From assembly GCF_017696085.1 (NCBI RefSeq), contig NZ_JAAORH010000001.1, positions 434,001 to 498,000 on the forward strand: a stretch of 64,000 nucleotides of DNA, in the 5' to 3' direction. This document shows positions 1-64,000 of this stretch, one piece after another. Source of the DNA: Prochlorococcus marinus XMU1410. Lineage in GTDB: Bacteria > Cyanobacteriota > Cyanobacteriia > PCC-6307 > Cyanobiaceae. How positions within the stretch are numbered: the first letter of the stretch is position 1; each line of letters starts with the position of its first letter. The notes under the pieces are model-generated. The model saw nothing but the letters and a program-made list of their open reading frames with translations, did not search any database and was not told the DNA's origin. Both the position numbers and the translations under genes were made by a program.

Positions 1-1
1 G

Positions 2-655
2 AAAGTAAGTGGTCCCTCTAGGAGAGCTGGTTTAAACTTTAAACTTCCATTTATTCAGTCTGTTTATCCATTTGATATAAAAACTCAGGTTCAACCCGAG
101 AAATTTGAAACTTTGACTAAAGATCTTCAAGTTATTAGGGCTACGGCTACAGTAAAGTATTCAGTAAAACCTAACGAAGCAGGAAGGATCTTCGCAACAA
201 TTGCAAGCAGAAATAGCGATGTTTATCAAAAAATTGTTCAGCCATCTTTGCTAAAAGCTTTAAAATCAGTTTTTTCTCAATATGAGCTGGAAACAATTGC
301 TACTGAATTTGCAGTAATTTCTGAAAAAGTAGGTGATACTGTTGCAAAAGAACTAAATTCATTCGATTATGTAGATGTTAAAAGTTTAGATCTTACTGGA
401 TTGGAGATTGCAGAGGAATATAGAGCTGCGATTGAACAAAAGCAAATAGCAGGTCAGCAATTATTAAGAGCAAAGACAGAAGTTGAAATTGCTGAACAAG
501 AAGCACTAAGATATGAGACATTAAATAGAAGTCTCGACGATCAGGTACTTTTCAAATTATTTCTCGACAAATGGGACGGTAGTACACAAGTTGTTCCTGG
601 CCTACCAGGTTCAGAAGGGGGAAGTCCCCCAGTAATAGTTGGTGGTAAGAGATAA
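2..655 (+). CDS. Prohibitin-like SPFH/band 7 protein (5' truncated by window)
   Basis: The reading frame is open from base 2 to the TAA at 653-655, so the gene starts outside the window; the first internal start codon, at 113, is not the real start. The visible 217 codons contain the late part of a band 7/SPFH domain (TQVQPEKFETL, then a VKYSVKP strand) followed by a charged helix rich in Glu, Gln and Ala (EIAEEYRAAIEQKQIAGQQL), typical of the coiled-coil region of prohibitins. The C-terminus is a short Gly/Pro-rich tail. Family members form membrane-bound ring scaffolds linked to protease control; which membrane is used here cannot be seen. The next gene, hemL, converges on it. Family assignment is fairly safe, function is not. 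Confidence 0.85.
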   Translation, partial: KVSGPSRRAGLNFKLPFIQSVYPFDIKTQVQPEKFETLTKDLQVIRATATVKYSVKPNEAGRIFATIASRNSDVYQKIVQPSLLKALKSVFSQYELETIATEFAVISEKVGDTVAKELNSFDYVDVKSLDLTGLEIAEEYRAAIEQKQIAGQQLLRAKTEVEIAEQEALRYETLNRSLDDQVLFKLFLDKWDGSTQVVPGLPGSEGGSPPVIVGGKR

Positions 656-728
656 TTATTTAAAAAATAATCTTTCTATAAAATTTTAATCATTATAAAT
701 TTTTTCTTTTAGGCAAAAAAGTTAATAA

Positions 729-2030
729 TTAGTTTTTTATTGCATTAAAAGATTCATCAAAAGCCTCGATAGTTTTATCAATTTCTTCTTCGCTGTGAGC
801 TAGAGATGTGAAACCAGCTTCGAAGGGACTTGGCGCTAGGTAAATTCCTCGTCTAAGCATTTCTCTATGCAACTTACCAAAAAGTTCGGCATCATTTGTT
901 TTGGCTTCATCAAAGTTCCTGACTGGCCCATCACATAAGAAAAAACCAAACATTGCGCTTACACTTCCACCGTTAATAGCGATACCGTTATTTTCTGCAG
1001 ACTGAATTATCCCTTCAATTAATCTAGAGGTTGTTGAATCAAGTTTTTCGTATGTACCATCTTGTTTAAGTAGTTCAAGAGTTTTTATTCCAGCAGTCAT
1101 TGCAAGTGGATTACCGCTCAAAGTACCTGCTTGGTAAACCGGTCCTGAGGGAGCTACCATTGACATTATTTCTTTCTTGCCTCCATAAGCTCCAACAGGT
1201 AGTCCTCCACCAATTACTTTCCCTAGGGTGGTTAAATCAGGAGTAACCCCAAACTTTTCTTGAGCGCCTCCATAACTTATTCTGAATCCAGTCATCACTT
1301 CATCAAAAACTAATAAGGATCCATTCTCAGTGGTTAATTCTCTTAATCCTTCCAAGAATCCAGGCTCTGGAGTAATAAATCCAGCATTACCTACAATAGG
1401 CTCAAGTATAACTCCCGAAATGGCATCAGGATTTTCTGAAAATAATTTTTTTACTGCTTCAAGGTCATTGTATGGAGCAGTAAGTGTGTTGACAGTTGTT
1501 GTCCGAGGAACACCAGGAGAATCCGGTAAACCTAAAGTGGCAACACCTGATCCTGCTTTAACTAAAAACATATCTGCATGACCGTGATAGCAACCGTCAA
1601 ATTTAATAACTTTATCTCTTCCAGTAAATGCTCGCATAAGTCTCAAAACAGCCATGCATGCTTCTGTTCCGCTATTAACAAATCTGACCATTTCTACAGA
1701 TGGGACTGCATCAATTACCATTTCAGCAAGTTGGTTTTCTAGAACGCATGGAGCCCCAAAGCTGGTTCCTTTCTCGAGTGCTTCCTGTAATGCCGTTGTA
1801 ACTTCAGGATGGGCATGTCCACATATAGCCGGCCCCCAACTCCCTATGTAGTCAATATATCTATTTCCATCAATATCCCAAGCAAAAGGACCTTTGACTC
1901 TATCAAAAACAATTGGCTGGCCTCCTACAGACTTAAAAGCTCTTACTGGAGAGCTTACTCCTCCTGGCATTAGTTGTTGGGCGGCAGAGAAAATTTCTTC
2001 TGATTTGGTGTAATTTAATATGTCAGTCAC
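729..2030 (-). CDS. hemL: Glutamate-1-semialdehyde 2,1-aminomutase
   Basis: Converts glutamate-1-semialdehyde to 5-aminolevulinate, the last step of the C5 route into haem and chlorophyll, in the cytosol with PLP. The 433 residues match the usual family length. Visible landmarks are GGVSSPVR near the N-terminus, NSGTEA around residue 120, the FDEVMTGFR motif around 242-250, and the PLP lysine in LGKVIGGG near residue 271. The start is a GTG at 2030-2028 giving [10 protein letters not shown]. It is followed on the same strand (upstream) by 227 bases with no gene and is convergent with the prohibitin gene. Expected to feed hemC further along this window. Identification is very secure. Confidence 0.98.
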
Positions 2031-2257
2031 AATTTAGGTAAATGATGTTTTGAGAAAAATCTTTTCATGTTCTAAGTTAGAAATAAGTAAAAATTTTGTC
2101 TACTAGATTGAAATTCTACATTATGATATTTTTATTGCGATAGTTTGGATTGTAAATTGTTAATTTTAAAGAAATCATGATAAAAAAAACCATTTCTTGT
2201 AGATAACTCTTTATTAATAAGCGTTTTCAAGCATTAAAGAAATTCAACTTATTTTTT

Positions 2258-3103
2258 TTATATTTCGAAGAAATTATCCTCATCCTCAAATAAATCTACA
2301 TTTATTTCGTTTAAGTTAAGATCTATCATTACTGGGGCATGATCACTTGGACGCAAATTACCTCTAGGTGAGCTGTCTATGACACAACTTTTAAGTTTTG
2401 AAGAAAGTTCTTTGCTGATATATATATGGTCTATTCTCCAACCTTTATTTAATTCAAAGGCGTTGTTACGGTAATCCCACCAACTCCAATGGCCAGTATT
2501 TTGTTCAAAAATCCTGAAAGAATCTATTAATCTTTTTTTCAGAACATTATTTAGTGCATTTCTCTCTATCTCAGATGCCATTATTCCTTTTTCATATTTC
2601 TTTGGATCATGAATATCCAAGTTAGATGGGGCAATATTAAAATCACCCAAAAGACAAATTAATTCTCCTTTTTTTTCTTGCTCATCCAAAAATGAAGCTA
2701 AACAATTTAACCAATTAATTTTGTATTCGAACTTACTAGATTCTAGAGAAGATCCGTTTGGCACATAGACATTAATGATTTTAATCCCATTAATATCGGT
2801 AGAAATTAATCTTTTTTGATCTAGGAAAATTTCGATATTTTGATTAGAGTCGTCACAACCGTAGAATCCTTTTTTAACATTTTCTGGCTTTATTTTAGAA
2901 ATAATAGCGACACCATTATATGACTTTTGTCCGTAGACTTCTACTGAGTATCCTAATTTTTCAAAAGGTTCAACAGGGAAACTATCGTCCATTACTTTCG
3001 TTTCCTGCAAGCATAGAACATCTGGATTGGTTTGATTAATCCAATCTATTATTTGTGAAAGTCTGGTTCTTATAGAGTTAACATTCCAAGTCGCTATTAA
3101 CAA
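2258..3103 (-). CDS. xth: Exodeoxyribonuclease III (AP endonuclease)
   Basis: DNA repair enzyme that cleaves at abasic sites and removes nucleotides from 3' ends. The 281-residue protein has the full endonuclease/exonuclease/phosphatase fold signature: TWNVNSIRTR at the N-terminus, CLQETKV with the metal-binding Glu, NVYVPNG, GDFNIAPS in the middle, and the C-terminal SDHAPVMIDL containing the catalytic His. It starts with TTG at 3103-3101; no ATG gives the conserved MLIATWNVNS start. The gene stands alone, divergent from a small exported-protein gene. Slightly longer than E. coli XthA, with an acidic C-terminal tail. Confidence 0.95.
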   Translation of the reverse strand: MLIATWNVNSIRTRLSQIIDWINQTNPDVLCLQETKVMDDSFPVEPFEKLGYSVEVYGQKSYNGVAIISKIKPENVKKGFYGCDDSNQNIEIFLDQKRLISTDINGIKIINVYVPNGSSLESSKFEYKINWLNCLASFLDEQEKKGELICLLGDFNIAPSNLDIHDPKKYEKGIMASEIERNALNNVLKKRLIDSFRIFEQNTGHWSWWDYRNNAFELNKGWRIDHIYISKELSSKLKSCVIDSSPRGNLRPSDHAPVMIDLNLNEINVDLFEDEDNFFEI

Positions 3104-3159
3104 ATTTCTACCAAATTATGTAAAATTAAAATAGCAAAGAATTTCGGCGTTAAAGAATT

Positions 3160-3459
3160 TTGAAATTAAATAAAATGAAAAATTATTTTTGTAAAAGCTT
3201 TTATAAATCGATATCTTTTTTAATTTTTTTTACTTTATTAATCTCCTTAAAAAGTGACTACCTAAATGCTGAATATTTATTTGAAGAATCAGAAATCGAT
3301 ACTTCAACTAAAACAGAAGATGATAGTTCATCTCTTCCAACTAATCCTTTTGAACTTGTGGAAATGATTAGAAGGCAAAATAGTATGAATGATGCTACTG
3401 ATCCTTCTGATGCAATTGATGATGCGTTAAAGTCTTTTAATAGTTTGGAGGAAAATTAA
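3160..3459 (+). CDS. Small hypothetical exported or membrane-anchored protein
   Basis: I do not recognise this family. The frame begins with TTG at 3160, but an in-frame ATG at 3175 (MKNYFCKSFYK) is an equally good start, giving 94 residues. The N-terminus has a Lys-rich stretch followed by a hydrophobic run (SFLIFFTLLISL), consistent with a signal peptide or anchor. The remainder is polar and acidic, rich in Asp, Ser and Thr, ending in FNSLEEN. It is divergent from xth and lies 18 bases before the next gene on the same strand, so the two may be cotranscribed. Probably a cyanobacterial-specific envelope or lumenal protein. Confidence 0.6.
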   Translation: MKLNKMKNYFCKSFYKSISFLIFFTLLISLKSDYLNAEYLFEESEIDTSTKTEDDSSSLPTNPFELVEMIRRQNSMNDATDPSDAIDDALKSFNSLEEN

Positions 3460-3498
3460 TTAATTTAATACGATAAATTGTTATTTTCAAATTTTCAT

Positions 3499-4098
3499 AT
3501 GTTAAAAAATCCTATCCCAAAAGTTACTAACCAATTACAGCACAGAGCAATCGGTATTATTAATGGTATATTCACTCCTCTTAGTAGTGAACAATTAAAT
3601 AGAGGATTTTTAATTGACAATAAAGACGAAAAAATTGAAACAGTAGTTCTAGGTAAAGCACTATCACTTTTAAAAAAGCATATTGATTTAAAGAAAAGTT
3701 ATTATTGGATTGTTTATCCAAAGAATAAAAACACTCAAAACTTGCATTTACAGGTTGCAGGCATCTGGGATCCCTACCAACTAAATGATTTCCCTAATGA
3801 TTCTTCAAAAACTAACTTCTCTAAATTATTAGAAGAATTAGATCTAAAGGATAATTATTTTTCTGTCAGAGGAGAATTAGTTTTTGTCAACATTAAAAAG
3901 AAAGAATTTGTTATTAAAATCTGCCCAGCTATAAAGTCAAAAACTTTAAAAAATAAAAATTTTAAATTAGTCATAAAAGGAGATCTTTCTCTTGAACTTC
4001 TGCATAGCTTTCTAAGTTTAGATATCAATAGAGATGGAAATTCTTTGCAATTAATTAATTACGAAGTGATTGAGAAAAATCTTTCTAAAAATAATTAG
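3499..4098 (+). CDS. Conserved hypothetical protein
   Basis: A soluble protein of about 199 residues starting MLKNPIPKVTN at the ATG at 3499; an in-frame TTG at 3478 would add seven residues. No membrane segment or signal peptide is evident. The N-terminal half contains HRAIGIINGIFTP and GKALSLLKKH, and the centre contains a β-rich section (YYWIVYPK, LQVAGIWDP, YFSVRGELVFV) suggestive of a small β-barrel or OB-like fold, as in several cyanobacterial unknowns. That structural reading is inference. It precedes larC by 52 bases on the same strand. Confidence 0.7.
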   Translation: MLKNPIPKVTNQLQHRAIGIINGIFTPLSSEQLNRGFLIDNKDEKIETVVLGKALSLLKKHIDLKKSYYWIVYPKNKNTQNLHLQVAGIWDPYQLNDFPNDSSKTNFSKLLEELDLKDNYFSVRGELVFVNIKKKEFVIKICPAIKSKTLKNKNFKLVIKGDLSLELLHSFLSLDINRDGNSLQLINYEVIEKNLSKNN

Positions 4099-4150
4099 AA
4101 TGAAAGGCTGATTCCCACCGTAATTTTACCAGTTAAGAAATCTTTGATTT

Positions 4151-5383
4151 ATGAATGATGTTTTAATTGAATGTTCTCCTGGTATCTCTGGAGATATGTT
4201 GTTGGGAGCATTTTATGATTTAGGTGTGCCTAAAAAAGTTATTGAACAGCCTATTATTGATCTTGGATTAAAGGATCTATATCAACTAAACTTTAAAGAA
4301 TCAAAAAGTTGTTCAATTCGAGGCATTAAGACAAAGGTTGAGAATATTGATTGCAGTCCTATCAAAAGAAATTGGAGTAGTATTAAGGAACTTATTTTAA
4401 ATGGCCACTTAGAAGATAAATTAAAAAAAATAATTTATGAAGTATTTCAATCTTTAGCAATTGCGGAAGGAAAAGTTCATGGCATTAAATCTGATGATGT
4501 TCATTTTCATGAAATTGGATCTATAGATTCATTGGTGGATATCATTGGAGTATGTGCTTCATTGAATTACTTAAATCCAAAAAGGGTTTATTGTAATGAA
4601 CCAATGTTAGGGAGAGGTTTTGTTCAAACTGAACATGGAAAATTATCTGTACCACCTCCTGCTGTAATAGAGCTAATAAGACAAAAAAATATTAAGGTTT
4701 TATCAAGCCCTGATTCAATAGAGGGTGAACTCTCAACACCAACTGGCGTTTCTTTGATTGCTAATTTAGTCGACTGTCAAAAAATTCCTTCAAAATATTC
4801 TATTAATTCTTATGGAGTCGGTATTGGTAACCTAAAATTCTCATTTCCCAATTTGGTTAGAGTATATAAAATTACTTCATTTGAGGATCCTTATCTTGAT
4901 GATAATGAACAAATCAGTCCAAAGTGTGAAGAGATATCTATTCAAGAAGCATGGATTGATGACCAAACACCCGAAGATATAGCTAATTTTGTGGAGAAAC
5001 TGAGAATTGAGGGAGCTTACGACGTTTCCTATCAAGCTATCAATATGAAAAAAAATAGAATTGGATTTTCAATTCAAGCAATATTGCCCATAGAGAAAAA
5101 AGAATATTTTAGGCGATTATGGTTTGATTATTCCAACACTATTGGGGTTCGCGAAAGGACCCAATTTAGGTGGGTATTACTTAGACGTAGAGGAGAATGT
5201 TCAACGACTTTTGGAAATATAAAAGTTAAACAAACTTTGAAACCAGATGGATCAATAAATATGAAACCAGAAAATGATGAGGTTTTGAGATTAAAATTAA
5301 AGCATAAAATATCAACTTACGAAATAAGAAAAATAATAAGAGAATCAAGCAAAAATTTTAAAGCATTTGAAAACTGGAAATGA
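4151..5383 (+). CDS. larC: LarC-type nickel insertion protein (nickel-pincer cofactor)
   Basis: LarC inserts nickel into pyridinium-3,5-bisthiocarboxylic acid mononucleotide to finish the nickel-pincer nucleotide cofactor of the lactate racemase superfamily. The 410-residue protein opens with ECSPGISGDMLLGAFYDLG, the hallmark of the DUF111/LarC family, and has HFHEIGSIDSLVDIIG near residues 115-130 and STPTGVSLIANL near 195. It is one continuous frame, unlike the split larC known in some lactobacilli. No larB, larE or racemase gene is in this window. It overlaps the next gene by four bases (ATGA), so translation is coupled. Family call is strong; the physiological partner is unknown. Confidence 0.88.
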   Translation: MNDVLIECSPGISGDMLLGAFYDLGVPKKVIEQPIIDLGLKDLYQLNFKESKSCSIRGIKTKVENIDCSPIKRNWSSIKELILNGHLEDKLKKIIYEVFQSLAIAEGKVHGIKSDDVHFHEIGSIDSLVDIIGVCASLNYLNPKRVYCNEPMLGRGFVQTEHGKLSVPPPAVIELIRQKNIKVLSSPDSIEGELSTPTGVSLIANLVDCQKIPSKYSINSYGVGIGNLKFSFPNLVRVYKITSFEDPYLDDNEQISPKCEEISIQEAWIDDQTPEDIANFVEKLRIEGAYDVSYQAINMKKNRIGFSIQAILPIEKKEYFRRLWFDYSNTIGVRERTQFRWVLLRRRGECSTTFGNIKVKQTLKPDGSINMKPENDEVLRLKLKHKISTYEIRKIIRESSKNFKAFENWK

Positions 5384-6336
5384 GGTTTAACTTTAGTAAT
5401 CAACTATATCTTAAATTTCTTAAAAAATTTAATTTTGGTTGTTTAAAGAGTATTTTCTTTATTACAAGCTTGTCCTATTTTTGTATATATTTTTTTAATA
5501 ATATTGATCAAATTTCTTTTGAGGTCAATTTAAAAAGAAATGGAATTAATCTATCTTTATCATTTTTATTTTGTGTACTAAGTATTTATCTGAACGCTTA
5601 TGCATGGAAATATATTATTAGATGGTTCGGGAAAGAATTTAAAAGTAATAATCTAGTCTCTTTTTATGTTTTAACCAATATTCTTAAATACGTTCCAGGA
5701 GGGGTTTGGCATTTTGTAGAAAGATTTAATTTTATAAAAAAAATAAGTAATCCTCAGATTGCTTTGTATTCGACACTTATAGAACCTTATTTTATGTTGA
5801 GTGGATCTTTTCTCTTGGCATCGATGGGATTGATTTTTTCACCATTTTATATTTTTTTAATTGTTCCTTTGGTATTCCTAAATAGGAAATTTATTTTTCT
5901 GATATTAAAAATATTAGGGTCTCTTAAGGGAAAAGTATTTGAGGTTTTGAGACTTCCAAATTCAAAGGCCCAATTTGAAGAGAGAATAAATATAATTTCT
6001 TTTTTCCCTACTAAAGCTTTATTTCTTGAAATTGGATTTGTTTTATCTAAATTTATTGGTTTTTATATTTGCTTTAATACTTTTTATGCGAGTAATACCA
6101 TGAACATTATATTGTTATTGGTAATCTTTTCTTTGTCATGGTCTTTAGGCTTGGTAGTCCCAGCAGCTCCAGGAGGAGTTGGTGTTTTTGAGGCTTGCCT
6201 CCTTTTATTTGTAGGCAAAAGTATTCCACAAAATATAACTATCATTGTTTTAGTTTATTTTAGGGTTATATCTACCTCGGCAGATTTGTTCTTCAGCCTA
6301 CCTTTCTTAATAAGAAAACTTTATAAAAGAATTTAG
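5380..6336 (+). CDS. UPF0104 / lysylphosphatidylglycerol synthase-type membrane protein
   Basis: A 318-residue integral membrane protein with about seven hydrophobic segments, starting MRFNFSNQLY at an ATG overlapping the larC stop. The diagnostic motif VPAAPGGVGVFEA near residue 265 (consensus P.PGG.G..E) places it in the COG0392/UPF0104 family, related to the flippase-like membrane half of lysylphosphatidylglycerol synthases. It lacks any aminoacyltransferase domain, so it probably moves a lipid or polyprenyl-linked intermediate rather than modifying one; that is inference. Its 3' end overlaps the convergent ABC permease gene by four bases. Confidence 0.82.
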   Translation: MRFNFSNQLYLKFLKKFNFGCLKSIFFITSLSYFCIYFFNNIDQISFEVNLKRNGINLSLSFLFCVLSIYLNAYAWKYIIRWFGKEFKSNNLVSFYVLTNILKYVPGGVWHFVERFNFIKKISNPQIALYSTLIEPYFMLSGSFLLASMGLIFSPFYIFLIVPLVFLNRKFIFLILKILGSLKGKVFEVLRLPNSKAQFEERINIISFFPTKALFLEIGFVLSKFIGFYICFNTFYASNTMNIILLLVIFSLSWSLGLVVPAAPGGVGVFEACLLLFVGKSIPQNITIIVLVYFRVISTSADLFFSLPFLIRKLYKRI

Positions 6337-7871
6337 TTTTTTTTCTCTAAACTTGGTATCAATGTTATTGAAGCAATAAGGCCTAAAGTCATGATAATAA
6401 TGGCTGGTAATATTGCCTCTACCATTCTTTCATCTCCAGCATATTGATATATCCTCACAGATAATGTATCAAAATCAAATGGTCTCAAAATAAAGGTCAT
6501 GGGTAATTCTTTTATCGTGTCTACAAAAACTAAAAGTGATCCTACGAATATTGGTCCCTGAAGAAGAGGAAGATGAATTCTTTTGATGATGCCCGGCCAA
6601 TTCTCTCCTAGTCCTAGTGCAGCCTCATCTAGACTAGGAGAAATTCTCTCAAGACTTGAATCAATAGAACCCTTAGAAATAGTTAGAAATCGAACAAGAT
6701 AACCCCAAATTAGTAAGCAAATAGCAATGAAATTCAATTTTGGAGAAGAAATGCTTATTAAAGATAAAGCTAATACAGTGCCTGGAATTGCATAACCTAT
6801 TCCCGCAAGGTTTGTTATTAGTCCTAGTAATAAGCTCTTATTTGGACGTCTTGCTAAGGAAATTATTAAGGAGAATAACATCGTTATTAATGCAGTAAAA
6901 AATCCTATGCTTATGGTCCTGAATGATAGGGTAAGCAATTCTACTGATAACCCTTTTTGAATTTGATCGATATTGAGCAGAATCCAAAAACATGGAATTC
7001 CAAAAGAGAAAATTGGAGGAAATAAAGATATTGTTATTGCTAAAAGAGCTCTTGTTTTTTTTAATTCCCACCCTTGAGAATCTTTTGATGCAGGATTTTC
7101 ACTCCACCGCTTTGATTTTCTTCTCGAGAATTTTTCAAAAATAATTAAAGTGAAAATTATTAATAAAGCTACCAAAGATAGTCCAATAGCACTTTTTGGA
7201 TTACCCTCAATTATCCAATTTTCGGCTATACCTGTAGAAATACTTGGGATATTTAATAACGCAAATGTTCCCAACTCATTCATTACCTCCATACACATTA
7301 AACTTATTCCTGTTATCAGTGCTGGTAACGCCATTGGAAAAGCGATTTTAAAGAAGCTCCTCCACGGTCCAACTCCTAATCCTCTACTAGCATTGATTTG
7401 ATTAACTCCAAATTTATTAAAACTTTCGTTAGCAAGAATGAATACATATGGATAAGTAGAAATTGAAAGTATTAATACCCCCCACCATAAACCGGTTACT
7501 TGATATCCAAAAATACTTCCTAAATCCTGCAAAACAGCAGTTATTAGGTATGCTGGGGCGGCTAGTGGAATGAGCTGACAAATACGGAGAACTTTTCTGA
7601 ACTTAAAATCACAATTTGAAAGTAACCATCCATTTAAAGTGCCTAATCCTCCTCCAAAAAAACTTGTTAATACTAAAACTTTTAAGGTTTCTAATACCTC
7701 TTCTCCTCCTGCATTGCCTAATGAAAAATTCCCACTTACAACATATTGGACTCCTTCAACAAGAAAATTGGAAATTGGAATGATTACTAATAGTGCGACA
7801 ATAAACGAAGTAAAATAAAAAAGTTTTAATTCGGTTAATGCTTTTTTAAATCCTTTAATAAGTATTTTCAA
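6333..7871 (-). CDS. ABC transporter permease, iron(III) type (FutB/FbpB-like)
   Basis: Inner-membrane subunit of a binding-protein-dependent ABC importer. The 512-residue protein holds two tandem permease domains, each with about six membrane spans and an EAA-type loop: ASRGLGVGPWRSFFKIAFPMALPA near 160-185 and EAALGLGENWPGIIKRIHLPLL near 420-445. This doubled architecture is typical of ferric-iron permeases such as FbpB and FutB. No cognate ATPase or binding protein is in the window, so the substrate is inferred from family resemblance only. It sits 28 bases downstream of the CobW-like gene on the same strand, possibly cotranscribed. I see no convincing Fur box. Confidence 0.85.
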   Translation of the reverse strand: MKILIKGFKKALTELKLFYFTSFIVALLVIIPISNFLVEGVQYVVSGNFSLGNAGGEEVLETLKVLVLTSFFGGGLGTLNGWLLSNCDFKFRKVLRICQLIPLAAPAYLITAVLQDLGSIFGYQVTGLWWGVLILSISTYPYVFILANESFNKFGVNQINASRGLGVGPWRSFFKIAFPMALPALITGISLMCMEVMNELGTFALLNIPSISTGIAENWIIEGNPKSAIGLSLVALLIIFTLIIFEKFSRRKSKRWSENPASKDSQGWELKKTRALLAITISLFPPIFSFGIPCFWILLNIDQIQKGLSVELLTLSFRTISIGFFTALITMLFSLIISLARRPNKSLLLGLITNLAGIGYAIPGTVLALSLISISSPKLNFIAICLLIWGYLVRFLTISKGSIDSSLERISPSLDEAALGLGENWPGIIKRIHLPLLQGPIFVGSLLVFVDTIKELPMTFILRPFDFDTLSVRIYQYAGDERMVEAILPAIIIMTLGLIASITLIPSLEKKN

Positions 7872-7899
7872 AAATTAATTAAATCCTAATATGTAAACA

Positions 7900-8967
7900 C
7901 TAATCTTTACTAAATCTACATGATGAAAGTTGATTCTTAATAGTTTGATGATCTAAGTTTTTACCAATTAATACTATCTTGTTAGATTTTTCTTTTGTCC
8001 ATTCTTCATCATCTAGAGAAAATCGTTTTCCAGATAGATGAAAAATGTGTTTTCTATCACTTTCCATAAACCATAATATTCCTTTCGCCCTAAATACATT
8101 TTGTGAGATTTGATTATCTAAGAAATATTGAAACTTCCTTAAGGAGAATGGTTCAAATGTCTCATAAGAAACTGAGGTGAAACCCTCGATATTATTGATC
8201 AAATCGTGAGAATGAGAAGAGTGATCGTGGGAATGAGAAGAGTGATCGTGGGAATGAGAAGAGTGATCGTGGGAATGAGAAGAGTGATCGTGGGAATGAG
8301 AAGAGTGATCGTTTGAATTTTGTTCTATATTTTTTTTATTTTTCTCGAATTCAAAAGTATCCGTCTCAAATAGACCCACGCTCATTATTGTATGTAATGC
8401 AACTTCACTATTAGTTGATCTCAAAATCCTTGGTTCTTTCTTTATTTTATTTATAAACTCCTCTATTTTCTTTAATTGTTTTTCATTTACTAAATCAGAT
8501 TTATTAAGAAGAAGGATATCTCCGTATAGAATTTGAGAATAGGCGACACTTGTATTATTAATTTCAAAATCAAAATTTTCTCCATCAATGACAGTGATTA
8601 TCGAATCTAATCTTACTTTTTCTCTAAGATCACCAGCCGCAAAAGTCATGGCTACTGGTAATGGATCTGCTAATCCAGTTGTTTCAACAATCAAATAGTC
8701 TAATTTTTCAGCTCTTTCTAAAACTTTGGATACGGTATTTAATAATTCGCCATTGATAGAGCAACATATACATCCATTATTTAATTCGATCATATCTTCT
8801 GAGCCTTCTATTATTAGGTCATTATCTATTCCGATTTCTCCAAATTCGTTGACTAAAACAGCTGTTTTAATACCAACTTGATTTTTTAATATATGATTTA
8901 GAAGTGTAGTTTTGCCAGAACCTAAAAATCCACTAATAATAGTAACTGGCAATAAATTCTTAGACAT
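7900..8967 (-). CDS. CobW/COG0523 G3E-family GTPase with His-rich metal-binding repeat
   Basis: A metal-trafficking P-loop GTPase of 355 residues. Visible motifs are the Walker A GFLGSGKTTLL near residues 13-23, NEFGEIGID, the ELNNGCICCSI segment with the CxCC metal site near 65-70, ETTGLADP, and NKSDLV as the guanine-specificity motif. Between the GTPase and C-terminal CobW_C domains lies a histidine-rich linker made of five copies of DHSSHSH (15 His), encoded by 21-bp DNA repeats. Such linkers bind Zn, Ni or Co. Cobalt (cobK and cobO are elsewhere in the window), zinc and nickel (larC nearby) are all possible clients; the sequence does not decide. Start is ATG at 8967. Confidence 0.93.
   Translation of the reverse strand: MSKNLLPVTIISGFLGSGKTTLLNHILKNQVGIKTAVLVNEFGEIGIDNDLIIEGSEDMIELNNGCICCSINGELLNTVSKVLERAEKLDYLIVETTGLADPLPVAMTFAAGDLREKVRLDSIITVIDGENFDFEINNTSVAYSQILYGDILLLNKSDLVNEKQLKKIEEFINKIKKEPRILRSTNSEVALHTIMSVGLFETDTFEFEKNKKNIEQNSNDHSSHSHDHSSHSHDHSSHSHDHSSHSHDHSSHSHDLINNIEGFTSVSYETFEPFSLRKFQYFLDNQISQNVFRAKGILWFMESDRKHIFHLSGKRFSLDDEEWTKEKSNKIVLIGKNLDHQTIKNQLSSCRFSKD
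8203..8312. repeat. 21-bp tandem repeat inside the CobW-like gene
   Basis: Four perfect head-to-tail copies of a 21-bp unit (GTGATCGTGGGAATGAGAAG plus A on the + strand) occupy 8221-8304, with a partial, slightly diverged copy at 8203-8220 and the beginning of another at 8305-8312. The period is a multiple of three, so copy-number change keeps the frame and alters only the number of DHSSHSH units in the protein. Near-identity at the DNA level suggests recent expansion or ongoing slippage. Confidence 0.95.
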
Positions 8968-8996
8968 TTTGAATAGTTGAAAACAAGTTTATATTT

Positions 8997-9287
8997 TTAT
9001 TGATCGAAAATTTTGTTGATTTCCGAAGCTAATGTTTGATCCAGATTCGTAATACCTCCTAGATCATGTGTATTTAATTTAATTATTACTTTTGCATAAA
9101 CATTCTCCCAGTTAGGATGATGATTATATTTTTCACAGATTAAAGCAACCTTAGTCATAAAAGCAAAGGCTTCAATAAAATTAGCGAAGTTAAATTCTCT
9201 TTGGATTTGTTTAGATTTAATTTCCCAGCCAGGTATTTTGACAACTAATTCATTCAATTCTTCATCTTGCAAAATGTAGGGTTCCAT
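8997..9287 (-). CDS. Pterin-4a-carbinolamine dehydratase-like protein
   Basis: A 96-residue protein carrying the full family signature around residues 54-78: YNHHPNWENVYAKVIIKL followed by THDLGGIT, with the catalytic histidines. The enzyme dehydrates 4a-hydroxytetrahydrobiopterin; in cyanobacteria lacking aromatic amino acid hydroxylases the role is uncertain and may concern pterin recycling or, as proposed for some homologues, RuBisCO assembly. It lies 29 bases upstream of the CobW-like gene and 39 bases downstream of the YjbQ gene, all on the minus strand, and probably forms an operon with them. folE, the pterin entry enzyme, is also in this window. Confidence 0.93.
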   Translation of the reverse strand: MEPYILQDEELNELVVKIPGWEIKSKQIQREFNFANFIEAFAFMTKVALICEKYNHHPNWENVYAKVIIKLNTHDLGGITNLDQTLASEINKIFDQ

Positions 9288-9326
9288 TAATAAATAAGAA
9301 ATCTGACTTATTACATTATAAATATC

Positions 9327-9782
9327 TTACTTTTTCTCACCAATTATATGTACATTAATGATTCTTTCCTTTTGATCAAATCGATGTTCCCATAAATAAA
9401 CTGCTTGCCATGTGCCAAGCATAATTTTACCGTCTTGAAAACTCAAAGATAAACAAGTGTTTGTTAGGGATGTTTTAATATGTGCTGGCATATCGTCAGC
9501 CCCTTCTTGATAATGTTTATAGGATATTTCTTCTCTATTTTTTGATAAGGTAAAGTAGGAATCATAGGGAACTATCGATTGCATATACTTTTTTAGGTCC
9601 CTCAGTACATTTGGATCTGCGTTCTCATTAATAGTTAAACTGCAACTTGTATGAAGTGAAGTTAAATTTAAAATTCCGGAATGAAAATTATTTTTTTCAA
9701 CACATAAATTTAAATCATATGTGATATCAATAAAACCTTCGCCATGGGTTATGAATTTTAATTTTGAAAATATTTGTTCCAT
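9327..9782 (-). CDS. YjbQ/UPF0047 family protein
   Basis: A 151-residue protein of the UPF0047 family, with LHTSCSLTINENADPNV near residues 45-60, MPAHIKTSLT near 98-107 and the C-terminal signature LGTWQAVYLWEHR. E. coli YjbQ can replace thiamine-phosphate synthase weakly when overproduced, but the native role is unsettled. It is the first gene of the minus-strand run with the PCD and CobW genes, and is divergent from the M32 carboxypeptidase. Start ATG at 9782 (MEQIFSKLK). Confidence 0.92.
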   Translation of the reverse strand: MEQIFSKLKFITHGEGFIDITYDLNLCVEKNNFHSGILNLTSLHTSCSLTINENADPNVLRDLKKYMQSIVPYDSYFTLSKNREEISYKHYQEGADDMPAHIKTSLTNTCLSLSFQDGKIMLGTWQAVYLWEHRFDQKERIINVHIIGEKK

Positions 9783-9890
9783 ATAAGTTAAAACTTAATT
9801 AATCAATATCCTATTATGGATAAAGATGCATGTTTTACTGCAGACATTAAAATTTTTATCTTAAGATAAATTTAATTTCCATTTAAATCT

Positions 9891-11396
9891 TTGGCTGAAA
9901 CTCATTGGAATAAGCTGGGTGCTTACCTTAAAGAAACACAAATATTAGGTTCAATCCAAAATACACTTTATTGGGATCAGAATACTGGAATGCCAAAGAA
10001 AGGTGCTTCTTGGAGGTCTGAACAACTTACTTATATTGCAAAAGTATTGCATGAAAGAAATTCTTCCGAGGAATTTTCTAATTTAATACAATCTGCTAAA
10101 AATGAACTAGCAGATATTGTGCGAAATTCCGATAATCAACTTTTCATAAAAGATAAAGAAAGAAATATTAGTCTTTTATTGAAGGAATTTAATAGAGAAA
10201 GAAATTTAGATCCTAAATTAGTTGAGTTTCTAGCAAAGGCAAAATCTAAAGGGTATGAAAGCTGGCAAGAAGCTAAGGAAAAATCAGATTTTAAAATTTT
10301 TCTTCCTTTCTTTGAAGAATTAGTTAAATTGCGGATTGAAGAGGCAAAACAAATATCAGATCAATATTCACCATGGGAAACTTTAGCCCAACCCTTTGAG
10401 CCTGAATTAACTTTAAAGTGGCTGAATAAAATGTTTCAGCCTTTGAAAGATACTCTCCCAGAGTTGATTAGAGGGATTAATAAATCTAAGAAATATCACT
10501 GGGATTTGAACCCAGAATCCCAACATAATTTATGTTCTCAATTACTTGATGAGTTTGGGAGAGATAAAGATCTAGTTGTTGTTGGTAAATCCCCCCACCC
10601 CTTTTCGATTACATTAGGGCCTAATGATTACAGGATTACGACAAGAATTGTTAAAGGTGAACCATTATCAAGTTTTTTAGCAACTGCGCATGAGTGGGGG
10701 CATTCTATTTATGAGCAGGGTTTGCCATCTCAAAGTCATCAATGGTTTGCTTGGCCTTTAGGTCAAGCAACCTCTATGGGTATTCATGAAAGTCAATCTT
10801 TATTTTGGGAAAATAGAATAGTGAAATCCAAATCTTTTTCAAAAAGATTTTTTAACAAATTTGTTGCAGCTGGATGCTCTCTTAAGAATTATTTAGAACT
10901 ATGGAAATCTATTAATCATTTGGAAGCAGGATTAAATAGGGTTGAAGCGGATGAATTGACTTATGGCTTACACATATTAATAAGAACCGAACTTGAAATA
11001 GATTTAATTGAAAGAGGTTTACCTGCTGAAGATATTCCAACAGAATGGAATAAAAGATATGATGAACTCCTAGGAATTAAACCATCTAATGATGCAGAAG
11101 GTTGTCTTCAAGATGTTCATTGGAGTGAAGGGGCGTTTGGATATTTCCCCTCATATTTGTTAGGACATGTTATAAGTGCGCAAATATCTTCTCAAATGGA
11201 AAGAGACATAGGTTTGATTGACAACTTAATTGAAAATGGTGAATATCAAAAGATCATCTTTTGGTTAAAAAATAATATACATGAATATGGCAGATCAGTT
11301 AATTGTATGGAGTTGGTAAGAGCTGTAACTAATGAAGAACTATCGCCAAACTATTTTATTAATCATTTAAGGTCTAAAATAAATGATTTTTGCTGA
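9891..11396 (+). CDS. Thermostable carboxypeptidase 1, peptidase family M32 (Taq-type)
   Basis: A zinc metallocarboxypeptidase of 501 residues. The zinc site is AHEWGHSIYEQG (HExxH) near residue 268, followed by the family motif MGIHESQSLFWEN near 295 and the GYFPSYLLGHV segment near 425. The length agrees with family M32. The start is TTG at 9891; there is no ATG in reasonable reach and the N-terminal AETHWNKLGAYLKE resembles the family start. It likely recycles peptides in the cytosol. The downstream gene is a pyrophosphatase 63 bases away on the same strand. Confidence 0.95.
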   Translation: MAETHWNKLGAYLKETQILGSIQNTLYWDQNTGMPKKGASWRSEQLTYIAKVLHERNSSEEFSNLIQSAKNELADIVRNSDNQLFIKDKERNISLLLKEFNRERNLDPKLVEFLAKAKSKGYESWQEAKEKSDFKIFLPFFEELVKLRIEEAKQISDQYSPWETLAQPFEPELTLKWLNKMFQPLKDTLPELIRGINKSKKYHWDLNPESQHNLCSQLLDEFGRDKDLVVVGKSPHPFSITLGPNDYRITTRIVKGEPLSSFLATAHEWGHSIYEQGLPSQSHQWFAWPLGQATSMGIHESQSLFWENRIVKSKSFSKRFFNKFVAAGCSLKNYLELWKSINHLEAGLNRVEADELTYGLHILIRTELEIDLIERGLPAEDIPTEWNKRYDELLGIKPSNDAEGCLQDVHWSEGAFGYFPSYLLGHVISAQISSQMERDIGLIDNLIENGEYQKIIFWLKNNIHEYGRSVNCMELVRAVTNEELSPNYFINHLRSKINDFC

Positions 11397-11459
11397 AACA
11401 TTACTTTTAAAGAATTTGGTTAGGTGTGAGGATGTAAGATAAATAAAAATAATTTCTTG

Positions 11460-12047
11460 ATGGCAAATCTAAATCAGCCCCCAAGCAGGGTTACCCCCAA
11501 CTTATTGCACATACTAAATGCTTTCACTGATAGCTCAAATACAATAATAAACACTATTGTTGAATTGAACTCTAATACCATAAATAAATATGAATTAATT
11601 ACAGAAACGGGCCATCTTAAACTTGATAGGGTAGGTTATTCATCACTTGCGTATCCTTTTGCTTATGGATGTATTCCTAGGACATGGGATGAAGATGGAG
11701 ATCCACTTGATGTAGAAATTGTTGGAGTAACTGAGCCATTGATACCCGGATCTATTGTAGAAGCAAGGATTATTGGGGTCATGAAATTTGATGATGGTGG
11801 AGAGGTCGATGATAAGGTAATAGCGGTTCTCGCGGATGATAAAAGAATGGATCATATCTCAAGTTATGAAGACCTTGGAGATCATTGGTTAAAAGAAACA
11901 AAGTATTATTGGGAGCACTACAAAGATCTAAAAAAACCAGGAACATGTACTGTAAATGGTTTTTTTGGGATAGAAGAAGCTGTTAAAGTGATTAAAGATT
12001 GTGAAGAGAGATATAAAAAAGAAATTGATCCTAAATTAGTAAATTAA
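11460..12047 (+). CDS. Family I inorganic pyrophosphatase, active site intact
   Basis: Hydrolyses pyrophosphate to phosphate, pulling biosynthetic reactions forward. The 195-residue protein (ATG at 11460, preceded immediately by a TTG) retains the metal-binding motif DEDGDPLDV (equivalent to Asp65, Asp67 and Asp70 of E. coli), NKYELITETGHLKLDRV with the Lys/Glu/Arg residues, LAYPFAYG tyrosines, DDKVIAVL, and EHYKDLKKPG (Tyr141-Lys142). It has an extra N-terminal segment of about 30 residues. It is clearly different from the second pyrophosphatase at 26791, which resembles the usual cyanobacterial enzyme but lacks key residues. This copy is probably the working enzyme; that is inference. Confidence 0.93.
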   Translation: MANLNQPPSRVTPNLLHILNAFTDSSNTIINTIVELNSNTINKYELITETGHLKLDRVGYSSLAYPFAYGCIPRTWDEDGDPLDVEIVGVTEPLIPGSIVEARIIGVMKFDDGGEVDDKVIAVLADDKRMDHISSYEDLGDHWLKETKYYWEHYKDLKKPGTCTVNGFFGIEEAVKVIKDCEERYKKEIDPKLVN

Positions 12048-12053
12048 CAAATT

Positions 12054-13004
12054 TTATTTTTCTCTAAATTTTTCAAATATTTCGCTTAGTATTTCTTCTG
12101 CACCTTGCTGCTTTAATTTTTTAGCTAGTTCTTTGCCTACTTCTTCGGGATCATTAATATTGCCAATAGATTGATCTTTAATAAGCCTTTTCCCATCAAG
12201 AGATGCAACCATACCAGTAAGGCAAAGTTGTTCATTCTGAATTTTACTATTCACACCTATTGGGACTTGGCATCCACCTTCAAGCTCTCTTAAAAAAGCC
12301 CTTTCTGCTAGACATCTTTGACTGGTGGGTTTATCTTCTAAAATATTTATAATTTCTAAAACTTTTTTATCATCAGATTTACATTCAATGCCTAGTGCTC
12401 CTTGGCCAACGGCATGAAGGGAAATTTCACTTGGGATAATCTGGTGAATTCTTGATTCAAAGCCTAATCTCTTTAAACCAGCGGCCGCGAGAATTATACA
12501 ATCAAATTCTCCTGCATCTAATTTTTCAATTCTTGTAATAACATTTCCCCTTATATCTTTGAAAACAAGATGTGGGTATTTATTTCTTAATTGTGCAAGT
12601 CTTCTTAGAGAGCTTGTTCCAATAATCGAACCTTCAGGTAAGGTTTCTAGTTTATGACAGTCATTTTTTTTGTTTACTACTAAAGCATCTGCAGGATCCT
12701 CCCTTTTTGTAATGCATCCTAATTTAAGGCCATTAGGCAAATTGGTTGGTAAATCTTTCAGAGAATGTACAGCTATATCTGCATGGCCTACGAGCATTTG
12801 TGCTTCAAGTTCTTTTGTAAATAAGCCTTTGTCGCCTATTTTTGCTAAGGCTACATCAAGGATTTTGTCACCTTGAGTTGCCATAGCTTCTATAGATACC
12901 TCTAAATTGGGAATATTCCTTTCTAGTTGATCTTTAACCCATAAAGTTTGAACCATTGCTAGCTTACTTCTTCTACTAGCTATTTTTAGCTTTAAATTAG
13001 TCAT
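12054..13004 (-). CDS. hemC: Porphobilinogen deaminase (hydroxymethylbilane synthase)
   Basis: Polymerises four porphobilinogens into hydroxymethylbilane on a dipyrromethane cofactor. The 316-residue protein has [13 protein letters not shown] at the start, the catalytic Asp in [11 protein letters not shown] near residue 84, [11 protein letters not shown] near 130 and the cofactor-binding Cys245 in [10 protein letters not shown]. Start ATG at 13004. The gene converges on the pyrophosphatase gene with six bases between stops, and lies downstream of the sigma factor gene's convergent neighbourhood on the same strand. Together with hemL and hemH it supplies tetrapyrroles for chlorophyll. Confidence 0.97.
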
Positions 13005-13101
13005 TAAATATTATTTAGAGTTTGAATTAAAAATTAAGTCGAATCTATCTTAAGCTATTATTTTGCCAGTTTTTAAAGCTGAATATTATATTTAACTTTT
13101 T

Positions 13102-14286
13102 TTATTTTATATATTCTTTTAAAACCCCATTTCGATTTGGATGTCTAAGTTTTCTTAGGGCTTTTGCCTCTATTTGTCTAATTCTTTCTCTCGTCACATC
13201 AAAAATCTGGCCAATTTCTTCAAGAGTTTTCATTCTTCCATCATCAATTCCATATCTCAATCTGAGAACATCTCTTTCTCTTGGACTAAGAGTGGCTAAT
13301 ACTCCTTCCAAATCTTCTCTTAGTAAAGTTTTAGAAACATCTTGCTCTGGATTTTCTATATCAGCCTCTATAAAGTCTCCTAGTCTTGAGTCTTCTTCTT
13401 TCCCTATTGGAGTTTCTAAAGAAATAGGAAGTTGCGCACTTTTAGCTATAAATCTTAATTTTTCGATTGTCATTTCCATACTCTCTGCAATTTCTTCTTC
13501 ACTAGGTTTCCTGCCAAATTCTTGGCTAAGAACTTTTGTGGTTTTTTTAATTCTGGATATTGTCTCGTATAAGTGAACTGGCAATCTAATAGTTCTACTT
13601 TGATCCGCAATTGCTCTTGTAATAGCTTGGCGAATCCACCAAGTTGCATATGTAGAGAACTTATAACCTTTTTCATGGTCGAATTTTTCGGCTGCCCTAA
13701 TTAAACCCAAACTTCCTTCTTGGATTAAATCTTGAAATGATAAACCTCTGTTCATATATTTTTTAGCAATGGAAACAACTAATCTTAAATTTGATTGAAC
13801 CATTTTTTCTTTAGCTCTGCGCCCTAAGAGAAGTCTTCTTCTAAATTTAGGAAGAGGCATATCTATTAACTCGGCCCATTCTCTTACCGATGGGAAATGC
13901 CCTTTTTCTGACTCATATTGAGTTGCTAGCTCTTCTAATTGGAGTAAGTCAGCAATTTTTCTTGCAAGCTCAATTTCTTCATCTGGTCTTAAAAGTCTAA
14001 TTCTTCCAATTTCTTGGAGATAAACTCTTATTGAATCTTCAGTGTAGATACCTTTTGGCCCAAGCTTTATATTCCCGAGCCCTTTATCCTCTTCTTCAGA
14101 ATCACTAAATTCATTATTGTTATTTTCAATATTGCTTTCGTTTAACTTAGCAGATGTCTGTAAAGTTTGATTATTTTTATTACTATCTTCTTCAACTACT
14201 GTTTCTAAATTTGTATTAATTTTTTTATTGATCTTTTTTTTTGAACTAGGCTTGGAATTCTTTGATTCTGCTGCGACTGGACACAT
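13102..14286 (-). CDS. rpoD: Principal RNA polymerase sigma factor (group 1 sigma-70)
   Basis: The 394-residue protein has every sigma-70 region in order: region 1.2 ([20 protein letters not shown], about 95-125), region 2 ([21 protein letters not shown], then [14 protein letters not shown] for -10 recognition, about 165-235), region 3, and region 4 ([21 protein letters not shown] near 355-375) for the -35 element. The N-terminus is a Lys/Asn/Ser-rich acidic extension of about 85 residues. The complete region 2.4 helix and the length favour the housekeeping factor (SigA type), but some cyanobacterial group 2 factors look similar. Start ATG at 14286, preceded by a good purine-rich AGGAG ribosome site. 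Confidence 0.92.
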
Positions 14287-14607
14287 AATTGACTCCTTTC
14301 TACGGTGAATTTAACTAGATAAAATTTTATTTAGGGCTAATTTGAACATTTAGTAGTAAAGTCCCCTTAATGTTTAAAAAACTTTTTCACAAAATGAGAA
14401 TAAGAAAAGTTTTCTAAATTGTTGAAAAATTTAAATAGTGCTATAGATTACCTAAAGTAAAAAGTCTTGGGATTTCTCAGACAGGCAGATCATTTTTGAA
14501 TTTTCAGTCAATGATCAGAGCTTCATGTCTCCCTTAAGAGCAGGATACTTACAATGTGCAAAAAACACTTTGTGGAATGTTCAACAATCCAATACTAAGA
14601 AAAAGTT
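14287..14607. other. Intergenic region between rpoD and priA, with inverted repeats
   Basis: These 321 bases separate divergent genes and must hold both promoters. I see no convincing protein-coding frame. Two inverted repeats stand out: GATCATT at 14488-14494 paired with AATGATC at 14510-14516, and ACAATGTG paired with CACTTTGT (one mismatch) around 14552-14575, just before priA. The unusual length for this compact genome suggests a long 5' leader or a small RNA, but nothing identifies one. No tRNA is present. Confidence 0.4.
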
Positions 14608-16884
14608 TTGAAGCCGGCAAGTAATCAGTTATTAAATATCTCCTATAAATTGGAAATTTTGCTTGATATAGGTAGTAGTAATGAAAGCTTTTACTATTTA
14701 GATGGAAATAATCTTGGAGCAGAAGTTGGAGATATTGTAGGTGTGAGACTAAGGGGGAGATTATTGAATGGGTTGGTGATCTCCAAAAAAGACTTTTCGA
14801 CAATCAATAATGATGAATCAAATATTACTGGAGGAAAAAGTATAAGATATTTGTCTGTTGAAAGTATTTTGCAGAAAAAAATAATTGATGAATCTTGGAG
14901 AGAATTGATGGACTCCCTAGCCTCTTTTTATATGGTTAGTAATTTAAAAATGTTTAAAACTGCATTTCCTCCTGGCTGGATTGGTAAATATAAAAAATTC
15001 TCTAAAGGTTTAAAAGATCAAATATGGATTGAAACTAAAAAAGAATTTGATATTAAGAAAAATAGATTAACCAAAAAAGAATTTTTTTTAATGGATACTT
15101 TATCTAAAAAAGGTAATTGGCAAAGTGAATTAATAAAGTCTGGTTTTAATTACACTCTAATTAAATCAATGGTCAGTAAAAATTATCTTGCTAAATCTAA
15201 AAGAAAAAAAAATATAAATAGTAAATTAAATTCCTTTTTAAAAGATCATATCGCAACGAAAAAACCAAATCTTACAAATGAGCAAAAAATTGCATTTCAA
15301 GAATTTCAAACAATGAAACCAGGAGATGCATTACTTCTTTGGGGCGAAACAGGTTCAGGTAAAACAGAAGTGTATATTAGAATTGCTGAAGATCAATTTC
15401 TTAAGAAAAAAAGTTGTTTGATACTAGCCCCAGAAATTGGATTAATTCCTCAACTTATTGATAGGTTTAGTAGGCGATTTAATAATGTCGTTTACGAATA
15501 TCATAGTAATTGTTCTCCGGATCATAGAACTTTAGTTTGGAAGAAAATTATTAATGCTAATGAACCTTTAATAGTAATAGGTACAAGGTCGGCAGTTTTT
15601 CTTCCAATCAAAAATCTGGGATTAATAATAATGGATGAAGAACATGATGTTTCTTATAAGCAAGATAGTCCTATGCCTTGCTATGACGCTAGAGAGATTG
15701 CTATTGAAATAGTAAAAAGGAATTCTGCAAAGTTAATTTTTGGGAGTGCAACCCCATCAATGAAGACTTGGAAAAAGTGTATTTTTGAAAGGAATTTTAA
15801 ATTGGTAAGAATGATTCAAAGGATATCCAGTAATGAGACTCCTGAAATAAAAATTATTGATATGCGGGATGAGTTCAAAAAGGGAAATATGAAAATTTTT
15901 TCCAATGAATTATTACAATTGCTTCCTCAACTACACTTAAAAAAAGAGCAAGCAATAATTTTGATCCCTAGGAGGGGGCATAGTGGATTTTTAAGTTGTA
16001 GAAATTGCGGATATTTAATAAATTGCCCCAACTGTGACGTTCCTTTATCAGTTCATCTCGGATCACAAGGAAAAAAATGGTTAAGGTGTCATTGGTGTGA
16101 TCATAAATCAAGATTGATCAATTGTTGCCCAGATTGTCATTCAACTGCTTTCAAACCTTTTGGAATTGGTACGCAAAGGGTAATAGAGTTTTTAAATGAA
16201 GAATTTCCTGACTTAAGAGTACTTCGCTTTGATAGAGATACAACTTCAGGAAAGGATGGTCATAGAGATATTCTTTCAAAGTTTTCTAAAGGTGATGCTG
16301 ATATTCTTGTCGGTACTCAGATGTTGGCAAAAGGTATTGACATCCCCAATATTACTCTTTCAGTAGTTATTGCAGCAGATGGATTACTTCATCGCCCAGA
16401 TATTTCAGCAGAAGAAAAATCATTACAATTGTTTTTGCAAGTAGCAGGAAGGGCCGGCAGGGCACAAAAAAAAGGGAAAGTAATTTTTCAAACATATAAA
16501 CCTAACCACCCGGTGATTTCGTATCTTCAAAAAAGAGATTATGAAAGATTCTTAATTGAAAACTCGAGATTGAGAAAGAATGCTAATTTATTTCCATTTT
16601 GCACAATTTGCCTTCTTAAATTATCAGGTGAAAATTATGAATTAACTGAGTCAACTGCAATAAAATTAGCAAAATACCTAGTCAGTTTTTGTAAGAAAAA
16701 GAACTGGAAATTAATTGGTCCTGCCCCTAGTTTAATAGCTAAAGTCGGTAAAAAATTTAGATGGCAGATATTAATACATGGTCCTGAAGGAACAAAGATA
16801 CCTTTACCTGATAGATCAATATTATGGAAACTTATACCAAAAAATGTTTTTTTAACAATAGATGTTAATCCAGCAGAATTGTAA
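14608..16884 (+). CDS. priA: Primosomal replication restart helicase PriA
   Basis: A 3'-5' DNA helicase that reloads the replisome at stalled forks. The 758-residue protein contains the Walker A GETGSGKTEVY near residue 250, the Walker B DEEHD near 347, LIFGSATPS, and the zinc-binding Cys array (CRNCGYLINCPNCD, CHWCDHKSRLINCCPDC) near 470-515. The helicase C-terminal half has GTQMLAKGID and QVAGRAGRA. The start is TTG at 14608, giving MKPASNQLLNISY. The stop abuts the convergent DUF3153 gene with no gap. Length and motifs are complete. Confidence 0.96.
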   Translation: MKPASNQLLNISYKLEILLDIGSSNESFYYLDGNNLGAEVGDIVGVRLRGRLLNGLVISKKDFSTINNDESNITGGKSIRYLSVESILQKKIIDESWRELMDSLASFYMVSNLKMFKTAFPPGWIGKYKKFSKGLKDQIWIETKKEFDIKKNRLTKKEFFLMDTLSKKGNWQSELIKSGFNYTLIKSMVSKNYLAKSKRKKNINSKLNSFLKDHIATKKPNLTNEQKIAFQEFQTMKPGDALLLWGETGSGKTEVYIRIAEDQFLKKKSCLILAPEIGLIPQLIDRFSRRFNNVVYEYHSNCSPDHRTLVWKKIINANEPLIVIGTRSAVFLPIKNLGLIIMDEEHDVSYKQDSPMPCYDAREIAIEIVKRNSAKLIFGSATPSMKTWKKCIFERNFKLVRMIQRISSNETPEIKIIDMRDEFKKGNMKIFSNELLQLLPQLHLKKEQAIILIPRRGHSGFLSCRNCGYLINCPNCDVPLSVHLGSQGKKWLRCHWCDHKSRLINCCPDCHSTAFKPFGIGTQRVIEFLNEEFPDLRVLRFDRDTTSGKDGHRDILSKFSKGDADILVGTQMLAKGIDIPNITLSVVIAADGLLHRPDISAEEKSLQLFLQVAGRAGRAQKKGKVIFQTYKPNHPVISYLQKRDYERFLIENSRLRKNANLFPFCTICLLKLSGENYELTESTAIKLAKYLVSFCKKKNWKLIGPAPSLIAKVGKKFRWQILIHGPEGTKIPLPDRSILWKLIPKNVFLTIDVNPAEL

Positions 16885-17994
16885 TTACTTTGATGGAAGT
16901 TGAGGTAAATCTGAACCTAGTTTAAATCTATAGAATCTTAATAAATAGGCTAAAATTATAATAATTAAAATAATAGATATCCCAATCAAGAGTTTGTTAA
17001 GGCTCCAGAAAGAAAATTCAAGACTATTTATCTGCCCTTGATTTAAATCCCAAATTATTAGATTTTTTGTGATTTCTAAATTTGAATTATTTTTATTGGT
17101 AAGGATAGCTTTATTGGGGTGAATAATTTTGAAAATGAGTTCTAAATTATCAATGCCTTTAATAGAATTTAGATCCAAATCTAACCTGTAAAAGTATTTT
17201 TTAAAAAAAATGAAGTTTTTTTGAGCAGTATTAATTTCTATATTTGTTGATTCTCCCGCTAACTCTCCAGCTGTATTTTGGGTGATTTTAAGAACTTGCT
17301 TTGTATCCTCTAAATTGAGATTTTTATGTTTCAAAGAAAAGGTTGATTCGTCTTGTTCAATTTCTGCGTCAGGAAAAATATCTTTCATCTTCTCTTCAAA
17401 TTTTAATTGCCAAGGAAATTTCTTTATGTATTTACTCTCTATCACTAAATTATTAGTTATTGAATCAAGTTCACTAAGATCAAGGGTATCCTCAATTTTT
17501 ACGCAGCCACTTAAAAGTGGAATTAATAATATTAGTATTAAAAAAATGATCAGTGAAAAGCCTTTCTGAAAGGGTTTTGTTTCACCAGTAGGTGTCTCAG
17601 TTACATTAATAAATTTTTTTTTCTTCAATACTTCTCTTTTTTTGCGCAGTGAGTCAAGAGATTTTTTATTGAGTGATGGGTCGCTTTCAAACTGTACGTT
17701 CCAATTTTCTGGCTTTTTAATGTCAGGAGAGTCTATAACTTCCATCAAATATATTGCATTTTCTCTCGTCTTATTATCGTAAGATTTTAGAAGTTCTTTA
17801 CAAAACCTTTTAGCCTCCTCCCTTTTATTGATACCACATAGAGCAGTAATTAAGATTGTTCTTAAATTTACTCCCTCTTTGCTTGATAAAGGAAATGATT
17901 CGATTATGGGCAAAAGAAATTTAATGCAATAATGATACTCACCTTTAGCTAAAGCAAGTTCTACTTTTTCTAAAACTTGCTCATAAGTTTTCAT
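16885..17994 (-). CDS. DUF3153-type membrane protein fused to an N-terminal helical (TPR-like) domain
   Basis: A 369-residue protein with three parts. Residues 1-90 are helical with TPR-like spacing (ALAKGEYHYCIKFLLPIIESFP). Residues about 146-162 form a hydrophobic segment ending LLSGCVKIEDTLDL, which looks like an internal copy of the lipoprotein signal that begins stand-alone DUF3153 proteins. Residues 165-330 are the DUF3153-like extracytoplasmic domain, and a second membrane helix (ISIILIIIILAYLL) follows near 335-350. The arrangement suggests a fusion of a cytosolic helical protein with a former lipoprotein, now anchored by two helices. Function unknown. Four bases separate it from argB on the same strand. 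Confidence 0.72.
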   Translation of the reverse strand: MKTYEQVLEKVELALAKGEYHYCIKFLLPIIESFPLSSKEGVNLRTILITALCGINKREEAKRFCKELLKSYDNKTRENAIYLMEVIDSPDIKKPENWNVQFESDPSLNKKSLDSLRKKREVLKKKKFINVTETPTGETKPFQKGFSLIIFLILILLIPLLSGCVKIEDTLDLSELDSITNNLVIESKYIKKFPWQLKFEEKMKDIFPDAEIEQDESTFSLKHKNLNLEDTKQVLKITQNTAGELAGESTNIEINTAQKNFIFFKKYFYRLDLDLNSIKGIDNLELIFKIIHPNKAILTNKNNSNLEITKNLIIWDLNQGQINSLEFSFWSLNKLLIGISIILIIIILAYLLRFYRFKLGSDLPQLPSK

Positions 17995-17997
17995 GGG

Positions 17998-18849
17998 TTA
18001 GGCGACTATCATTGTACCTATTCCGGAATTTGTAAAAATCTCAAGAAGTAATGAATGTTCTATTCTTCCATCAATTATGTGAGCTGCTTTGACTCCTTGG
18101 GCTAAAGCTCTTATACAGCATTCTGTCTTTGGAATCATACCTTCAGTCACAATTTTTTTATCAATTAAATCTCTTGCCTGTTTGAGATTAGTTTTTTCAA
18201 CAAGACTATTTTTGTTATCTTTTTCTTTTAAAATCCCTTGAGTATCAGTAAGAAGAATAAGTTTTTCTGCATTTATAGCAGCAGCAATTTCTCCAGCAAC
18301 AAAATCTGCATTAATGTTATGGGAAATACCCTCCAAGGTTGATCCAATGCTAGAAATAATTGGGATGTATCCTTTAGAAATAAGAGGATCTAATATTTCA
18401 GGATTGATTTTTGTAACCTCTCCCACTAACCCATGACTCCCATCTCCTAGTTCTCTAGATTGAATTAAGTTGCCATCAAGACCTGATATCCCCACGGCTA
18501 AAGATCCAGTTTTATTAATCCCTTTTACAATTTGTTTGTTAACTCTACCCATTAGAACCATCTCGACAATTTCCATTGTTTTTTGATCAGTAATTCTTAA
18601 TCCATTTTCGAATTTAGGAGATATTTCTAATTTCTTTAACCAATTATTAATCTCTGGTCCACCTCCATGAATTACTATCGGACAAACCCCAACGGTTGAT
18701 AAAAGTGCAATGTCTCTAAAAAAAGCATTTTTTAAATTATCATTCTCCATAACAGAACCACCATACTTTATAACAATTTTTCTACCTGAGAAACTTTGTA
18801 TATATGGAAGTGCTTCGCTTAATATTGATACTCTTTGAGAATCATTCAT
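17998..18849 (-). CDS. argB: Acetylglutamate kinase
   Basis: Phosphorylates N-acetylglutamate, the controlled step of arginine synthesis and the target of PII regulation in cyanobacteria. The 283-residue protein shows KYGGSVMEN near residue 28, [12 protein letters not shown] near 60 for substrate binding, and [15 protein letters not shown] near 180. The C-terminal region retains [11 protein letters not shown], part of the nucleotide and arginine-binding surface. Start ATG at 18849. It is transcribed with the DUF3153 protein downstream. Confidence 0.97.
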
Positions 18850-18913
18850 TATTAAAATTCATTAAAACTTGATTGAATTTAGAAATTAGGTTTTTACAAA
18901 TATATCCTTATAT

Positions 18914-19444
18914 TCAATAAAAGAGAATAAAATCAAATTCTTTTTTATTATCGACGATAATAAATTCTGATTCAAGACCTTTGACAAAAAATCTATTTAA
19001 TCTTTCTTGTTTTTCAATCCATTTTTCTAAAGGGACAGCGTTTAATTCGAAACGCATTCTGAGACCATTTTTTTCTTCCTTTGTAATTTCCTCTATTTCT
19101 TTTAATTGAGGGGGGTTATCTTCGTCCCACAAATTTAAAGATTCTAATGACGATTCAAGATGAGCTTTTATCCCATACCTCCATCTTGTAACATCTTTAA
19201 CTAATGCTGTTAGTTCTTTTGGTCTATTAAATTTATTTGTCGCAAAATTTGTCTTGTCAAATAACTCTACAGGAGGTATTTCGGAAGTCTTTAAGCCTAA
19301 GCCAATTAGGAAAATAGGTACTCCATAAAAAAAAGTAGGTACACTTAAATTCACTGAGTCTGTAAAATAAGCAGTCATTCCAACAAAAGCTAATATACCC
19401 CCAGCGGTTACGATTAAGTTTCCAGGCGATAAGTATTTCTTCAT
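18914..19444 (-). CDS. DUF2854 membrane protein
   Basis: A 176-residue protein with two N-terminal membrane helices (LIVTAGGILAFVGMTAYF at about 9-27 and VPTFFYGVPIFLIGLGL at about 35-51), then a soluble domain containing TRWRYGIKAHLESSLESL near 85-105 and a C-terminal β-rich end. This matches the DUF2854 family found in cyanobacteria and plastids, whose role is unknown. It is upstream of argB on the same strand and divergent from a 60-residue gene. Confidence 0.8.
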   Translation of the reverse strand: MKKYLSPGNLIVTAGGILAFVGMTAYFTDSVNLSVPTFFYGVPIFLIGLGLKTSEIPPVELFDKTNFATNKFNRPKELTALVKDVTRWRYGIKAHLESSLESLNLWDEDNPPQLKEIEEITKEEKNGLRMRFELNAVPLEKWIEKQERLNRFFVKGLESEFIIVDNKKEFDFILFY

Positions 19445-19486
19445 TTTGATTTAGTAGAATGAGTTTTAAATAGGCTAACAAGTATT

Positions 19487-19669
19487 GTGCAAGATCCTAA
19501 TACTGCAAATCGAGGAGATTTGATTTTTAAACTTGATCAAGATAGAGCATGGCTACTAGAAAATCTTGATAAGGGTAAATGGCCAGAAATCAGAAGCGAA
19601 CTTGCTGCGCTTGAAAGAAAAATAAGCAAACTAATTATAAGTGTTCAAGAAAATAATGTTGATATTTGA
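19487..19669 (+). CDS. Small conserved hypothetical protein
   Basis: A 60-residue protein starting with GTG at 19487 (MQDPNTANRGD). It is all helical in appearance: FKLDQDRAWLLENLDKGKW then EIRSELAALERKISKLI, with heptad-like hydrophobic spacing that could form a coiled coil. No membrane span. It is squeezed between the divergent DUF2854 gene and the convergent ssb gene, whose stop lies one base away. Codon use is like neighbours, which supports a real gene. Confidence 0.6.
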   Translation: MQDPNTANRGDLIFKLDQDRAWLLENLDKGKWPEIRSELAALERKISKLIISVQENNVDI

Positions 19670-19670
19670 T

Positions 19671-20096
19671 TTAAAAAGGTATTTCGTCCACTTCAGGTAC
19701 TAAAGGTGAACTATCCCAACTAGATTCTTTGGAGGTTTCTTTATTTTCAAATGCCTCATTATTTTCTGTTTGATCAGACTTAATAAAATCAACTGGCGAT
19801 ATTTGATGAATTTTTGAAGCTGTTAGTTCTGGTTGTTTCTCTTTCGTTCCGTCTTTTCTAGTGACAGAATTCATCTTTAGACGTCCCTCAATAACAATAT
19901 TTTGCCCCTCCTTTAGTTCATTTACCATTTCTTGGGCAATATTTCCCCATCCTATGATCTTGAGATCTCTGGTTGGATCTTCACTACGTAATCCTTTAAA
20001 ATTAACAATCATTTCTGCAATTGGAGTTTGATTTTCTTTGGTATACCTCATTTGGGGAGTGCTATTAATGACCGCCTGAATTAAACAATGATTCAT
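19671..20096 (-). CDS. ssb: Single-stranded DNA-binding protein
   Basis: An OB-fold protein of 141 residues (N-terminal fold, about 1-105) followed by a disordered acidic tail. Visible elements are the initial β-strand NHCLIQAVINSTPQMRYT, LKIIGWGNIAQEM and VIEGRLKMNSVTRKDGT. The tail ends DEIPF, the expected acidic tip that recruits repair and replication proteins (DDDIPF in E. coli). The N-terminal region is divergent from E. coli SSB but typical of cyanobacterial copies. It is divergent from cobK. Confidence 0.9.
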   Translation of the reverse strand: MNHCLIQAVINSTPQMRYTKENQTPIAEMIVNFKGLRSEDPTRDLKIIGWGNIAQEMVNELKEGQNIVIEGRLKMNSVTRKDGTKEKQPELTASKIHQISPVDFIKSDQTENNEAFENKETSKESSWDSSPLVPEVDEIPF

Positions 20097-20124
20097 TACT
20101 TACTATTTAATTAAAGACATACTG

Positions 20125-20922
20125 ATGCAGAATCAAGGAAATTGCTACAAAAATGTTTGGATCCTATCAGGAACTTCGGATGGACCTGTAATAGCTAATA
20201 GGCTTCTTGAACTTAATTATTCAGTCTTTGCAAGTGTTTTAACTTATAAAGCAGGGCAAGCTTATATTGAAAATCCAAAGTTACATATCATTACGGGGAA
20301 ATTAAATAATAAATATCAAATAATCAATTTCATAAATAAAAATAAAATCACATGCGTTGTCGATGCTACGCATCCGTTTGCCGTAATAATTTCTAAAAAT
20401 CTTAATAATGCATGTAAAGAAATTAATACACCTCTTTTACTATTTGAGAGGAACTCTCTAATAAATAACACTAATAATTTTTTTTATATTGATCATTTAA
20501 AGGATATAAATAATGTTGAGATAGAAAATAAGAATATTCTTCTCGCAATAGGATCAAGATTCCTTAACGATACAGCTAATTATTATATGAATTGTAAAGC
20601 AAATGTATTTACAAGGGTACTTCCAACTTATGAAAGTATAACTAAAGCTTTTGGATCATGTATTAAAAATTCAAACATAGCGATACTTGAACCGAGTAAA
20701 AATAATAAAAGCATTTTAGAAAAAAAACTTTGTGATTTTTGGGAGATAGATTATGTCCTATGCAGAGAATCTGGAAGTTATTCTCAGAAAAACTGGGAGA
20801 GTATAGTTTCTAGAAGTAAGATGAAGTTATTTTTGGTTAAAAGGCCGAAAGTTAAAAATGATTATTCTTACTCTTTTGATCAATATCACAATTTGATAAA
20901 TCACATAATTAAAAAATATTGA
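20125..20922 (+). CDS. cobK: Precorrin-6A reductase
   Basis: NADPH-dependent reductase in the corrin ring pathway to (pseudo)cobalamin. The 265-residue protein opens with a dinucleotide-binding segment WILSGTSDGPVIANRLLE and contains VDATHPFAVIISKNL near residue 80, both typical of the CobK/CbiJ family. Identity is inferred from these motifs; the C-terminal half is less conserved. It lies 13 bases before cutA on the same strand. cobO lies elsewhere in the window. Confidence 0.85.
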   Translation: MQNQGNCYKNVWILSGTSDGPVIANRLLELNYSVFASVLTYKAGQAYIENPKLHIITGKLNNKYQIINFINKNKITCVVDATHPFAVIISKNLNNACKEINTPLLLFERNSLINNTNNFFYIDHLKDINNVEIENKNILLAIGSRFLNDTANYYMNCKANVFTRVLPTYESITKAFGSCIKNSNIAILEPSKNNKSILEKKLCDFWEIDYVLCRESGSYSQKNWESIVSRSKMKLFLVKRPKVKNDYSYSFDQYHNLINHIIKKY

Positions 20923-20935
20923 TATTTAATTCATT

Positions 20936-21241
20936 ATGGAAGTATTAGTAATGATCACAACTGAATCAAGTAACGCAAATGCTTTGCGAATGGCCAAATT
21001 ACTAATACAAAATAAACTTGCAGCTTGTGTTTCGATAAAGCAAATTTTTTCAATTTATAAGTGGGATGATGATATTGAAGAGAATAAAGAGTTTGAAATT
21101 ACAATAAAAAGTAAACTAGAATTTAAAGATTATTTAATTGAATTCTTAAATAAAAATTCAACATATGATGTCCCTCAAATTATTTACAAAAAATACCATG
21201 CTGAGATGAAATATTATGATTGGTTGAATAAGACTATTTGA
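20936..21241 (+). CDS. cutA: CutA-type divalent ion tolerance protein
   Basis: A 101-residue trimeric signalling-like fold. Landmarks are the N-terminal LVMITTESSNANALRMAKLLIQ, the LAACVSI strand near residue 31, the IYKWDDDIEE segment near 42 and VPQIIYK near the end. The family is implicated in tolerance to copper and other divalent ions, though its biochemical action is unknown. It follows cobK closely on the same strand and is convergent with the PfkB kinase gene. Confidence 0.93.
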   Translation: MEVLVMITTESSNANALRMAKLLIQNKLAACVSIKQIFSIYKWDDDIEENKEFEITIKSKLEFKDYLIEFLNKNSTYDVPQIIYKKYHAEMKYYDWLNKTI

Positions 21242-21247
21242 TTAAAT

Positions 21248-22249
21248 TTATTTTATTAACTCTTTAAGATCAATATCTGATCTAGATCCTAATTGCGTAA
21301 TTATTTGTCCCGCACAAATTGAAGCTATCTCTCCGCACTTTTTAAGGGAACATTTGTTTATTAATCCATGGATAAATCCTCCCGCATAGATATCTCCCGC
21401 TCCTGTAGTATCAATAATCTTGCCTTTCGTTATTGACTCAATTATTTCAAAATTACTTTTGTTTACGATCAGAGAACCATTGCTTCCAAGAGTTACTATA
21501 ACTAATTCACATAAGGAAGATAGGTCTTCTTGGCAGCTTGCTAATTTATCATTTTTAAATAGACTTAGCACCTCAGATTCATTACAAAAAACAATATCTA
21601 CATATTCATAAATTAATTCCAAGAAACTCTCACGATGTCTATCTACACAAAATGAATCAGACAAAGAAAGGATTATTTTAGTATTAGATTGTTTTGCAAT
21701 TTGGGCGGCTTTAATAAAAGCTTTTTTAGCTAATTCGCTGTCCCATAAATATCCTTCTAAATATAAGTATTTACTTTCCTTAATTACAGTAAAGTCAATG
21801 TCTTTTGGTTCAAACTCTACAGATGCACCTAGGTAAGTGCACATAGTTCTTTGTGCGTCAGGTGTAACCAAAATGATTGAATGAGCTGTTGGAGCACCTT
21901 CAATAGTAGGTGGAGTATTAAATATAGTTTTACTTTTTTTTATATCTTCAGAAAAGAAATTCCCAAATTGATCATTTTTCACTCTTCCTATAAACTGCAC
22001 ATGATTGCCTAATTCTGCTAAAGAAACAACGGTATTTGCTGAGGACCCACCTGAAATTTGTTTGATTACTTTGCAATTTTCTAACAATCTCTGAGATTCA
22101 TCAGAATTAATTAGATTCATTGATCCTTTATCCAGATTATTTATCTCAAGAAACTCATCTTCAATATTTACAATAATATCTACTATTGCGTTACCCAGAC
22201 CAATGAGATCAACTTTTTTATGTCCAAAATGTCTAAAGGATTCCTTCAT
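21248..22249 (-). CDS. PfkB-family sugar/nucleoside kinase (adenosine kinase-like)
   Basis: A 333-residue ribokinase-fold protein with the N-terminal DLIGLGNAIVDI, the SGGSSANTVVSLAELG motif near residue 67 and the C-terminal DTTGAGDIYAGGF near 285, which holds the catalytic Asp and anion hole. The adenosine kinase subfamily often has NAIVDI-type N-termini, so adenosine or a related nucleoside is a reasonable guess, but fructose-type sugars cannot be excluded. It lies 15 bases downstream of purA, another purine gene, which mildly favours the nucleoside reading. Confidence 0.88.
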   Translation of the reverse strand: MKESFRHFGHKKVDLIGLGNAIVDIIVNIEDEFLEINNLDKGSMNLINSDESQRLLENCKVIKQISGGSSANTVVSLAELGNHVQFIGRVKNDQFGNFFSEDIKKSKTIFNTPPTIEGAPTAHSIILVTPDAQRTMCTYLGASVEFEPKDIDFTVIKESKYLYLEGYLWDSELAKKAFIKAAQIAKQSNTKIILSLSDSFCVDRHRESFLELIYEYVDIVFCNESEVLSLFKNDKLASCQEDLSSLCELVIVTLGSNGSLIVNKSNFEIIESITKGKIIDTTGAGDIYAGGFIHGLINKCSLKKCGEIASICAGQIITQLGSRSDIDLKELIK

Positions 22250-22264
22250 TAATTTGGAACTGAA

Positions 22265-23629
<1,365 letters not shown>

Positions 23630-23656
23630 TTACTTTTAAAAAGTAAATGAATTGTA

Positions 23657-24094
23657 TCAACTTTCTCTTAAAACCATTTTTTCAGCAAGAGAAAATTCTT
23701 TGGTTAATCGCTCTTTAAGTTTATCTGGTAAAGGCCTACTTGCAAAGTTTTTGTAATGACCTGCCATAGCATTTAATGCTGTTTGCATTGTAGTAAATGA
23801 TTGCGTTTTATTCACCATCCCTCTATTTCTATATCTGGAAATATAGTCAGTTATGAGTGTAAGAGCCTCACTTCTTACTTCATCTTTATTTGGAGAATCT
23901 TTTGGAGTATCAACAGCTGTTTGTAATGTTTTAACAACTGAAATCGTATCCTTTGTATAGTCACCTGTCATAGAGGTTTTTGCAGCTATGGAAGGGGAAC
24001 TAAATAGTGTAAAAACAACAATCAAGGATATTGCAAAAGATATAGCTTTGGTAAGATTCTTAAAAAATAATTTTGATGTCCATTTCAGTAACAT
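23657..24094 (-). CDS. psb27: Photosystem II assembly protein Psb27
   Basis: A lumenal factor that binds CP43-containing photosystem II assembly intermediates before the oxygen-evolving cluster forms. The 145-residue precursor has a signal peptide (KAISFAISLIVVFTLFSSPSIAA, split here as an observed hydrophobic stretch ending near residue 38) and a four-helix mature domain including GDYTKDTISVVKTLQTAV and DYISRYRNRGMVNK. There is no Cys at the signal cleavage site, so unlike the lipoprotein form known from Synechocystis this copy should be soluble in the lumen. It sits between purA and proS on the minus strand. Confidence 0.92.
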   Translation of the reverse strand: MLLKWTSKLFFKNLTKAISFAISLIVVFTLFSSPSIAAKTSMTGDYTKDTISVVKTLQTAVDTPKDSPNKDEVRSEALTLITDYISRYRNRGMVNKTQSFTTMQTALNAMAGHYKNFASRPLPDKLKERLTKEFSLAEKMVLRES

Positions 24095-24121
24095 AACTTA
24101 GCTCCCAAAAAAAAATAAGCT

Positions 24122-25924
24122 TCAAGACTTTTTATTGTACATTATTTCAGATTCGGAAATAAATGTTTCTAACAATTTATCAGTAATAATTTTAAGCTTA
24201 GTATTATTTTTTCTGCATAAAAGTTCTACTTCTTTATTAATGGAATCTCTGCCAATAATTATCTGAAAAGGAATTCCAATTAATTCCGCATCTTTAAATT
24301 TCACTCCAGCTCTATCGTTTCTATCATCAACAAGAACATCAATTTTATTAATTAAAAAGTTGTTATAGATTTGCTCAGTTAGATCACTTTGAATAGGATC
24401 TTTTAGATTTGTTGGAATAATAATAACTTCAAAAGGAGAAATCTGGATAGGCCAACAAATACCCTTTTGATCATGATTCTGTTCGATAGCCGCTTGAGCT
24501 ATTCTTGTCACTCCTATTCCGTAACAACCCATCCATAAATTTTTTAACTGACCGTCCTTATCAGAGAACTTTGCATTTAATTTTTCACTATATTTCTGAC
24601 CTAGTTGAAAAATATGTCCAATCTCGATACCTTTTTTTTCTTTAAGTTCTTCATCATCATAGATACTTACTTTATCTCCTTTTTTGGCATTCCTGATATC
24701 CCCAATTAGATAGTCTTTCGAATCGAAAGAAAATTCTTGAAAAACTTTATGGAAATTAACTTTATTCCCACCACTTACAAACTTTGAAAGGTCACTTGCA
24801 GAATGGTCAATTATTCTTGTCCATTTTTTTTCCCAATTAGAACTAGCTTTTATAGTTTTATTATCTAAATCTGGCCCTATAAAACCTAAGGGTAAATCAA
24901 CTAGATTTTTTTCGATAGTATTTTTGTCTTCAATCTTTTTAAGATTAAGGAGATTAAAGTGATGAAGTTTATTGATTAAGTTAAAAAGCTTTACTTCATT
25001 AATGTGTTGATCGCCTCTTATACATGCAAGAATTGGGACTTCAAATTTGCCTTCGAACTGGGCAAGGAATATTACTACTTTAATAATCTGACTTGGGTCT
25101 AAATTGTTATTATTGGAAACTTCAAGGATTGTTTTTTGATGAGGCGTTTCCAACCACTCTGCAATATTATCTTTTAGTGGAATAGGTTGAGAGGGTAGAG
25201 AAACAGCTTTTTCGATATTGGCAGCATAAGAACCGCTTTGAGTGAACAAAATGGAATCTTCCCCAGCATCAGCAGTGACCATAAATTCTTTAGATGAAGC
25301 ACCGCCAATTGCTCCACTATCAGCTTCAACCCCTACTGTCTGCAGTCCACAAGATTTAAAAATATTTTCATAAGCATTGCCTACTTTTTCATAGAAAGAA
25401 GCTAGATCGTTTTCTGAAGAATGAAAAGAATAACCATCTTTCATTATGAATTCTCTACTTCTCATCAATCCAAACCTTGGCCTTATTTCATCTCTAAATT
25501 TTGTCTGAATTTGGTAAAAACATTGAGGTAATTGCTTATATGAGTTGATGGTCTCTGAGGCAATACGCGTGATCACCTCTTCGTGAGTTGGTGCTAAACC
25601 AAATTCTTTACCTTGTCTATCTTTGAGATTAAACATTATTCCTTCACCTGCGGTATATCCTTCCCATCTTTCACTTTTTTTCCATAAATCTGCAGGATGA
25701 AGTTGGGGTAATAGTAATTTTGTACAACCAATACTATTAAGTTCTTTCTCTATTATTGCAGATATTTTTTCAATAACTTTAAGCATTAGTGGCATGTATG
25801 CATAAATACCGCTGTTAACTCTGCGAATATACCCAGCTTTTAAGAGTAATTGATGTGAAATAATCTCAGCCTCAGAAGGTGTGTCACGAAGTGTCCCCAG
25901 AGGAAATGAGGTGGTCACGCGCAT
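24122..25924 (-). CDS. proS: Prolyl-tRNA synthetase (bacterial type)
   Basis: Class II synthetase charging tRNA-Pro. The 600-residue length matches bacterial enzymes with an inserted editing domain (about residues 225-385). Motif 1 region begins after RVTTSFPLGTLRDTPSEAE; motif 2 is FRDEIRPRFGLMRSREF near 145; motif 3 is GCYGIGVTR near 465; the C-terminal anticodon-binding domain has DVLVDDRNDRAGVKFKDAEL. Start ATG at 25924. Upstream on the same strand is a possible 31-residue peptide gene. Confidence 0.97.
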   Translation of the reverse strand: MRVTTSFPLGTLRDTPSEAEIISHQLLLKAGYIRRVNSGIYAYMPLMLKVIEKISAIIEKELNSIGCTKLLLPQLHPADLWKKSERWEGYTAGEGIMFNLKDRQGKEFGLAPTHEEVITRIASETINSYKQLPQCFYQIQTKFRDEIRPRFGLMRSREFIMKDGYSFHSSENDLASFYEKVGNAYENIFKSCGLQTVGVEADSGAIGGASSKEFMVTADAGEDSILFTQSGSYAANIEKAVSLPSQPIPLKDNIAEWLETPHQKTILEVSNNNNLDPSQIIKVVIFLAQFEGKFEVPILACIRGDQHINEVKLFNLINKLHHFNLLNLKKIEDKNTIEKNLVDLPLGFIGPDLDNKTIKASSNWEKKWTRIIDHSASDLSKFVSGGNKVNFHKVFQEFSFDSKDYLIGDIRNAKKGDKVSIYDDEELKEKKGIEIGHIFQLGQKYSEKLNAKFSDKDGQLKNLWMGCYGIGVTRIAQAAIEQNHDQKGICWPIQISPFEVIIIPTNLKDPIQSDLTEQIYNNFLINKIDVLVDDRNDRAGVKFKDAELIGIPFQIIIGRDSINKEVELLCRKNNTKLKIITDKLLETFISESEIMYNKKS

Positions 25925-25977
25925 ACAGAAAAATCCTTAGATAATATTTAATTTTATCAATTAAGATGAAAAAATAA

Positions 25978-26073
25978 TTAAAAGTGTCTTGAGTCCCTCA
26001 ACGCAGCTAGTCTAAGAATGTTCTTTCTGCTAACTTCTTCAGTAATGTAGTCCAAACTCTTTAAAAAGTTCAT
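25978..26073 (-). CDS. Candidate 31-residue peptide upstream of proS
   Basis: An uninterrupted minus-strand frame from ATG (26073-26071) to TAA (25980-25978) encodes MNFLKSLDYITEEV followed by SRKNILRLAALRDSRHF. It reads like a genuine amphipathic helical protein rather than random AT-rich sequence (Leu, Arg, Glu pattern, few Asn/Lys runs), and it occupies an otherwise unexplained 175-base gap. No clear Shine-Dalgarno sequence precedes it. It could be a conserved micro-protein or a leader for proS. Short length means the call is tentative. Confidence 0.4.
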   Translation of the reverse strand: MNFLKSLDYITEEVSRKNILRLAALRDSRHF

Positions 26074-26099
26074 TATTACTTAATCATTTTCTTAAGTTT

Positions 26100-26450
26100 A
26101 TGGAAAATATAGATTCCAATATTTCTAGTGAAGAGGAATTAGTAGGTATTGATGAAGTTCAAAAATTCCTAAATAGATCAAGAGCTTCTGTCTATAGGTA
26201 TACAAATACAGATTTAAGAAATCTAAACCCTAGTTTTAATCCTAGAAAATTAAATCCCGAATTTCGGACTGATCAAAAAGATCCTTTAAAATTCCATCCT
26301 AATGAAGTAGCAAGATTTGCAAAAGATATTTTAAGAATAAAGGAAGTAACTGTAGAGGTCTTTAATACACCTTCGTCCGCTGCTCAAAATATACTGGCGC
26401 AAATATTAGACGAACTAAAATCTATTAGGTCTTTGCTAGAAAAAGAATAA
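26100..26450 (+). CDS. Helix-turn-helix-like conserved hypothetical protein
   Basis: A 116-residue protein beginning at ATG 26100. Residues about 15-35 (VGIDEVQKFLNRSRASVYRYTN) resemble an excisionase/MerR-type winged helix in which a helix-turn-helix reads DNA, followed by a Pro/Asn-rich linker and then PNEVARFAKDILRIKEVTVEVF. The C-terminus ends in a helix LAQILDELKSIRSLLEKE that could dimerise. I infer a DNA-binding regulator; no target is visible. It is divergent from proS and upstream of a small membrane protein. Confidence 0.6.
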   Translation: MENIDSNISSEEELVGIDEVQKFLNRSRASVYRYTNTDLRNLNPSFNPRKLNPEFRTDQKDPLKFHPNEVARFAKDILRIKEVTVEVFNTPSSAAQNILAQILDELKSIRSLLEKE

Positions 26451-26546
26451 TTAAAAAGTAACCAATTAATGTTTTGATTTATTGACATTTTGAATGTAGG
26501 ATAATGATGTTTAATTATCTCCTTAATCTTTACCAATTAAGAGTTC

Positions 26547-26801
26547 TTGAGTTACACGAAATCAAAGCAGTTTATTCAAAGTAAATCAAGCGAAGAATCT
26601 TCTCATGGTTCTGCACGAAATGATTTTGAAAGAGATGATGATGACCCCTTAAGTATAAGGAGTTTATCGATAACATCTTTAGGTATCATTTTTGCCTTTT
26701 TGACAATTTTTTTACCTTCAATAAGCATTTTAATTGGCAGACCTTTATCTCAAGGAAACGAGATAATTCATAATCACGATTTTAAAAAAGATGGACCTTA
26801 G
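26547..26801 (+). CDS. Small single-span membrane protein
   Basis: An 84-residue frame starting with TTG at 26547. The N-terminal 50 residues are polar and charged (KSSEESSHGSARNDFERDDD), followed by one hydrophobic helix (LGIIFAFLTIFLPSISILIG) and a short polar tail. I do not recognise the family; similar small anchored proteins occur beside pyrophosphatase genes in marine picocyanobacteria only as far as I can infer. Its last 11 bases overlap the start of the downstream pyrophosphatase gene, so the two are translationally linked. Confidence 0.55.
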   Translation: MSYTKSKQFIQSKSSEESSHGSARNDFERDDDDPLSIRSLSITSLGIIFAFLTIFLPSISILIGRPLSQGNEIIHNHDFKKDGP

Positions 26802-27345
26802 TTCAATACCTCCATCTCCAATGAAGGGAATAGTGAATATTGTTGTTGAAATCCCTGCAGGGAGTAGGAATAAATATGAATATTGCTCTGATGCAGGAAT
26901 AATGGCCCTAGACAGAGTATTACATTCTTCAGTGAGGTATCCTTTTGATTATGGTTTTATCCCAAATACCCTTGCTGAAGATGGAGCTCCCCTTGATGCA
27001 ATGGTGATAATGGACGAACCTACCTTTGCCGGTTGTCTAATAAAAGCTAGACCGATTGGAGTTTTGGATATGCATGATTGTGGTGCATATGATGGAAAAC
27101 TTTTATGTGTGCCTATGGCTAATCCTAGGCAGGCTAACATAGTGAGTATTAATCAAATTGCTCCTAATCAGCTTGAGGATGTTGCAGAATTTTTTAGAAC
27201 AAGTAAAGGACTCGATGGAAGAACAGTTCAAATTGATGGTTGGAGGGATTTTGATGTAGTTGAAAATTTATTGAAAAGTTGTATGCCTCTAAAAAAGAAA
27301 AACTTTAAAATACTTAAGAAATCAAATTTTAGTAAATTAAATTGA
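26791..27345 (+). CDS. ppa: Family I inorganic pyrophosphatase, cyanobacterial type with altered active site
   Basis: This 184-residue protein begins MDLSSIPPSP, as in typical cyanobacterial pyrophosphatases, and keeps EIPAGSRNKYEY, RYPFDYGFIPNTL and KLLCVPMANPR. However, the metal site reads EDGAPLDAM instead of DGDPLD, so the residue equivalent to E. coli Asp67 is Ala, and the TSKGLDG segment replaces SYKNL/HYKDL, losing Tyr141. The equivalent of Glu98 is Cys. Asp65, Asp70, Asp102, Lys104 and Lys142 remain. Activity is therefore probably reduced or changed. A second, intact enzyme is encoded at 11460. The downstream ArsC-like gene overlaps by four bases. Confidence 0.9.
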   Translation: MDLSSIPPSPMKGIVNIVVEIPAGSRNKYEYCSDAGIMALDRVLHSSVRYPFDYGFIPNTLAEDGAPLDAMVIMDEPTFAGCLIKARPIGVLDMHDCGAYDGKLLCVPMANPRQANIVSINQIAPNQLEDVAEFFRTSKGLDGRTVQIDGWRDFDVVENLLKSCMPLKKKNFKILKKSNFSKLN

Positions 27346-27698
27346 AAAAAATAATTTTTTATAGTTATTTAAAATGCTCTACATGCCGAAAAGCTGCAAA
27401 GTGGCTTGAAAGCAAAGATTTTGAATTTCAGTTAATTGATATTGTAAAAGAACCTCCACTTGTTAATTATTTAAATCTAGCCTTAGAACAATACTCTGAT
27501 GATAAGAAAAGGATTTTTAATACAAGAGGTAAAGCCTTTAAAACTCTTGATCTTGATATTGATCGTTTGTCAAAGGAAGAAATTATTCAACTTCTTTTAA
27601 GTGATGGCAAATTAATAAAAAGACCATTTTTGATTTACGAAGGGAAGAAAGTAATATTAGGTTTTAACGAAATTGAATATGCCAAACAATTTATATAA
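27342..27698 (+). CDS. ArsC/Spx-family thioredoxin-fold protein
   Basis: A 118-residue protein with the redox motif KCSTCRKAAKWLE (CxxC near residues 10-13) and the C-terminal LLSDGKLIKRPFLIYEGKKVILGF, matching the ArsC/Spx/YffB family. Family members include arsenate reductases and transcription factors; the CxxC and RPF-like motif favour the YffB/Spx-like branch, which is not proven to reduce arsenate. It starts with TTG at 27342, overlapping the ppa stop, and is followed by lepB after 29 bases. The operon ppa-arsC-like-lepB is suggested by spacing. Confidence 0.85.
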   Translation: MKKIIFYSYLKCSTCRKAAKWLESKDFEFQLIDIVKEPPLVNYLNLALEQYSDDKKRIFNTRGKAFKTLDLDIDRLSKEEIIQLLLSDGKLIKRPFLIYEGKKVILGFNEIEYAKQFI

Positions 27699-27727
27699 GT
27701 TTAGAAAATCAAGACTTTATTAATCCT

Positions 27728-28387
27728 ATGTCTGGTTCCATAAAAAGTTTTTTAAAAGAATGGGGTCTACTAATTCTATTAACTTTTTTTGTTTCTTCTT
27801 GTAGATCATTTTTTGCAGAACCACGTTATATCCCCTCTGGTTCAATGCTCCCAGAATTACAAATAAATGATAGGTTAATTATTGAAAAATTTTCGCTAAG
27901 AAACTCTTTACCAAAAAGAGGAGATATTGTTGTTTTTAACTCACCTTACTCGTTTGACAAAAAATTAATTTCATCAAGATCTAAGCCTTTACCAAAAAAA
28001 AGATATTGTTTTTTTATGAGTTTTCCTCCAATGTCGTTTATTCCTGGTTTGAGGGATCAAGCTTGCGATGCTTATATTAAAAGAGTAGTGGCACTTCCAG
28101 GAGAAATTGTAAGTGTAAACTCTAATGGTGAATTAATCATAAATAATAAATTAATTCCTGAACCCTATGTATCTTATAAATGCTCATTATCCCAATTTAA
28201 TAATTGTGGTAAATTTGAAAAAATAAATGTGCCAGAAGATCATTTTTTGGTTTTAGGTGATAATAGGGCAAATAGCTGGGATGGAAGATATTGGCCTGGA
28301 GGTAAATTTCTTCATAAAAAAGAGATAATTGGTAAAGCATATTTTAGATTTTGGCCTCTTAGTCAAGTTGGCTTTTTCAGTAAATAA
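27728..28387 (+). CDS. lepB: Signal peptidase I
   Basis: Removes signal peptides from exported proteins at the membrane surface. The 219-residue protein has one N-terminal membrane helix (about 11-25), the catalytic Ser39 in IPSGSMLP and the catalytic Lys118 in AYIKRVVALPGE, then GDNRANSWDGRYWP near 178-192. It uses ATG at 27728. A convergent terminator-like inverted repeat follows it. Complete and typical in length for cyanobacteria. Confidence 0.96.
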   Translation: MSGSIKSFLKEWGLLILLTFFVSSCRSFFAEPRYIPSGSMLPELQINDRLIIEKFSLRNSLPKRGDIVVFNSPYSFDKKLISSRSKPLPKKRYCFFMSFPPMSFIPGLRDQACDAYIKRVVALPGEIVSVNSNGELIINNKLIPEPYVSYKCSLSQFNNCGKFEKINVPEDHFLVLGDNRANSWDGRYWPGGKFLHKKEIIGKAYFRFWPLSQVGFFSK

Positions 28388-28436
28388 AGCCTTTTTCTGA
28401 ATCCTACTTCATCAAAATAAATTTTTAAAAAGGCTT
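28387..28436. terminator. Bidirectional terminator-like inverted repeat
   Basis: Between the convergent lepB and phosphatase genes, AAGCCTTTTT at 28387-28396 is the exact reverse complement of AAAAAGGCTT at 28427-28436, with a 30-base loop. T-rich tracts lie within the arms on both strands. The long loop makes it weaker than a classical terminator. Confidence 0.5.
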
Positions 28437-28439
28437 AAT

Positions 28440-29768
28440 TTAAAGTGCTCCTGAAGCAGTTGAATCAAGTATTCCCCCTAAGTGTGTTGTGATGTTAAGA
28501 GCACTAATCACAGAGGGTTTATTGGGATCATTAAAAAGGTCAATTATAGTTATGCCGCCATTACCCTGTTTTATCATCCAAATATTTGAATAATTAATCC
28601 CAAGGATATTACAAATTAGAGTTTTATTGACCGCATCATGAGCAACCATGAGGGTTTGATCATTATCCTTTTGAGATAAACAAATTTTGTCAAAAGCTTC
28701 TACCGACCTTTCTGATACATCTTTTATAGATTCACCTTCGGGCATTATTACTTCTTCAGGTTTATCATGCCAATTTTTTAGTAAAGCAGGCCACTTTTCT
28801 CTAATTTCTGCTTCCAATTTACCCTCCCATAATCCGTGACTGATTTCAACGAGTGAATTTATTTTCTCAATTTTTAAATCTTTGTTATTTTGAAGGATTA
28901 TTTGTGCAGTCTCAAAAGGCCTATGCATTGAACTTGAAAATGCCTTATTGAAAGAAATATTTCTCAAATATTCAAAAGTCTTTCTAGCTTGATCTTTTCC
29001 GTTTTCATTTAAAGGGATATCAATTTGGCCTTGAAATCTACCTTCTTTGTTCCAGTTAGTTTCACCATGCCTTATGAGAAATACTCTGGAATCTCCAATT
29101 TTATTTGGAATATTTTTATTAAGATGGGAAGTCTGATTTAAGCATTCAATTTGAGTATTAAAAGAGTGTTCTTTCTTTGAAATATTGAGTATCGAAAAAG
29201 AAGCATTTTCTAATCTTATTTTTCTAAAACCTTGCTTAGGCCTTCCCAATAACAAGAGTATTAAACATCTGAGAATTGCATTATGTCCAACAACTAAAAT
29301 ATTTACATCATCTTTGTCTAGATAAATTTTTAAAATATCTTCTACAAAATTTGTTGCTTGATAAAATAACTCTTGAATTGGTTTATAAGTTTTATTTTCA
29401 TTCCTTTTTAAGATAAGATTTTCTGGATCATTTTTCCATATAGGGTAAATCTCTGGAAATTTCTTTTTTATTTCATCAATTTTTAGACCAGACCATTCAC
29501 TAAGATCTACCTCTAGCAAATTATCGTCGAATACAATATTTTGTTCTTTATTGAAGGTCTTTTTAATTGTTTTTGCAGTCTCTGCCGCTCTTACAAGTGG
29601 GGAGGAATAGATTTTATCGAAGTTAATTTTTGATAATGCTTTTCCTGCTTTTCGGGCTTGTTCGTATCCTTCATCGGTTAATAATGAATCGTCTGTTCTC
29701 CCTTGAATTAATCCTTTTGCATTGAAACTGCTAAGTCCATGCCTAACTAAAACTAATCTTATAGCCAT
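28440..29768 (-). CDS. Two-domain histidine phosphatase (phosphoglycerate mutase superfamily)
   Basis: A 442-residue protein formed by two tandem histidine phosphatase domains. The first begins RLVLVRHGLSSFNAKG near residue 4 and has VVGHNAILRCLI near 160; the second begins VFLIRHGETNWNKEGRF near 228 and has MVAHDAVNKTLI near 375. Both keep the RHG nucleophile and the second catalytic His. Such duplicated enzymes in cyanobacteria have been annotated as phosphoglycerate mutases, but a general phosphatase or an alpha-ribazole-type role is equally possible. Start ATG at 29768. Confidence 0.88.
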   Translation of the reverse strand: MAIRLVLVRHGLSSFNAKGLIQGRTDDSLLTDEGYEQARKAGKALSKINFDKIYSSPLVRAAETAKTIKKTFNKEQNIVFDDNLLEVDLSEWSGLKIDEIKKKFPEIYPIWKNDPENLILKRNENKTYKPIQELFYQATNFVEDILKIYLDKDDVNILVVGHNAILRCLILLLLGRPKQGFRKIRLENASFSILNISKKEHSFNTQIECLNQTSHLNKNIPNKIGDSRVFLIRHGETNWNKEGRFQGQIDIPLNENGKDQARKTFEYLRNISFNKAFSSSMHRPFETAQIILQNNKDLKIEKINSLVEISHGLWEGKLEAEIREKWPALLKNWHDKPEEVIMPEGESIKDVSERSVEAFDKICLSQKDNDQTLMVAHDAVNKTLICNILGINYSNIWMIKQGNGGITIIDLFNDPNKPSVISALNITTHLGGILDSTASGAL

Positions 29769-29884
29769 TATATAAATTTGAAAATTAAGTTAATTTAATC
29801 ATCTCATGGCGTGATTAAAATAGATAGATAAATATAAGGAAATTCAATGATAACTAACTATAGTTTTCAAGAATATAATAAGTT

Positions 29885-31246
29885 ATGATCTTTAAAAATA
29901 CTTCTAAGTCAAAACTCACTTTAGCTTTTATTTCTATAGTCATAACTTTTTTTGTATGGCAACAAGGCTTAAGAGACAGTTTAAATAGACCATCTGTTTC
30001 ATTTGATATAAGTCAAAAAGAGCAAGAAATTGCTGAATTATCTGTCCAATCAATACCTGTAAATCTTAAAAAATTTTTTATCATTAATGATCCTGTTGAT
30101 CAAATAAATAAATCACTCTCTGATGTCTCATTTGAAGAGCTAACAGAAAGAAATAAATTAATTCGAATAATTACTTCAGAATCAAATGATCCATTAATTT
30201 ATAAAAATATATCCAAAGATTTTGAAGATAAAAACTATAAATTTCTGATTGATGAGATAGAAAAAAAATCTAATAATAATTTATATAAAGCAAATTCTGA
30301 TAAATTTGATTTATTTAAAGGTGATAGATTTTTATATCACCTTTTAAGCCGGAAATTTGATTTTGACGATAGTGCATTAATAACAAAATCATTTTCAAGC
30401 AAAATGTTTTTTAAAATATTAGCCATAAGACTAATACCACTTTTAACAATACTTATTGGCTCTATTATGGCTTTAAAAATATTATGGAAAACCATATCTT
30501 TGAAAAAGTTTGGTTGGAAAGAAATTAAATCCTTGAATTTTGAATTAATAGATATGGTTTTATTAATTGCAGGAGGATTTGTTGTTTTAGGAGAAGTGGT
30601 TTCACCTTTATTTTCTATCAGTTTGGTTGAACTTTTTTCTAAAAATATCTCTAATGAATTGTCTCAATCTTTAAAAATTTTCTTTGGATATCTTTTTATG
30701 GCTATTCCGCCATTATGGATAGTTTTTTATCAAATTAAATCCTTGAATGGTGAATTTACTTTTAAAAAGGATTATTTACAGTTCAATTTCTTGCCAATAA
30801 AATATGCAATTATTCAGGGAATTAAAGGTTGGTTAACAATTGTACCTTTTGTTTTATTGATCTCTCTAATTATGAATAGTCTGATCGATAATCAGAATGG
30901 TAGTAACCCCTTGCTGGAAATTGTTCTTAATAATAATAATTACTTATCATTTTTTCTATTATTTGTAACCACAACTCTATTAGCTCCTCTATTTGAAGAG
31001 ATTATATTTCGCGGTATTTTACTACCAACTCTTTCAAGAGATTTTGGAGTAATTTCGGGCATCATAGTTTCAGCTTTTATCTTTGCATTAGCCCATTTAA
31101 GCTTGGGAGAAATGCTGCCATTATTTGTTCTAGGGATTGGATTAGCAATTACAAGAATTGCTTCAGGGAGTTTGTTTTCCTCAGTGATTATGCATTCTTT
31201 ATGGAATGGATTGACTTTCTTAAATTTGTTCTTATTGAGGACATAA
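29885..31246 (+). CDS. CPBP-family intramembrane protease
   Basis: A 453-residue membrane protein. The N-terminus has one hydrophobic helix (LAFISIVITFFVW) followed by about 150 residues of soluble, charged sequence. The C-terminal 270 residues contain several spans and the CPBP/Rce1 catalytic motifs: FEEIIFRGILLP near 375, AFIFALAHLSLGE near 400, and HSLWNGLTF near 440. These hold the Glu-Glu and His residues of the intramembrane glutamic protease family. Substrates are unknown. Start ATG at 29885; divergent from the phosphatase gene. Confidence 0.9.
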   Translation: MIFKNTSKSKLTLAFISIVITFFVWQQGLRDSLNRPSVSFDISQKEQEIAELSVQSIPVNLKKFFIINDPVDQINKSLSDVSFEELTERNKLIRIITSESNDPLIYKNISKDFEDKNYKFLIDEIEKKSNNNLYKANSDKFDLFKGDRFLYHLLSRKFDFDDSALITKSFSSKMFFKILAIRLIPLLTILIGSIMALKILWKTISLKKFGWKEIKSLNFELIDMVLLIAGGFVVLGEVVSPLFSISLVELFSKNISNELSQSLKIFFGYLFMAIPPLWIVFYQIKSLNGEFTFKKDYLQFNFLPIKYAIIQGIKGWLTIVPFVLLISLIMNSLIDNQNGSNPLLEIVLNNNNYLSFFLLFVTTTLLAPLFEEIIFRGILLPTLSRDFGVISGIIVSAFIFALAHLSLGEMLPLFVLGIGLAITRIASGSLFSSVIMHSLWNGLTFLNLFLLRT

Positions 31247-31463
31247 AGAATTTAATTTTTTACTTGCGAATCAAACAAAAAGATGTTTATTTAATTAATA
31301 ACGCTTCTTTTATTTAAATAAAAAATCATAGATGAAACCTTATGGGAATCAACTTAATTAAAAAAAAAAAGTTTCACATGAAAGTAAAAAAAACTCTGAA
31401 AAAATATTTATAATTAATTTCAAATTAATACATCAAATTTTCGACACCATTAATATCTCTCTT

Positions 31464-31760
31464 GTGGTATTAATTTTTACCTTATTTTTCTTGTCTTTTA
31501 ATAGTCAAAGAAAATGGTCAAATACATATAAAAACTTATCTAAAACAAGAGCTATCAATAATAATCTTATTGATTATATTTCCAAAATTGAGGAATTTTA
31601 TATTAATGAACTTGAGTCTATTAATACTTATAGAAAAACTAAACCTAAAGATTTAATCTATCTAGATAAACTTCCAGAAAAAAAAGAAAGTTTATTTAAG
31701 AAAAATTTAAGTACTTTCATTGAAGGTTTTAGTCATAGCAAATATCAAAGGGGATATTGA
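31464..31760 (+). CDS. FtsL-like small bitopic protein upstream of ftsI, start uncertain
   Basis: With the GTG at 31464 this encodes 98 residues starting MVLIFTLFFLSFNSQRKW, which puts the membrane helix at the very N-terminus. The frame is in fact open back to 31362 and the extra residues (KKKVSHESKKNSEKIF then INFKLIHQIFDTI) form a basic cytosolic segment, as expected for an FtsL-type division protein. No canonical start lies in that extension. An ATG at 31332 is in frame but stopped by TAA at 31359; an ATG at 31342 would read in if the run of 11 A (31360-31370) gained one base. The stop overlaps the ftsI ATG. FtsL assignment rests on topology and position, not sequence similarity I can verify. 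Confidence 0.55.
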   Translation: MVLIFTLFFLSFNSQRKWSNTYKNLSKTRAINNNLIDYISKIEEFYINELESINTYRKTKPKDLIYLDKLPEKKESLFKKNLSTFIEGFSHSKYQRGY

Positions 31761-33511
31761 TGAAAAAATATAAAAAAATTGTTCGTCTAGTACCCCTTGA
31801 TCAAAGAAGATTTAAATTCCTCTATATATTTAGCTTACTATTAATATTTTGTTTGTTTGGTAGGTTAGTTAAATTGCAAGTCTTTAACGCCTCTGATTTG
31901 CAAAGGAAAGCTAGATTAATACAGTCTTCTAAAACTAACGCCTTAAAAAAAAGGAGAGCGATTGTTGATAGAAATAATAGACTAATTGCTTACGATAAAC
32001 CGCTTTATAAATTATGGGCCCATCCAAAATATTTTAATTTTCCTGGTGATTCAATTAACCGAGTTCGCAGTATTGAAGAAGTTACAGAAAAATTGTCACC
32101 TATTTTGGATATAAATGGTGAAATACTCTTGAGTAAATTTAATAATAAAATGAGTGGTATCAAGCTTTTGGATAAAATTTCTGAAGAAAAGGCAGAAAAG
32201 ATTAAAAACCTTCAAATAAGCGGACTTGATTTATTTAAATATTCGCAGAGATATTATCCACAAGGGGAGATTTACTCTAATCTGGTCGGTTTTGTGAATG
32301 ATGAGAATATAGCTTCAGCAGGTTTAGAGCTTCATTTAGATAATCAAATTAAAGTTTTTAATAAAAGTAATTTCATAAAAATAGGAGGAGATGGAACACC
32401 TCTACCGGATAATTCAGCCCCAGGTGATTTTATTTCTGATTACAAAAAATTAAGCCTAACTATAGATTCAAAATTACAGAAAGCTTCATTCAATGCATTA
32501 TCAAAGCAAGTAAGCAAATGGAAAGCAAAGAAGGGATTTGCCATAGTTATGGACGTTAATAATGGTCGGATTCTCTCCTTGGTTACTGTCCCGTCATACG
32601 ATCCAAATAAATTTTGGCAGTATGATTCTGAACTTTTTAGGGGTTGGTATTCTCAAGATTTATTTGAGCCTGGTTCAACTTTTAAACCTATTAATCTTGC
32701 CTTAGCTTTAGAAGAAAAAGTAATCCAGAAAGATGGAGTAGTTGAAGATATTGGAAAAATCAATGTTGGAGGATGGACTCTTTCGAATTGGGATAAAAAA
32801 GGTAATGGATACATTGACTATCCAAAAGTTTTGCAGGTTTCAAGTAATGTTGGGATGGTAAAAATAATGCAAAATTTAGACCCTACAATTTATTGGGATT
32901 GGCTAAAAAATTTAGGTATAAATGAAAATTTAGAGACTGACTTAATTGAATCAACTGCTGGCCAACTTAAGAAAAAAGATTTATTTGTAAATCAATCAAT
33001 TGAGCCTGCCGTAACTTCTTTTGGTAAAGGGTTCTCAATCTCGCCACTTAAATTGCTTCAACTTCATGCGGCTCTGGCCAATGGGGGTTTTGAAGTGACT
33101 CCTCATGTAACCTCAACTTTCAAAGAAAGATTTGATAAAAATCCAAAAAAACAATTTTTTTCACAAGAGGTTTCTAAAACTGTTCTTGAATGGATGGAGA
33201 GCGTAGTTGATAAAGGTAGTGGGTCTGGAGTAAAAATCGAGGGTTATAGGATCGCTGGGAAAACGGGCACTTCTCAAAAAGCTTTAAATGGTTCTTATAC
33301 AAGCAAAAAAGTTTGTAGTTTCGTCGCGACCTTACCAGTTAATGATCCAAAATATGCTGTTCTTGTAGTCGTTGATGAGCCGTCTAAATCATATGCATAT
33401 GGTTCAACCGTTGCCGTTCCAGTTGCGAAAGAAATTATCGAGAGTTTGATAGTAATTGAAAAAATACCTCCTAAGATTAAAGATCATGGAATGATTGTTA
33501 AAAAACCCTAA
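31760..33511 (+). CDS. ftsI: Penicillin-binding protein 3 / FtsI, peptidoglycan transpeptidase
   Basis: Class B penicillin-binding protein for septal wall synthesis, anchored by one N-terminal helix (FLYIFSLLLIFCLFGRL). The dimerisation domain follows (KKRRAIVDRNNRLIAYD), and the transpeptidase domain shows the active-site PGSTFKPI (SxxK), VSSNVGMV (SxN) and AGKTGTSQ (KTG). I choose ATG at 31760, which shares its A with the preceding TGA stop; a TTG at 31757 is the alternative. The 583-residue length is usual for FtsI. Cotranscription with the FtsL-like gene is implied by the overlap. Confidence 0.96.
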   Translation: MKKYKKIVRLVPLDQRRFKFLYIFSLLLIFCLFGRLVKLQVFNASDLQRKARLIQSSKTNALKKRRAIVDRNNRLIAYDKPLYKLWAHPKYFNFPGDSINRVRSIEEVTEKLSPILDINGEILLSKFNNKMSGIKLLDKISEEKAEKIKNLQISGLDLFKYSQRYYPQGEIYSNLVGFVNDENIASAGLELHLDNQIKVFNKSNFIKIGGDGTPLPDNSAPGDFISDYKKLSLTIDSKLQKASFNALSKQVSKWKAKKGFAIVMDVNNGRILSLVTVPSYDPNKFWQYDSELFRGWYSQDLFEPGSTFKPINLALALEEKVIQKDGVVEDIGKINVGGWTLSNWDKKGNGYIDYPKVLQVSSNVGMVKIMQNLDPTIYWDWLKNLGINENLETDLIESTAGQLKKKDLFVNQSIEPAVTSFGKGFSISPLKLLQLHAALANGGFEVTPHVTSTFKERFDKNPKKQFFSQEVSKTVLEWMESVVDKGSGSGVKIEGYRIAGKTGTSQKALNGSYTSKKVCSFVATLPVNDPKYAVLVVVDEPSKSYAYGSTVAVPVAKEIIESLIVIEKIPPKIKDHGMIVKKP

Positions 33512-33601
33512 AATTTTCCAATTTTATAAATATTTAATTCACTATCTGATGATTTCATCAGGATTTAAAGCTAGTTTGTGTATATATATGATTATCTAGA
33601 C

Positions 33602-34603
33602 ATGAAATCAATTTTAGAACAATTGTCCTCAATGACCGTTGTTGTTGCTGATACTGGAGATTTAGATTCGATAAAAAAATTTCAACCAAGAGATGCCACC
33701 ACTAATCCATCGCTAATACTTGCTGCTGCCAAGAATCCTGATTATGTGAAATTAATTGATAAAGCTTTAGAAAGTTCAGAAAATGCATTGCCCCAAGGAT
33801 TCTCCGAAATTGAATTAATTAAAGAAACTGTTGACCAGGTTTCAGTATTTTTTGGGAAAGAAATATTGAAAATTATTTCTGGGCGCGTATCTACAGAAGT
33901 TGATGCAAGACTGAGCTTTGATACCGAAGCTACGGTAGAAAAAGCCAGAAAATTGATCAATCTTTACAAAAATTTTGGAATTGAAAAGGAAAGAATTTTG
34001 ATTAAGATTGCTGCAACTTGGGAGGGAATTAAAGCAGCTGAAATTTTGGAAAAAGAGGGCATTAGGTGTAACTTAACTTTACTTTTTAACTTCTGCCAAG
34101 CGGTAACTTGTGCCAATGCAAAGATAACTCTAATTTCTCCGTTCGTTGGTCGTATATTGGATTGGCATAAAGCAAAAACTGGTAAAACTAGTTTTGTTGG
34201 TGCTGAAGACCCTGGTGTTATTTCGGTTACACAAATATACAAGTACTTTAAAGAAAAGGGATTCAAGACAGAAGTAATGGGAGCGAGTTTTAGAAATCTT
34301 GATGAAATAAAAGAATTAGCAGGTTGCGATCTTTTAACAATTGCACCAAAATTTCTTGAGGAACTGAAAAAAGAGAAAGGAGAGTTAGTTAGAAAATTAG
34401 ATCTAAGTATCCAAATTAATCATTCTATTGACTACGAATTTGATGAAAAAGATTTCAGATTAAGCATGTTAGAAGATCAAATGGCAAGTGAAAAGCTTAG
34501 TGAAGGTATCACTGGATTCAGTAAGGCTATAGAAGAATTGGAACAGCTGCTACTTAAGAGATATTCAGAAATTAAAAATCATAAATTGATTTCTGCTAAC
34601 TAA
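33602..34603 (+). CDS. tal: Transaldolase
   Basis: Transfers a dihydroxyacetone unit between sugar phosphates in the pentose phosphate pathway. I place the start at ATG 33602 ([11 protein letters not shown]), giving 333 residues; an upstream in-frame GTG at 33578 would add an uncharacteristic tail. Motifs are [10 protein letters not shown] near residue 35, the Schiff-base lysine in [12 protein letters not shown] near 128-138, and [12 protein letters not shown] near 152. The C-terminal extension after the barrel is typical of this subfamily. In cyanobacteria, use of this enzyme shifts carbon into the oxidative pathway at night. Confidence 0.97.
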
Positions 34604-34627
34604 ATTTAAGTTTGAATTGAAAAAAAA

Positions 34628-35761
34628 CTAAGTCCCACTTTTTGTTAAAAGTCTTCTGATAACTCTTTTTGCAATATCTTCATAACTCATTTCTCCTGAT
34701 AATATCTGAGCAATACGTTTAGGTGCTGTTTTTCTTTTGACACCTAATTGGTATCCAGTTCTAGGAAATCTATAAAATACCTGGGCTATTCTCCTCCCCC
34801 AAGCCATTGATTTACCCCAAATGTTGTTAATTTTTTTCGTATAAAGATTTAAATCATCTACTTTTCCTGATAGGCACTGATCTATATATTCTGCAGCATA
34901 AAAACTGCTAATTAAAGATGGTCTAATCCCTTCAGCTAAAAATGGATCACATAGAGATGCTGCATCTCCAACCGCTAAAACTTTGTCACCATTAATTGAG
35001 TGGAAGCCATTCCATATTCTCAGTTTCTTACTAATTGTTTTATGAGGAAAATCATCAAAACCGAAGCTTCTGATTACTTGTTTATTTATAGACTGATTTT
35101 CTAGGAGACCGTTATTTATAAAAGTACCTAGACCAATATTTAAGCTTTCTCTTAGAGGGAATGCCCATGCAAAACCATATTTTATAAATCCGAACTCAAA
35201 TCTAACTGCATCTCTAGGTATTTCACCTAACCCTTTCAATCTTAATGAGATTGTGTTTGCAAATTTCGGTTTTCTTGGCCCTAAATTGAAATAACCCGCC
35301 CATTTCGATTGGGACCCATCTGCAATCACAATAAATTCTGTAATATATTTTATTTCGTTATTGCAAGTAATTTCCCATTTATCATTTTTTTTTATGATTT
35401 TTTCGATCAATAACGGTCTCATTATCTGAGCTCCATTACTCAAGGACTCTTCAAGTAATAATTGATCAAGCTTCTCTCTTTTAATAATCCAAAATGGGGA
35501 TTCACCAGTCAGATCAGCAGTTACATTATCTGAAGCCTTCCATCTGAATTCGACGTTCTTAATTTTTGATTCTATGGAATCTTTTATATCTAAAGGAAGG
35601 AATCTTTGCATTGAAGATGCCATCCCTCCTGCACATGGTTTGTAATCTTGGGATTTTTCTTTTTCGATAATTAAAACTGAATATCCTTTCTTTGACAGGT
35701 TAAGAGCGGTGGAAGATCCTGATAAGCCTCCACCAATTATTACGACGTCAAATCCAATCAA
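34628..35761 (-). CDS. Geranylgeranyl reductase-family FAD-dependent oxidoreductase
   Basis: A 377-residue flavoprotein. The Rossmann FAD site is [20 protein letters not shown] at 5-24, followed by [10 protein letters not shown] near 41, [12 protein letters not shown] near 147 and [18 protein letters not shown] near 266. These match the family that includes ChlP and archaeal lipid reductases. Whether this is the chlorophyll geranylgeranyl reductase or a paralogue of it cannot be settled here; the sequence is shorter than typical ChlP. Its ATG overlaps the end of frr by four bases, so it is probably cotranscribed with frr and pyrH. Confidence 0.85.
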
Positions 35762-36306
35762 ACTTTTAAAATTTCCTTTTCTTTTTCAGACAATTTAGTT
35801 TCTATTAAGGCAATATATTTATTAGTAATTTTCTGAATTTCAGATTGATTATCTCTAGATTCGTCAATAGAAATAAGACCATCTTTTTCGTCTTTTTTTT
35901 CTTTATCAACAGCATCTCTTCTGATATTTCTCAAAGCTACTTTTCCTTCCTCCGCATATTTAGAGGCTAATTTACAGAATTCTTTTCTTCTTTCTTCTGT
36001 TAAAGGAGGGACATTTATTCTTATTACTTTGCCATCATTATTTGGAGTAATACCTAAATCACTCATAGAAATAGATTTCTCGATCGCTTGTAAACATGAA
36101 ATATCGAATGGTTGTATTGAAATTGTTTGTGAATCAACAGTGCTTATTGTGGCAAGTGATTTAATTGGTGTTTCTGCTCCGTAATACTCAACACTTACTC
36201 TGTCTAGTAATGAAGCATTGGCTCTGCCTGTCCTAATTGTATTAAAGTTTCTTTGTGTGGCTTCAATACTTTTATTCATATTTTCTTGAATTTCTTTTTC
36301 TTTCAT
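35758..36306 (-). CDS. frr: Ribosome recycling factor
   Basis: Separates ribosomal subunits after termination, with EF-G. The start is placed at the ATG at 36306 ([16 protein letters not shown]), giving 182 residues, the normal size; a TTG five codons upstream is less likely. Family motifs include [21 protein letters not shown] near residue 26 and [15 protein letters not shown] near 105, and the C-terminal helix ends in EKEKEILKV. It sits six-odd bases downstream of pyrH, the usual bacterial neighbour. Confidence 0.96.
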
Positions 36307-36327
36307 AATAAAAAATTTCAATAAGCT

Positions 36328-37032
36328 TTAACTAATTAAGGAACCTATAGGTTCCCCAGCAACAGCTTTAGAGATGTTCCCTTTTTTGAATATATCAAAT
36401 ACCATAATAGGGATATTGTTATCTTTGCATAGTGCAATTGCAGTACTATCCATTACTGCGATTTCATCGCTAAGAACTTGTTGATAACTAAGGGAGGAAT
36501 ATTTTTTTGCATCTTTAAATTTATTAGGATCACAATTATATACTCCATCAACTTTGGTCGCCTTCATAACAACTTCAGCATTTATCTCCGCTGCCCTAAG
36601 AGCTGCTGTAGTGTCAGTTGTGAAAAATGGGTTTCCGCATCCACCTCCGAAGACCACAACTCTCCCTTTTTCAAGGTGTCTCATAGCTCTTCTTCTGATA
36701 TAGGGTTCTGCAATTTCCTGCATTTCTATTGCGGTTTGAACTCTGGTTGCAACTCCTACTCTTTCTAAACCATCTTGAAGTGAAATTGCATTCATCACTG
36801 TTGCGAGCATCCCAACATAATCAGCTGTCGCTCTATCCATCCCATCTGCAGACCCTTTAAGACCTCTAAAAATATTCCCTCCACCAACAACTATTGCAAG
36901 TTGCACATTATTTTCGACTACTTTTGAAACATCCTCTGCAATTGACTGAACTATAGCAGGATCAATACCATAAGGTTTTTCACCCATTAGTGCTTCACCA
37001 CTAAGTTTTAAGAGAACTCTTTTGTAAGTCAT
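36328..37032 (-). CDS. pyrH: Uridylate kinase
   Basis: Converts UMP to UDP. The 234-residue protein shows [18 protein letters not shown] at the N-terminus, [10 protein letters not shown] near 48, the [16 protein letters not shown] segment near 68 and [15 protein letters not shown] near 135 for UMP binding and GTP control. It forms the common pyrH-frr pair with the gene downstream. Start ATG at 37032. Confidence 0.97.
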
Positions 37033-37160
37033 TCAATAATTGTACTTTTAAGACCTTAGCAAGTAAATACACCAAATTTATTTTTTGTTCAGATATTGCT
37101 TGCGTCTTTAAACATTTCTGAACCTGCCTAAAGAAAATTTTAAATAAAAATAAACTTAAA

Positions 37161-37853
37161 CTAAAATTCAACACACTTTTGTGCTTTTATTCCTTGTTCT
37201 TTAAATGGATGTTTTATTAGTTTCATTTCTGTAACTAAATCAGCATAATTGATAATTGAATCAGATGCCCCCCTTCCAGTTAAAACAATATGATTTTTTC
37301 TATTATTTAAGCTTTTTAAAAAAGTGATTATTTCTTCTGGTGCAAGATAGCCAAGTTTTGTCGCAATATTAATTTCATCAAGAATGATAAGTTTATAAGA
37401 TTCGTTTTGGATGTATTTTTTCGCTAATTGCCACGCCTCTTGAACTAATTTTTCATCTCTTATTCTGTCTTGTGTTTCCCATGTAAATCCCTCTCCTAAT
37501 GAATGCCATGATAGGTTTGAAGAAAAGTATTTAAGTGCTTTTTCTTCTCCAGTGGTCCAGCCTCCTTTGATAAATTGAATTATTGCTACTTTATAGCCAT
37601 GCCCTATTGTCCTTAAAGCCATACCTAAAGATGCAGTTGTCTTACCCTTGCCATTTCCTGTGAAAACAATCAATAATCCTTTTTTTGTGTTTCTATTCTG
37701 TAGTCTTTCGGCTTGAATATCTTTTCTTCGCTGCATTCTTTTTTTATATGAGCTTTCATCGCTATCCGGTGATAATTTACCTCCCATTCCAAGTTTATTT
37801 GCTTGATTATCGAGGTTAAATATTTTCTCTGAAGATGAAGGTTTTTCTTTCAT
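37161..37853 (-). CDS. cobO: Cob(I)alamin adenosyltransferase (BtuR/CobO type)
   Basis: Adds the adenosyl group to cobalt(I) corrinoids in the cytosol. The P-loop VFTGNGKGKTTASLGMALR lies near residue 62 and is the family hallmark; GWTTGEEKAL and LIILDEINIA follow, and VLTGRGASDSII is near 196. The protein has an N-terminal basic extension of about 55 residues (KKRMQRRKDIQAERLQ), typical of this type. It lies 34 bases downstream of the recombinase gene on the same strand and is upstream of pyrH after a 128-base gap. Confidence 0.95.
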   Translation of the reverse strand: MKEKPSSSEKIFNLDNQANKLGMGGKLSPDSDESSYKKRMQRRKDIQAERLQNRNTKKGLLIVFTGNGKGKTTASLGMALRTIGHGYKVAIIQFIKGGWTTGEEKALKYFSSNLSWHSLGEGFTWETQDRIRDEKLVQEAWQLAKKYIQNESYKLIILDEINIATKLGYLAPEEIITFLKSLNNRKNHIVLTGRGASDSIINYADLVTEMKLIKHPFKEQGIKAQKCVEF

Positions 37854-37887
37854 ATGACCCTTATTTTTATTGAATTATTATAAATCT

Positions 37888-39057
37888 TTAAATATTTTTA
37901 ATTCTTTTAACTTTTAAAAGTGCATTATTTACCGCCTTTTGTTGATCTCTTTTAGTAATCCAGTGGTGATAAGTTTGAGTATGTAAACTAACCGAATGTC
38001 CCATCATTCTTGCAGCCACAGTATCAGGTAAATCATAAAAAATTGTTCTTACTGCCCAAGCATGCCTTAGATCATAAGGTTTTATTTGTAAAGAGTAACG
38101 TTTAAACTGATCTGTAATTTTTTTCCCAATATTTTGTAAGGTTGTAATTTTAAGGTCTCTATTGATATTTGGTAGAAGTTCTGGATTTTCTCCAAGTTTT
38201 GATAATTCGAACTTTTCCACCCATTCAGGATGAAATGGCCAAACTTGATGTTCCCCAGTTTTAGTGGTAGGTAAAACTCTAATAATTTTGTCCCCAAACT
38301 TAGTAAGAGAACTTAAATCACAAAAAAATACTTCATGATTCCTTAATCCATACGTAGCCATCAAACCAAAAACAAATTTCCAAGACTTGTTTGGTATCTT
38401 CTCCCAGAGTTTTTCTATTAATTCGTCTTTAGGAAGATCCCTAAATCCTGCTTTGTTCAGACCATATCCTCTAGAATTTAATTTCCAATCTTCTGGTAGT
38501 TTAATGTCCAAAAACTTAGCCAGAACACTTAAAGAAGTAGCGCATTGTTTCCTACTTCTAGTACCTTCTTTATAACTTTCAAGTGTTTTTTGAAATATTT
38601 TTTCTAAAGGTTCATTCTCATAATCATCATAAATATTTAAGATTCTTTTCATATATGGTTTGTAAGAACTTCTCCAAGTAGTTTTTCTAGTGCTGGTTCG
38701 AAAATCACTTTTATTTTCTTTAAAAAAAAATTCCTCAAATTTATTTAATCTATTTGGGAATTCAAAACAATCTTTTATTTCTTTTTTATGGGGTTTGCCT
38801 ATCCAATTAATCCAATCAAATTGATTCAATTCCAATTGCAAATTGATTAATTGTAATTTTTTTTTGGCTTCCTCTAATCCGGAAATATCAGCCTTTAAAC
38901 CAAGAGATATTCTTTGAATTTTAAAGTTATTTTTATCTTCTTTAGAGGGTAGTGAACCACGGATATTTAATTTCTCTCCTCTTTTCTCAATTTTAAGCTT
39001 GCTGCCTTGAGTAGCAAATTTATCATTGACATTATTAATTTCCTGAATTACGTTCAT
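37888..39057 (-). CDS. Orphan tyrosine recombinase (phage integrase family)
   Basis: A 389-residue site-specific recombinase. The catalytic residues are recognisable: Arg239 in TYGLRNHE, Lys266 in TTKTGEH, Arg331 in PYDLRHAWAVR, His354 in MMGHS and the nucleophile Tyr363 in TQTYHHW. The canonical HxxR is replaced by Tyr328-Asp-Leu-Arg. The N-terminal 200 residues include an Arm/core-binding region with NLQLELNQFDW. There are no other phage genes, no tRNA and no visible attachment repeat beside it, so it seems to be a resident gene rather than part of a recent element. Divergent from hemH. Confidence 0.88.
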   Translation of the reverse strand: MNVIQEINNVNDKFATQGSKLKIEKRGEKLNIRGSLPSKEDKNNFKIQRISLGLKADISGLEEAKKKLQLINLQLELNQFDWINWIGKPHKKEIKDCFEFPNRLNKFEEFFFKENKSDFRTSTRKTTWRSSYKPYMKRILNIYDDYENEPLEKIFQKTLESYKEGTRSRKQCATSLSVLAKFLDIKLPEDWKLNSRGYGLNKAGFRDLPKDELIEKLWEKIPNKSWKFVFGLMATYGLRNHEVFFCDLSSLTKFGDKIIRVLPTTKTGEHQVWPFHPEWVEKFELSKLGENPELLPNINRDLKITTLQNIGKKITDQFKRYSLQIKPYDLRHAWAVRTIFYDLPDTVAARMMGHSVSLHTQTYHHWITKRDQQKAVNNALLKVKRIKNI

Positions 39058-39122
39058 TTACTTATATAATTGTCCATATAATGACGTTTTAAATGTTGAT
39101 TTTCAATCTCCATAAATTTTAA

Positions 39123-40298
39123 ATGGATAAAATAGGCGTCTTACTAATGAATTTAGGAGGGCCTGAACGCATTACTGATGTAGGCCCATTCTTATACAAT
39201 CTTTTTTCTGATCCAGAAATAATCAGGACCCCTTTCCCTGTTTTTCAAAAGCCCCTAGCTTGGTTAATTAGTACGCTTAGGAGTACTACTTCACAACAAG
39301 CCTACCTTTCTATAGGTGGAGGTTCACCTATCAGAAGGATAACTGAACAACAAGCAAGAGAATTACAATCTAACTTAAGGGACAAAGGGTTTAATGCTAC
39401 TACATATATCGCTATGAGGTATTGGCATCCTTTTACCGAATCGGCAATTGCTGATATGAAAGCGGATGGCATAGATCAAGTTGTTGTAATACCCTTGTAT
39501 CCACATTTTTCGATAAGTACTAGTGGTTCAAGCTTTAGGGAATTAAAAAAATTGCGAGATTCTGATGCTGAATTTAAGAAGGTTCCAATGAGATGTGTAA
39601 GGAGTTGGTTCAGTCAATCTGGTTATTTAAAGTCTATGGTCGAACTCATTTCTGAACAAATTTCACTTTGTGAATCACCCTCAAAAGCGCATATATTTTT
39701 TACTGCTCATGGAGTTCCTAAGAGTTACGTAGAGGAAGCTGGAGACCCTTATAAACAACAAATTGAAGATTGTTCCTTATTAATCATAAATGAGCTGGAA
39801 AAATTTTTAGGGCATAGTAACCCTCATACACTTTCCTATCAAAGTAGAGTTGGCCCTGTTGAATGGTTGAAGCCTTACACAGAAGAAGTGTTAGCTGATC
39901 TTGGAAGGTCAAATGTTAATGATCTGATTGTGGTCCCTATAAGTTTCGTTGGAGAGCATATCGAAACATTGCAAGAAATTGATATTGAATATAAAGAAAT
40001 TGCTGAAAAGGCTGGTATTAAAAACTTTCGGCGAGTTAAGGCTTTAAATACTCATCCTACATTTATTGAAGGCCTTAGTGATCTAGTAATTTCCTGTTTG
40101 GAAGGACCTCTTGTTAATTTAGAGGAGGCTTCTCAATTGCCTGAAAAAGTCAAACTTTATCCCCAAGAGAAGTGGCAATGGGGTTGGAATAATAGTTCAG
40201 AAGTATGGAACGGAAGGGTCGCAATGATTATCTTTCTTGTGCTTTTTATTGAACTTATTTCAGGCTCTGGACCTTTACATAATTTAGGAATTTTATAA
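39123..40298 (+). CDS. hemH: Ferrochelatase with C-terminal Hlip-like (CAB) helix
   Basis: Inserts ferrous iron into protoporphyrin IX, the last step to haem. The 391-residue protein has [18 protein letters not shown] at the start, the catalytic His in [13 protein letters not shown] near 195, and the [15 protein letters not shown] segment near 275. After residue 345 a linker leads to a chlorophyll-binding-like helix ([19 protein letters not shown], residues about 360-380), with the conserved Glu, Asn and Arg of light-harvesting-like proteins. This fusion is known in cyanobacteria and plants and is thought to link the enzyme to the thylakoid and to chlorophyll supply. Confidence 0.97.
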
Positions 40299-40403
40299 AG
40301 TAAATTGAAATTTATTTGAAAATTTTAAATTTATTTAAAGATTTTTTTGAAAAAATTTCTGACATTACATTTCTAAATGAGGCAAAAGTATTTAATTAAG
40401 TTT

Positions 40404-40422
40404 AATATTTATAGTAAATATT
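40404..40422 (+). promoter_or_regulatory. Possible ilvB promoter and overlapping hairpin
   Basis: Just before the ilvB GTG lies AATATTTA-TAG-TAAATATT, a perfect 8-bp inverted repeat with a three-base loop at 40404-40422. It contains a -10-like TATAGT at 40410-40415. If that is the -10, transcription would begin around 40422, leaving a leader of about ten bases. No -35 match is evident. Either role is tentative. Confidence 0.3.
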
Positions 40423-40433
40423 GAATTGCTTTA

Positions 40434-42197
40434 GTGACCCTTACTTCGAGATCCTTTTCAAAGGGTAGTTCAAAACATGAAAATCCAGTTTGGATAACTG
40501 GGGCAGATGCACTAATGGATTCTTTAAAAATTCATGGTGTAAAAGTTATATTTGGATATCCTGGAGGAGCCATATTACCAATATATGATGCTGTTCATAA
40601 GGCAGAACAAGAAGGTTGGTTAAAGCATTATATGGTTAGGCATGAACAAGGTGGTTCACATGCAGCTGATGGATATGCAAGATCTACTGGCGAAGTAGGA
40701 GTATGTTTTGGCACCTCAGGCCCAGGTGCAACAAATTTGGTAACTGGAATTGCCACTGCACAAATGGATTCAGTCCCCCTAGTTGTAGTTACAGGTCAAG
40801 TTCCAAGACCTGCTATAGGGACAGACGCTTTTCAAGAAACTGATATTTTTGGTATAACTCTTCCAATAGTGAAACATTCATGGGTAATAAGAGATCCTTC
40901 AGATATCGGGAAAGTAGTTTCTGAAGCTTTTTTTATAGCCTCATCTGGAAGGCCTGGCCCTGTCTTAATCGATATACCCAAAGATGTAGGTCAGGAATTC
41001 TTTAATTACCAAAGAGTTTTGCCTGGTGAGATTATTCCTAAAGGTTTTAAAAGGAATGGAAAAATTAATGATTGCGATATAAATAAAGCAATTAATTTAA
41101 TAGGAGATTCTGAAAGACCTCTTCTATACGTAGGAGGTGGTGCAATATCTTCAGGAGCTCATGATGAAATAAAAACTTTGGCAAAGAATTATCAAATACC
41201 AGTTACCACAACCTTAATGGGGAAGGGTGCTTTTGACGAAAAAGACAATTTATCAGTAGGGATGTTAGGAATGCATGGAACAGCTTATGCAAATTTTGCT
41301 GTTACAGAATGCGATCTTTTAATTGCTATTGGGGCTAGATTCGATGATAGGGTGACAGGAAAATTAGATACTTTTGCACCTAATGCAAAGGTAATTCATA
41401 TAGATATCGACCCAGCAGAAGTTAATAAAAATAGACGTGTAGATGTTGCAATTGTTGCTGATGTTTCACAAGCTGTTCTGAAAATTAATGAATTATCTCT
41501 AAAAAATAAATTTACTTGTCGTACGAAGAACTGGTTAGAAAAAATTGATTTTTGGAAACATAAACACCCTTTATATGACCCGCCTAAAGAAGGAGAAATT
41601 TATCCTCAGGAAGTTCTTTTAAAAGTGAGGGAACTTTCACCAGAAGCTTATATAACTACAGATGTAGGACAACACCAAATGTGGGCTGCTCAATATCTTA
41701 GGAATTCTCCAAGAAAATGGATTAGTAGTGCAGGTTTAGGAACCATGGGTTTTGGATTGCCAGCGGCAATTGGAGTAAAAGCAGCCTTACCTAAGTCAGA
41801 TGTAATTTGTATTGCAGGAGATGCAAGTGTCTTAATGAATATTCAAGAATTAGGAACCTTATCTCAATATGGTCTAAAGGTGAAATTGATTATTATCAAT
41901 AATCGCTGGCAAGGGATGGTAAGACAATGGCAGGAAAGTTTCTATGATGAAAGATATTCCTCATCTGATATGAGTTGTGGTGAACCTGATTTTGTAAAAC
42001 TTGCTGAGTCTTTTGGAGTTAAAGGGTATTTAATTTCTGATAGAAAACAATTACAGAATGAATTAAAAAATGCGCTTGATCATGACGGCCCTGCCTTGAT
42101 TAATATCCTTGTCAGAAGAGGTGAAAATTGTTATCCAATGGTTCCTCCCGGTAAAAGTAATGCTCAAATGGTTGGATATGTTAATTGTGAAGACTAA
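40434..42197 (+). CDS. ilvB: Acetolactate synthase large subunit
   Basis: Thiamine diphosphate enzyme that starts branched-chain amino acid synthesis. The 587-residue protein has the catalytic Glu in [16 protein letters not shown] near 75, [19 protein letters not shown] near 95, and the ThDP/Mg motif beginning GDASVLMN near residue 462 and ending in the IIINN segment. The start is GTG at 40434. The regulatory small subunit (ilvH) is not in the window. Length and motifs are standard. Confidence 0.97.
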
Positions 42198-42265
42198 TTT
42201 TTTTAAAATTCCTCATTTTAAAAAATTAACTTTAAGATAATTTTAAAAACTTAGATATTTCTGAA

Positions 42266-42616
42266 TTGAAAAAATTATCAAAAATTTTAATTATAATCTG
42301 TTTGATTGTTCTTAATCCTGTAATAGTAAACTCGGCCGAAATTCTTCAAATTAAGAGTTCAAATACTATTTTAGTGGGGGATCAAAATAGAAATTTAATT
42401 ATTGGATTATTTTGTGTAGATGTAAATGAAAATGATGAGATTGAAGCAACTAATCTACTTAAGAGTGAATTCCCAAGGGGGAGCAAAGTGAAAATAAAGC
42501 CTTTCGGTTTCAAAGAGAATGTTTTGATAGCCAAAGTTTTTAATATTAAAGGTACTAAGGAGATGACTGAATTATTGGTCGCAAATAACTTAAGTAGTGC
42601 AATTTGTCCAAGTTAA
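42266..42616 (+). CDS. Exported protein with degenerate staphylococcal-nuclease-like fold
   Basis: A 116-residue protein with a signal peptide (KILIIICLIVLNPVIVNSA, cleavage near residue 24), start TTG at 42266. The mature part follows the pattern of SNase domains: a first β-strand pair (EILQIKSSNTILVG), LIIGLFCVDVNENDEIEATNLL, GSKVKIKPFGF, and VLIAKVFN, and a last helix LLVANNLSSA. The catalytic Asp, Arg and Glu expected in the active loops are not present, so it is probably an inactive binding domain. That fold assignment is by pattern only. It converges with the YfiH-family gene. Confidence 0.55.
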   Translation: MKKLSKILIIICLIVLNPVIVNSAEILQIKSSNTILVGDQNRNLIIGLFCVDVNENDEIEATNLLKSEFPRGSKVKIKPFGFKENVLIAKVFNIKGTKEMTELLVANNLSSAICPS

Positions 42617-42622
42617 TTATCT

Positions 42623-43405
42623 TTATGAGCAAATAAGATTCCATTGTCTTGAAATTGTTTTGCTTCTTCTCCAGGAATAAAATTCTTTATTGAATTTGTA
42701 TGTGCATAAATTTGAGATGTCTATATTTATATGAGGGATGTTCTCATTTAAAAGTTGTTTATAGGCAGATCTTTTTAGATCAAGTTGATTTAAGTTTTGC
42801 TCTCTGAAGTGATTTGAATCATTAAAACAAAAATCTTTTTTAGTTTTAGTTAATTTGACAGTTATGTTTTTGTTTTCTGCCTTTCTATAAAATTCTTGGA
42901 GAGTAATTTTATCAACTAGATAATTTTCCTTGGAAATTGCTGGTCCTATTGCAACAAGTAAGTCATCTCTAGATGTCCCAAAAGCATCGAAAATTTTTAC
43001 CAGATTTTTTATTATTTTTTTTTCTAAACCTCTTCTCCCACAATGCAAGGTTGCTACATTTCTTGTCCTTTTATCTGCAAAAAATATTGGCATACAATCA
43101 GCTGTATAAACCCATAAGTTTTGACTGCATTTATTGCCAACAAGACCATCTGCATCAGTCTTAGTTCCTTTTTGAGAATTAGATCCAAACACTATCACAT
43201 TACTGTGAATTTGATTGGAAACACAATTTATAGAATTTTTATTAAAGTGATTCCCTAATAATTGAAGAAATTTCTCAGAGCAAGACTTGGTGAAGTATGC
43301 ATGTTTGAAATTATTTTGACTAAGAATAGGTGATGAATAATACTCAAATTTTTTGTTTTGAATATAAATTTCATCTTTTGAGAAATATATTTCTTTGTAA
43401 GGAAT
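42623..43405 (-). CDS. YfiH/PgeF-family laccase-domain protein, no canonical start codon
   Basis: Family proteins act as purine nucleoside phosphorylase/deaminases or peptidoglycan editing factors. The C-terminal part has the conserved VYTADCMPIFF (Cys) and TLHCGRRGL (His), with CTYKFNKEFYSWRR near the end. From the first usual start (GTG at 43198) only 191 residues would result, missing the N-terminal third and the conserved His. The frame is open up to 43435 and encodes the missing part (KHAYFTKSCSEKF, then VSNQIHSNVIVFG with that His). No ATG, GTG or TTG lies there. I propose ATT at 43405, eight bases after an AGGAG, giving 260 residues. Alternatively a frame error or unusual start applies. 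Confidence 0.7.
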   Translation of the reverse strand: MPYKEIYFSKDEIYIQNKKFEYYSSPILSQNNFKHAYFTKSCSEKFLQLLGNHFNKNSINCVSNQIHSNVIVFGSNSQKGTKTDADGLVGNKCSQNLWVYTADCMPIFFADKRTRNVATLHCGRRGLEKKIIKNLVKIFDAFGTSRDDLLVAIGPAISKENYLVDKITLQEFYRKAENKNITVKLTKTKKDFCFNDSNHFREQNLNQLDLKRSAYKQLLNENIPHINIDISNLCTYKFNKEFYSWRRSKTISRQWNLICS

Positions 43406-43427
43406 AGTTCCTGCTCCTAATCTGAAT

Positions 43428-44333
43428 TTATGTAATTAATTCAATATCTCTTAAGATCCAGAATCCTGCAAATTTTTCGATATACGGCGTTGACTGTATG
43501 GAAATAAATTGATAACCAAAAGAATTTTTTTTATTCTCTAAAAACTTTGTATTCAAAATGTTTGCATCTTTTTCTGGTAAATCAGTTACCAGCCACTTAT
43601 CATCTTCTGAAGCTTCAAGTATGAGTTGGTTCTTATTCATGAATAATTTAATAGGTTCTAAACAACTGAACCATGCAGAAAGTGCTAAAGATCTATCTTT
43701 GCTAAAAAGTCTTAATCCTGGAACTAAGTAATTATCATCTAAATCTTGCTGAATTGGGAAAATATCTCCAAATTCTATAGGCCAATTTTCTGCTGATTTT
43801 AATTCGCCAATTGATATTTCAGAGATAGTTAAAGCATCACCCCTCACTGCTTCTGGCAGAGGTTGAGGAGGGTTTTCCATTTTAGAAGAAAAAGTAGGGG
43901 CTAATACACCTCTTACATAACCTTTTTCCTTTGGATAAATCTCTTTCTCGAGAAATTCGATTCTATCTAATAAATCGTAAGTTCTCCTACTTACAATAGC
44001 CTCAATATTAAGGCCCTCCAGAGATTTTTTAATGATCGTTTTCATTGACGACCTCCAGAATCGAACTATTGAAGGTTTCTCCCACCCTTGTTTTTTTGCT
44101 TCACTTATTGCTTCATTTAGTGCTTTTGTAAGCCATACTGAGTTAACTTCATTGGAAGGGCATTTTTTATTCCAAAGAAAAATATCTTCTGTCTTATAAC
44201 TTCTTGTAGAGCAAATAATTAACTCCCACCTTTTTTTTCCGTTTGATTCAATAATTGGTCTTGAGTAAAAGTCTAATTCCCAATCTGAAATTTTTAATTT
44301 AAGACTTGATTCTATTTTTTTGTTGATGTTCAT
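43428..44333 (-). CDS. Tab2/Atab2-like RNA-binding protein (DUF1092)
   Basis: Homologues in Chlamydomonas and Arabidopsis are needed for translation of photosystem I (psaB) and other photosystem mRNAs. The 301-residue protein starts ISDWELDFYSRPIIESNGKKRWELIIC and has VRFWRSSMKTIIKKSLEGL near 100 and LPEAVRGDALTI near 158, matching the family. The C-terminal ends with AGFWILRDIELIT. It overlaps the S1-domain gene upstream by four bases, so both are made from one transcript, which fits a joint role in translation. Confidence 0.88.
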   Translation of the reverse strand: MNINKKIESSLKLKISDWELDFYSRPIIESNGKKRWELIICSTRSYKTEDIFLWNKKCPSNEVNSVWLTKALNEAISEAKKQGWEKPSIVRFWRSSMKTIIKKSLEGLNIEAIVSRRTYDLLDRIEFLEKEIYPKEKGYVRGVLAPTFSSKMENPPQPLPEAVRGDALTISEISIGELKSAENWPIEFGDIFPIQQDLDDNYLVPGLRLFSKDRSLALSAWFSCLEPIKLFMNKNQLILEASEDDKWLVTDLPEKDANILNTKFLENKKNSFGYQFISIQSTPYIEKFAGFWILRDIELIT

Positions 44334-45535
44334 TTATCTTGTTCTTTTTTATCGAAGAGGGCTTTAGTTTTTAATGCTCTCTCTGTGGCTTCTTGCATAA
44401 CTTTTTGCTTATCAATAATTAATTCTCCCGCAGAGTTTTCCAGGAGTGATGTATTGAGACCAATGCGCCCTTTTTCGAGGTCAATTTCAGATATCAAAGC
44501 TTTTATAATTTCCCCTTCTCTAAAAACTTCTCTTAAAGAACGAATCGATCCATTTGTTAGTGAGGATTGATGAAGAAGTCCACTAGCTCCCCCTAAATCA
44601 ATAAAAAAGCCATATGGTTTTACAGCTAAAACTTCTCCTTCAATTAATTGACCTAATTCTAGACTTGCAAATTTAGAAACTAATGATGCTTTCTTTTCAG
44701 AGAGAACTAATTTTCTAGATTCTGGATTAACCTCAAGAAAAGCCACTTTTAGATTTTTGCCAACAAAAGATTGATAATCTTGACCATCTTCAAGTTGGGA
44801 TCTGGGGATAAATCCTCTTAATCCATCTACATCACAAGTAAGCCCACCTCTGTTAAATCCATTAATTAAAACGTTAATTAATTCTCCATTTTTTGCGGAA
44901 CTTGATACCTTCTCCCAACTTTGCCTGAGAATTAATGCCCGAGCGCTCACTGTTACCATTCCATCAGCATTTTGTTCTTTGATAACCAAAACTTCCATTT
45001 CAAGGCCTATAGAAAACTTTTCTTTAAAGTTAGTTATGACACCCAAGCCACATTCTTTTTTGGGCATATAACCAGGTGCCTTTCCACCAATGTCAACATA
45101 TAATCCATCACTTTCGATTGCTATAACCTTACCTGAAATTGTTTCTCCAGTAGCCCCAATTGGCTCATTTGCATTTAAAGCCTCCAAAAAAGCACTTTCA
45201 TCAAAATCGAATTCATCAACTGTTCTTTCTAATTGAAAATCTGTATTTTGCTCAGAAAAATTAAGCGGTCTATTTAAGTCTTTTTGAGTTAAATCTTGTT
45301 GAGAAATATCAAAATCATTAGTCTTTTCATTATTGTCCTCAATTTCTTTTACTGAATTATCTTTATTGATTTGAGGTTTGATTGCAATATTTTCTTTTTT
45401 TATATCTTCTTGCGAATTGTTTTGCTCATTATTTATTTCTTGAGAACCTTTCTTGCTTATGTGAAGTACCTGAAGAGGTTTTTTATTGCCCTTTGATTGG
45501 AAATTATCTTGGGCATTTTTATTACTTGCTCCCAT
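44330..45535 (-). CDS. S1-domain RNA-binding protein (second ribosomal S1 homologue)
   Basis: A 401-residue protein with a disordered N-terminus of about 120 residues rich in Asn, Gln, Lys, Asp and Glu, then three S1 motifs: about 130-205 (GETISGKVIAIESDGLYVDI), 215-285 (GELINVLINGFNRGGLTCDV) and 295-365 (GQLIEGEVLAVKPYGFFIDL). Cyanobacteria often have two S1 proteins; this architecture fits the shorter, non-canonical one (rps1b/nbp1-like) that can bind mRNA. It is the first gene of the S1-Tab2-YfiH run. Start ATG at 45535. Confidence 0.85.
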   Translation of the reverse strand: MGASNKNAQDNFQSKGNKKPLQVLHISKKGSQEINNEQNNSQEDIKKENIAIKPQINKDNSVKEIEDNNEKTNDFDISQQDLTQKDLNRPLNFSEQNTDFQLERTVDEFDFDESAFLEALNANEPIGATGETISGKVIAIESDGLYVDIGGKAPGYMPKKECGLGVITNFKEKFSIGLEMEVLVIKEQNADGMVTVSARALILRQSWEKVSSSAKNGELINVLINGFNRGGLTCDVDGLRGFIPRSQLEDGQDYQSFVGKNLKVAFLEVNPESRKLVLSEKKASLVSKFASLELGQLIEGEVLAVKPYGFFIDLGGASGLLHQSSLTNGSIRSLREVFREGEIIKALISEIDLEKGRIGLNTSLLENSAGELIIDKQKVMQEATERALKTKALFDKKEQDK

Positions 45536-45601
45536 CGTAGGTAAAATAAGAATAATTAATTATTAACATACTCTAAATGTTAGTACTCAAAATAAAAATT
45601 A

Positions 45602-46396
45602 ATGAACTTTAAACCAATATCTAATAAATTTGAATATTTAAATTGGCAAGAAATTGAGAGTATTGCAAAAGAAAAAAGATCAACATTGATTTGGCCATTT
45701 GGAGCTGTTGAGCAACATGGACCTCATTTGCCTCTTGCTACAGATAGTATTTTTGTTGATGACATAGTTAGCGAAGTTTTTAAATTATTACCTGCCGAGA
45801 TTCCATTAAAAAAACTTCCAACTCAATATATTGGCTTTTCGCCAGAACATAAAGGTTTTGCTGGGACAATTTCACTTTCCTCAAATTTAATTACCTCAAT
45901 GATTAAGGAAGTCGGAGGTCAATTATCTGAAATGGGTTTTAAAAGATTGATATTAATAAATGGTCATGGAGGTCAAATCTCACTACTAAATACAGCGGCA
46001 AGAGAGCTAAGAAGCTTCTCACCAGGGATGGCAGTTTTCCCTTGTTTTCTATGGAGTGGTGTTAATGGATTAAGTGAATTGTTAACAAAAACTGAGATCG
46101 AGGATGGGCTTCATGCCTCTTTAGCTGAAACAAGTTTGATGCTCGCTTTGAAACCAGAATTAGTAGGTGATGAACGCCCAAATGAGGGCCTTAAAGGACA
46201 AATCCCAGAAGGCTGGAGTCTAGAGGGGAATGCGCCTACTGCTTGGCTTACTGACGACTTCAGTAAATCAGGTGTTATTGGAGATAGTAGAGGAGCAAAT
46301 GAGTCTTTAGGAAAAAATTTAAAGGAATTATTGATTAATCATTGGTTCAAATTGATAATGAATCTGATGCAATCAGATTGGCCAAACAATTCTTAA
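45602..46396 (+). CDS. Creatininase-family amidohydrolase
   Basis: A 264-residue metal-dependent hydrolase. The metal-binding residues are visible in WPFGAVEQHGPHLPLATDSIFVDD (Glu, His, Asp near residues 38-55), and NGHGGQISLLNTAARELR follows near 120, and HASLAETSLML near 177. The family includes creatininase and enzymes of cofactor and antibiotic pathways such as mycofactocin MftE; nothing here points to a specific substrate. It is divergent from the S1 gene and 85 bases upstream of the alkane oxygenase gene. Confidence 0.87.
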   Translation: MNFKPISNKFEYLNWQEIESIAKEKRSTLIWPFGAVEQHGPHLPLATDSIFVDDIVSEVFKLLPAEIPLKKLPTQYIGFSPEHKGFAGTISLSSNLITSMIKEVGGQLSEMGFKRLILINGHGGQISLLNTAARELRSFSPGMAVFPCFLWSGVNGLSELLTKTEIEDGLHASLAETSLMLALKPELVGDERPNEGLKGQIPEGWSLEGNAPTAWLTDDFSKSGVIGDSRGANESLGKNLKELLINHWFKLIMNLMQSDWPNNS

Positions 46397-46462
46397 ATAA
46401 GTTTAAGTAAAAAATGTGACTTAACAATTGAAACTATTTTCATGATATTTAAATAAACTCTC

Positions 46463-46468
46463 TATAAT
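46463..46468 (+). promoter_or_regulatory. Probable -10 element of the ado promoter
   Basis: A perfect TATAAT hexamer at 46463-46468 sits in the gap before the ado gene. Transcription would begin near 46475, which leaves a leader of about 33 bases to the ATG at 46508 but only about six to the ATG at 46481, thereby favouring the later start. No good -35 box is found 17 bases upstream, which is common in this lineage. Confidence 0.45.
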
Positions 46469-46507
46469 AATGTAATATTCATGCATAATGAGCTAAAGAT
46501 TACTGAC

Positions 46508-47236
46508 ATGCAAACTCTAGAATCAAATAAAAAAACTATTGAAGAATCGATTAATCCGATTTCTTTAGATTTACCCGACTTCACTACAGATTCTTATAAG
46601 GATGCATACAGCAGAATTAATGCAATTGTTATTGAGGGAGAGCAAGAGGCTCATGATAATTACATTTCAATAGCAACTTTAATTCCAAATGAGTTAGAGG
46701 AACTAACTAAATTGGCGAGAATGGAAATGAAGCATAAAAAAGGCTTTACTGCATGTGGAAGAAATTTAGGTGTGGTAGCTGATATGGATTTTGCTAAAAA
46801 ATTCTTTTCTAAATTACATGGCAATTTTCAAATTGCTCTTGAAAAAGGAAATTTAACAACATGTCTTTTAATACAAGCCATATTAATTGAAGCATTTGCA
46901 ATTTCTGCTTATAACGTCTACATAAGAGTTGCTGATCCTTTTGCAAAAAAAATAACAGAGGGAGTGGTTAAAGATGAATATCTTCATTTAAATTACGGTC
47001 AAGAATGGCTTAAAGAGAATCTATCAACTTGTAAAGAGGAATTAATGGAAGCTAATAAGGTTAATCTTCCGTTAATTAAAAAGATGTTAGATGAAGTAGC
47101 AGATGACGCATCAGTTTTAGCTATGGACAGAGAAGAATTGATGGAAGAATTTATGATTGCTTATCAAGATACATTGATGGAAATAGGTCTAGATAATAGG
47201 GAAATTGCAAGAATGGCTATGGCAGCTATCGTCTAA
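46508..47236 (+). CDS. ado: Aldehyde-deformylating oxygenase
   Basis: Di-iron enzyme that turns fatty aldehydes into alkanes (cyanobacterial pentadecane and heptadecane). I choose the ATG at 46508 (MQTLESNKKT, 242 residues); an upstream ATG at 46481 adds nine residues not typical of the family and lies too close to the -10. The carboxylate-bridged di-iron ligands are in EGEQEAHDNYISI, MEMKHKKGF, QAILIEAFAIS and VVKDEYLHLNYG. The acyl-ACP reductase gene that supplies its substrate follows 108 bases later on the same strand. Confidence 0.96.
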   Translation: MQTLESNKKTIEESINPISLDLPDFTTDSYKDAYSRINAIVIEGEQEAHDNYISIATLIPNELEELTKLARMEMKHKKGFTACGRNLGVVADMDFAKKFFSKLHGNFQIALEKGNLTTCLLIQAILIEAFAISAYNVYIRVADPFAKKITEGVVKDEYLHLNYGQEWLKENLSTCKEELMEANKVNLPLIKKMLDEVADDASVLAMDREELMEEFMIAYQDTLMEIGLDNREIARMAMAAIV

Positions 47237-47344
47237 TTACATTTCTAATTAATTAAGGCTTTTAATAATTAATCAAACCTATTTAAGTAGTTACCTCTGT
47301 GCTATTGTTCATAACATCGTATAGAAACCATTTATAAATTTTAA

Positions 47345-48385
47345 ATGTTTGGGTTAATAGGCCACTCAACAAGTTTTGAAGATGCAAAAAGAAAAGCTTC
47401 GATGCTAGGCTTTGATCATATTGCTGATGGTGACTTGGATGTTTGGTGTACTGCTCCTCCTCAGCTTGTTGAAAATGTTGAAGTTAAGAGTGCAACTGGA
47501 ATATCTATTGAAGGTTCTTATATAGATTCGTGCTTTGTTCCTGAAATGCTTTCTAGGTTTAAAACCGCTAGGCGAAAAGTACTAAATGCTATGGAACTAG
47601 CTCAGAAAAAGGGAATAAATATTACCGCTTTAGGAGGATTTACTTCTATTATTTTTGAGAATTTTAATCTTCTACAGCATAAACAAATTAGAAATACTTC
47701 ATTAGAGTGGGAAAGGTTTACTACTGGGAATACTCATACCGCCTGGGTTATTTGTAAGCAACTAGAAATAAATGCTCCTCGCATTGGGATAGACCTTAAA
47801 AAAGCAACTGTTGCTGTAATTGGTGCTACAGGTGATATTGGTAGCGCTGTTTGTAGGTGGCTTATCAATAAAACTGGGATTTCAGAAATTCTTATGGTAG
47901 CAAGACAACAAGAACCTTTAGCGCTGTTACAAAAAGAATTAGATGGTGGCACCATAACAAGTTTGGATGAGGCATTGCCTCAGGCGGACATTGTTGTGTG
48001 GGTTGCAAGTATGCCTAAAACTATTGAAATTGATACTGACAACTTAAAAAAACCATGTTTAATGATTGATGGTGGATACCCCAAAAATCTTGATGAGAAA
48101 TTTCAGGGTGAAAATATTTATGTTTTAAAAGGAGGTATAGTAGAGTTTTTCAATGATATTGGTTGGAATATGATGGAACTTGCGGAAATGCAAAACCCTC
48201 AGCGAGAGATGTTTGCTTGCTTCGCAGAAGCTATGATTTTAGAATTTGAAAAGTGTCATACAAACTTTAGTTGGGGAAGAAATAACATTTCCCTTGAAAA
48301 GATGGAATTTATTGGAGCAGCTTCTTTAAAGCATGGTTTTTCCGCCATTGGACTCGATAAGCAGCCTAAAGTATTAACTGTCTAA
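47345..48385 (+). CDS. aar: Long-chain acyl-ACP reductase
   Basis: Reduces acyl-ACP to fatty aldehyde using NADPH, upstream of ADO. The 346-residue protein begins [18 protein letters not shown], has the NADPH-binding Rossmann motif [18 protein letters not shown] near 157-172, and [11 protein letters not shown] near 97. The C-terminus ([14 protein letters not shown]) is typical. The pair ado-aar is the signature of cyanobacterial hydrocarbon synthesis and is next to accA, the first step of fatty acid supply. A TATAGA at 47320 is a possible -10. Confidence 0.96.
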
Positions 48386-48388
48386 ATC

Positions 48389-49396
48389 ATGGCTAAACGT
48401 TACCTTCTTGATTTTGAAAAGCCTCTTGTTGAACTTGAGAAGCAAATTGAGCAAATTAAAGAATTAGCTCGAGATTCAGAGGTAGATGTTAGTCAACAGC
48501 TTCTACAGCTTGAAACCTTAGCTGCTAGAAGAAGAGAAGAAATATTTAAATCTCTCACCCCTGCTCAAAAGATACAGGTAGCTAGACATCCTCAAAGACC
48601 AAGTACTTTGGACTTTGTTCAAATGTTTTGTGATGACTGGATCGAATTACATGGAGACAGAAATGGTGGCGATGATATGGCATTAATTGGGGGGATAGGT
48701 TCGATAAATAATAGACCAGTGTTGATTTTAGGGCATCAAAAAGGAAGGGATACAAAAGAAAATGTAGTAAGAAACTTTGGGATGGCAAAACCAGGAGGTT
48801 ACAGAAAAGCTCTTAGATTAATGCAGCATGCAAATAGATTCGCTTTGCCAATTCTTACATTTATTGATACTCCTGGAGCTTATGCTGGTTTAAAAGCTGA
48901 AGAACAAGGTCAAGGAGAAGCAATTGCAAGAAACCTTCGAGAGATGTTTGGATTGAAAGTTCCAATTGTTGCTACTGTCATTGGAGAAGGAGGTTCAGGA
49001 GGCGCACTTGGAATAGGTGTCGCCGATAGGTTACTAATGTTTGAACACAGTGTTTACACCGTTGCTAGTCCAGAAGCATGTGCATCAATTTTGTGGAGAG
49101 ATGCTGCTAAGGCACCAGAAGCGGCATCAGCACTTAAAATTACAGGCAAAGATTTACTGAAATTAGGTATTATAGATGAGGTTTTACCAGAACCTTCTGG
49201 TGGGAATAATTGGGCTCCTTTAGATGCTGGTAACACACTAAAAGAGGCTATTGAGAAACACCTGAATGCTCTACTGCAAATGCCTGAAGACCAATTAATT
49301 GAGGAAAGATACAAAAAGTTCAGGGTTTTAGGTAAATTTATCGAAGCAAATAATATTGAAGAGATTTATAGTGAAATCCCCCAAAAAACTGAATAA
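48389..49396 (+). CDS. accA: Acetyl-CoA carboxylase carboxyltransferase subunit alpha
   Basis: Part of the carboxyltransferase that makes malonyl-CoA for fatty acid synthesis. The 335-residue protein has the N-terminal [34 protein letters not shown] near 67, [20 protein letters not shown] near 152 and [20 protein letters not shown] near 193, all family hallmarks. Start ATG at 48389, three bases after aar, so the alkane and fatty acid genes are coupled. The start of the SDR gene may overlap its 3' end. Confidence 0.97.
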
Positions 49397-50105
49397 CTTG
49401 AAACTAGCTTTTATAACGGGTGCTACGAAAGGTATTGGTAGATCTACCGCAATTACTTTTGCCAATGCTGGCTGGGATTTAATTTTACTCTCCAGGAATA
49501 TGGATTTAATGGAGAAACTAAAGAGCGAACTGTTGACCACTAAATCAAAAATTAACCTAGTAAATTGTGATTTATCTAATTCCCTAGAAATAGAGCAGTG
49601 TGTTAAAGAGGCAATTGAGAAATATGGATGCCCTTCAGTATTGATAAATAATGCAGGTTGCGCATTTAATAGCCCTTTAGTCGAAATGGAATTAGATCAA
49701 TGGGAACAAACTATTCAAATAAACCTGACAAGTGTTTTTCAAATTTGTAGTTCAATAATTCCTCAAATGAGAAAAAATGGTGGTTTAGTTATTAATGTTA
49801 GTAGTCATGCCTCTTATAATGCATTCCCACAATGGGGAGCTTATTGTGTTTCAAAATCTGCATTAGCTATGTTTACTAAATGCTTGAGGGAGGAGGAGAG
49901 ATCTAATTCAATAAGAGCTTGTACAATAACTCTGGGCTCAGTTAATACTCCTCTTTGGGACTCCGAATCAATTAATTCTGATTTTGATAGAACTTCTATG
50001 CTCTCATCAAAAGAGGTATCAGAAACTATTCTCTACATGGCTAGTAAACCTCAATCACAGTTGATCGAAGACTTGACTTTGATGCCTTCTGGCGGAGCAT
50101 TTTAA
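49371..50105 (+). CDS. Short-chain dehydrogenase/reductase
   Basis: A classical SDR with the nucleotide site [21 protein letters not shown], the NNAG motif near residue 88, and the catalytic Ser-Tyr-Lys in INVSSHAS and [12 protein letters not shown]. The start is uncertain: TTG at 49356 or GTG at 49371 would overlap the accA end, while TTG at 49398 ([12 protein letters not shown]) lies two bases after the accA stop and gives the shortest reasonable protein. The family is wide (ketoacyl reductases, aldehyde dehydrogenases), so the substrate cannot be named, but the location beside aar and accA is suggestive of fatty acyl chemistry. Confidence 0.88.
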
Positions 50106-50185
50106 AAAATTTGTTTATCTGATTAATCTTAAAACAGTGATTTTTTTTAGTACTATTTAGAACCCGATTGAACAAGAGAATGTGA

Positions 50186-50191
50186 TATAGT
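50186..50191 (+). promoter_or_regulatory. Possible -10 element of the folE promoter
   Basis: The sequence TGTGATATAGT contains a TATAGT hexamer at 50186-50191 about 70 bases before the folE ATG, in a 154-base gap. It would give a leader of roughly 60 bases. No -35 box is clear. Confidence 0.3.
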
Positions 50192-50259
50192 ATATGAGCA
50201 ATTAAGCTTTAGGAAGATACAGTTAATTAAGTTGCATACAATTTTCTGTTTAGAATTTT

Positions 50260-51000
50260 ATGACCTCTACATTACCCAACGATAATATTAGAAACTTTGA
50301 CGACCAGATTACTAATAAATTAATTTCTGAAATTATAAGAGACAGAATTAAGAATTCTGGTACAAGATTTAGTGCGAACGATAATATTTCTGATTTTATA
50401 AATCCTGGTGAATTAGAAATTTTAGAAAAAGAAGTAGCCTCAAGAGTTAAAGATCTACTAAAGTCCCTCGTAATTGATGTTGAGAATGATCATAATACTC
50501 AAGAAACTGCTGAGAGAGTTTCAAAAATGTATCTAAACGAAGTTTTTAAAGGCAGGTATCATGAACAACCTAAAGTTACAAGTTTTCCTAATGACAAGAA
50601 TCTTGATGAAATTTATACAGTTGGTCCAATTTCGGTCAGATCTGCATGTTCACATCACTTAGTACCAATTCTTGGAGAGTGTTGGATAGGTATTAAACCT
50701 GGAAATAAAGTCATAGGACTTTCAAAATTTGCGAGAGTTGCTGATTGGGTTTTTTCAAGACCTCATATTCAGGAAGAAGCTGTAATGATTCTTGCAGATG
50801 AAATTGAAAAACTTTGCGAACCTAAAGGTTTAGGCATTATTGTGAAGGCCCAACATTATTGTATGAAGTGGAGGGGAGTCAAAGAACCAAATACAAGCAT
50901 GATTAATTCTGTTGTGAGAGGCGATTTTAGACACGATTTAAGTTTAAAACAAGAATTTTTTGAACTTGTAAAACAGCAGTCCGCTACTAATAATTACTAA
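50260..51000 (+). CDS. folE: GTP cyclohydrolase I
   Basis: First step of folate and pterin synthesis. The 246-residue enzyme has an N-terminal extension of about 60 residues, the zinc and active-site motif SACSHHLVPILGECWIGI near 127-144, and the KAQHYCMKWRGVKEPNTSM motif near 205-225. It overlaps the convergent trpF gene by four bases at the stop codons. Start ATG at 50260. It is the likely pterin source for the PCD-like protein elsewhere in the window. Confidence 0.96.
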   Translation: MTSTLPNDNIRNFDDQITNKLISEIIRDRIKNSGTRFSANDNISDFINPGELEILEKEVASRVKDLLKSLVIDVENDHNTQETAERVSKMYLNEVFKGRYHEQPKVTSFPNDKNLDEIYTVGPISVRSACSHHLVPILGECWIGIKPGNKVIGLSKFARVADWVFSRPHIQEEAVMILADEIEKLCEPKGLGIIVKAQHYCMKWRGVKEPNTSMINSVVRGDFRHDLSLKQEFFELVKQQSATNNY

Positions 51001-51668
51001 AACCTTTTTAACAACTTAAAAAGATCCTCTGTTTTTTTTATATCTTTTAAACCTGGAGATATTTCAATACTACTTGAAATATCTAGGCCATCTGGTTTGA
51101 AGTTAGTAAGTATTTCATCAATCCATTCAATTGATATTCCACCTGCCAACAACCATGGTTTGCTAAATTGCAAATTCTTTAAATAAATAGAATTTATTTT
51201 TTTCCCTGAACCTCCATAAGTTTCTTTATTCCAAGAATCAAGTAGTATCGCATCTATAAAATCTTCAAAAGGTTTTATTTTATCTATGTCCTTTTCCGTT
51301 TTTATTCTGAAAGCCTTCCATAGGCCAATATAGGGAATTTTTTTCCTTATTTCTTTGCAATAATCAATATCTTCATCTCCATGTAATTGAATGATAGTTT
51401 CACTTGGGTTGCCTAAGAAGTTTTTGATAATTAAATCTATAGGACAATTTTGCACGACAGTTACTCTATCGATTTTTGGATAAAAGCTTTCTAGGGTTTT
51501 AAATATTTTTTTCTTAATTTCAGCTGATACATACCTTGGCGACTCTTCAACCGAAATAATGCCAATAGCATTCGCTCCTAATTTAGCGACTTGAAGAGCT
51601 TGTTCTTCAGAAGTTAGTCCACAAATTTTAACTAAAGGATTAGTCTTGGGCATATCATTATCCTGCAT
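50997..51668 (-). CDS. trpF: Phosphoribosylanthranilate isomerase
   Basis: Third step of tryptophan synthesis. The 223-residue TIM-barrel protein shows LVKICGLTSEEQAL near the N-terminus, IIQLHGDEDIDYCKEI near 93, AILLDSWNKETYGGSGKKI near 140 and LAGGISIEWIDE near 172. An N-terminal MQDNDMPKTN extension precedes the conserved KICGLT, and an internal ATG (MPKTNPLVKICG, six codons in) is the alternative start. Slightly longer than E. coli TrpF domain. Confidence 0.95.
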   Translation of the reverse strand: MQDNDMPKTNPLVKICGLTSEEQALQVAKLGANAIGIISVEESPRYVSAEIKKKIFKTLESFYPKIDRVTVVQNCPIDLIIKNFLGNPSETIIQLHGDEDIDYCKEIRKKIPYIGLWKAFRIKTEKDIDKIKPFEDFIDAILLDSWNKETYGGSGKKINSIYLKNLQFSKPWLLAGGISIEWIDEILTNFKPDGLDISSSIEISPGLKDIKKTEDLFKLLKRF

Positions 51669-51708
51669 GTAAGATTAATATTATTGCTAAATATAGCGGA
51701 GATTATTT

Positions 51709-52932
51709 TTGAGAAGTTGGCAAATTTTTAAAATATGGGGAATTCCCTTTAAAGTTCATCCCTATTGGTTTGTTATTCTCTTTTTATTCTCATGGAGTAT
51801 AAGTAATCAGGTCAATTTATCTTCTGGCGATGTCTACAATAATAAAGAAGCTTGGATTATAGGTTTTTTAACTTCTTTTTTCTTATTATCTTCAATTATT
51901 TTCCATGAGGTTTTTCATACTTTTGTTTCACTTAATCAGGGTGTAAAAATAAAAAAAATTACTTTTTATTTTTTAGGAGCAATTTTACAAATAGATAAGT
52001 ATTGTCAAACTGCTTTAGGTAATATAAAAATTGCAATTGTAAGACCTCTTTTATGTTTCGCTACAGCATCTATCTTACTTTTAATTAGTAATAACAGTGC
52101 ATCTCAGGAACAAATAGCAGTTAATGTGATTTCAAGAGTAGGTATATTTAATTTATTCTTAGGCTTCTTAAATTTGATTCCAATTGGTTCTTTAGATGGA
52201 GGGAATTTATTAAAAAGTATTATTTGGCATTTCTCAGGGAGTAAAAATAAAGGAAGAAATTTCCTCAATAAAGTAAATCTATTATTATCTTTTTTTGTTT
52301 TATTTTTTGGGGTAATTTGTTTATTTAGATTTAACTTTTACTTTGGTTTTATTGTTTCTTTTTTGGGCTTGTTTGGAATTAATTCTTCAAAATCTGAAAG
52401 TCAATTTTTTAAAATTGAAAACATACTTAAATTTAGTAAAATTTCTGAAATCAAATTAAAACCTTTGAGGAAAATTGAATACGATTCAAATTTCTCGGAA
52501 TTTAATAAGTTAATAAAAAGTAAGAAGGATGCATCGGATAAATATTTTTTTATTACGAATAATGGTAGGTGGACCGGTTTTGTTGATGGGAATATTTTAA
52601 AAAATGTTTCCTTAAAAAAATGGGAACAGAACTTTATTGGAGATTTTAAGAAACCAATCGATAGTTTTGAAAGTGTATCTTATAACGATAAATTATGGAA
52701 AACTATAGAAAGAATTGAAGAAACAAATGAAGGTATTTTATTGGTTCTCAATGCTGCAGATATCCCTTTGGGGATAATTGATAGGTCAAAAATTGGAAAC
52801 TTTGTATTGAACAAATTAGGTTTTAATTTGCCTTCAGATATTGTTAACAAATTAAACTTTAAAAATCATTATCCCTTAGGAATTGAATTGCCGAGAATAA
52901 TTAATTCAATGAAGCAGAAAGGAGATCTTTAA
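51709..52932 (+). CDS. Site-2-type intramembrane metalloprotease (M50)
   Basis: A 407-residue membrane protease. The zinc-binding HEVFHTFVSL (HExxH) lies in the second or third membrane helix near residue 66, and the third ligand is in PIGSLDGGNLLKS near 163. The C-terminal 150 residues are soluble and carry a regulatory region with CBS-like pieces (VSYNDKLWKTIERIEETNEGILLVLN). This matches the site-2 protease class with C-terminal CBS domains, which release membrane-bound regulators. The starts is TTG at 51709, divergent from trpF. Confidence 0.88.
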   Translation: MRSWQIFKIWGIPFKVHPYWFVILFLFSWSISNQVNLSSGDVYNNKEAWIIGFLTSFFLLSSIIFHEVFHTFVSLNQGVKIKKITFYFLGAILQIDKYCQTALGNIKIAIVRPLLCFATASILLLISNNSASQEQIAVNVISRVGIFNLFLGFLNLIPIGSLDGGNLLKSIIWHFSGSKNKGRNFLNKVNLLLSFFVLFFGVICLFRFNFYFGFIVSFLGLFGINSSKSESQFFKIENILKFSKISEIKLKPLRKIEYDSNFSEFNKLIKSKKDASDKYFFITNNGRWTGFVDGNILKNVSLKKWEQNFIGDFKKPIDSFESVSYNDKLWKTIERIEETNEGILLVLNAADIPLGIIDRSKIGNFVLNKLGFNLPSDIVNKLNFKNHYPLGIELPRIINSMKQKGDL

Positions 52933-52954
52933 TAATTCTTGTCATTAAAATTTT

Positions 52955-53683
52955 CTATTTTTTATTATCTATGGCAATATTTTTGAAATTTATATTTGAT
53001 TTATTTTTCACGAATGAATTTCTCAAATGTTTAACTATTTCATCATTTGTTAGTTTTAAATTTACTTTTGGTGGAGCTTCTTCTTTGAATAATTTGAACC
53101 ACAAATCTCTTGAAGGATTTGTTTGAATTTCTCCATGTTGAAGGAATGCGCCTTTTTTACGAAATTGAGCACTACCTATTCTCTTAACCCCATCCTGATC
53201 AACTAAATCGGAAATGAATGAAGTCCCAAAACAATTTGTTTTAATGTTTGATTTTCGTGAATTACCATATTGTAAGTTTAGACCTAATTCTCTAAAACTT
53301 TTAATTAACCAATTATTAACCATTTCATAACTTAAGAACTTATAGTAAGTCTTTTTAAATGTTAATGCATATGTTATGCCTCCTGAATGCAGAACAGCAC
53401 CTCCTCCGGAGGGACGTCTAACAATATTAATTTCCCCATTTGATAATAAATTTTTCCAATGAAGAGGAATTTCCTTTTGGTGATAGCCAATTGAAAGCCA
53501 ATCCCCAGTCCAATAGTAGAACCTCAATGTGAGAATTATTTCAGGATTCGAAATTGTCTGATCTAAAGAATTTAAATCTAAAGCCATTTGATCAAATCCA
53601 GGTAAATTATTTGTTGAAAAAATTAAAGCCTGATTTTCAATTCCCAAAATTAACTTGGTAGGTTTATTTATGATAATTTTCAA
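52955..53683 (-). CDS. lplA: Lipoate-protein ligase A family protein
   Basis: A 242-residue biotin/lipoate ligase-fold protein with [15 protein letters not shown] near 52, [20 protein letters not shown] near 85 (the lipoyl-AMP binding loop) and [15 protein letters not shown] near 146, followed by [20 protein letters not shown]. It activates or transfers lipoate or octanoate to dehydrogenase subunits. Distinction from an octanoyl transferase (LipM type) is not certain. Start ATG at 53683. Convergent with the M50 gene. Confidence 0.88.
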
Positions 53684-53784
53684 TAAATTTTTTCTTTCAA
53701 TTTGTTAATTACGTAACATCATTTTGTAATAGTGTTTCAAATCTTCTCTTTTCGGTGGAGAATATAGGAAATAATTTTTTTACC

Positions 53785-53889
53785 ATGGAGCCAACTCAAA
53801 CAATAAACCTTATTGCATTAAGTCTCATAGTTGTTATGCATGCAGGAGTTTTAGCATTAAGACTAGGAATTAGTTTAGGTAGAAACTAA
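53785..53889 (+). CDS. psaM: Photosystem I reaction centre subunit XII
   Basis: A 34-residue single-span protein, from ATG at 53785 to TAA at 53887-53889: [19 protein letters not shown], then [15 protein letters not shown]. The sequence is unmistakable as PsaM, a small subunit near the PSI trimer interface. A purine-rich stretch (GGAGAATATAGG at about 53757-53768) precedes it. It is too short for many gene callers and easily missed. It lies between lplA (divergent) and a small membrane gene. Confidence 0.95.
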
Positions 53890-53934
53890 AGTCTATTAGG
53901 AAATTTAAAATTTGTAAGGTAATAATAAAGTAAG

Positions 53935-53954
53935 ACTGAATTTATTTATTCAGT
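53935..53954. other. Hairpin downstream of psaM
   Basis: ACTGAAT at 53935-53941 and ATTCAGT at 53948-53954 are perfect complements with a six-base loop. It follows psaM by 45 bases and precedes a membrane-protein gene by 20. No T-run follows on the plus strand, so it is more likely an mRNA 3' stabilising or processing element than a terminator. Confidence 0.4.
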
Positions 53955-53974
53955 AAAAATATCAAGAACTTAAT

Positions 53975-54322
53975 TTGTCAAAATCTTTTTATAAGAATAG
54001 TATTTCTCACAAAAAATATTTAGGGTCTGTTTTTATAAAAAGACAACAGAAAGAGGATAATTTTGTCTCTTTGATTTTTTTAATTATAAAAATTAGCTTT
54101 TCCCTTTTAGCAATAATAAGCCTAATTAAGCTTGGCTATAGCTCCAAAGTAAGGTTAACCAGATTAAAGGAAATTGAAGACTCATTTTCATACGAAAAAT
54201 ATAGATTTAATGTTTTAACAAATAAGTTTGATAATTTATTCTCTTCTGAAGGTGAGCAAAGATTTATGAAGGATCAGGATCAAATAATTTCTAGGGACAT
54301 TATCAGAGTAATATGGCGTTGA
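53975..54322 (+). CDS. Small membrane-anchored hypothetical protein
   Basis: A 115-residue protein starting with TTG at 53975 (MSKSFYKNSISHKKY). A basic N-terminus leads to one hydrophobic helix (LIFLIIKISFSLLAIISLI, about 33-52), then a polar C-terminal domain with LTRLKEIEDSFSYEKYRFNVL that may form a coiled coil. I do not recognise a family; its position just upstream of por hints at a thylakoid role, which is inference. Confidence 0.6.
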   Translation: MSKSFYKNSISHKKYLGSVFIKRQQKEDNFVSLIFLIIKISFSLLAIISLIKLGYSSKVRLTRLKEIEDSFSYEKYRFNVLTNKFDNLFSSEGEQRFMKDQDQIISRDIIRVIWR

Positions 54323-54375
54323 TAAGGATGATCTTGAATCATTCTACTTTTCATTTTTTAATTAACTTTTTTCTA

Positions 54376-55380
54376 GTGAGTAAGAACATTAAGGGTTTAG
54401 TCCTAATAACAGGAACAACTTCGGGAGTTGGATTAAATACTCTAAAACCTCTATTAAGATTTGGATGGGAGGTTATAGCAGTTAATCGATCGAACAAAAG
54501 AGCTATAAAAATAGCTGAAGAATTCTTGACAAAAGAGGAAGTTAAAAATGTTCACTTTATAGAAATAGATCTTTCTAACTTGGATGATGTGAGAAAAGGT
54601 TGCGATGAAATATTAGAAAGATTTAAGAAGCCAATAAATTCTCTTATTTGTAATGCAGCAGTTTATAAACCGAGACTAAAGAGACCTGAAAGGTCTGCTC
54701 AGGGGTTTGAAAACTCTATGGCAGTAAATCATTTTGGGCATTTTCTTATGATAAACCTACTTATGGAAAATATTTTATCTTCTGAAAGAGAAATTGTTTT
54801 ATATGGCAAATCAACTGTATTCAAGCCAAGAATTACAGTATTAGGGACTGTTACGGCTAATTATTCAGAACTTGGAGGAAGGATCCCCATCCCTGCCCCA
54901 GCTGATTTGGGAGATTTATCTGGATTCAAAAATGGTTTTTTATCTCCAATAAGTATGGCGAATGGAAAGAAATTTAAACCTGGTAAGGCTTATAAGGATA
55001 GTAAACTTTGCAATATGGTGACCGTTCAGGAATTATCAAAAAGATATCCAGTAGAGAAGATTATTGTAAATTCTCTATATCCTGGATGTGTTGCTGAGAC
55101 AAAACTTTTTAGAGATACACCTTGGTTATTTAGATTCCTTTTCCCGATATTTCAAAAATTCATAACAAAAGGATATGTGTCACAAAGATTGGCAGGAGAG
55201 AGGGTCGCTCAAGTGGCAACTTATAAAGAATTTGCTAAACCAGCAGTACATTGGAGTTGGGGAAATCGTCAAAAAACTGGCAGAAAAGCTTTTTCTCAAA
55301 AGTTGTCAAAAAGAATAATTGATACGAAGACCTCTCAGCAAACTTATGATTTAACAAGCCAATTGGTTGGATTAGATTAA
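54376..55380 (+). CDS. por: Light-dependent protochlorophyllide oxidoreductase
   Basis: Uses light and NADPH to reduce protochlorophyllide to chlorophyllide. I place the start at GTG 54376 (MSKNIKGLVLITGTTSG), giving 334 residues; an ATG at 54313 adds a 21-residue tail overlapping the previous gene and not typical of cyanobacterial Por. Motifs are the Rossmann GTTSGVGLNTLK, CNAAVYKPRL near 88-97 and the catalytic Tyr-Lys in KAYKDSKLCNM near 212. It is convergent with the chlLBN set, so the light and dark enzymes sit back to back. Confidence 0.96.
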   Translation: MSKNIKGLVLITGTTSGVGLNTLKPLLRFGWEVIAVNRSNKRAIKIAEEFLTKEEVKNVHFIEIDLSNLDDVRKGCDEILERFKKPINSLICNAAVYKPRLKRPERSAQGFENSMAVNHFGHFLMINLLMENILSSEREIVLYGKSTVFKPRITVLGTVTANYSELGGRIPIPAPADLGDLSGFKNGFLSPISMANGKKFKPGKAYKDSKLCNMVTVQELSKRYPVEKIIVNSLYPGCVAETKLFRDTPWLFRFLFPIFQKFITKGYVSQRLAGERVAQVATYKEFAKPAVHWSWGNRQKTGRKAFSQKLSKRIIDTKTSQQTYDLTSQLVGLD

Positions 55381-55386
55381 TTTAGA

Positions 55387-56274
<888 letters not shown>

Positions 56275-56327
56275 TTAAAGCTTAAAAACGCATTATTATT
56301 TATATTCTTGCAGCGTAAATACACATG

Positions 56328-56381
56328 AAATATGTTTCTAAACAAATATGTATTTAATTGTATTAAAAGTGGGAAATATGT
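56328..56381. promoter_or_regulatory. Three AAATATGT motifs in the chlB-chlL gap
   Basis: The octamer AAATATGT occurs at 56328-56335, 56344-56351 and 56374-56381 in the region upstream of chlL. The AT-rich background makes some repetition expected, but three copies in 54 bases in the expected control region are noteworthy as possible operators. Confidence 0.25.
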
Positions 56382-56466
56382 TCTTATAACTGAATTTTTA
56401 GCATAAAATTTATTAAATTATAAGTGAAAATACTCATGACTTAATTATAGTTTATTAGTAAGTAAA

Positions 56467-58038
56467 TTAACTGAAATATGCTTTGGCATCGTAAAGAGTT
56501 TCATCGCTTATCTCTGGAATTCCTCTCGAGATTGCGTATCTTTCAGTATTTGTTTTAACTTTGCCTCTTACAAAAAATGGAACCTTTGTTAATTCAGCTC
56601 TACCAGATTCAGTCCAGATAATTCCTTCTTTACTATTTTTTTCTTTTTTTTCGTCAGACTTTAAAAAGTCCTTTGTTTGCGTAGCAGTATGTCCTAAATG
56701 GCTTTGATGACCATCAACAAACTCAAAGTCATGTTTGAACATATCAATAAGATGCTCTTCTAAGCCCATCATTAGGGGATGCACCCAGTCATCAAAAATC
56801 ACATTTGCTCCTTCCCATCCCATTTGAGGGCTGTATCTTGCAGGAACATCTTGAACATGCATTGGGGTACTAATTACGGAGCATGGAATACCGAGCCTTT
56901 TTGCACTATGCCTTTCCATTTGGGTCCCTAAAACTAGTTCAGGGGCGGCTTTCTTCATAGCATCTTCCACTTCTAGATAATTGTTGGTTATCAGAGCTTC
57001 TACATTTAGATCTTTTGCAGTTGCTCTTACCTGTCTTGCCATTTCCCTACTGTATGTACCAAGACCAACTACTTCAAAACCCAATTCCTCTTTGGCAATT
57101 TTTGCAGCCGCGATTGCATGTGTTCCATCACCAAAAATAAAAACCCTTTTGCCAGTTAAATAATTAGAGTCAACTGATTTTGAGTACCAAGGAAGTTTTG
57201 ACTTGTGTTCTAATTCCTCTTTATTAGTCAAGGGGAGATCCAACTTGTTATGAACTTCATTTATAAATTCAATTGTATTTTTTATTCCAATTGGAATAGT
57301 GTTTGTATATTCCATTCCAAAGTTCCGTTTAAGCCATTCGCATGATGCTTCCGCAATTTCTGGATAAAGACAAATATTTATTTCAGCATCAATTAGTCTT
57401 TCAATATCATCTGGACTAGCACCAAATGGAGCAACTACGTTTGTATCTATTCCTTGCTCTGAAAGTATGCGTTGGATTTCAATTACATCATCTCTGCATC
57501 TAAATCCCAGTAATGAAGGACCCAGTATATTGACTTTTGGTCTGCGACCTAACTCCTTCCACCTTAGAGGACTTATTTTTTCTGAAGAACTTACTTTTTC
57601 TCTCAAAAGAGTTCTTGTTAATTGATAAAAAGTTTCTGAAGCTCCCCAATTTTCTTTCTTGCTGTAGGCAGGTAATTCAAGATTAACAATTGGCATATTA
57701 AACCCCATTCCTTTTGCAAGAGCCCCAGGTTGGTCTTGGATTAATTCTGCCGTACAACTTTCTCCAACTAAAAGAGTTTTGGGTTTAAATCGTTCGACAG
57801 CTTCCTTAATATTTTTCTTCACTAATTCAGCTGTATCGCCTCCAAGGTCTCTAGCTTGGAAAGTTGTATAAGTTACTGGAGGTCTTTGCCCCCTCCTCTC
57901 AATCATTGTAAAAAGAAGATCTGCATATGTATCTCCTTGAGGGGCATGAAGAACATAATGAATATCTTTCATTGAAGAGGCAATTCTCATCGCACCAACA
58001 TGTGGTGGTCCTTCATATGTCCATAGAGTTAATTCCAT
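56467..58038 (-). CDS. chlB: Dark-operative protochlorophyllide reductase subunit B
   Basis: Catalytic β-subunit partner of ChlN in the NB protein. The 523-residue protein has [21 protein letters not shown] at the start, [20 protein letters not shown] near 95-115, a Rossmann-like [20 protein letters not shown] near 300 and a C-terminal helical domain with [21 protein letters not shown] near 475-495, typical of ChlB. Seven bases separate it from chlN upstream. ATG at 58038. Confidence 0.97.
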
Positions 58039-58044
58039 AGTCTT

Positions 58045-59343
<1,299 letters not shown>

Positions 59344-59458
59344 TTAATTTAAGAAAGTAATTAATAAGTTCTCTTACAAAATGAACACATTTAAAAAACT
59401 TATATGAATGTTTAAATACTTAAATGGGAATTATGAATAAAAACTTTTGGGGCGTATT

Positions 59459-59827
59459 TTAATTTCTGTAGAAGGAATTTCCTTGACTTATTTTTGAAAG
59501 CTTCCACACATTTCTAGCTATTTTAGTTGCTAATAATCCTGCTCTTTCTAACTTGGATTTCCCGGGCTTTGCCCCAATTAAAGCTGTCACTTCTGAAGTG
59601 GTTAAAGGTGCTCCAGTATTTATAGCTAATTGGGTTAACTCCAATCTATCTCTAAGGTTTTTAAGATTTACTTTTTCAATTTTATCTTCTTCTAACCAAC
59701 TAAAAGATGGGTCTTTCTGAGATAGTTTTTGCATCAAACTAAGGCTAACTAATCCAAGAGTTTGATCAGGAGTTAATTCCTTTTCAGTACCAGAAACTTT
59801 TGGTTCTTTTTTTTGAGAAGTTCCCAT
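59459..59827 (-). CDS. Conserved hypothetical protein beside the chl genes
   Basis: A 122-residue soluble protein with an extended N-terminus (MGTSQKKEPKVSGTEKEL), a helix LTPDQTLGLVSLSLMQKLSQ, and a C-terminal helical part including LRDRLELTQLAINTGAPLTT and EVTALIGAKPGKSKLERAG, which looks like a helix-turn-helix or small all-helical domain. I do not recognise a function. It is upstream of chlN and divergent from csoS1D, a position that seems stable in marine picocyanobacteria only by inference. Confidence 0.65.
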   Translation of the reverse strand: MGTSQKKEPKVSGTEKELTPDQTLGLVSLSLMQKLSQKDPSFSWLEEDKIEKVNLKNLRDRLELTQLAINTGAPLTTSEVTALIGAKPGKSKLERAGLLATKIARNVWKLSKISQGNSFYRN

Positions 59828-59900
59828 AAAAATGCATATCTTTTACTTGAAGTTATCGTTTTGTTGGAAGCATGCAAGTAAATTTAATAGAAAAAATGAA

Positions 59901-59917
59901 CCGTTATCCGTTATAGT
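59901..59917 (+). promoter_or_regulatory. csoS1D promoter core, possibly leaderless transcript
   Basis: Two tandem copies of CCGTTAT at 59901-59914 run into TATAGT at 59912-59917, a -10-like hexamer only seven bases before the csoS1D ATG at 59925. The start of transcription would be at or beside the A of the ATG, giving a leaderless mRNA. There is no -35 match. Confidence 0.4.
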
Positions 59918-59924
59918 CGCGTGA

Positions 59925-60695
59925 ATGGAACCAACTTCTAGTTTAAACAGAGGGGAACGAAAAAAAGGAAGTTCCCTTGTCACAGGATCTGAGGTGCAAT
60001 CTCAGGCCAGTGGTGCAAGCTGTTTTATTACAACTGATTCAGAAAAGTCTTTGGTGTCCAGACAAGCAAGTCAAGTTGAGCAAATTGAGTTGAGAACATA
60101 TGTTTTTTTAGATTCTCTTCAACCTCAATTAGCTGCATATATGGGGACGGTTAGTAGGGGTTTTTTACCTATACCTGGAGATTCATGCCTTTGGATGGAA
60201 GTTTCACCAGGGATGGCCGTTCATAGAGTTACCGATATTGCCTTAAAAGCAAGTAATGTAAGACTTGGTCAGATGATTGTTGAAAGAGCATTTGGCTCTC
60301 TTGCTCTTTATCACAAAGATCAAAGTACTGTTTTACATTCTGGGGATGTTGTTCTAGATGCTATTGGAAGTGAAGTTAGAAAAAGAACCAAACCTTCAAC
60401 AAGTTGGACAGAAGTTATTCGAGCTATTACTCCAGATCATGCTGTTTTAATAAATAGACAAAACAGAAGTGGATCAATGATTCAATCTGGAATGAGCATG
60501 TTTATATTGGAAACCGAACCGGCTGGGTATGTCTTAAAAGCAGCAAATGAAGCAGAAAAAGCATCAAATATAACTGTTGTAGATGTTAAGGCAGTTGGCG
60601 CTTTTGGTAGATTAACTCTCGCTGGGAAAGAAGGAGATGTAGAAGAAGCTGCTGCAGCTGCTATAAGAGCAATTGATGAAATTTCAAATTATTGA
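59925..60695 (+). CDS. csoS1D: Carboxysome shell protein CsoS1D (tandem BMC domains)
   Basis: A 256-residue shell protein with two fused bacterial microcompartment domains that form trimers with a gated central pore in alpha-carboxysomes. The first domain includes [20 protein letters not shown], the second [20 protein letters not shown]. Glu120-Arg121 in MIVERAFGS match the pore gating residues described for the Prochlorococcus MED4 protein. The N-terminal 50 residues are polar and probably disordered. It lies apart from the main carboxysome genes, with rdgB between, all conserved in this group. Confidence 0.95.
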
Positions 60696-60702
60696 GAATT
60701 TT

Positions 60703-61287
60703 TTAATTTAAACCAATTTCTTTTTTGAGGTAAGGTGACATAATTCTGGCGGCTTTACCCCTGCTTCCTAACTTACTTAGTTGTGATTGTGATAGCTCAC
60801 CGTAAACACAGTTAGCTTCTTTTACCCAAAAAATAGATTCGAACTCCCCATTTGGATATTTTGGAGTCTTAAGAATTTCTCCCCAGCATATTCCAGTTGT
60901 ATCCTTCACTAAGTTTCCTGAGGGATCACATAAAACCATACAACTTATAAATCTCGCGCTCCTGTAAGGACTATCAGAAAGTTCATTAATTAATTTTTTA
61001 ATTTTTTCAGCGTTGTTTTTGGCATATCGAGCAGAATATATGCCTGGTCGACCATCTAAAACATCTACTTCAAGGCCTGAATCGTCAGCTAATGCCCAGG
61101 TTTTTGTCTCTAAAGCAGCTGCTTTTGCTTTTAAAAGTGCATTCTCAAAATATGTGTCTCCAGTCTCTTCGACATTTAAATATTCTGGTTGCTTCTGCAC
61201 CTTTAAAGACAAAACATCCAGCATCTCTGAAATTTCAGATACTTTTCTTTGATTGCCACTAGCAATAGTTAAGACTGGATGGTTCAA
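60703..61287 (-). CDS. rdgB: Non-canonical purine NTP pyrophosphatase
   Basis: House-cleaning enzyme that hydrolyses dITP/XTP to prevent their use in nucleic acids. The 194-residue HAM1/RdgB protein has LTIASGNQRKVSEISEML at the start, ENALLKAKAAALETKTWALADDSGLEVDVL (seen as contiguous segments near 50-75) and GRPGIYSARYA near 80. It sits between csoS1D and csoS1 on the opposite strand, convergent with csoS1D. Start ATG at 61287. Confidence 0.95.
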   Translation of the reverse strand: MNHPVLTIASGNQRKVSEISEMLDVLSLKVQKQPEYLNVEETGDTYFENALLKAKAAALETKTWALADDSGLEVDVLDGRPGIYSARYAKNNAEKIKKLINELSDSPYRSARFISCMVLCDPSGNLVKDTTGICWGEILKTPKYPNGEFESIFWVKEANCVYGELSQSQLSKLGSRGKAARIMSPYLKKEIGLN

Positions 61288-61614
61288 AATAATAAATAAA
61301 TTTATTGAGGATATTATCTTACTTCAAAGCTAGATACGGAGACAGGAAAGGTTGAACATTCCACACCTGTGTAGACAGGGCCTGCCTCGTACGGAAATAA
61401 CATAATGTAAATTTTTTCTTAACACAACAGTATGTTTTGATGCACTAACTAATTTGCATAAGTATTGACATATCAATAGTACCAAGGGTGATAAGTTTAA
61501 CTTATGAATGATAGAAAAAACATTAATGGAGATTTTATCGAAAACGCTTGACTTATAAGTACTTAATGAAGCATTCTTCGAATTGAACATTCCACATTTA
61601 GTAATTAGTAGACA
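61288..61614. promoter_or_regulatory. Control region between rdgB and the RuBisCO operon
   Basis: These 327 bases between divergent genes contain no good reading frame; a minus-strand frame at 61330-61590 is a shadow. Three items stand out. TTGAACATTCCACA occurs twice, at 61352-61365 and 61583-61596. A hairpin CCTGT-GTAG-ACAGG lies at 61366-61379 directly after the first copy. Possible promoter elements are TTGACA at 61465-61470 with a weak -10 at about 61489-61495 and a TATAAG at 61554-61559, roughly 55 bases before csoS1. The region most likely drives the carboxysome operon. Confidence 0.5.
61352..61596. repeat. 14-bp direct repeat flanking the csoS1 upstream region
   Basis: TTGAACATTCCACA at 61352-61365 and 61583-61596, 231 bases apart start to start. 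The second copy ends 18 bases before the csoS1 ATG and so would lie in the leader. A perfect 14-mer is unlikely by chance at this scale. Confidence 0.85.
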
Positions 61615-61926
61615 ATGGCTACAGAAACAATGGGTATCGCTCTCGGCATGATCGAGACACGCGGACTTGTACCTGCAATCGAAGCAGCAGACGCAATGAC
61701 AAAGGCTGCAGAAGTTCGCCTTATTGGTCGTGAATTCGTAGGTGGCGGTTATGTCACAGTTTTAGTTAGAGGAGAAACAGGAGCAGTTAACGCAGCTGTA
61801 AGAGCTGGTGCTGATGCTTGTGAGAGAGTTGGTGACGGTTTAGTTGCAGCTCACATTATTGCTCGTCCTCATAGAGAAGTTGAACCTGCTCTTGGTAACG
61901 GTGAATTTCTTGGTCAAAAGGACTAA
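61615..61926 (+). CDS. csoS1: Carboxysome major shell protein CsoS1
   Basis: A 103-residue BMC protein forming hexamers that tile the facets of the alpha-carboxysome. It begins ATETMGIALGMIETRGLVPAI and contains VRLIGREFVGGGYVTVLVRGE, with the pore-lining FVGGG. It heads the operon csoS1-rbcL-rbcS-csoS2. Its codon use (many C-ending codons, such as ATC and CGC) is richer in G/C than that of neighbouring genes, as expected for a highly expressed gene and possibly also from the ancient transfer of this operon into the lineage. Confidence 0.97.
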   Translation: MATETMGIALGMIETRGLVPAIEAADAMTKAAEVRLIGREFVGGGYVTVLVRGETGAVNAAVRAGADACERVGDGLVAAHIIARPHREVEPALGNGEFLGQKD

Positions 61927-61934
61927 TAAATAAA

Positions 61935-61954
61935 GCAAAATTTATAAATTTTGC
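61935..61954 (+). other. Palindrome in the csoS1-rbcL spacer
   Basis: GCAAAATTTATAAATTTTGC is a perfect 20-base palindrome eight bases after the csoS1 stop. In the mRNA it can fold as a hairpin with an eight-base stem and a small loop. It lacks a downstream T-run, so a processing or stability role is more likely than termination. Confidence 0.55.
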
Positions 61955-61994
61955 ACAATAATTATTTTCCCTACACAGACCTAAATTTATCCTT

Positions 61995-63410
61995 ATGAGT
62001 AAGAAGTATGATGCAGGGGTAAAGGAGTACAGAGATACCTACTGGACTCCAGAATATGTACCCCTAGACACCGATTTACTAGCCTGTTTCAAATGTACAG
62101 GTCAAGAAGGTGTTCCCAGAGAAGAAGTTGCAGCAGCTGTTGCCGCTGAATCTTCAACAGGTACTTGGTCAACAGTTTGGTCCGAGTTACTTACAGATTT
62201 AGAATTTTATAAAGGACGTTGTTATCGAATCGAAGACGTTCCTGGAGATCCTGAAGCTTTTTATGCTTTTATTGCATATCCCTTAGATCTTTTTGAAGAA
62301 GGTTCTATTACAAACGTATTAACATCTCTAGTAGGAAACGTTTTTGGATTTAAAGCTCTAAGACACTTACGTCTCGAAGATATTAGATTCCCAATCGCTT
62401 TCATCAAAACTTGCGGCGGTCCACCAAATGGAATCGTAGTTGAAAGAGATCGTTTAAACAAATATGGAAGACCTCTACTTGGTTGTACCATTAAACCTAA
62501 ATTAGGATTATCTGGTAAAAATTATGGTCGAGTTGTATATGAGTGTCTTAGAGGTGGTCTCGATTTAACGAAGGATGACGAGAATATAAACTCTCAGCCA
62601 TTCCAACGTTGGAGAGAAAGATTTGAGTTTGTTGCAGAAGCAGTTAAGCTTGCTCAGCAGGAAACTGGCGAAGTTAAAGGTCACTACCTAAACTGTACTG
62701 CCAACACTCCTGAAGAACTTTACGAAAGAGCTGAATTTGCAAAAGAGCTAGATATGCCAATCATCATGCATGATTATATAACTGGCGGATTTACTGCAAA
62801 TACTGGATTAGCAAACTGGTGTCGTAAAAATGGCATGCTCCTACATATTCATAGAGCGATGCATGCTGTTATTGATAGACATCCAAAACACGGTATCCAT
62901 TTCAGGGTTCTAGCAAAATGTTTGAGACTCTCCGGAGGCGATCAACTACATACTGGAACTGTTGTTGGAAAACTAGAAGGTGATCGTCAAACAACTCTTG
63001 GTTACATTGACAACTTAAGAGAGTCATTTGTTCCCGAGGATAGATCAAGAGGTAACTTCTTTGATCAAGATTGGGGTTCAATGCCAGGAGTATTTGCTGT
63101 CGCATCAGGTGGTATTCACGTATGGCATATGCCTGCACTCCTAGCGATTTTTGGAGATGATTCTTGTCTTCAGTTTGGTGGAGGAACACATGGTCATCCA
63201 TGGGGTTCAGCTGCTGGAGCTGCAGCCAACAGAGTTGCTTTAGAAGCTTGCGTAAAAGCACGTAATGCTGGTCGCGAAATCGAAAAAGAGAGTAGAGACA
63301 TTCTTATGGAAGCTGCTAAACACAGTCCTGAATTAGCTATCGCTCTTGAAACTTGGAAGGAAATTAAGTTTGAATTTGATACCGTCGATAAACTAGACGT
63401 TCAAGGTTAA
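61995..63410 (+). CDS. rbcL: RuBisCO large subunit, form IA
   Basis: The CO2-fixing subunit. The 471-residue protein has the carbamylated Lys193 with its metal ligands in [12 protein letters not shown], the catalytic loop [23 protein letters not shown] and the loop 6 lysine region [10 protein letters not shown] near 325. Sequence features ([17 protein letters not shown] at the start) and the neighbouring cso genes mark it as form IA of alpha-carboxysomes, the type acquired from proteobacteria. Start ATG at 61995. Confidence 0.99.
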
Positions 63411-63425
63411 ACCAGATTTCAAAAA

Positions 63426-63447
63426 TTGAGGAGATTCTTCTCCTCAA
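63426..63447 (+). other. First hairpin in the rbcL-rbcS spacer
   Basis: TTGAGGAGA at 63426-63434 and TCTCCTCAA at 63439-63447 form a perfect nine-base stem with a TTCT loop. It begins 16 bases after the rbcL stop. No T-run follows, which argues against termination. Confidence 0.65.
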
Positions 63448-63459
63448 ACTTCCACAAAT

Positions 63460-63475
63460 CTCGTTGTATTACGAG
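63460..63475 (+). other. Second hairpin in the rbcL-rbcS spacer
   Basis: CTCGT at 63460-63464 and ACGAG at 63471-63475 pair around a six-base loop, about 26 bases before the rbcS ATG. It is weaker than the first hairpin. Confidence 0.4.
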
Positions 63476-63501
63476 TAATTTCATTCACATTTAAATTAAT
63501 T

Positions 63502-63843
63502 ATGCCTTTCCAGAGCACAGTAGGCGACTATCAAACAGTTGCAACCCTGGAAACATTCGGTTTCTTACCACCGATGACCCAGGAGGAAATATACGATCAA
63601 ATTGCATACATAATTGCTCAAGGATGGAGTCCTGTTATTGAGCATGTTCATCCTAGTGGAAGTATGCAAACTTATTGGTCTTATTGGAAGCTCCCATTCT
63701 TTGGGGAAAAAGACCTTAACTTGGTTGTAAGTGAATTAGAGGCATGTCATAGAGCATACCCTGATCATCATGTAAGAATTATCGGATACGATGCTTACAC
63801 TCAAAGCCAAGGAACAGCTTTTGTAGTTTTCCAAGGACGTTAA
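63502..63843 (+). CDS. rbcS: RuBisCO small subunit, form IA
   Basis: A 113-residue subunit that caps the RbcL octamer. It starts MPFQSTVGDYQTVATLETFG, contains the YWSYWKLPFFGE segment near 52-62 and VRIIGYDAYTQSQGTAFVVF at the end. Form IA small subunits have this short form without the long βA-βB loop. Start ATG at 63502, 91 bases after rbcL. Confidence 0.98.
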   Translation: MPFQSTVGDYQTVATLETFGFLPPMTQEEIYDQIAYIIAQGWSPVIEHVHPSGSMQTYWSYWKLPFFGEKDLNLVVSELEACHRAYPDHHVRIIGYDAYTQSQGTAFVVFQGR

Positions 63844-63866
63844 ATCTACTTTTATGTAGTAAATAT

Positions 63867-63901
63867 CTTTCTCCAAAAAATATTTTTGGAGAAAGTTTTT
63901 T
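63867..63901 (+). terminator. Intrinsic terminator or attenuator between rbcS and csoS2
   Basis: A 13-base perfect stem (CTTTCTCCAAAAA at 63867-63879 with TTTTTGGAGAAAG at 63883-63895) and a three-base loop are followed by six T (63896-63901). This is a textbook Rho-independent terminator 24 bases after rbcS, yet the carboxysome gene csoS2 starts only 26 bases beyond it on the same strand. Confidence 0.85.
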
Positions 63902-63926
63902 CAAAAGAGTTTCACATTTGAAGATT

Positions 63927-64000
63927 ATGTCAAAAAAAACCAGTAGAGAGATTGCACTAGAAAGAAGAAAGGCGTTGAGTGATAGCGGTAAAAAAGCTGC
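63927..64000 (+). CDS. csoS2: Carboxysome assembly protein CsoS2 (3' end outside window)
   Basis: Only the first 24 codons are visible: MSKKTSREIALERRKALSDSG then KKA. The start is ATG at 63927. This basic helical beginning is the CsoS2 N-terminal repeat type (R-x-A-L-x-x-x-R-R), which binds RuBisCO and recruits it into the alpha-carboxysome. The assignment is supported by the order rbcL-rbcS-csoS2 found in alpha-cyanobacteria. Confidence 0.92.
   Translation, partial: MSKKTSREIALERRKALSDSGKKA

What the first reader, a model, noticed from the sequence alone, without database searches (positions are those of the whole stretch)
11460..27345. Two family I pyrophosphatases: the intact one is atypical, the typical one has lost catalytic residues
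Sequence: the enzyme at 11460 keeps all acidic metal ligands (DGDPLD) and the HYKDL Tyr-Lys pair. The enzyme at 26791, which begins like ordinary cyanobacterial Ppa, has DGAPLD (Asp67 to Ala, E. coli numbering), Ser for Tyr141 and Cys for Glu98. Family knowledge: Asp67 and Tyr141 take part in metal and phosphate binding. Inference: the ancestral enzyme has decayed or acquired another role and been replaced by a divergent second copy. In a streamlined genome a retained damaged enzyme probably still does something. I recall reports of weakly active marine picocyanobacterial pyrophosphatases but cannot confirm them here.
Basis: partly seen in the sequence, partly recalled or inferred. Interest (0 to 1): 0.75.

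Follow-up and report, generated by a model that had tools for sequence, protein, structure and literature searches.

The report
Conserved disabled pyrophosphatase in Prochlorococcus
The ocean's smallest photosynthetic cells keep, under strong selection, an old pyrophosphate-splitting enzyme that has lost the one residue that starts the reaction, while an enzyme of foreign ancestry appears to have taken over the real work.

Summary
The two proteins are as described. The window is Prochlorococcus. The 11460 copy (A) has every catalytic residue and is the only intact pyrophosphatase found: the genome has exactly two PF00719 genes, no H+-PPase and no DHHA2 family II enzyme. The 26791 copy (B) carries Asp67→Ala. 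This is neither recent nor local. B descends from the ordinary cyanobacterial Ppa (tree). Position 67 is Ala, Ser or Cys in 74 of 75 aligned Cyanobiaceae B proteins, while the other metal and phosphate ligands are mostly kept. All 87 genomes of this genus at least 90% complete have B with Ala/Ser67. Purifying selection on B is as strong as on A (median dN/dS 0.060 and 0.068, 7 genomes). Asp67 corresponds to Asp117, which activates the attacking water; mouse PPA1 D117A had no detectable activity (PMC3633968). Best reading: B is a conserved pseudo-pyrophosphatase that still binds Mg-PPi, or is very slow, with a non-catalytic role. Corrections: Glu98 is not conserved; Tyr141→Ser occurs only in this genus in the sample; B is not decaying; 56 genomes have A without B, three drafts B without A. 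Function is untested.

The parts
26791..27345 (+). B: pseudo-pyrophosphatase, the cyanobacterial Ppa lineage (184 aa)
   Evidence: ORF; PF00719 158 bits; tree
26986..26988 (+). codon GCT = Ala at the E. coli Asp67 (yeast Asp117) position
27202..27204 (+). codon AGT = Ser at the E. coli Tyr141 position; Ser found only in this genus in the sample
27079..27081 (+). codon TGT = Cys at the E. coli Glu98 position; a variable position, not a loss
11460..12047 (+). A: intact family I pyrophosphatase outside the cyanobacterial Ppa clade, the only intact PPase found in the genome (195 aa)
   Evidence: ORF; PF00719 162 bits
11424..11432 (+). GTGTGAGGA in the leader of A, complementary to part of the Yfr1/Yfr10 sRNA motif (motif letters recalled, except UCCU which is named in PMC6778093)
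   Evidence: MED4 ppa (PMM0494) as Yfr1/Yfr10 target, PMC6778093
26100..26450 (+). conserved 116-aa ORF upstream of B, no Pfam or NCBIfam match; part of the conserved locus
   Evidence: found at 73 of 75 B loci
26547..26801 (+). 84-aa ORF overlapping the start of B; found mainly in this genus
27342..27698 (+). ArsC/Spx-like protein overlapping the stop of B
27728..28387 (+). signal peptidase I (lepB)

Best explanation
B is a pseudo-pyrophosphatase. After the ancestor of the Cyanobiaceae gained a second family I enzyme (A), the original Ppa (B) lost Asp67, the residue that activates the attacking water. The Asp, Glu, Lys, Arg and Tyr residues that hold Mg2+ and pyrophosphate were mostly kept, so B most likely still binds Mg-PPi (or a similar diphosphate) but hydrolyses it very slowly or not at all. 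It is kept for a non-catalytic job such as sensing or buffering PPi, or regulating a partner. Shown here: the substitution, its spread, the retained ligands, purifying selection, the near-universal presence of A. Inferred: the order of events, loss of activity (from mouse PPA1 D117A), ligand binding, and the role.
For: Position 67: Ala 59, Ser 14, Cys 1, Asp 1 of 75 B proteins; Asp in 69 of 69 A and 33 of 33 other cyanobacterial sequences. E20, K29, Y51, Y55, D65, D70, D102 and K104 are kept in 75 of 75 B, R43 in 74, E31 and D97 in 73, K142 in 68, Y141 in 59. The Ala/Ser67 DNA pattern occurs in 212 of 214 B-bearing genomes and in 87 of 87 of the genus (tally by hand); the Asp67 pattern falls in a B gene only in G019 (compared by eye). 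Parsimony: 4 changes at 67, Ser at the base of all B except G019, no later return to Asp. Median dN/dS 0.060 for B, 0.068 for A. B stem branch 0.74 against a median end branch of 0.14. The other 13 active-site positions have mean entropy 0.14 against 0.77 for random sets, permutation p 7e-4. Mouse PPA1 D117A: no activity detected (PMC3633968). Asp117 and two metals lower the pKa of the nucleophilic water (PMC11210485). A in 267 of 271 genomes, B in 214 (by hand).
Against: No activity or binding was measured for any B protein. The mutant data are for a eukaryotic enzyme; residual activity of E. coli D67 variants could not be read. In this genus Tyr141 is also lost, so phosphate binding could be weakened. 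Retained ligands partly reflect ancestry and fold. B is more diverged than A across the family (831 of 861 genome pairs), and 57 of 271 genomes do without it. Gene neighbours point to no pyrophosphate function. The AlphaFold job gave a useless model (pLDDT 36).
Confidence: 0.6

Rival explanations
1. B is a slow but real pyrophosphatase, or acts on another phosphoanhydride, with hydroxide at alkaline pH or another residue replacing Asp67; the weak activity is what is selected.
For: Nearly all metal and phosphate ligands are kept; small residues Ala, Ser or Cys at 67. B also has changes fixed against other cyanobacterial Ppa (for example Glu103 to Gly, Lys147 to Gly) that might mark altered specificity, but E. 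coli itself has Ala and Gly at those positions, so they are weak evidence.
Against: Mouse PPA1 D117A showed no activity (PMC3633968); no new acidic residue fixed near position 67 (position 64 is Glu/Asp in B and already Asp in 29 of 32 other cyanobacterial Ppa).
Confidence: 0.25
2. B is a subunit or scaffold that joins A, or another protein, and tunes it, with no ligand of its own.
For: Changes fixed in B away from the catalytic residues; both genes present in most genomes.
Against: A and B differ at positions that I recall as lying in the E. coli hexamer interface: 136 Tyr against Glu, 143 Asp against Ser/Asn/Gly, so mixed hexamers look unlikely; 56 genomes have a PPase of A type and no B (typed by E-value); the ligand site is still held.
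Confidence: 0.12
3. B is a decaying pseudogene left after replacement by A.
For: Catalytic Asp lost; B absent from 57 of 271 genomes; B more diverged than A in 831 of 861 genome pairs.
Against: dN/dS 0.060; open frame of 174 or more codons in 74 of 75 sampled, the other being cut by a contig end; 87 of 87 genomes of the genus keep it.
Confidence: 0.03

Closest known systems
Family I soluble inorganic pyrophosphatase, cyanobacterial Ppa
   Same: B is 51-59% identical to 32 other cyanobacterial Ppa, nested among them; family PF00719; most other active-site ligands kept
   Different: the water-activating Asp67 is Ala, Ser or Cys in 74 of 75; Tyr141 is Ser in this genus
Laboratory mutant PPA1 D117A (mouse), no detectable activity
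   Same: same Asp to Ala change at the corresponding residue (PMC3633968)
   Different: B is a natural, conserved protein; its activity is unmeasured
Bacterial family I Ppa of the Neisseria/Moraxella type, nearest of the sampled outgroups to A
   Same: A is 41% identical to Neisseria Ppa; best PDB chain by sequence is 5tea (its source organism is recalled)
   Different: long branches and few outgroups; the donor of A is not established
Pseudoenzymes in general, e.g. pseudo-orthocaspases in cyanobacteria (PMC6426788, listing and start of abstract seen)
   Same: conserved homolog lacking catalytic residues
   Different: no pseudo-form of a soluble pyrophosphatase was seen in the listings

Membership tests
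Family I inorganic pyrophosphatase (PF00719) | profile match over curated cut-off | tested here: met
   A 162 bits, B 158 bits, cut-off 23.5
Family I inorganic pyrophosphatase (PF00719) | complete DxDPxD catalytic motif (the second Asp activates water) | tested here: not met
   B has DGAPLD; 74 of 75 B proteins lack this Asp. A meets it, 69 of 69
Family I inorganic pyrophosphatase (PF00719) | remaining metal and phosphate ligands (E20, K29, E31, R43, Y51, Y55, D65, D70, D97, D102, K104, Y141, K142; list partly recalled) | tested here: inconclusive
   window B keeps 12 of the 13, losing Y141; family-wide counts
Family I inorganic pyrophosphatase (PF00719) | Mg-dependent PPi hydrolysis | not testable with these tools
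   needs purified protein
NCBIfam inorganic pyrophosphatase equivalogs (NF002317, NF002578) | score above curated cut-off | tested here: not met
   best A 141.6 bits (NF002578, cut-off 246), best B 135.7 bits (NF002317, cut-off 200); neither copy meets them, so not diagnostic
Pseudoenzyme | conserved catalytic residue missing by sequence | tested here: met
Pseudoenzyme | kept by selection rather than decaying | tested here: met
   dN/dS 0.060; 87 of 87 genomes of the genus
Pseudoenzyme | no catalytic activity | not testable with these tools
   only by analogy with mouse D117A
Family I fold | predicted structure matches PPase fold | tested here: inconclusive
   AlphaFold2 from a 5-row alignment, pLDDT 36.2, no fold search run; by sequence residues 8-170 align to solved PPases

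The most novel reading that the evidence does not exclude
The picocyanobacteria turned their ancestral pyrophosphatase into a dedicated pyrophosphate receptor: by removing only the water-activating Asp they kept a protein that captures Mg-PPi without destroying it, to report or buffer the PPi level, while a foreign enzyme does the hydrolysis. This would be a natural, ocean-wide PPi sensor.
Probability: 0.3. Interest if true: 0.82.

Novelty: new variant of a known kind. Interest (0 to 1): 0.6.

Why it matters
Prochlorococcus and marine Synechococcus are among the most abundant photosynthetic cells. A protein that matches the housekeeping pyrophosphatase family throughout much of this group very probably is not a working one, which affects metabolic models and gene annotation. 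Its retention in all 87 genomes of the streamlined genus examined, with one catalytic residue removed and most of the ligand site kept, points to an unknown function around pyrophosphate that can be tested with two purified proteins.

Tried and rejected
Glu98 to Cys as a loss: rejected, the position is variable (31 changes on the tree). Tyr141 to Ser as the defining lesion: rejected, found only in this genus in the sample. Recent decay in one strain: rejected. Phage-borne copies: none of the 10 records hit in each is named a cyanophage; the viral-contig scans, which need a short exact peptide first, confirmed no relative. Another intact PPase in the genome: no H+-PPase, no DHHA2 family II enzyme. 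Gene neighbours as a guide to function: conserved locus but no shared theme. Changes fixed in B at positions 103 and 147: dropped as evidence of altered binding, because E. coli also has small residues there. Link to salt habitat: among 150 genomes of 2 Mb or more, ggpS is present in 62 of 96 with B and 5 of 54 without (one of the five, G351, has no PPase hit at all). The lists were coded by hand and not corrected for kinship, and ggpS was found in only 1 of 87 genomes of the window's genus, so this is only a hint. AlphaFold model: useless, so no fold search was run. Donor of A: not found; outgroups were few with long branches. G019 is an exception in three ways: it keeps Asp67, has Arg43 to Thr, and its B is not at the conserved locus. 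Rfam: nothing in 9500-30000. The closest relevant paper, Gomez-Garcia et al. 2007 (FEBS J 274:3948), is not held and may already mention these substitutions.
Full report
What is there. The window lies in a Prochlorococcus genome: C1:434001-498000 of a 1.63 Mb, 4-contig assembly, whose A protein is 100% identical to that of many named Prochlorococcus records. Two family I pyrophosphatase genes are present: A at 11460-12047 and B at 26791-27345, both on the + strand. PF00719 finds exactly these two in the whole genome. H+-PPase (PF03030) and DHHA2 family II enzymes (PF02833) were not found, while both profiles rang in control genomes.

Which residues matter. I aligned 186 proteins: 69 A, 75 B, 33 Ppa from other cyanobacteria and 9 outgroups. 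One of the 33, C_G416, is from a genome with 8% contamination and falls among the outgroups in the tree; it was grouped with them and left out. B_G238, cut by a contig end, was left out of the trees and; B_G019 was left out only. In E. coli numbering, A has Asp67 in 69 of 69, and other cyanobacteria in 33 of 33. B has Ala in 59, Ser in 14, Cys in 1 and Asp in 1 of 75. E20, K29, Y51, Y55, D65, D70, D102 and K104 are kept in 75 of 75 B proteins; R43 in 74, E31 in 73, D97 in 73, K142 in 68. Y141 is Tyr in 59, Ser in 11, His in 3, Asn in 1, missing in the cut one. The 11 Ser are the 11 full-length B proteins sampled from this genus. Position 98 varies everywhere except A (Gly in 69 of 69), so Cys98 is not a lesion.

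What Asp67 does. The E. coli motif D65-G-D67-P-V-D70 corresponds to yeast D115-N116-D117-P-x-D120 (residues 116 and 117 are named in PMC11210485; the rest is recalled). [quoted passage not shown] PMC3633968 (abstract and passages) made mouse PPA1 D117A, saw equal protein amount, and detected activity only in wild type. The natural Ala67 in B is the same change at the corresponding place.

How old and how widespread. A careful tree of 102 rows puts the 40 B used in one clade (100/100), nested in other cyanobacterial Ppa (sister C_G456, 98/85), on a long stem (0.74). The 20 A used form another clade (100/99) away from cyanobacterial Ppa, next to Neisseria and Moraxella among the few outgroups. 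Branches there are long and the bootstrap had not fully settled, so the donor of A is open, and transfer is the economical reading rather than shown. Of 130 genomes outside the family, 127 have one PPase hit to the A query, G416 and G499 two, G520 none. Gene order fits B being the native gene: the 116-aa ORF at 26100 lies upstream at 73 of 75 B loci, and about 1 kb upstream of ppa in three cyanobacteria outside the family (G432, G453, G511); 11 others fetched with longer flanks did not show it and 19 fetched stretches were too short to tell. Parsimony gives Ser at the base of all B except G019, four changes at position 67 in all, and no later return to Asp; G019, branching first, either kept Asp or regained it.

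Counts in 271 Cyanobiaceae genomes at least 90% complete (tallied by hand, copies typed by E-value and match number): B in 214, A in 267. The four without A are G202, G238 and G389 (B only, all drafts) and G351 (neither). Of the 57 without B, 56 keep a PPase of A type. The genus of the window has B in 87 of 87, one of them cut by a contig end (G238). One genus of 2.3-4.1 Mb genomes (g19) has B in only 4 of 33. So the streamlined genus keeps the disabled gene while many larger genomes have dropped it; three small genomes lack it too (G002, G077, G330, 1.7-1.8 Mb). The Ala/Ser67 DNA pattern occurs in 221 of 271 genomes. Nine of these lack B and are chance hits, of which the backward control shows similar numbers in large genomes. 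That leaves 212 of the 214 B genomes. The two missing are G019 (Asp) and G320 (Cys), as the protein alignment says. The Asp67 pattern hits 16 genomes; only in G019 does the hit lie in a B gene.

Is B decaying? No. Among 7 genomes of the genus, those with both genes fetched for this test, Nei-Gojobori dN/dS has median 0.060 for B and 0.068 for A (21 pairs each, one B pair saturated and dropped). Many dS values exceed 1, so the ratios are rough. Across 42 genomes of the family B is more diverged than A (median identity 73.8 against 83.1; B lower in 831 of 861 pairs), so it is less constrained overall. The 13 other active-site positions are much more constrained than random B columns (mean entropy 0.14 against 0.77, p 7e-4). 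These positions are conserved in PPases generally, so this shows that they are still held, not why.

What else changed in B. Fixed differences from other cyanobacterial Ppa include E103 to Gly, K147 to Gly, K148 to Arg, R130 to Gln and P81 to Ala. E. coli has Ala103 and Gly147, so I draw nothing from those two. No new acidic residue near position 67 was fixed. A and B differ at positions 136 and 143, which I recall as interface positions in the E. coli hexamer, so mixed hexamers look unlikely.

Regulation. A has GTGTGAGGA at 11424-11432, 28-36 bases before its start; it occurs once on the + strand and not on the - strand of the window. It is complementary to part of the Yfr1/Yfr10 motif. PMC6778093 (passages) reports that MED4 ppa, PMM0494, is bound by these sRNAs in its 5' region. 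PMC3142192 (passage) lists the gene as a verified pseudo target; PMC6778093 says that the GFP test could not verify it because its UTR is poorly translated in E. coli. The 8-mer GTGTGAGG is upstream of A in 74 of 80 named close relatives. Allowing near variants, it is found in only 3 of 11 more diverse genus members, 1 of 58 other A, and none of 75 B. I take PMM0494 to be A, without having seen its sequence.

How it probably works. The most economical reading is that gain of A freed B from hydrolysis; B then lost the one residue that starts the reaction and kept the ligand site, so that it binds Mg-PPi and holds it. What that does for the cell is inferred only: sensing, buffering, or regulation of a partner. 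A slow or re-targeted hydrolase is the main rival. In Prochlorococcus the further loss of Tyr141 may mean weaker or altered binding.

What is known. In the searches made I saw no paper that describes this substitution or a pseudo-form of a soluble pyrophosphatase; the library lacks most subscription journals. For most papers I saw listings with the starts of abstracts. Passages were seen in PMC6778093, PMC11210485, PMC9361551, PMC7332688, PMC3142192, PMC3633968 and PMC2916918; in PMC7133116, PMC10311840, PMC8386120 and PMC11857102 the terms were found only in the reference lists.

Noticed in passing
window 26100-26450 (+): 116-aa ORF with no Pfam or NCBIfam match, 69-81% identical outside the genus at nearly all B loci and 50-56% in three other cyanobacteria, upstream of ppa; a conserved unnamed protein.
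   Followed up: partly
L086 (G019, C15:12413-12907): The only B-type protein sampled with Asp67, but Arg43 is Thr and it lies outside the conserved locus, under 2 kb from a contig end; possibly an independent route to the same loss.
   Followed up: partly
window 26547-26801 (+): Fast-evolving 84-aa ORF with one hydrophobic stretch (by eye), overlapping the start of B, found at the genus loci and weakly at three others.
   Followed up: no
window 11424-11432 (+): Yfr1-complementary site in the leader of A, exact 8-mer in 74 of 80 close relatives but in 3 of 11 more diverse genus members.
   Followed up: partly
Cyanobiaceae genomes of 2 Mb or more: Loss of B goes with absence of ggpS, a salt-acclimation gene; suggests loss of B in low-salt lineages, not corrected for kinship.
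   Followed up: partly
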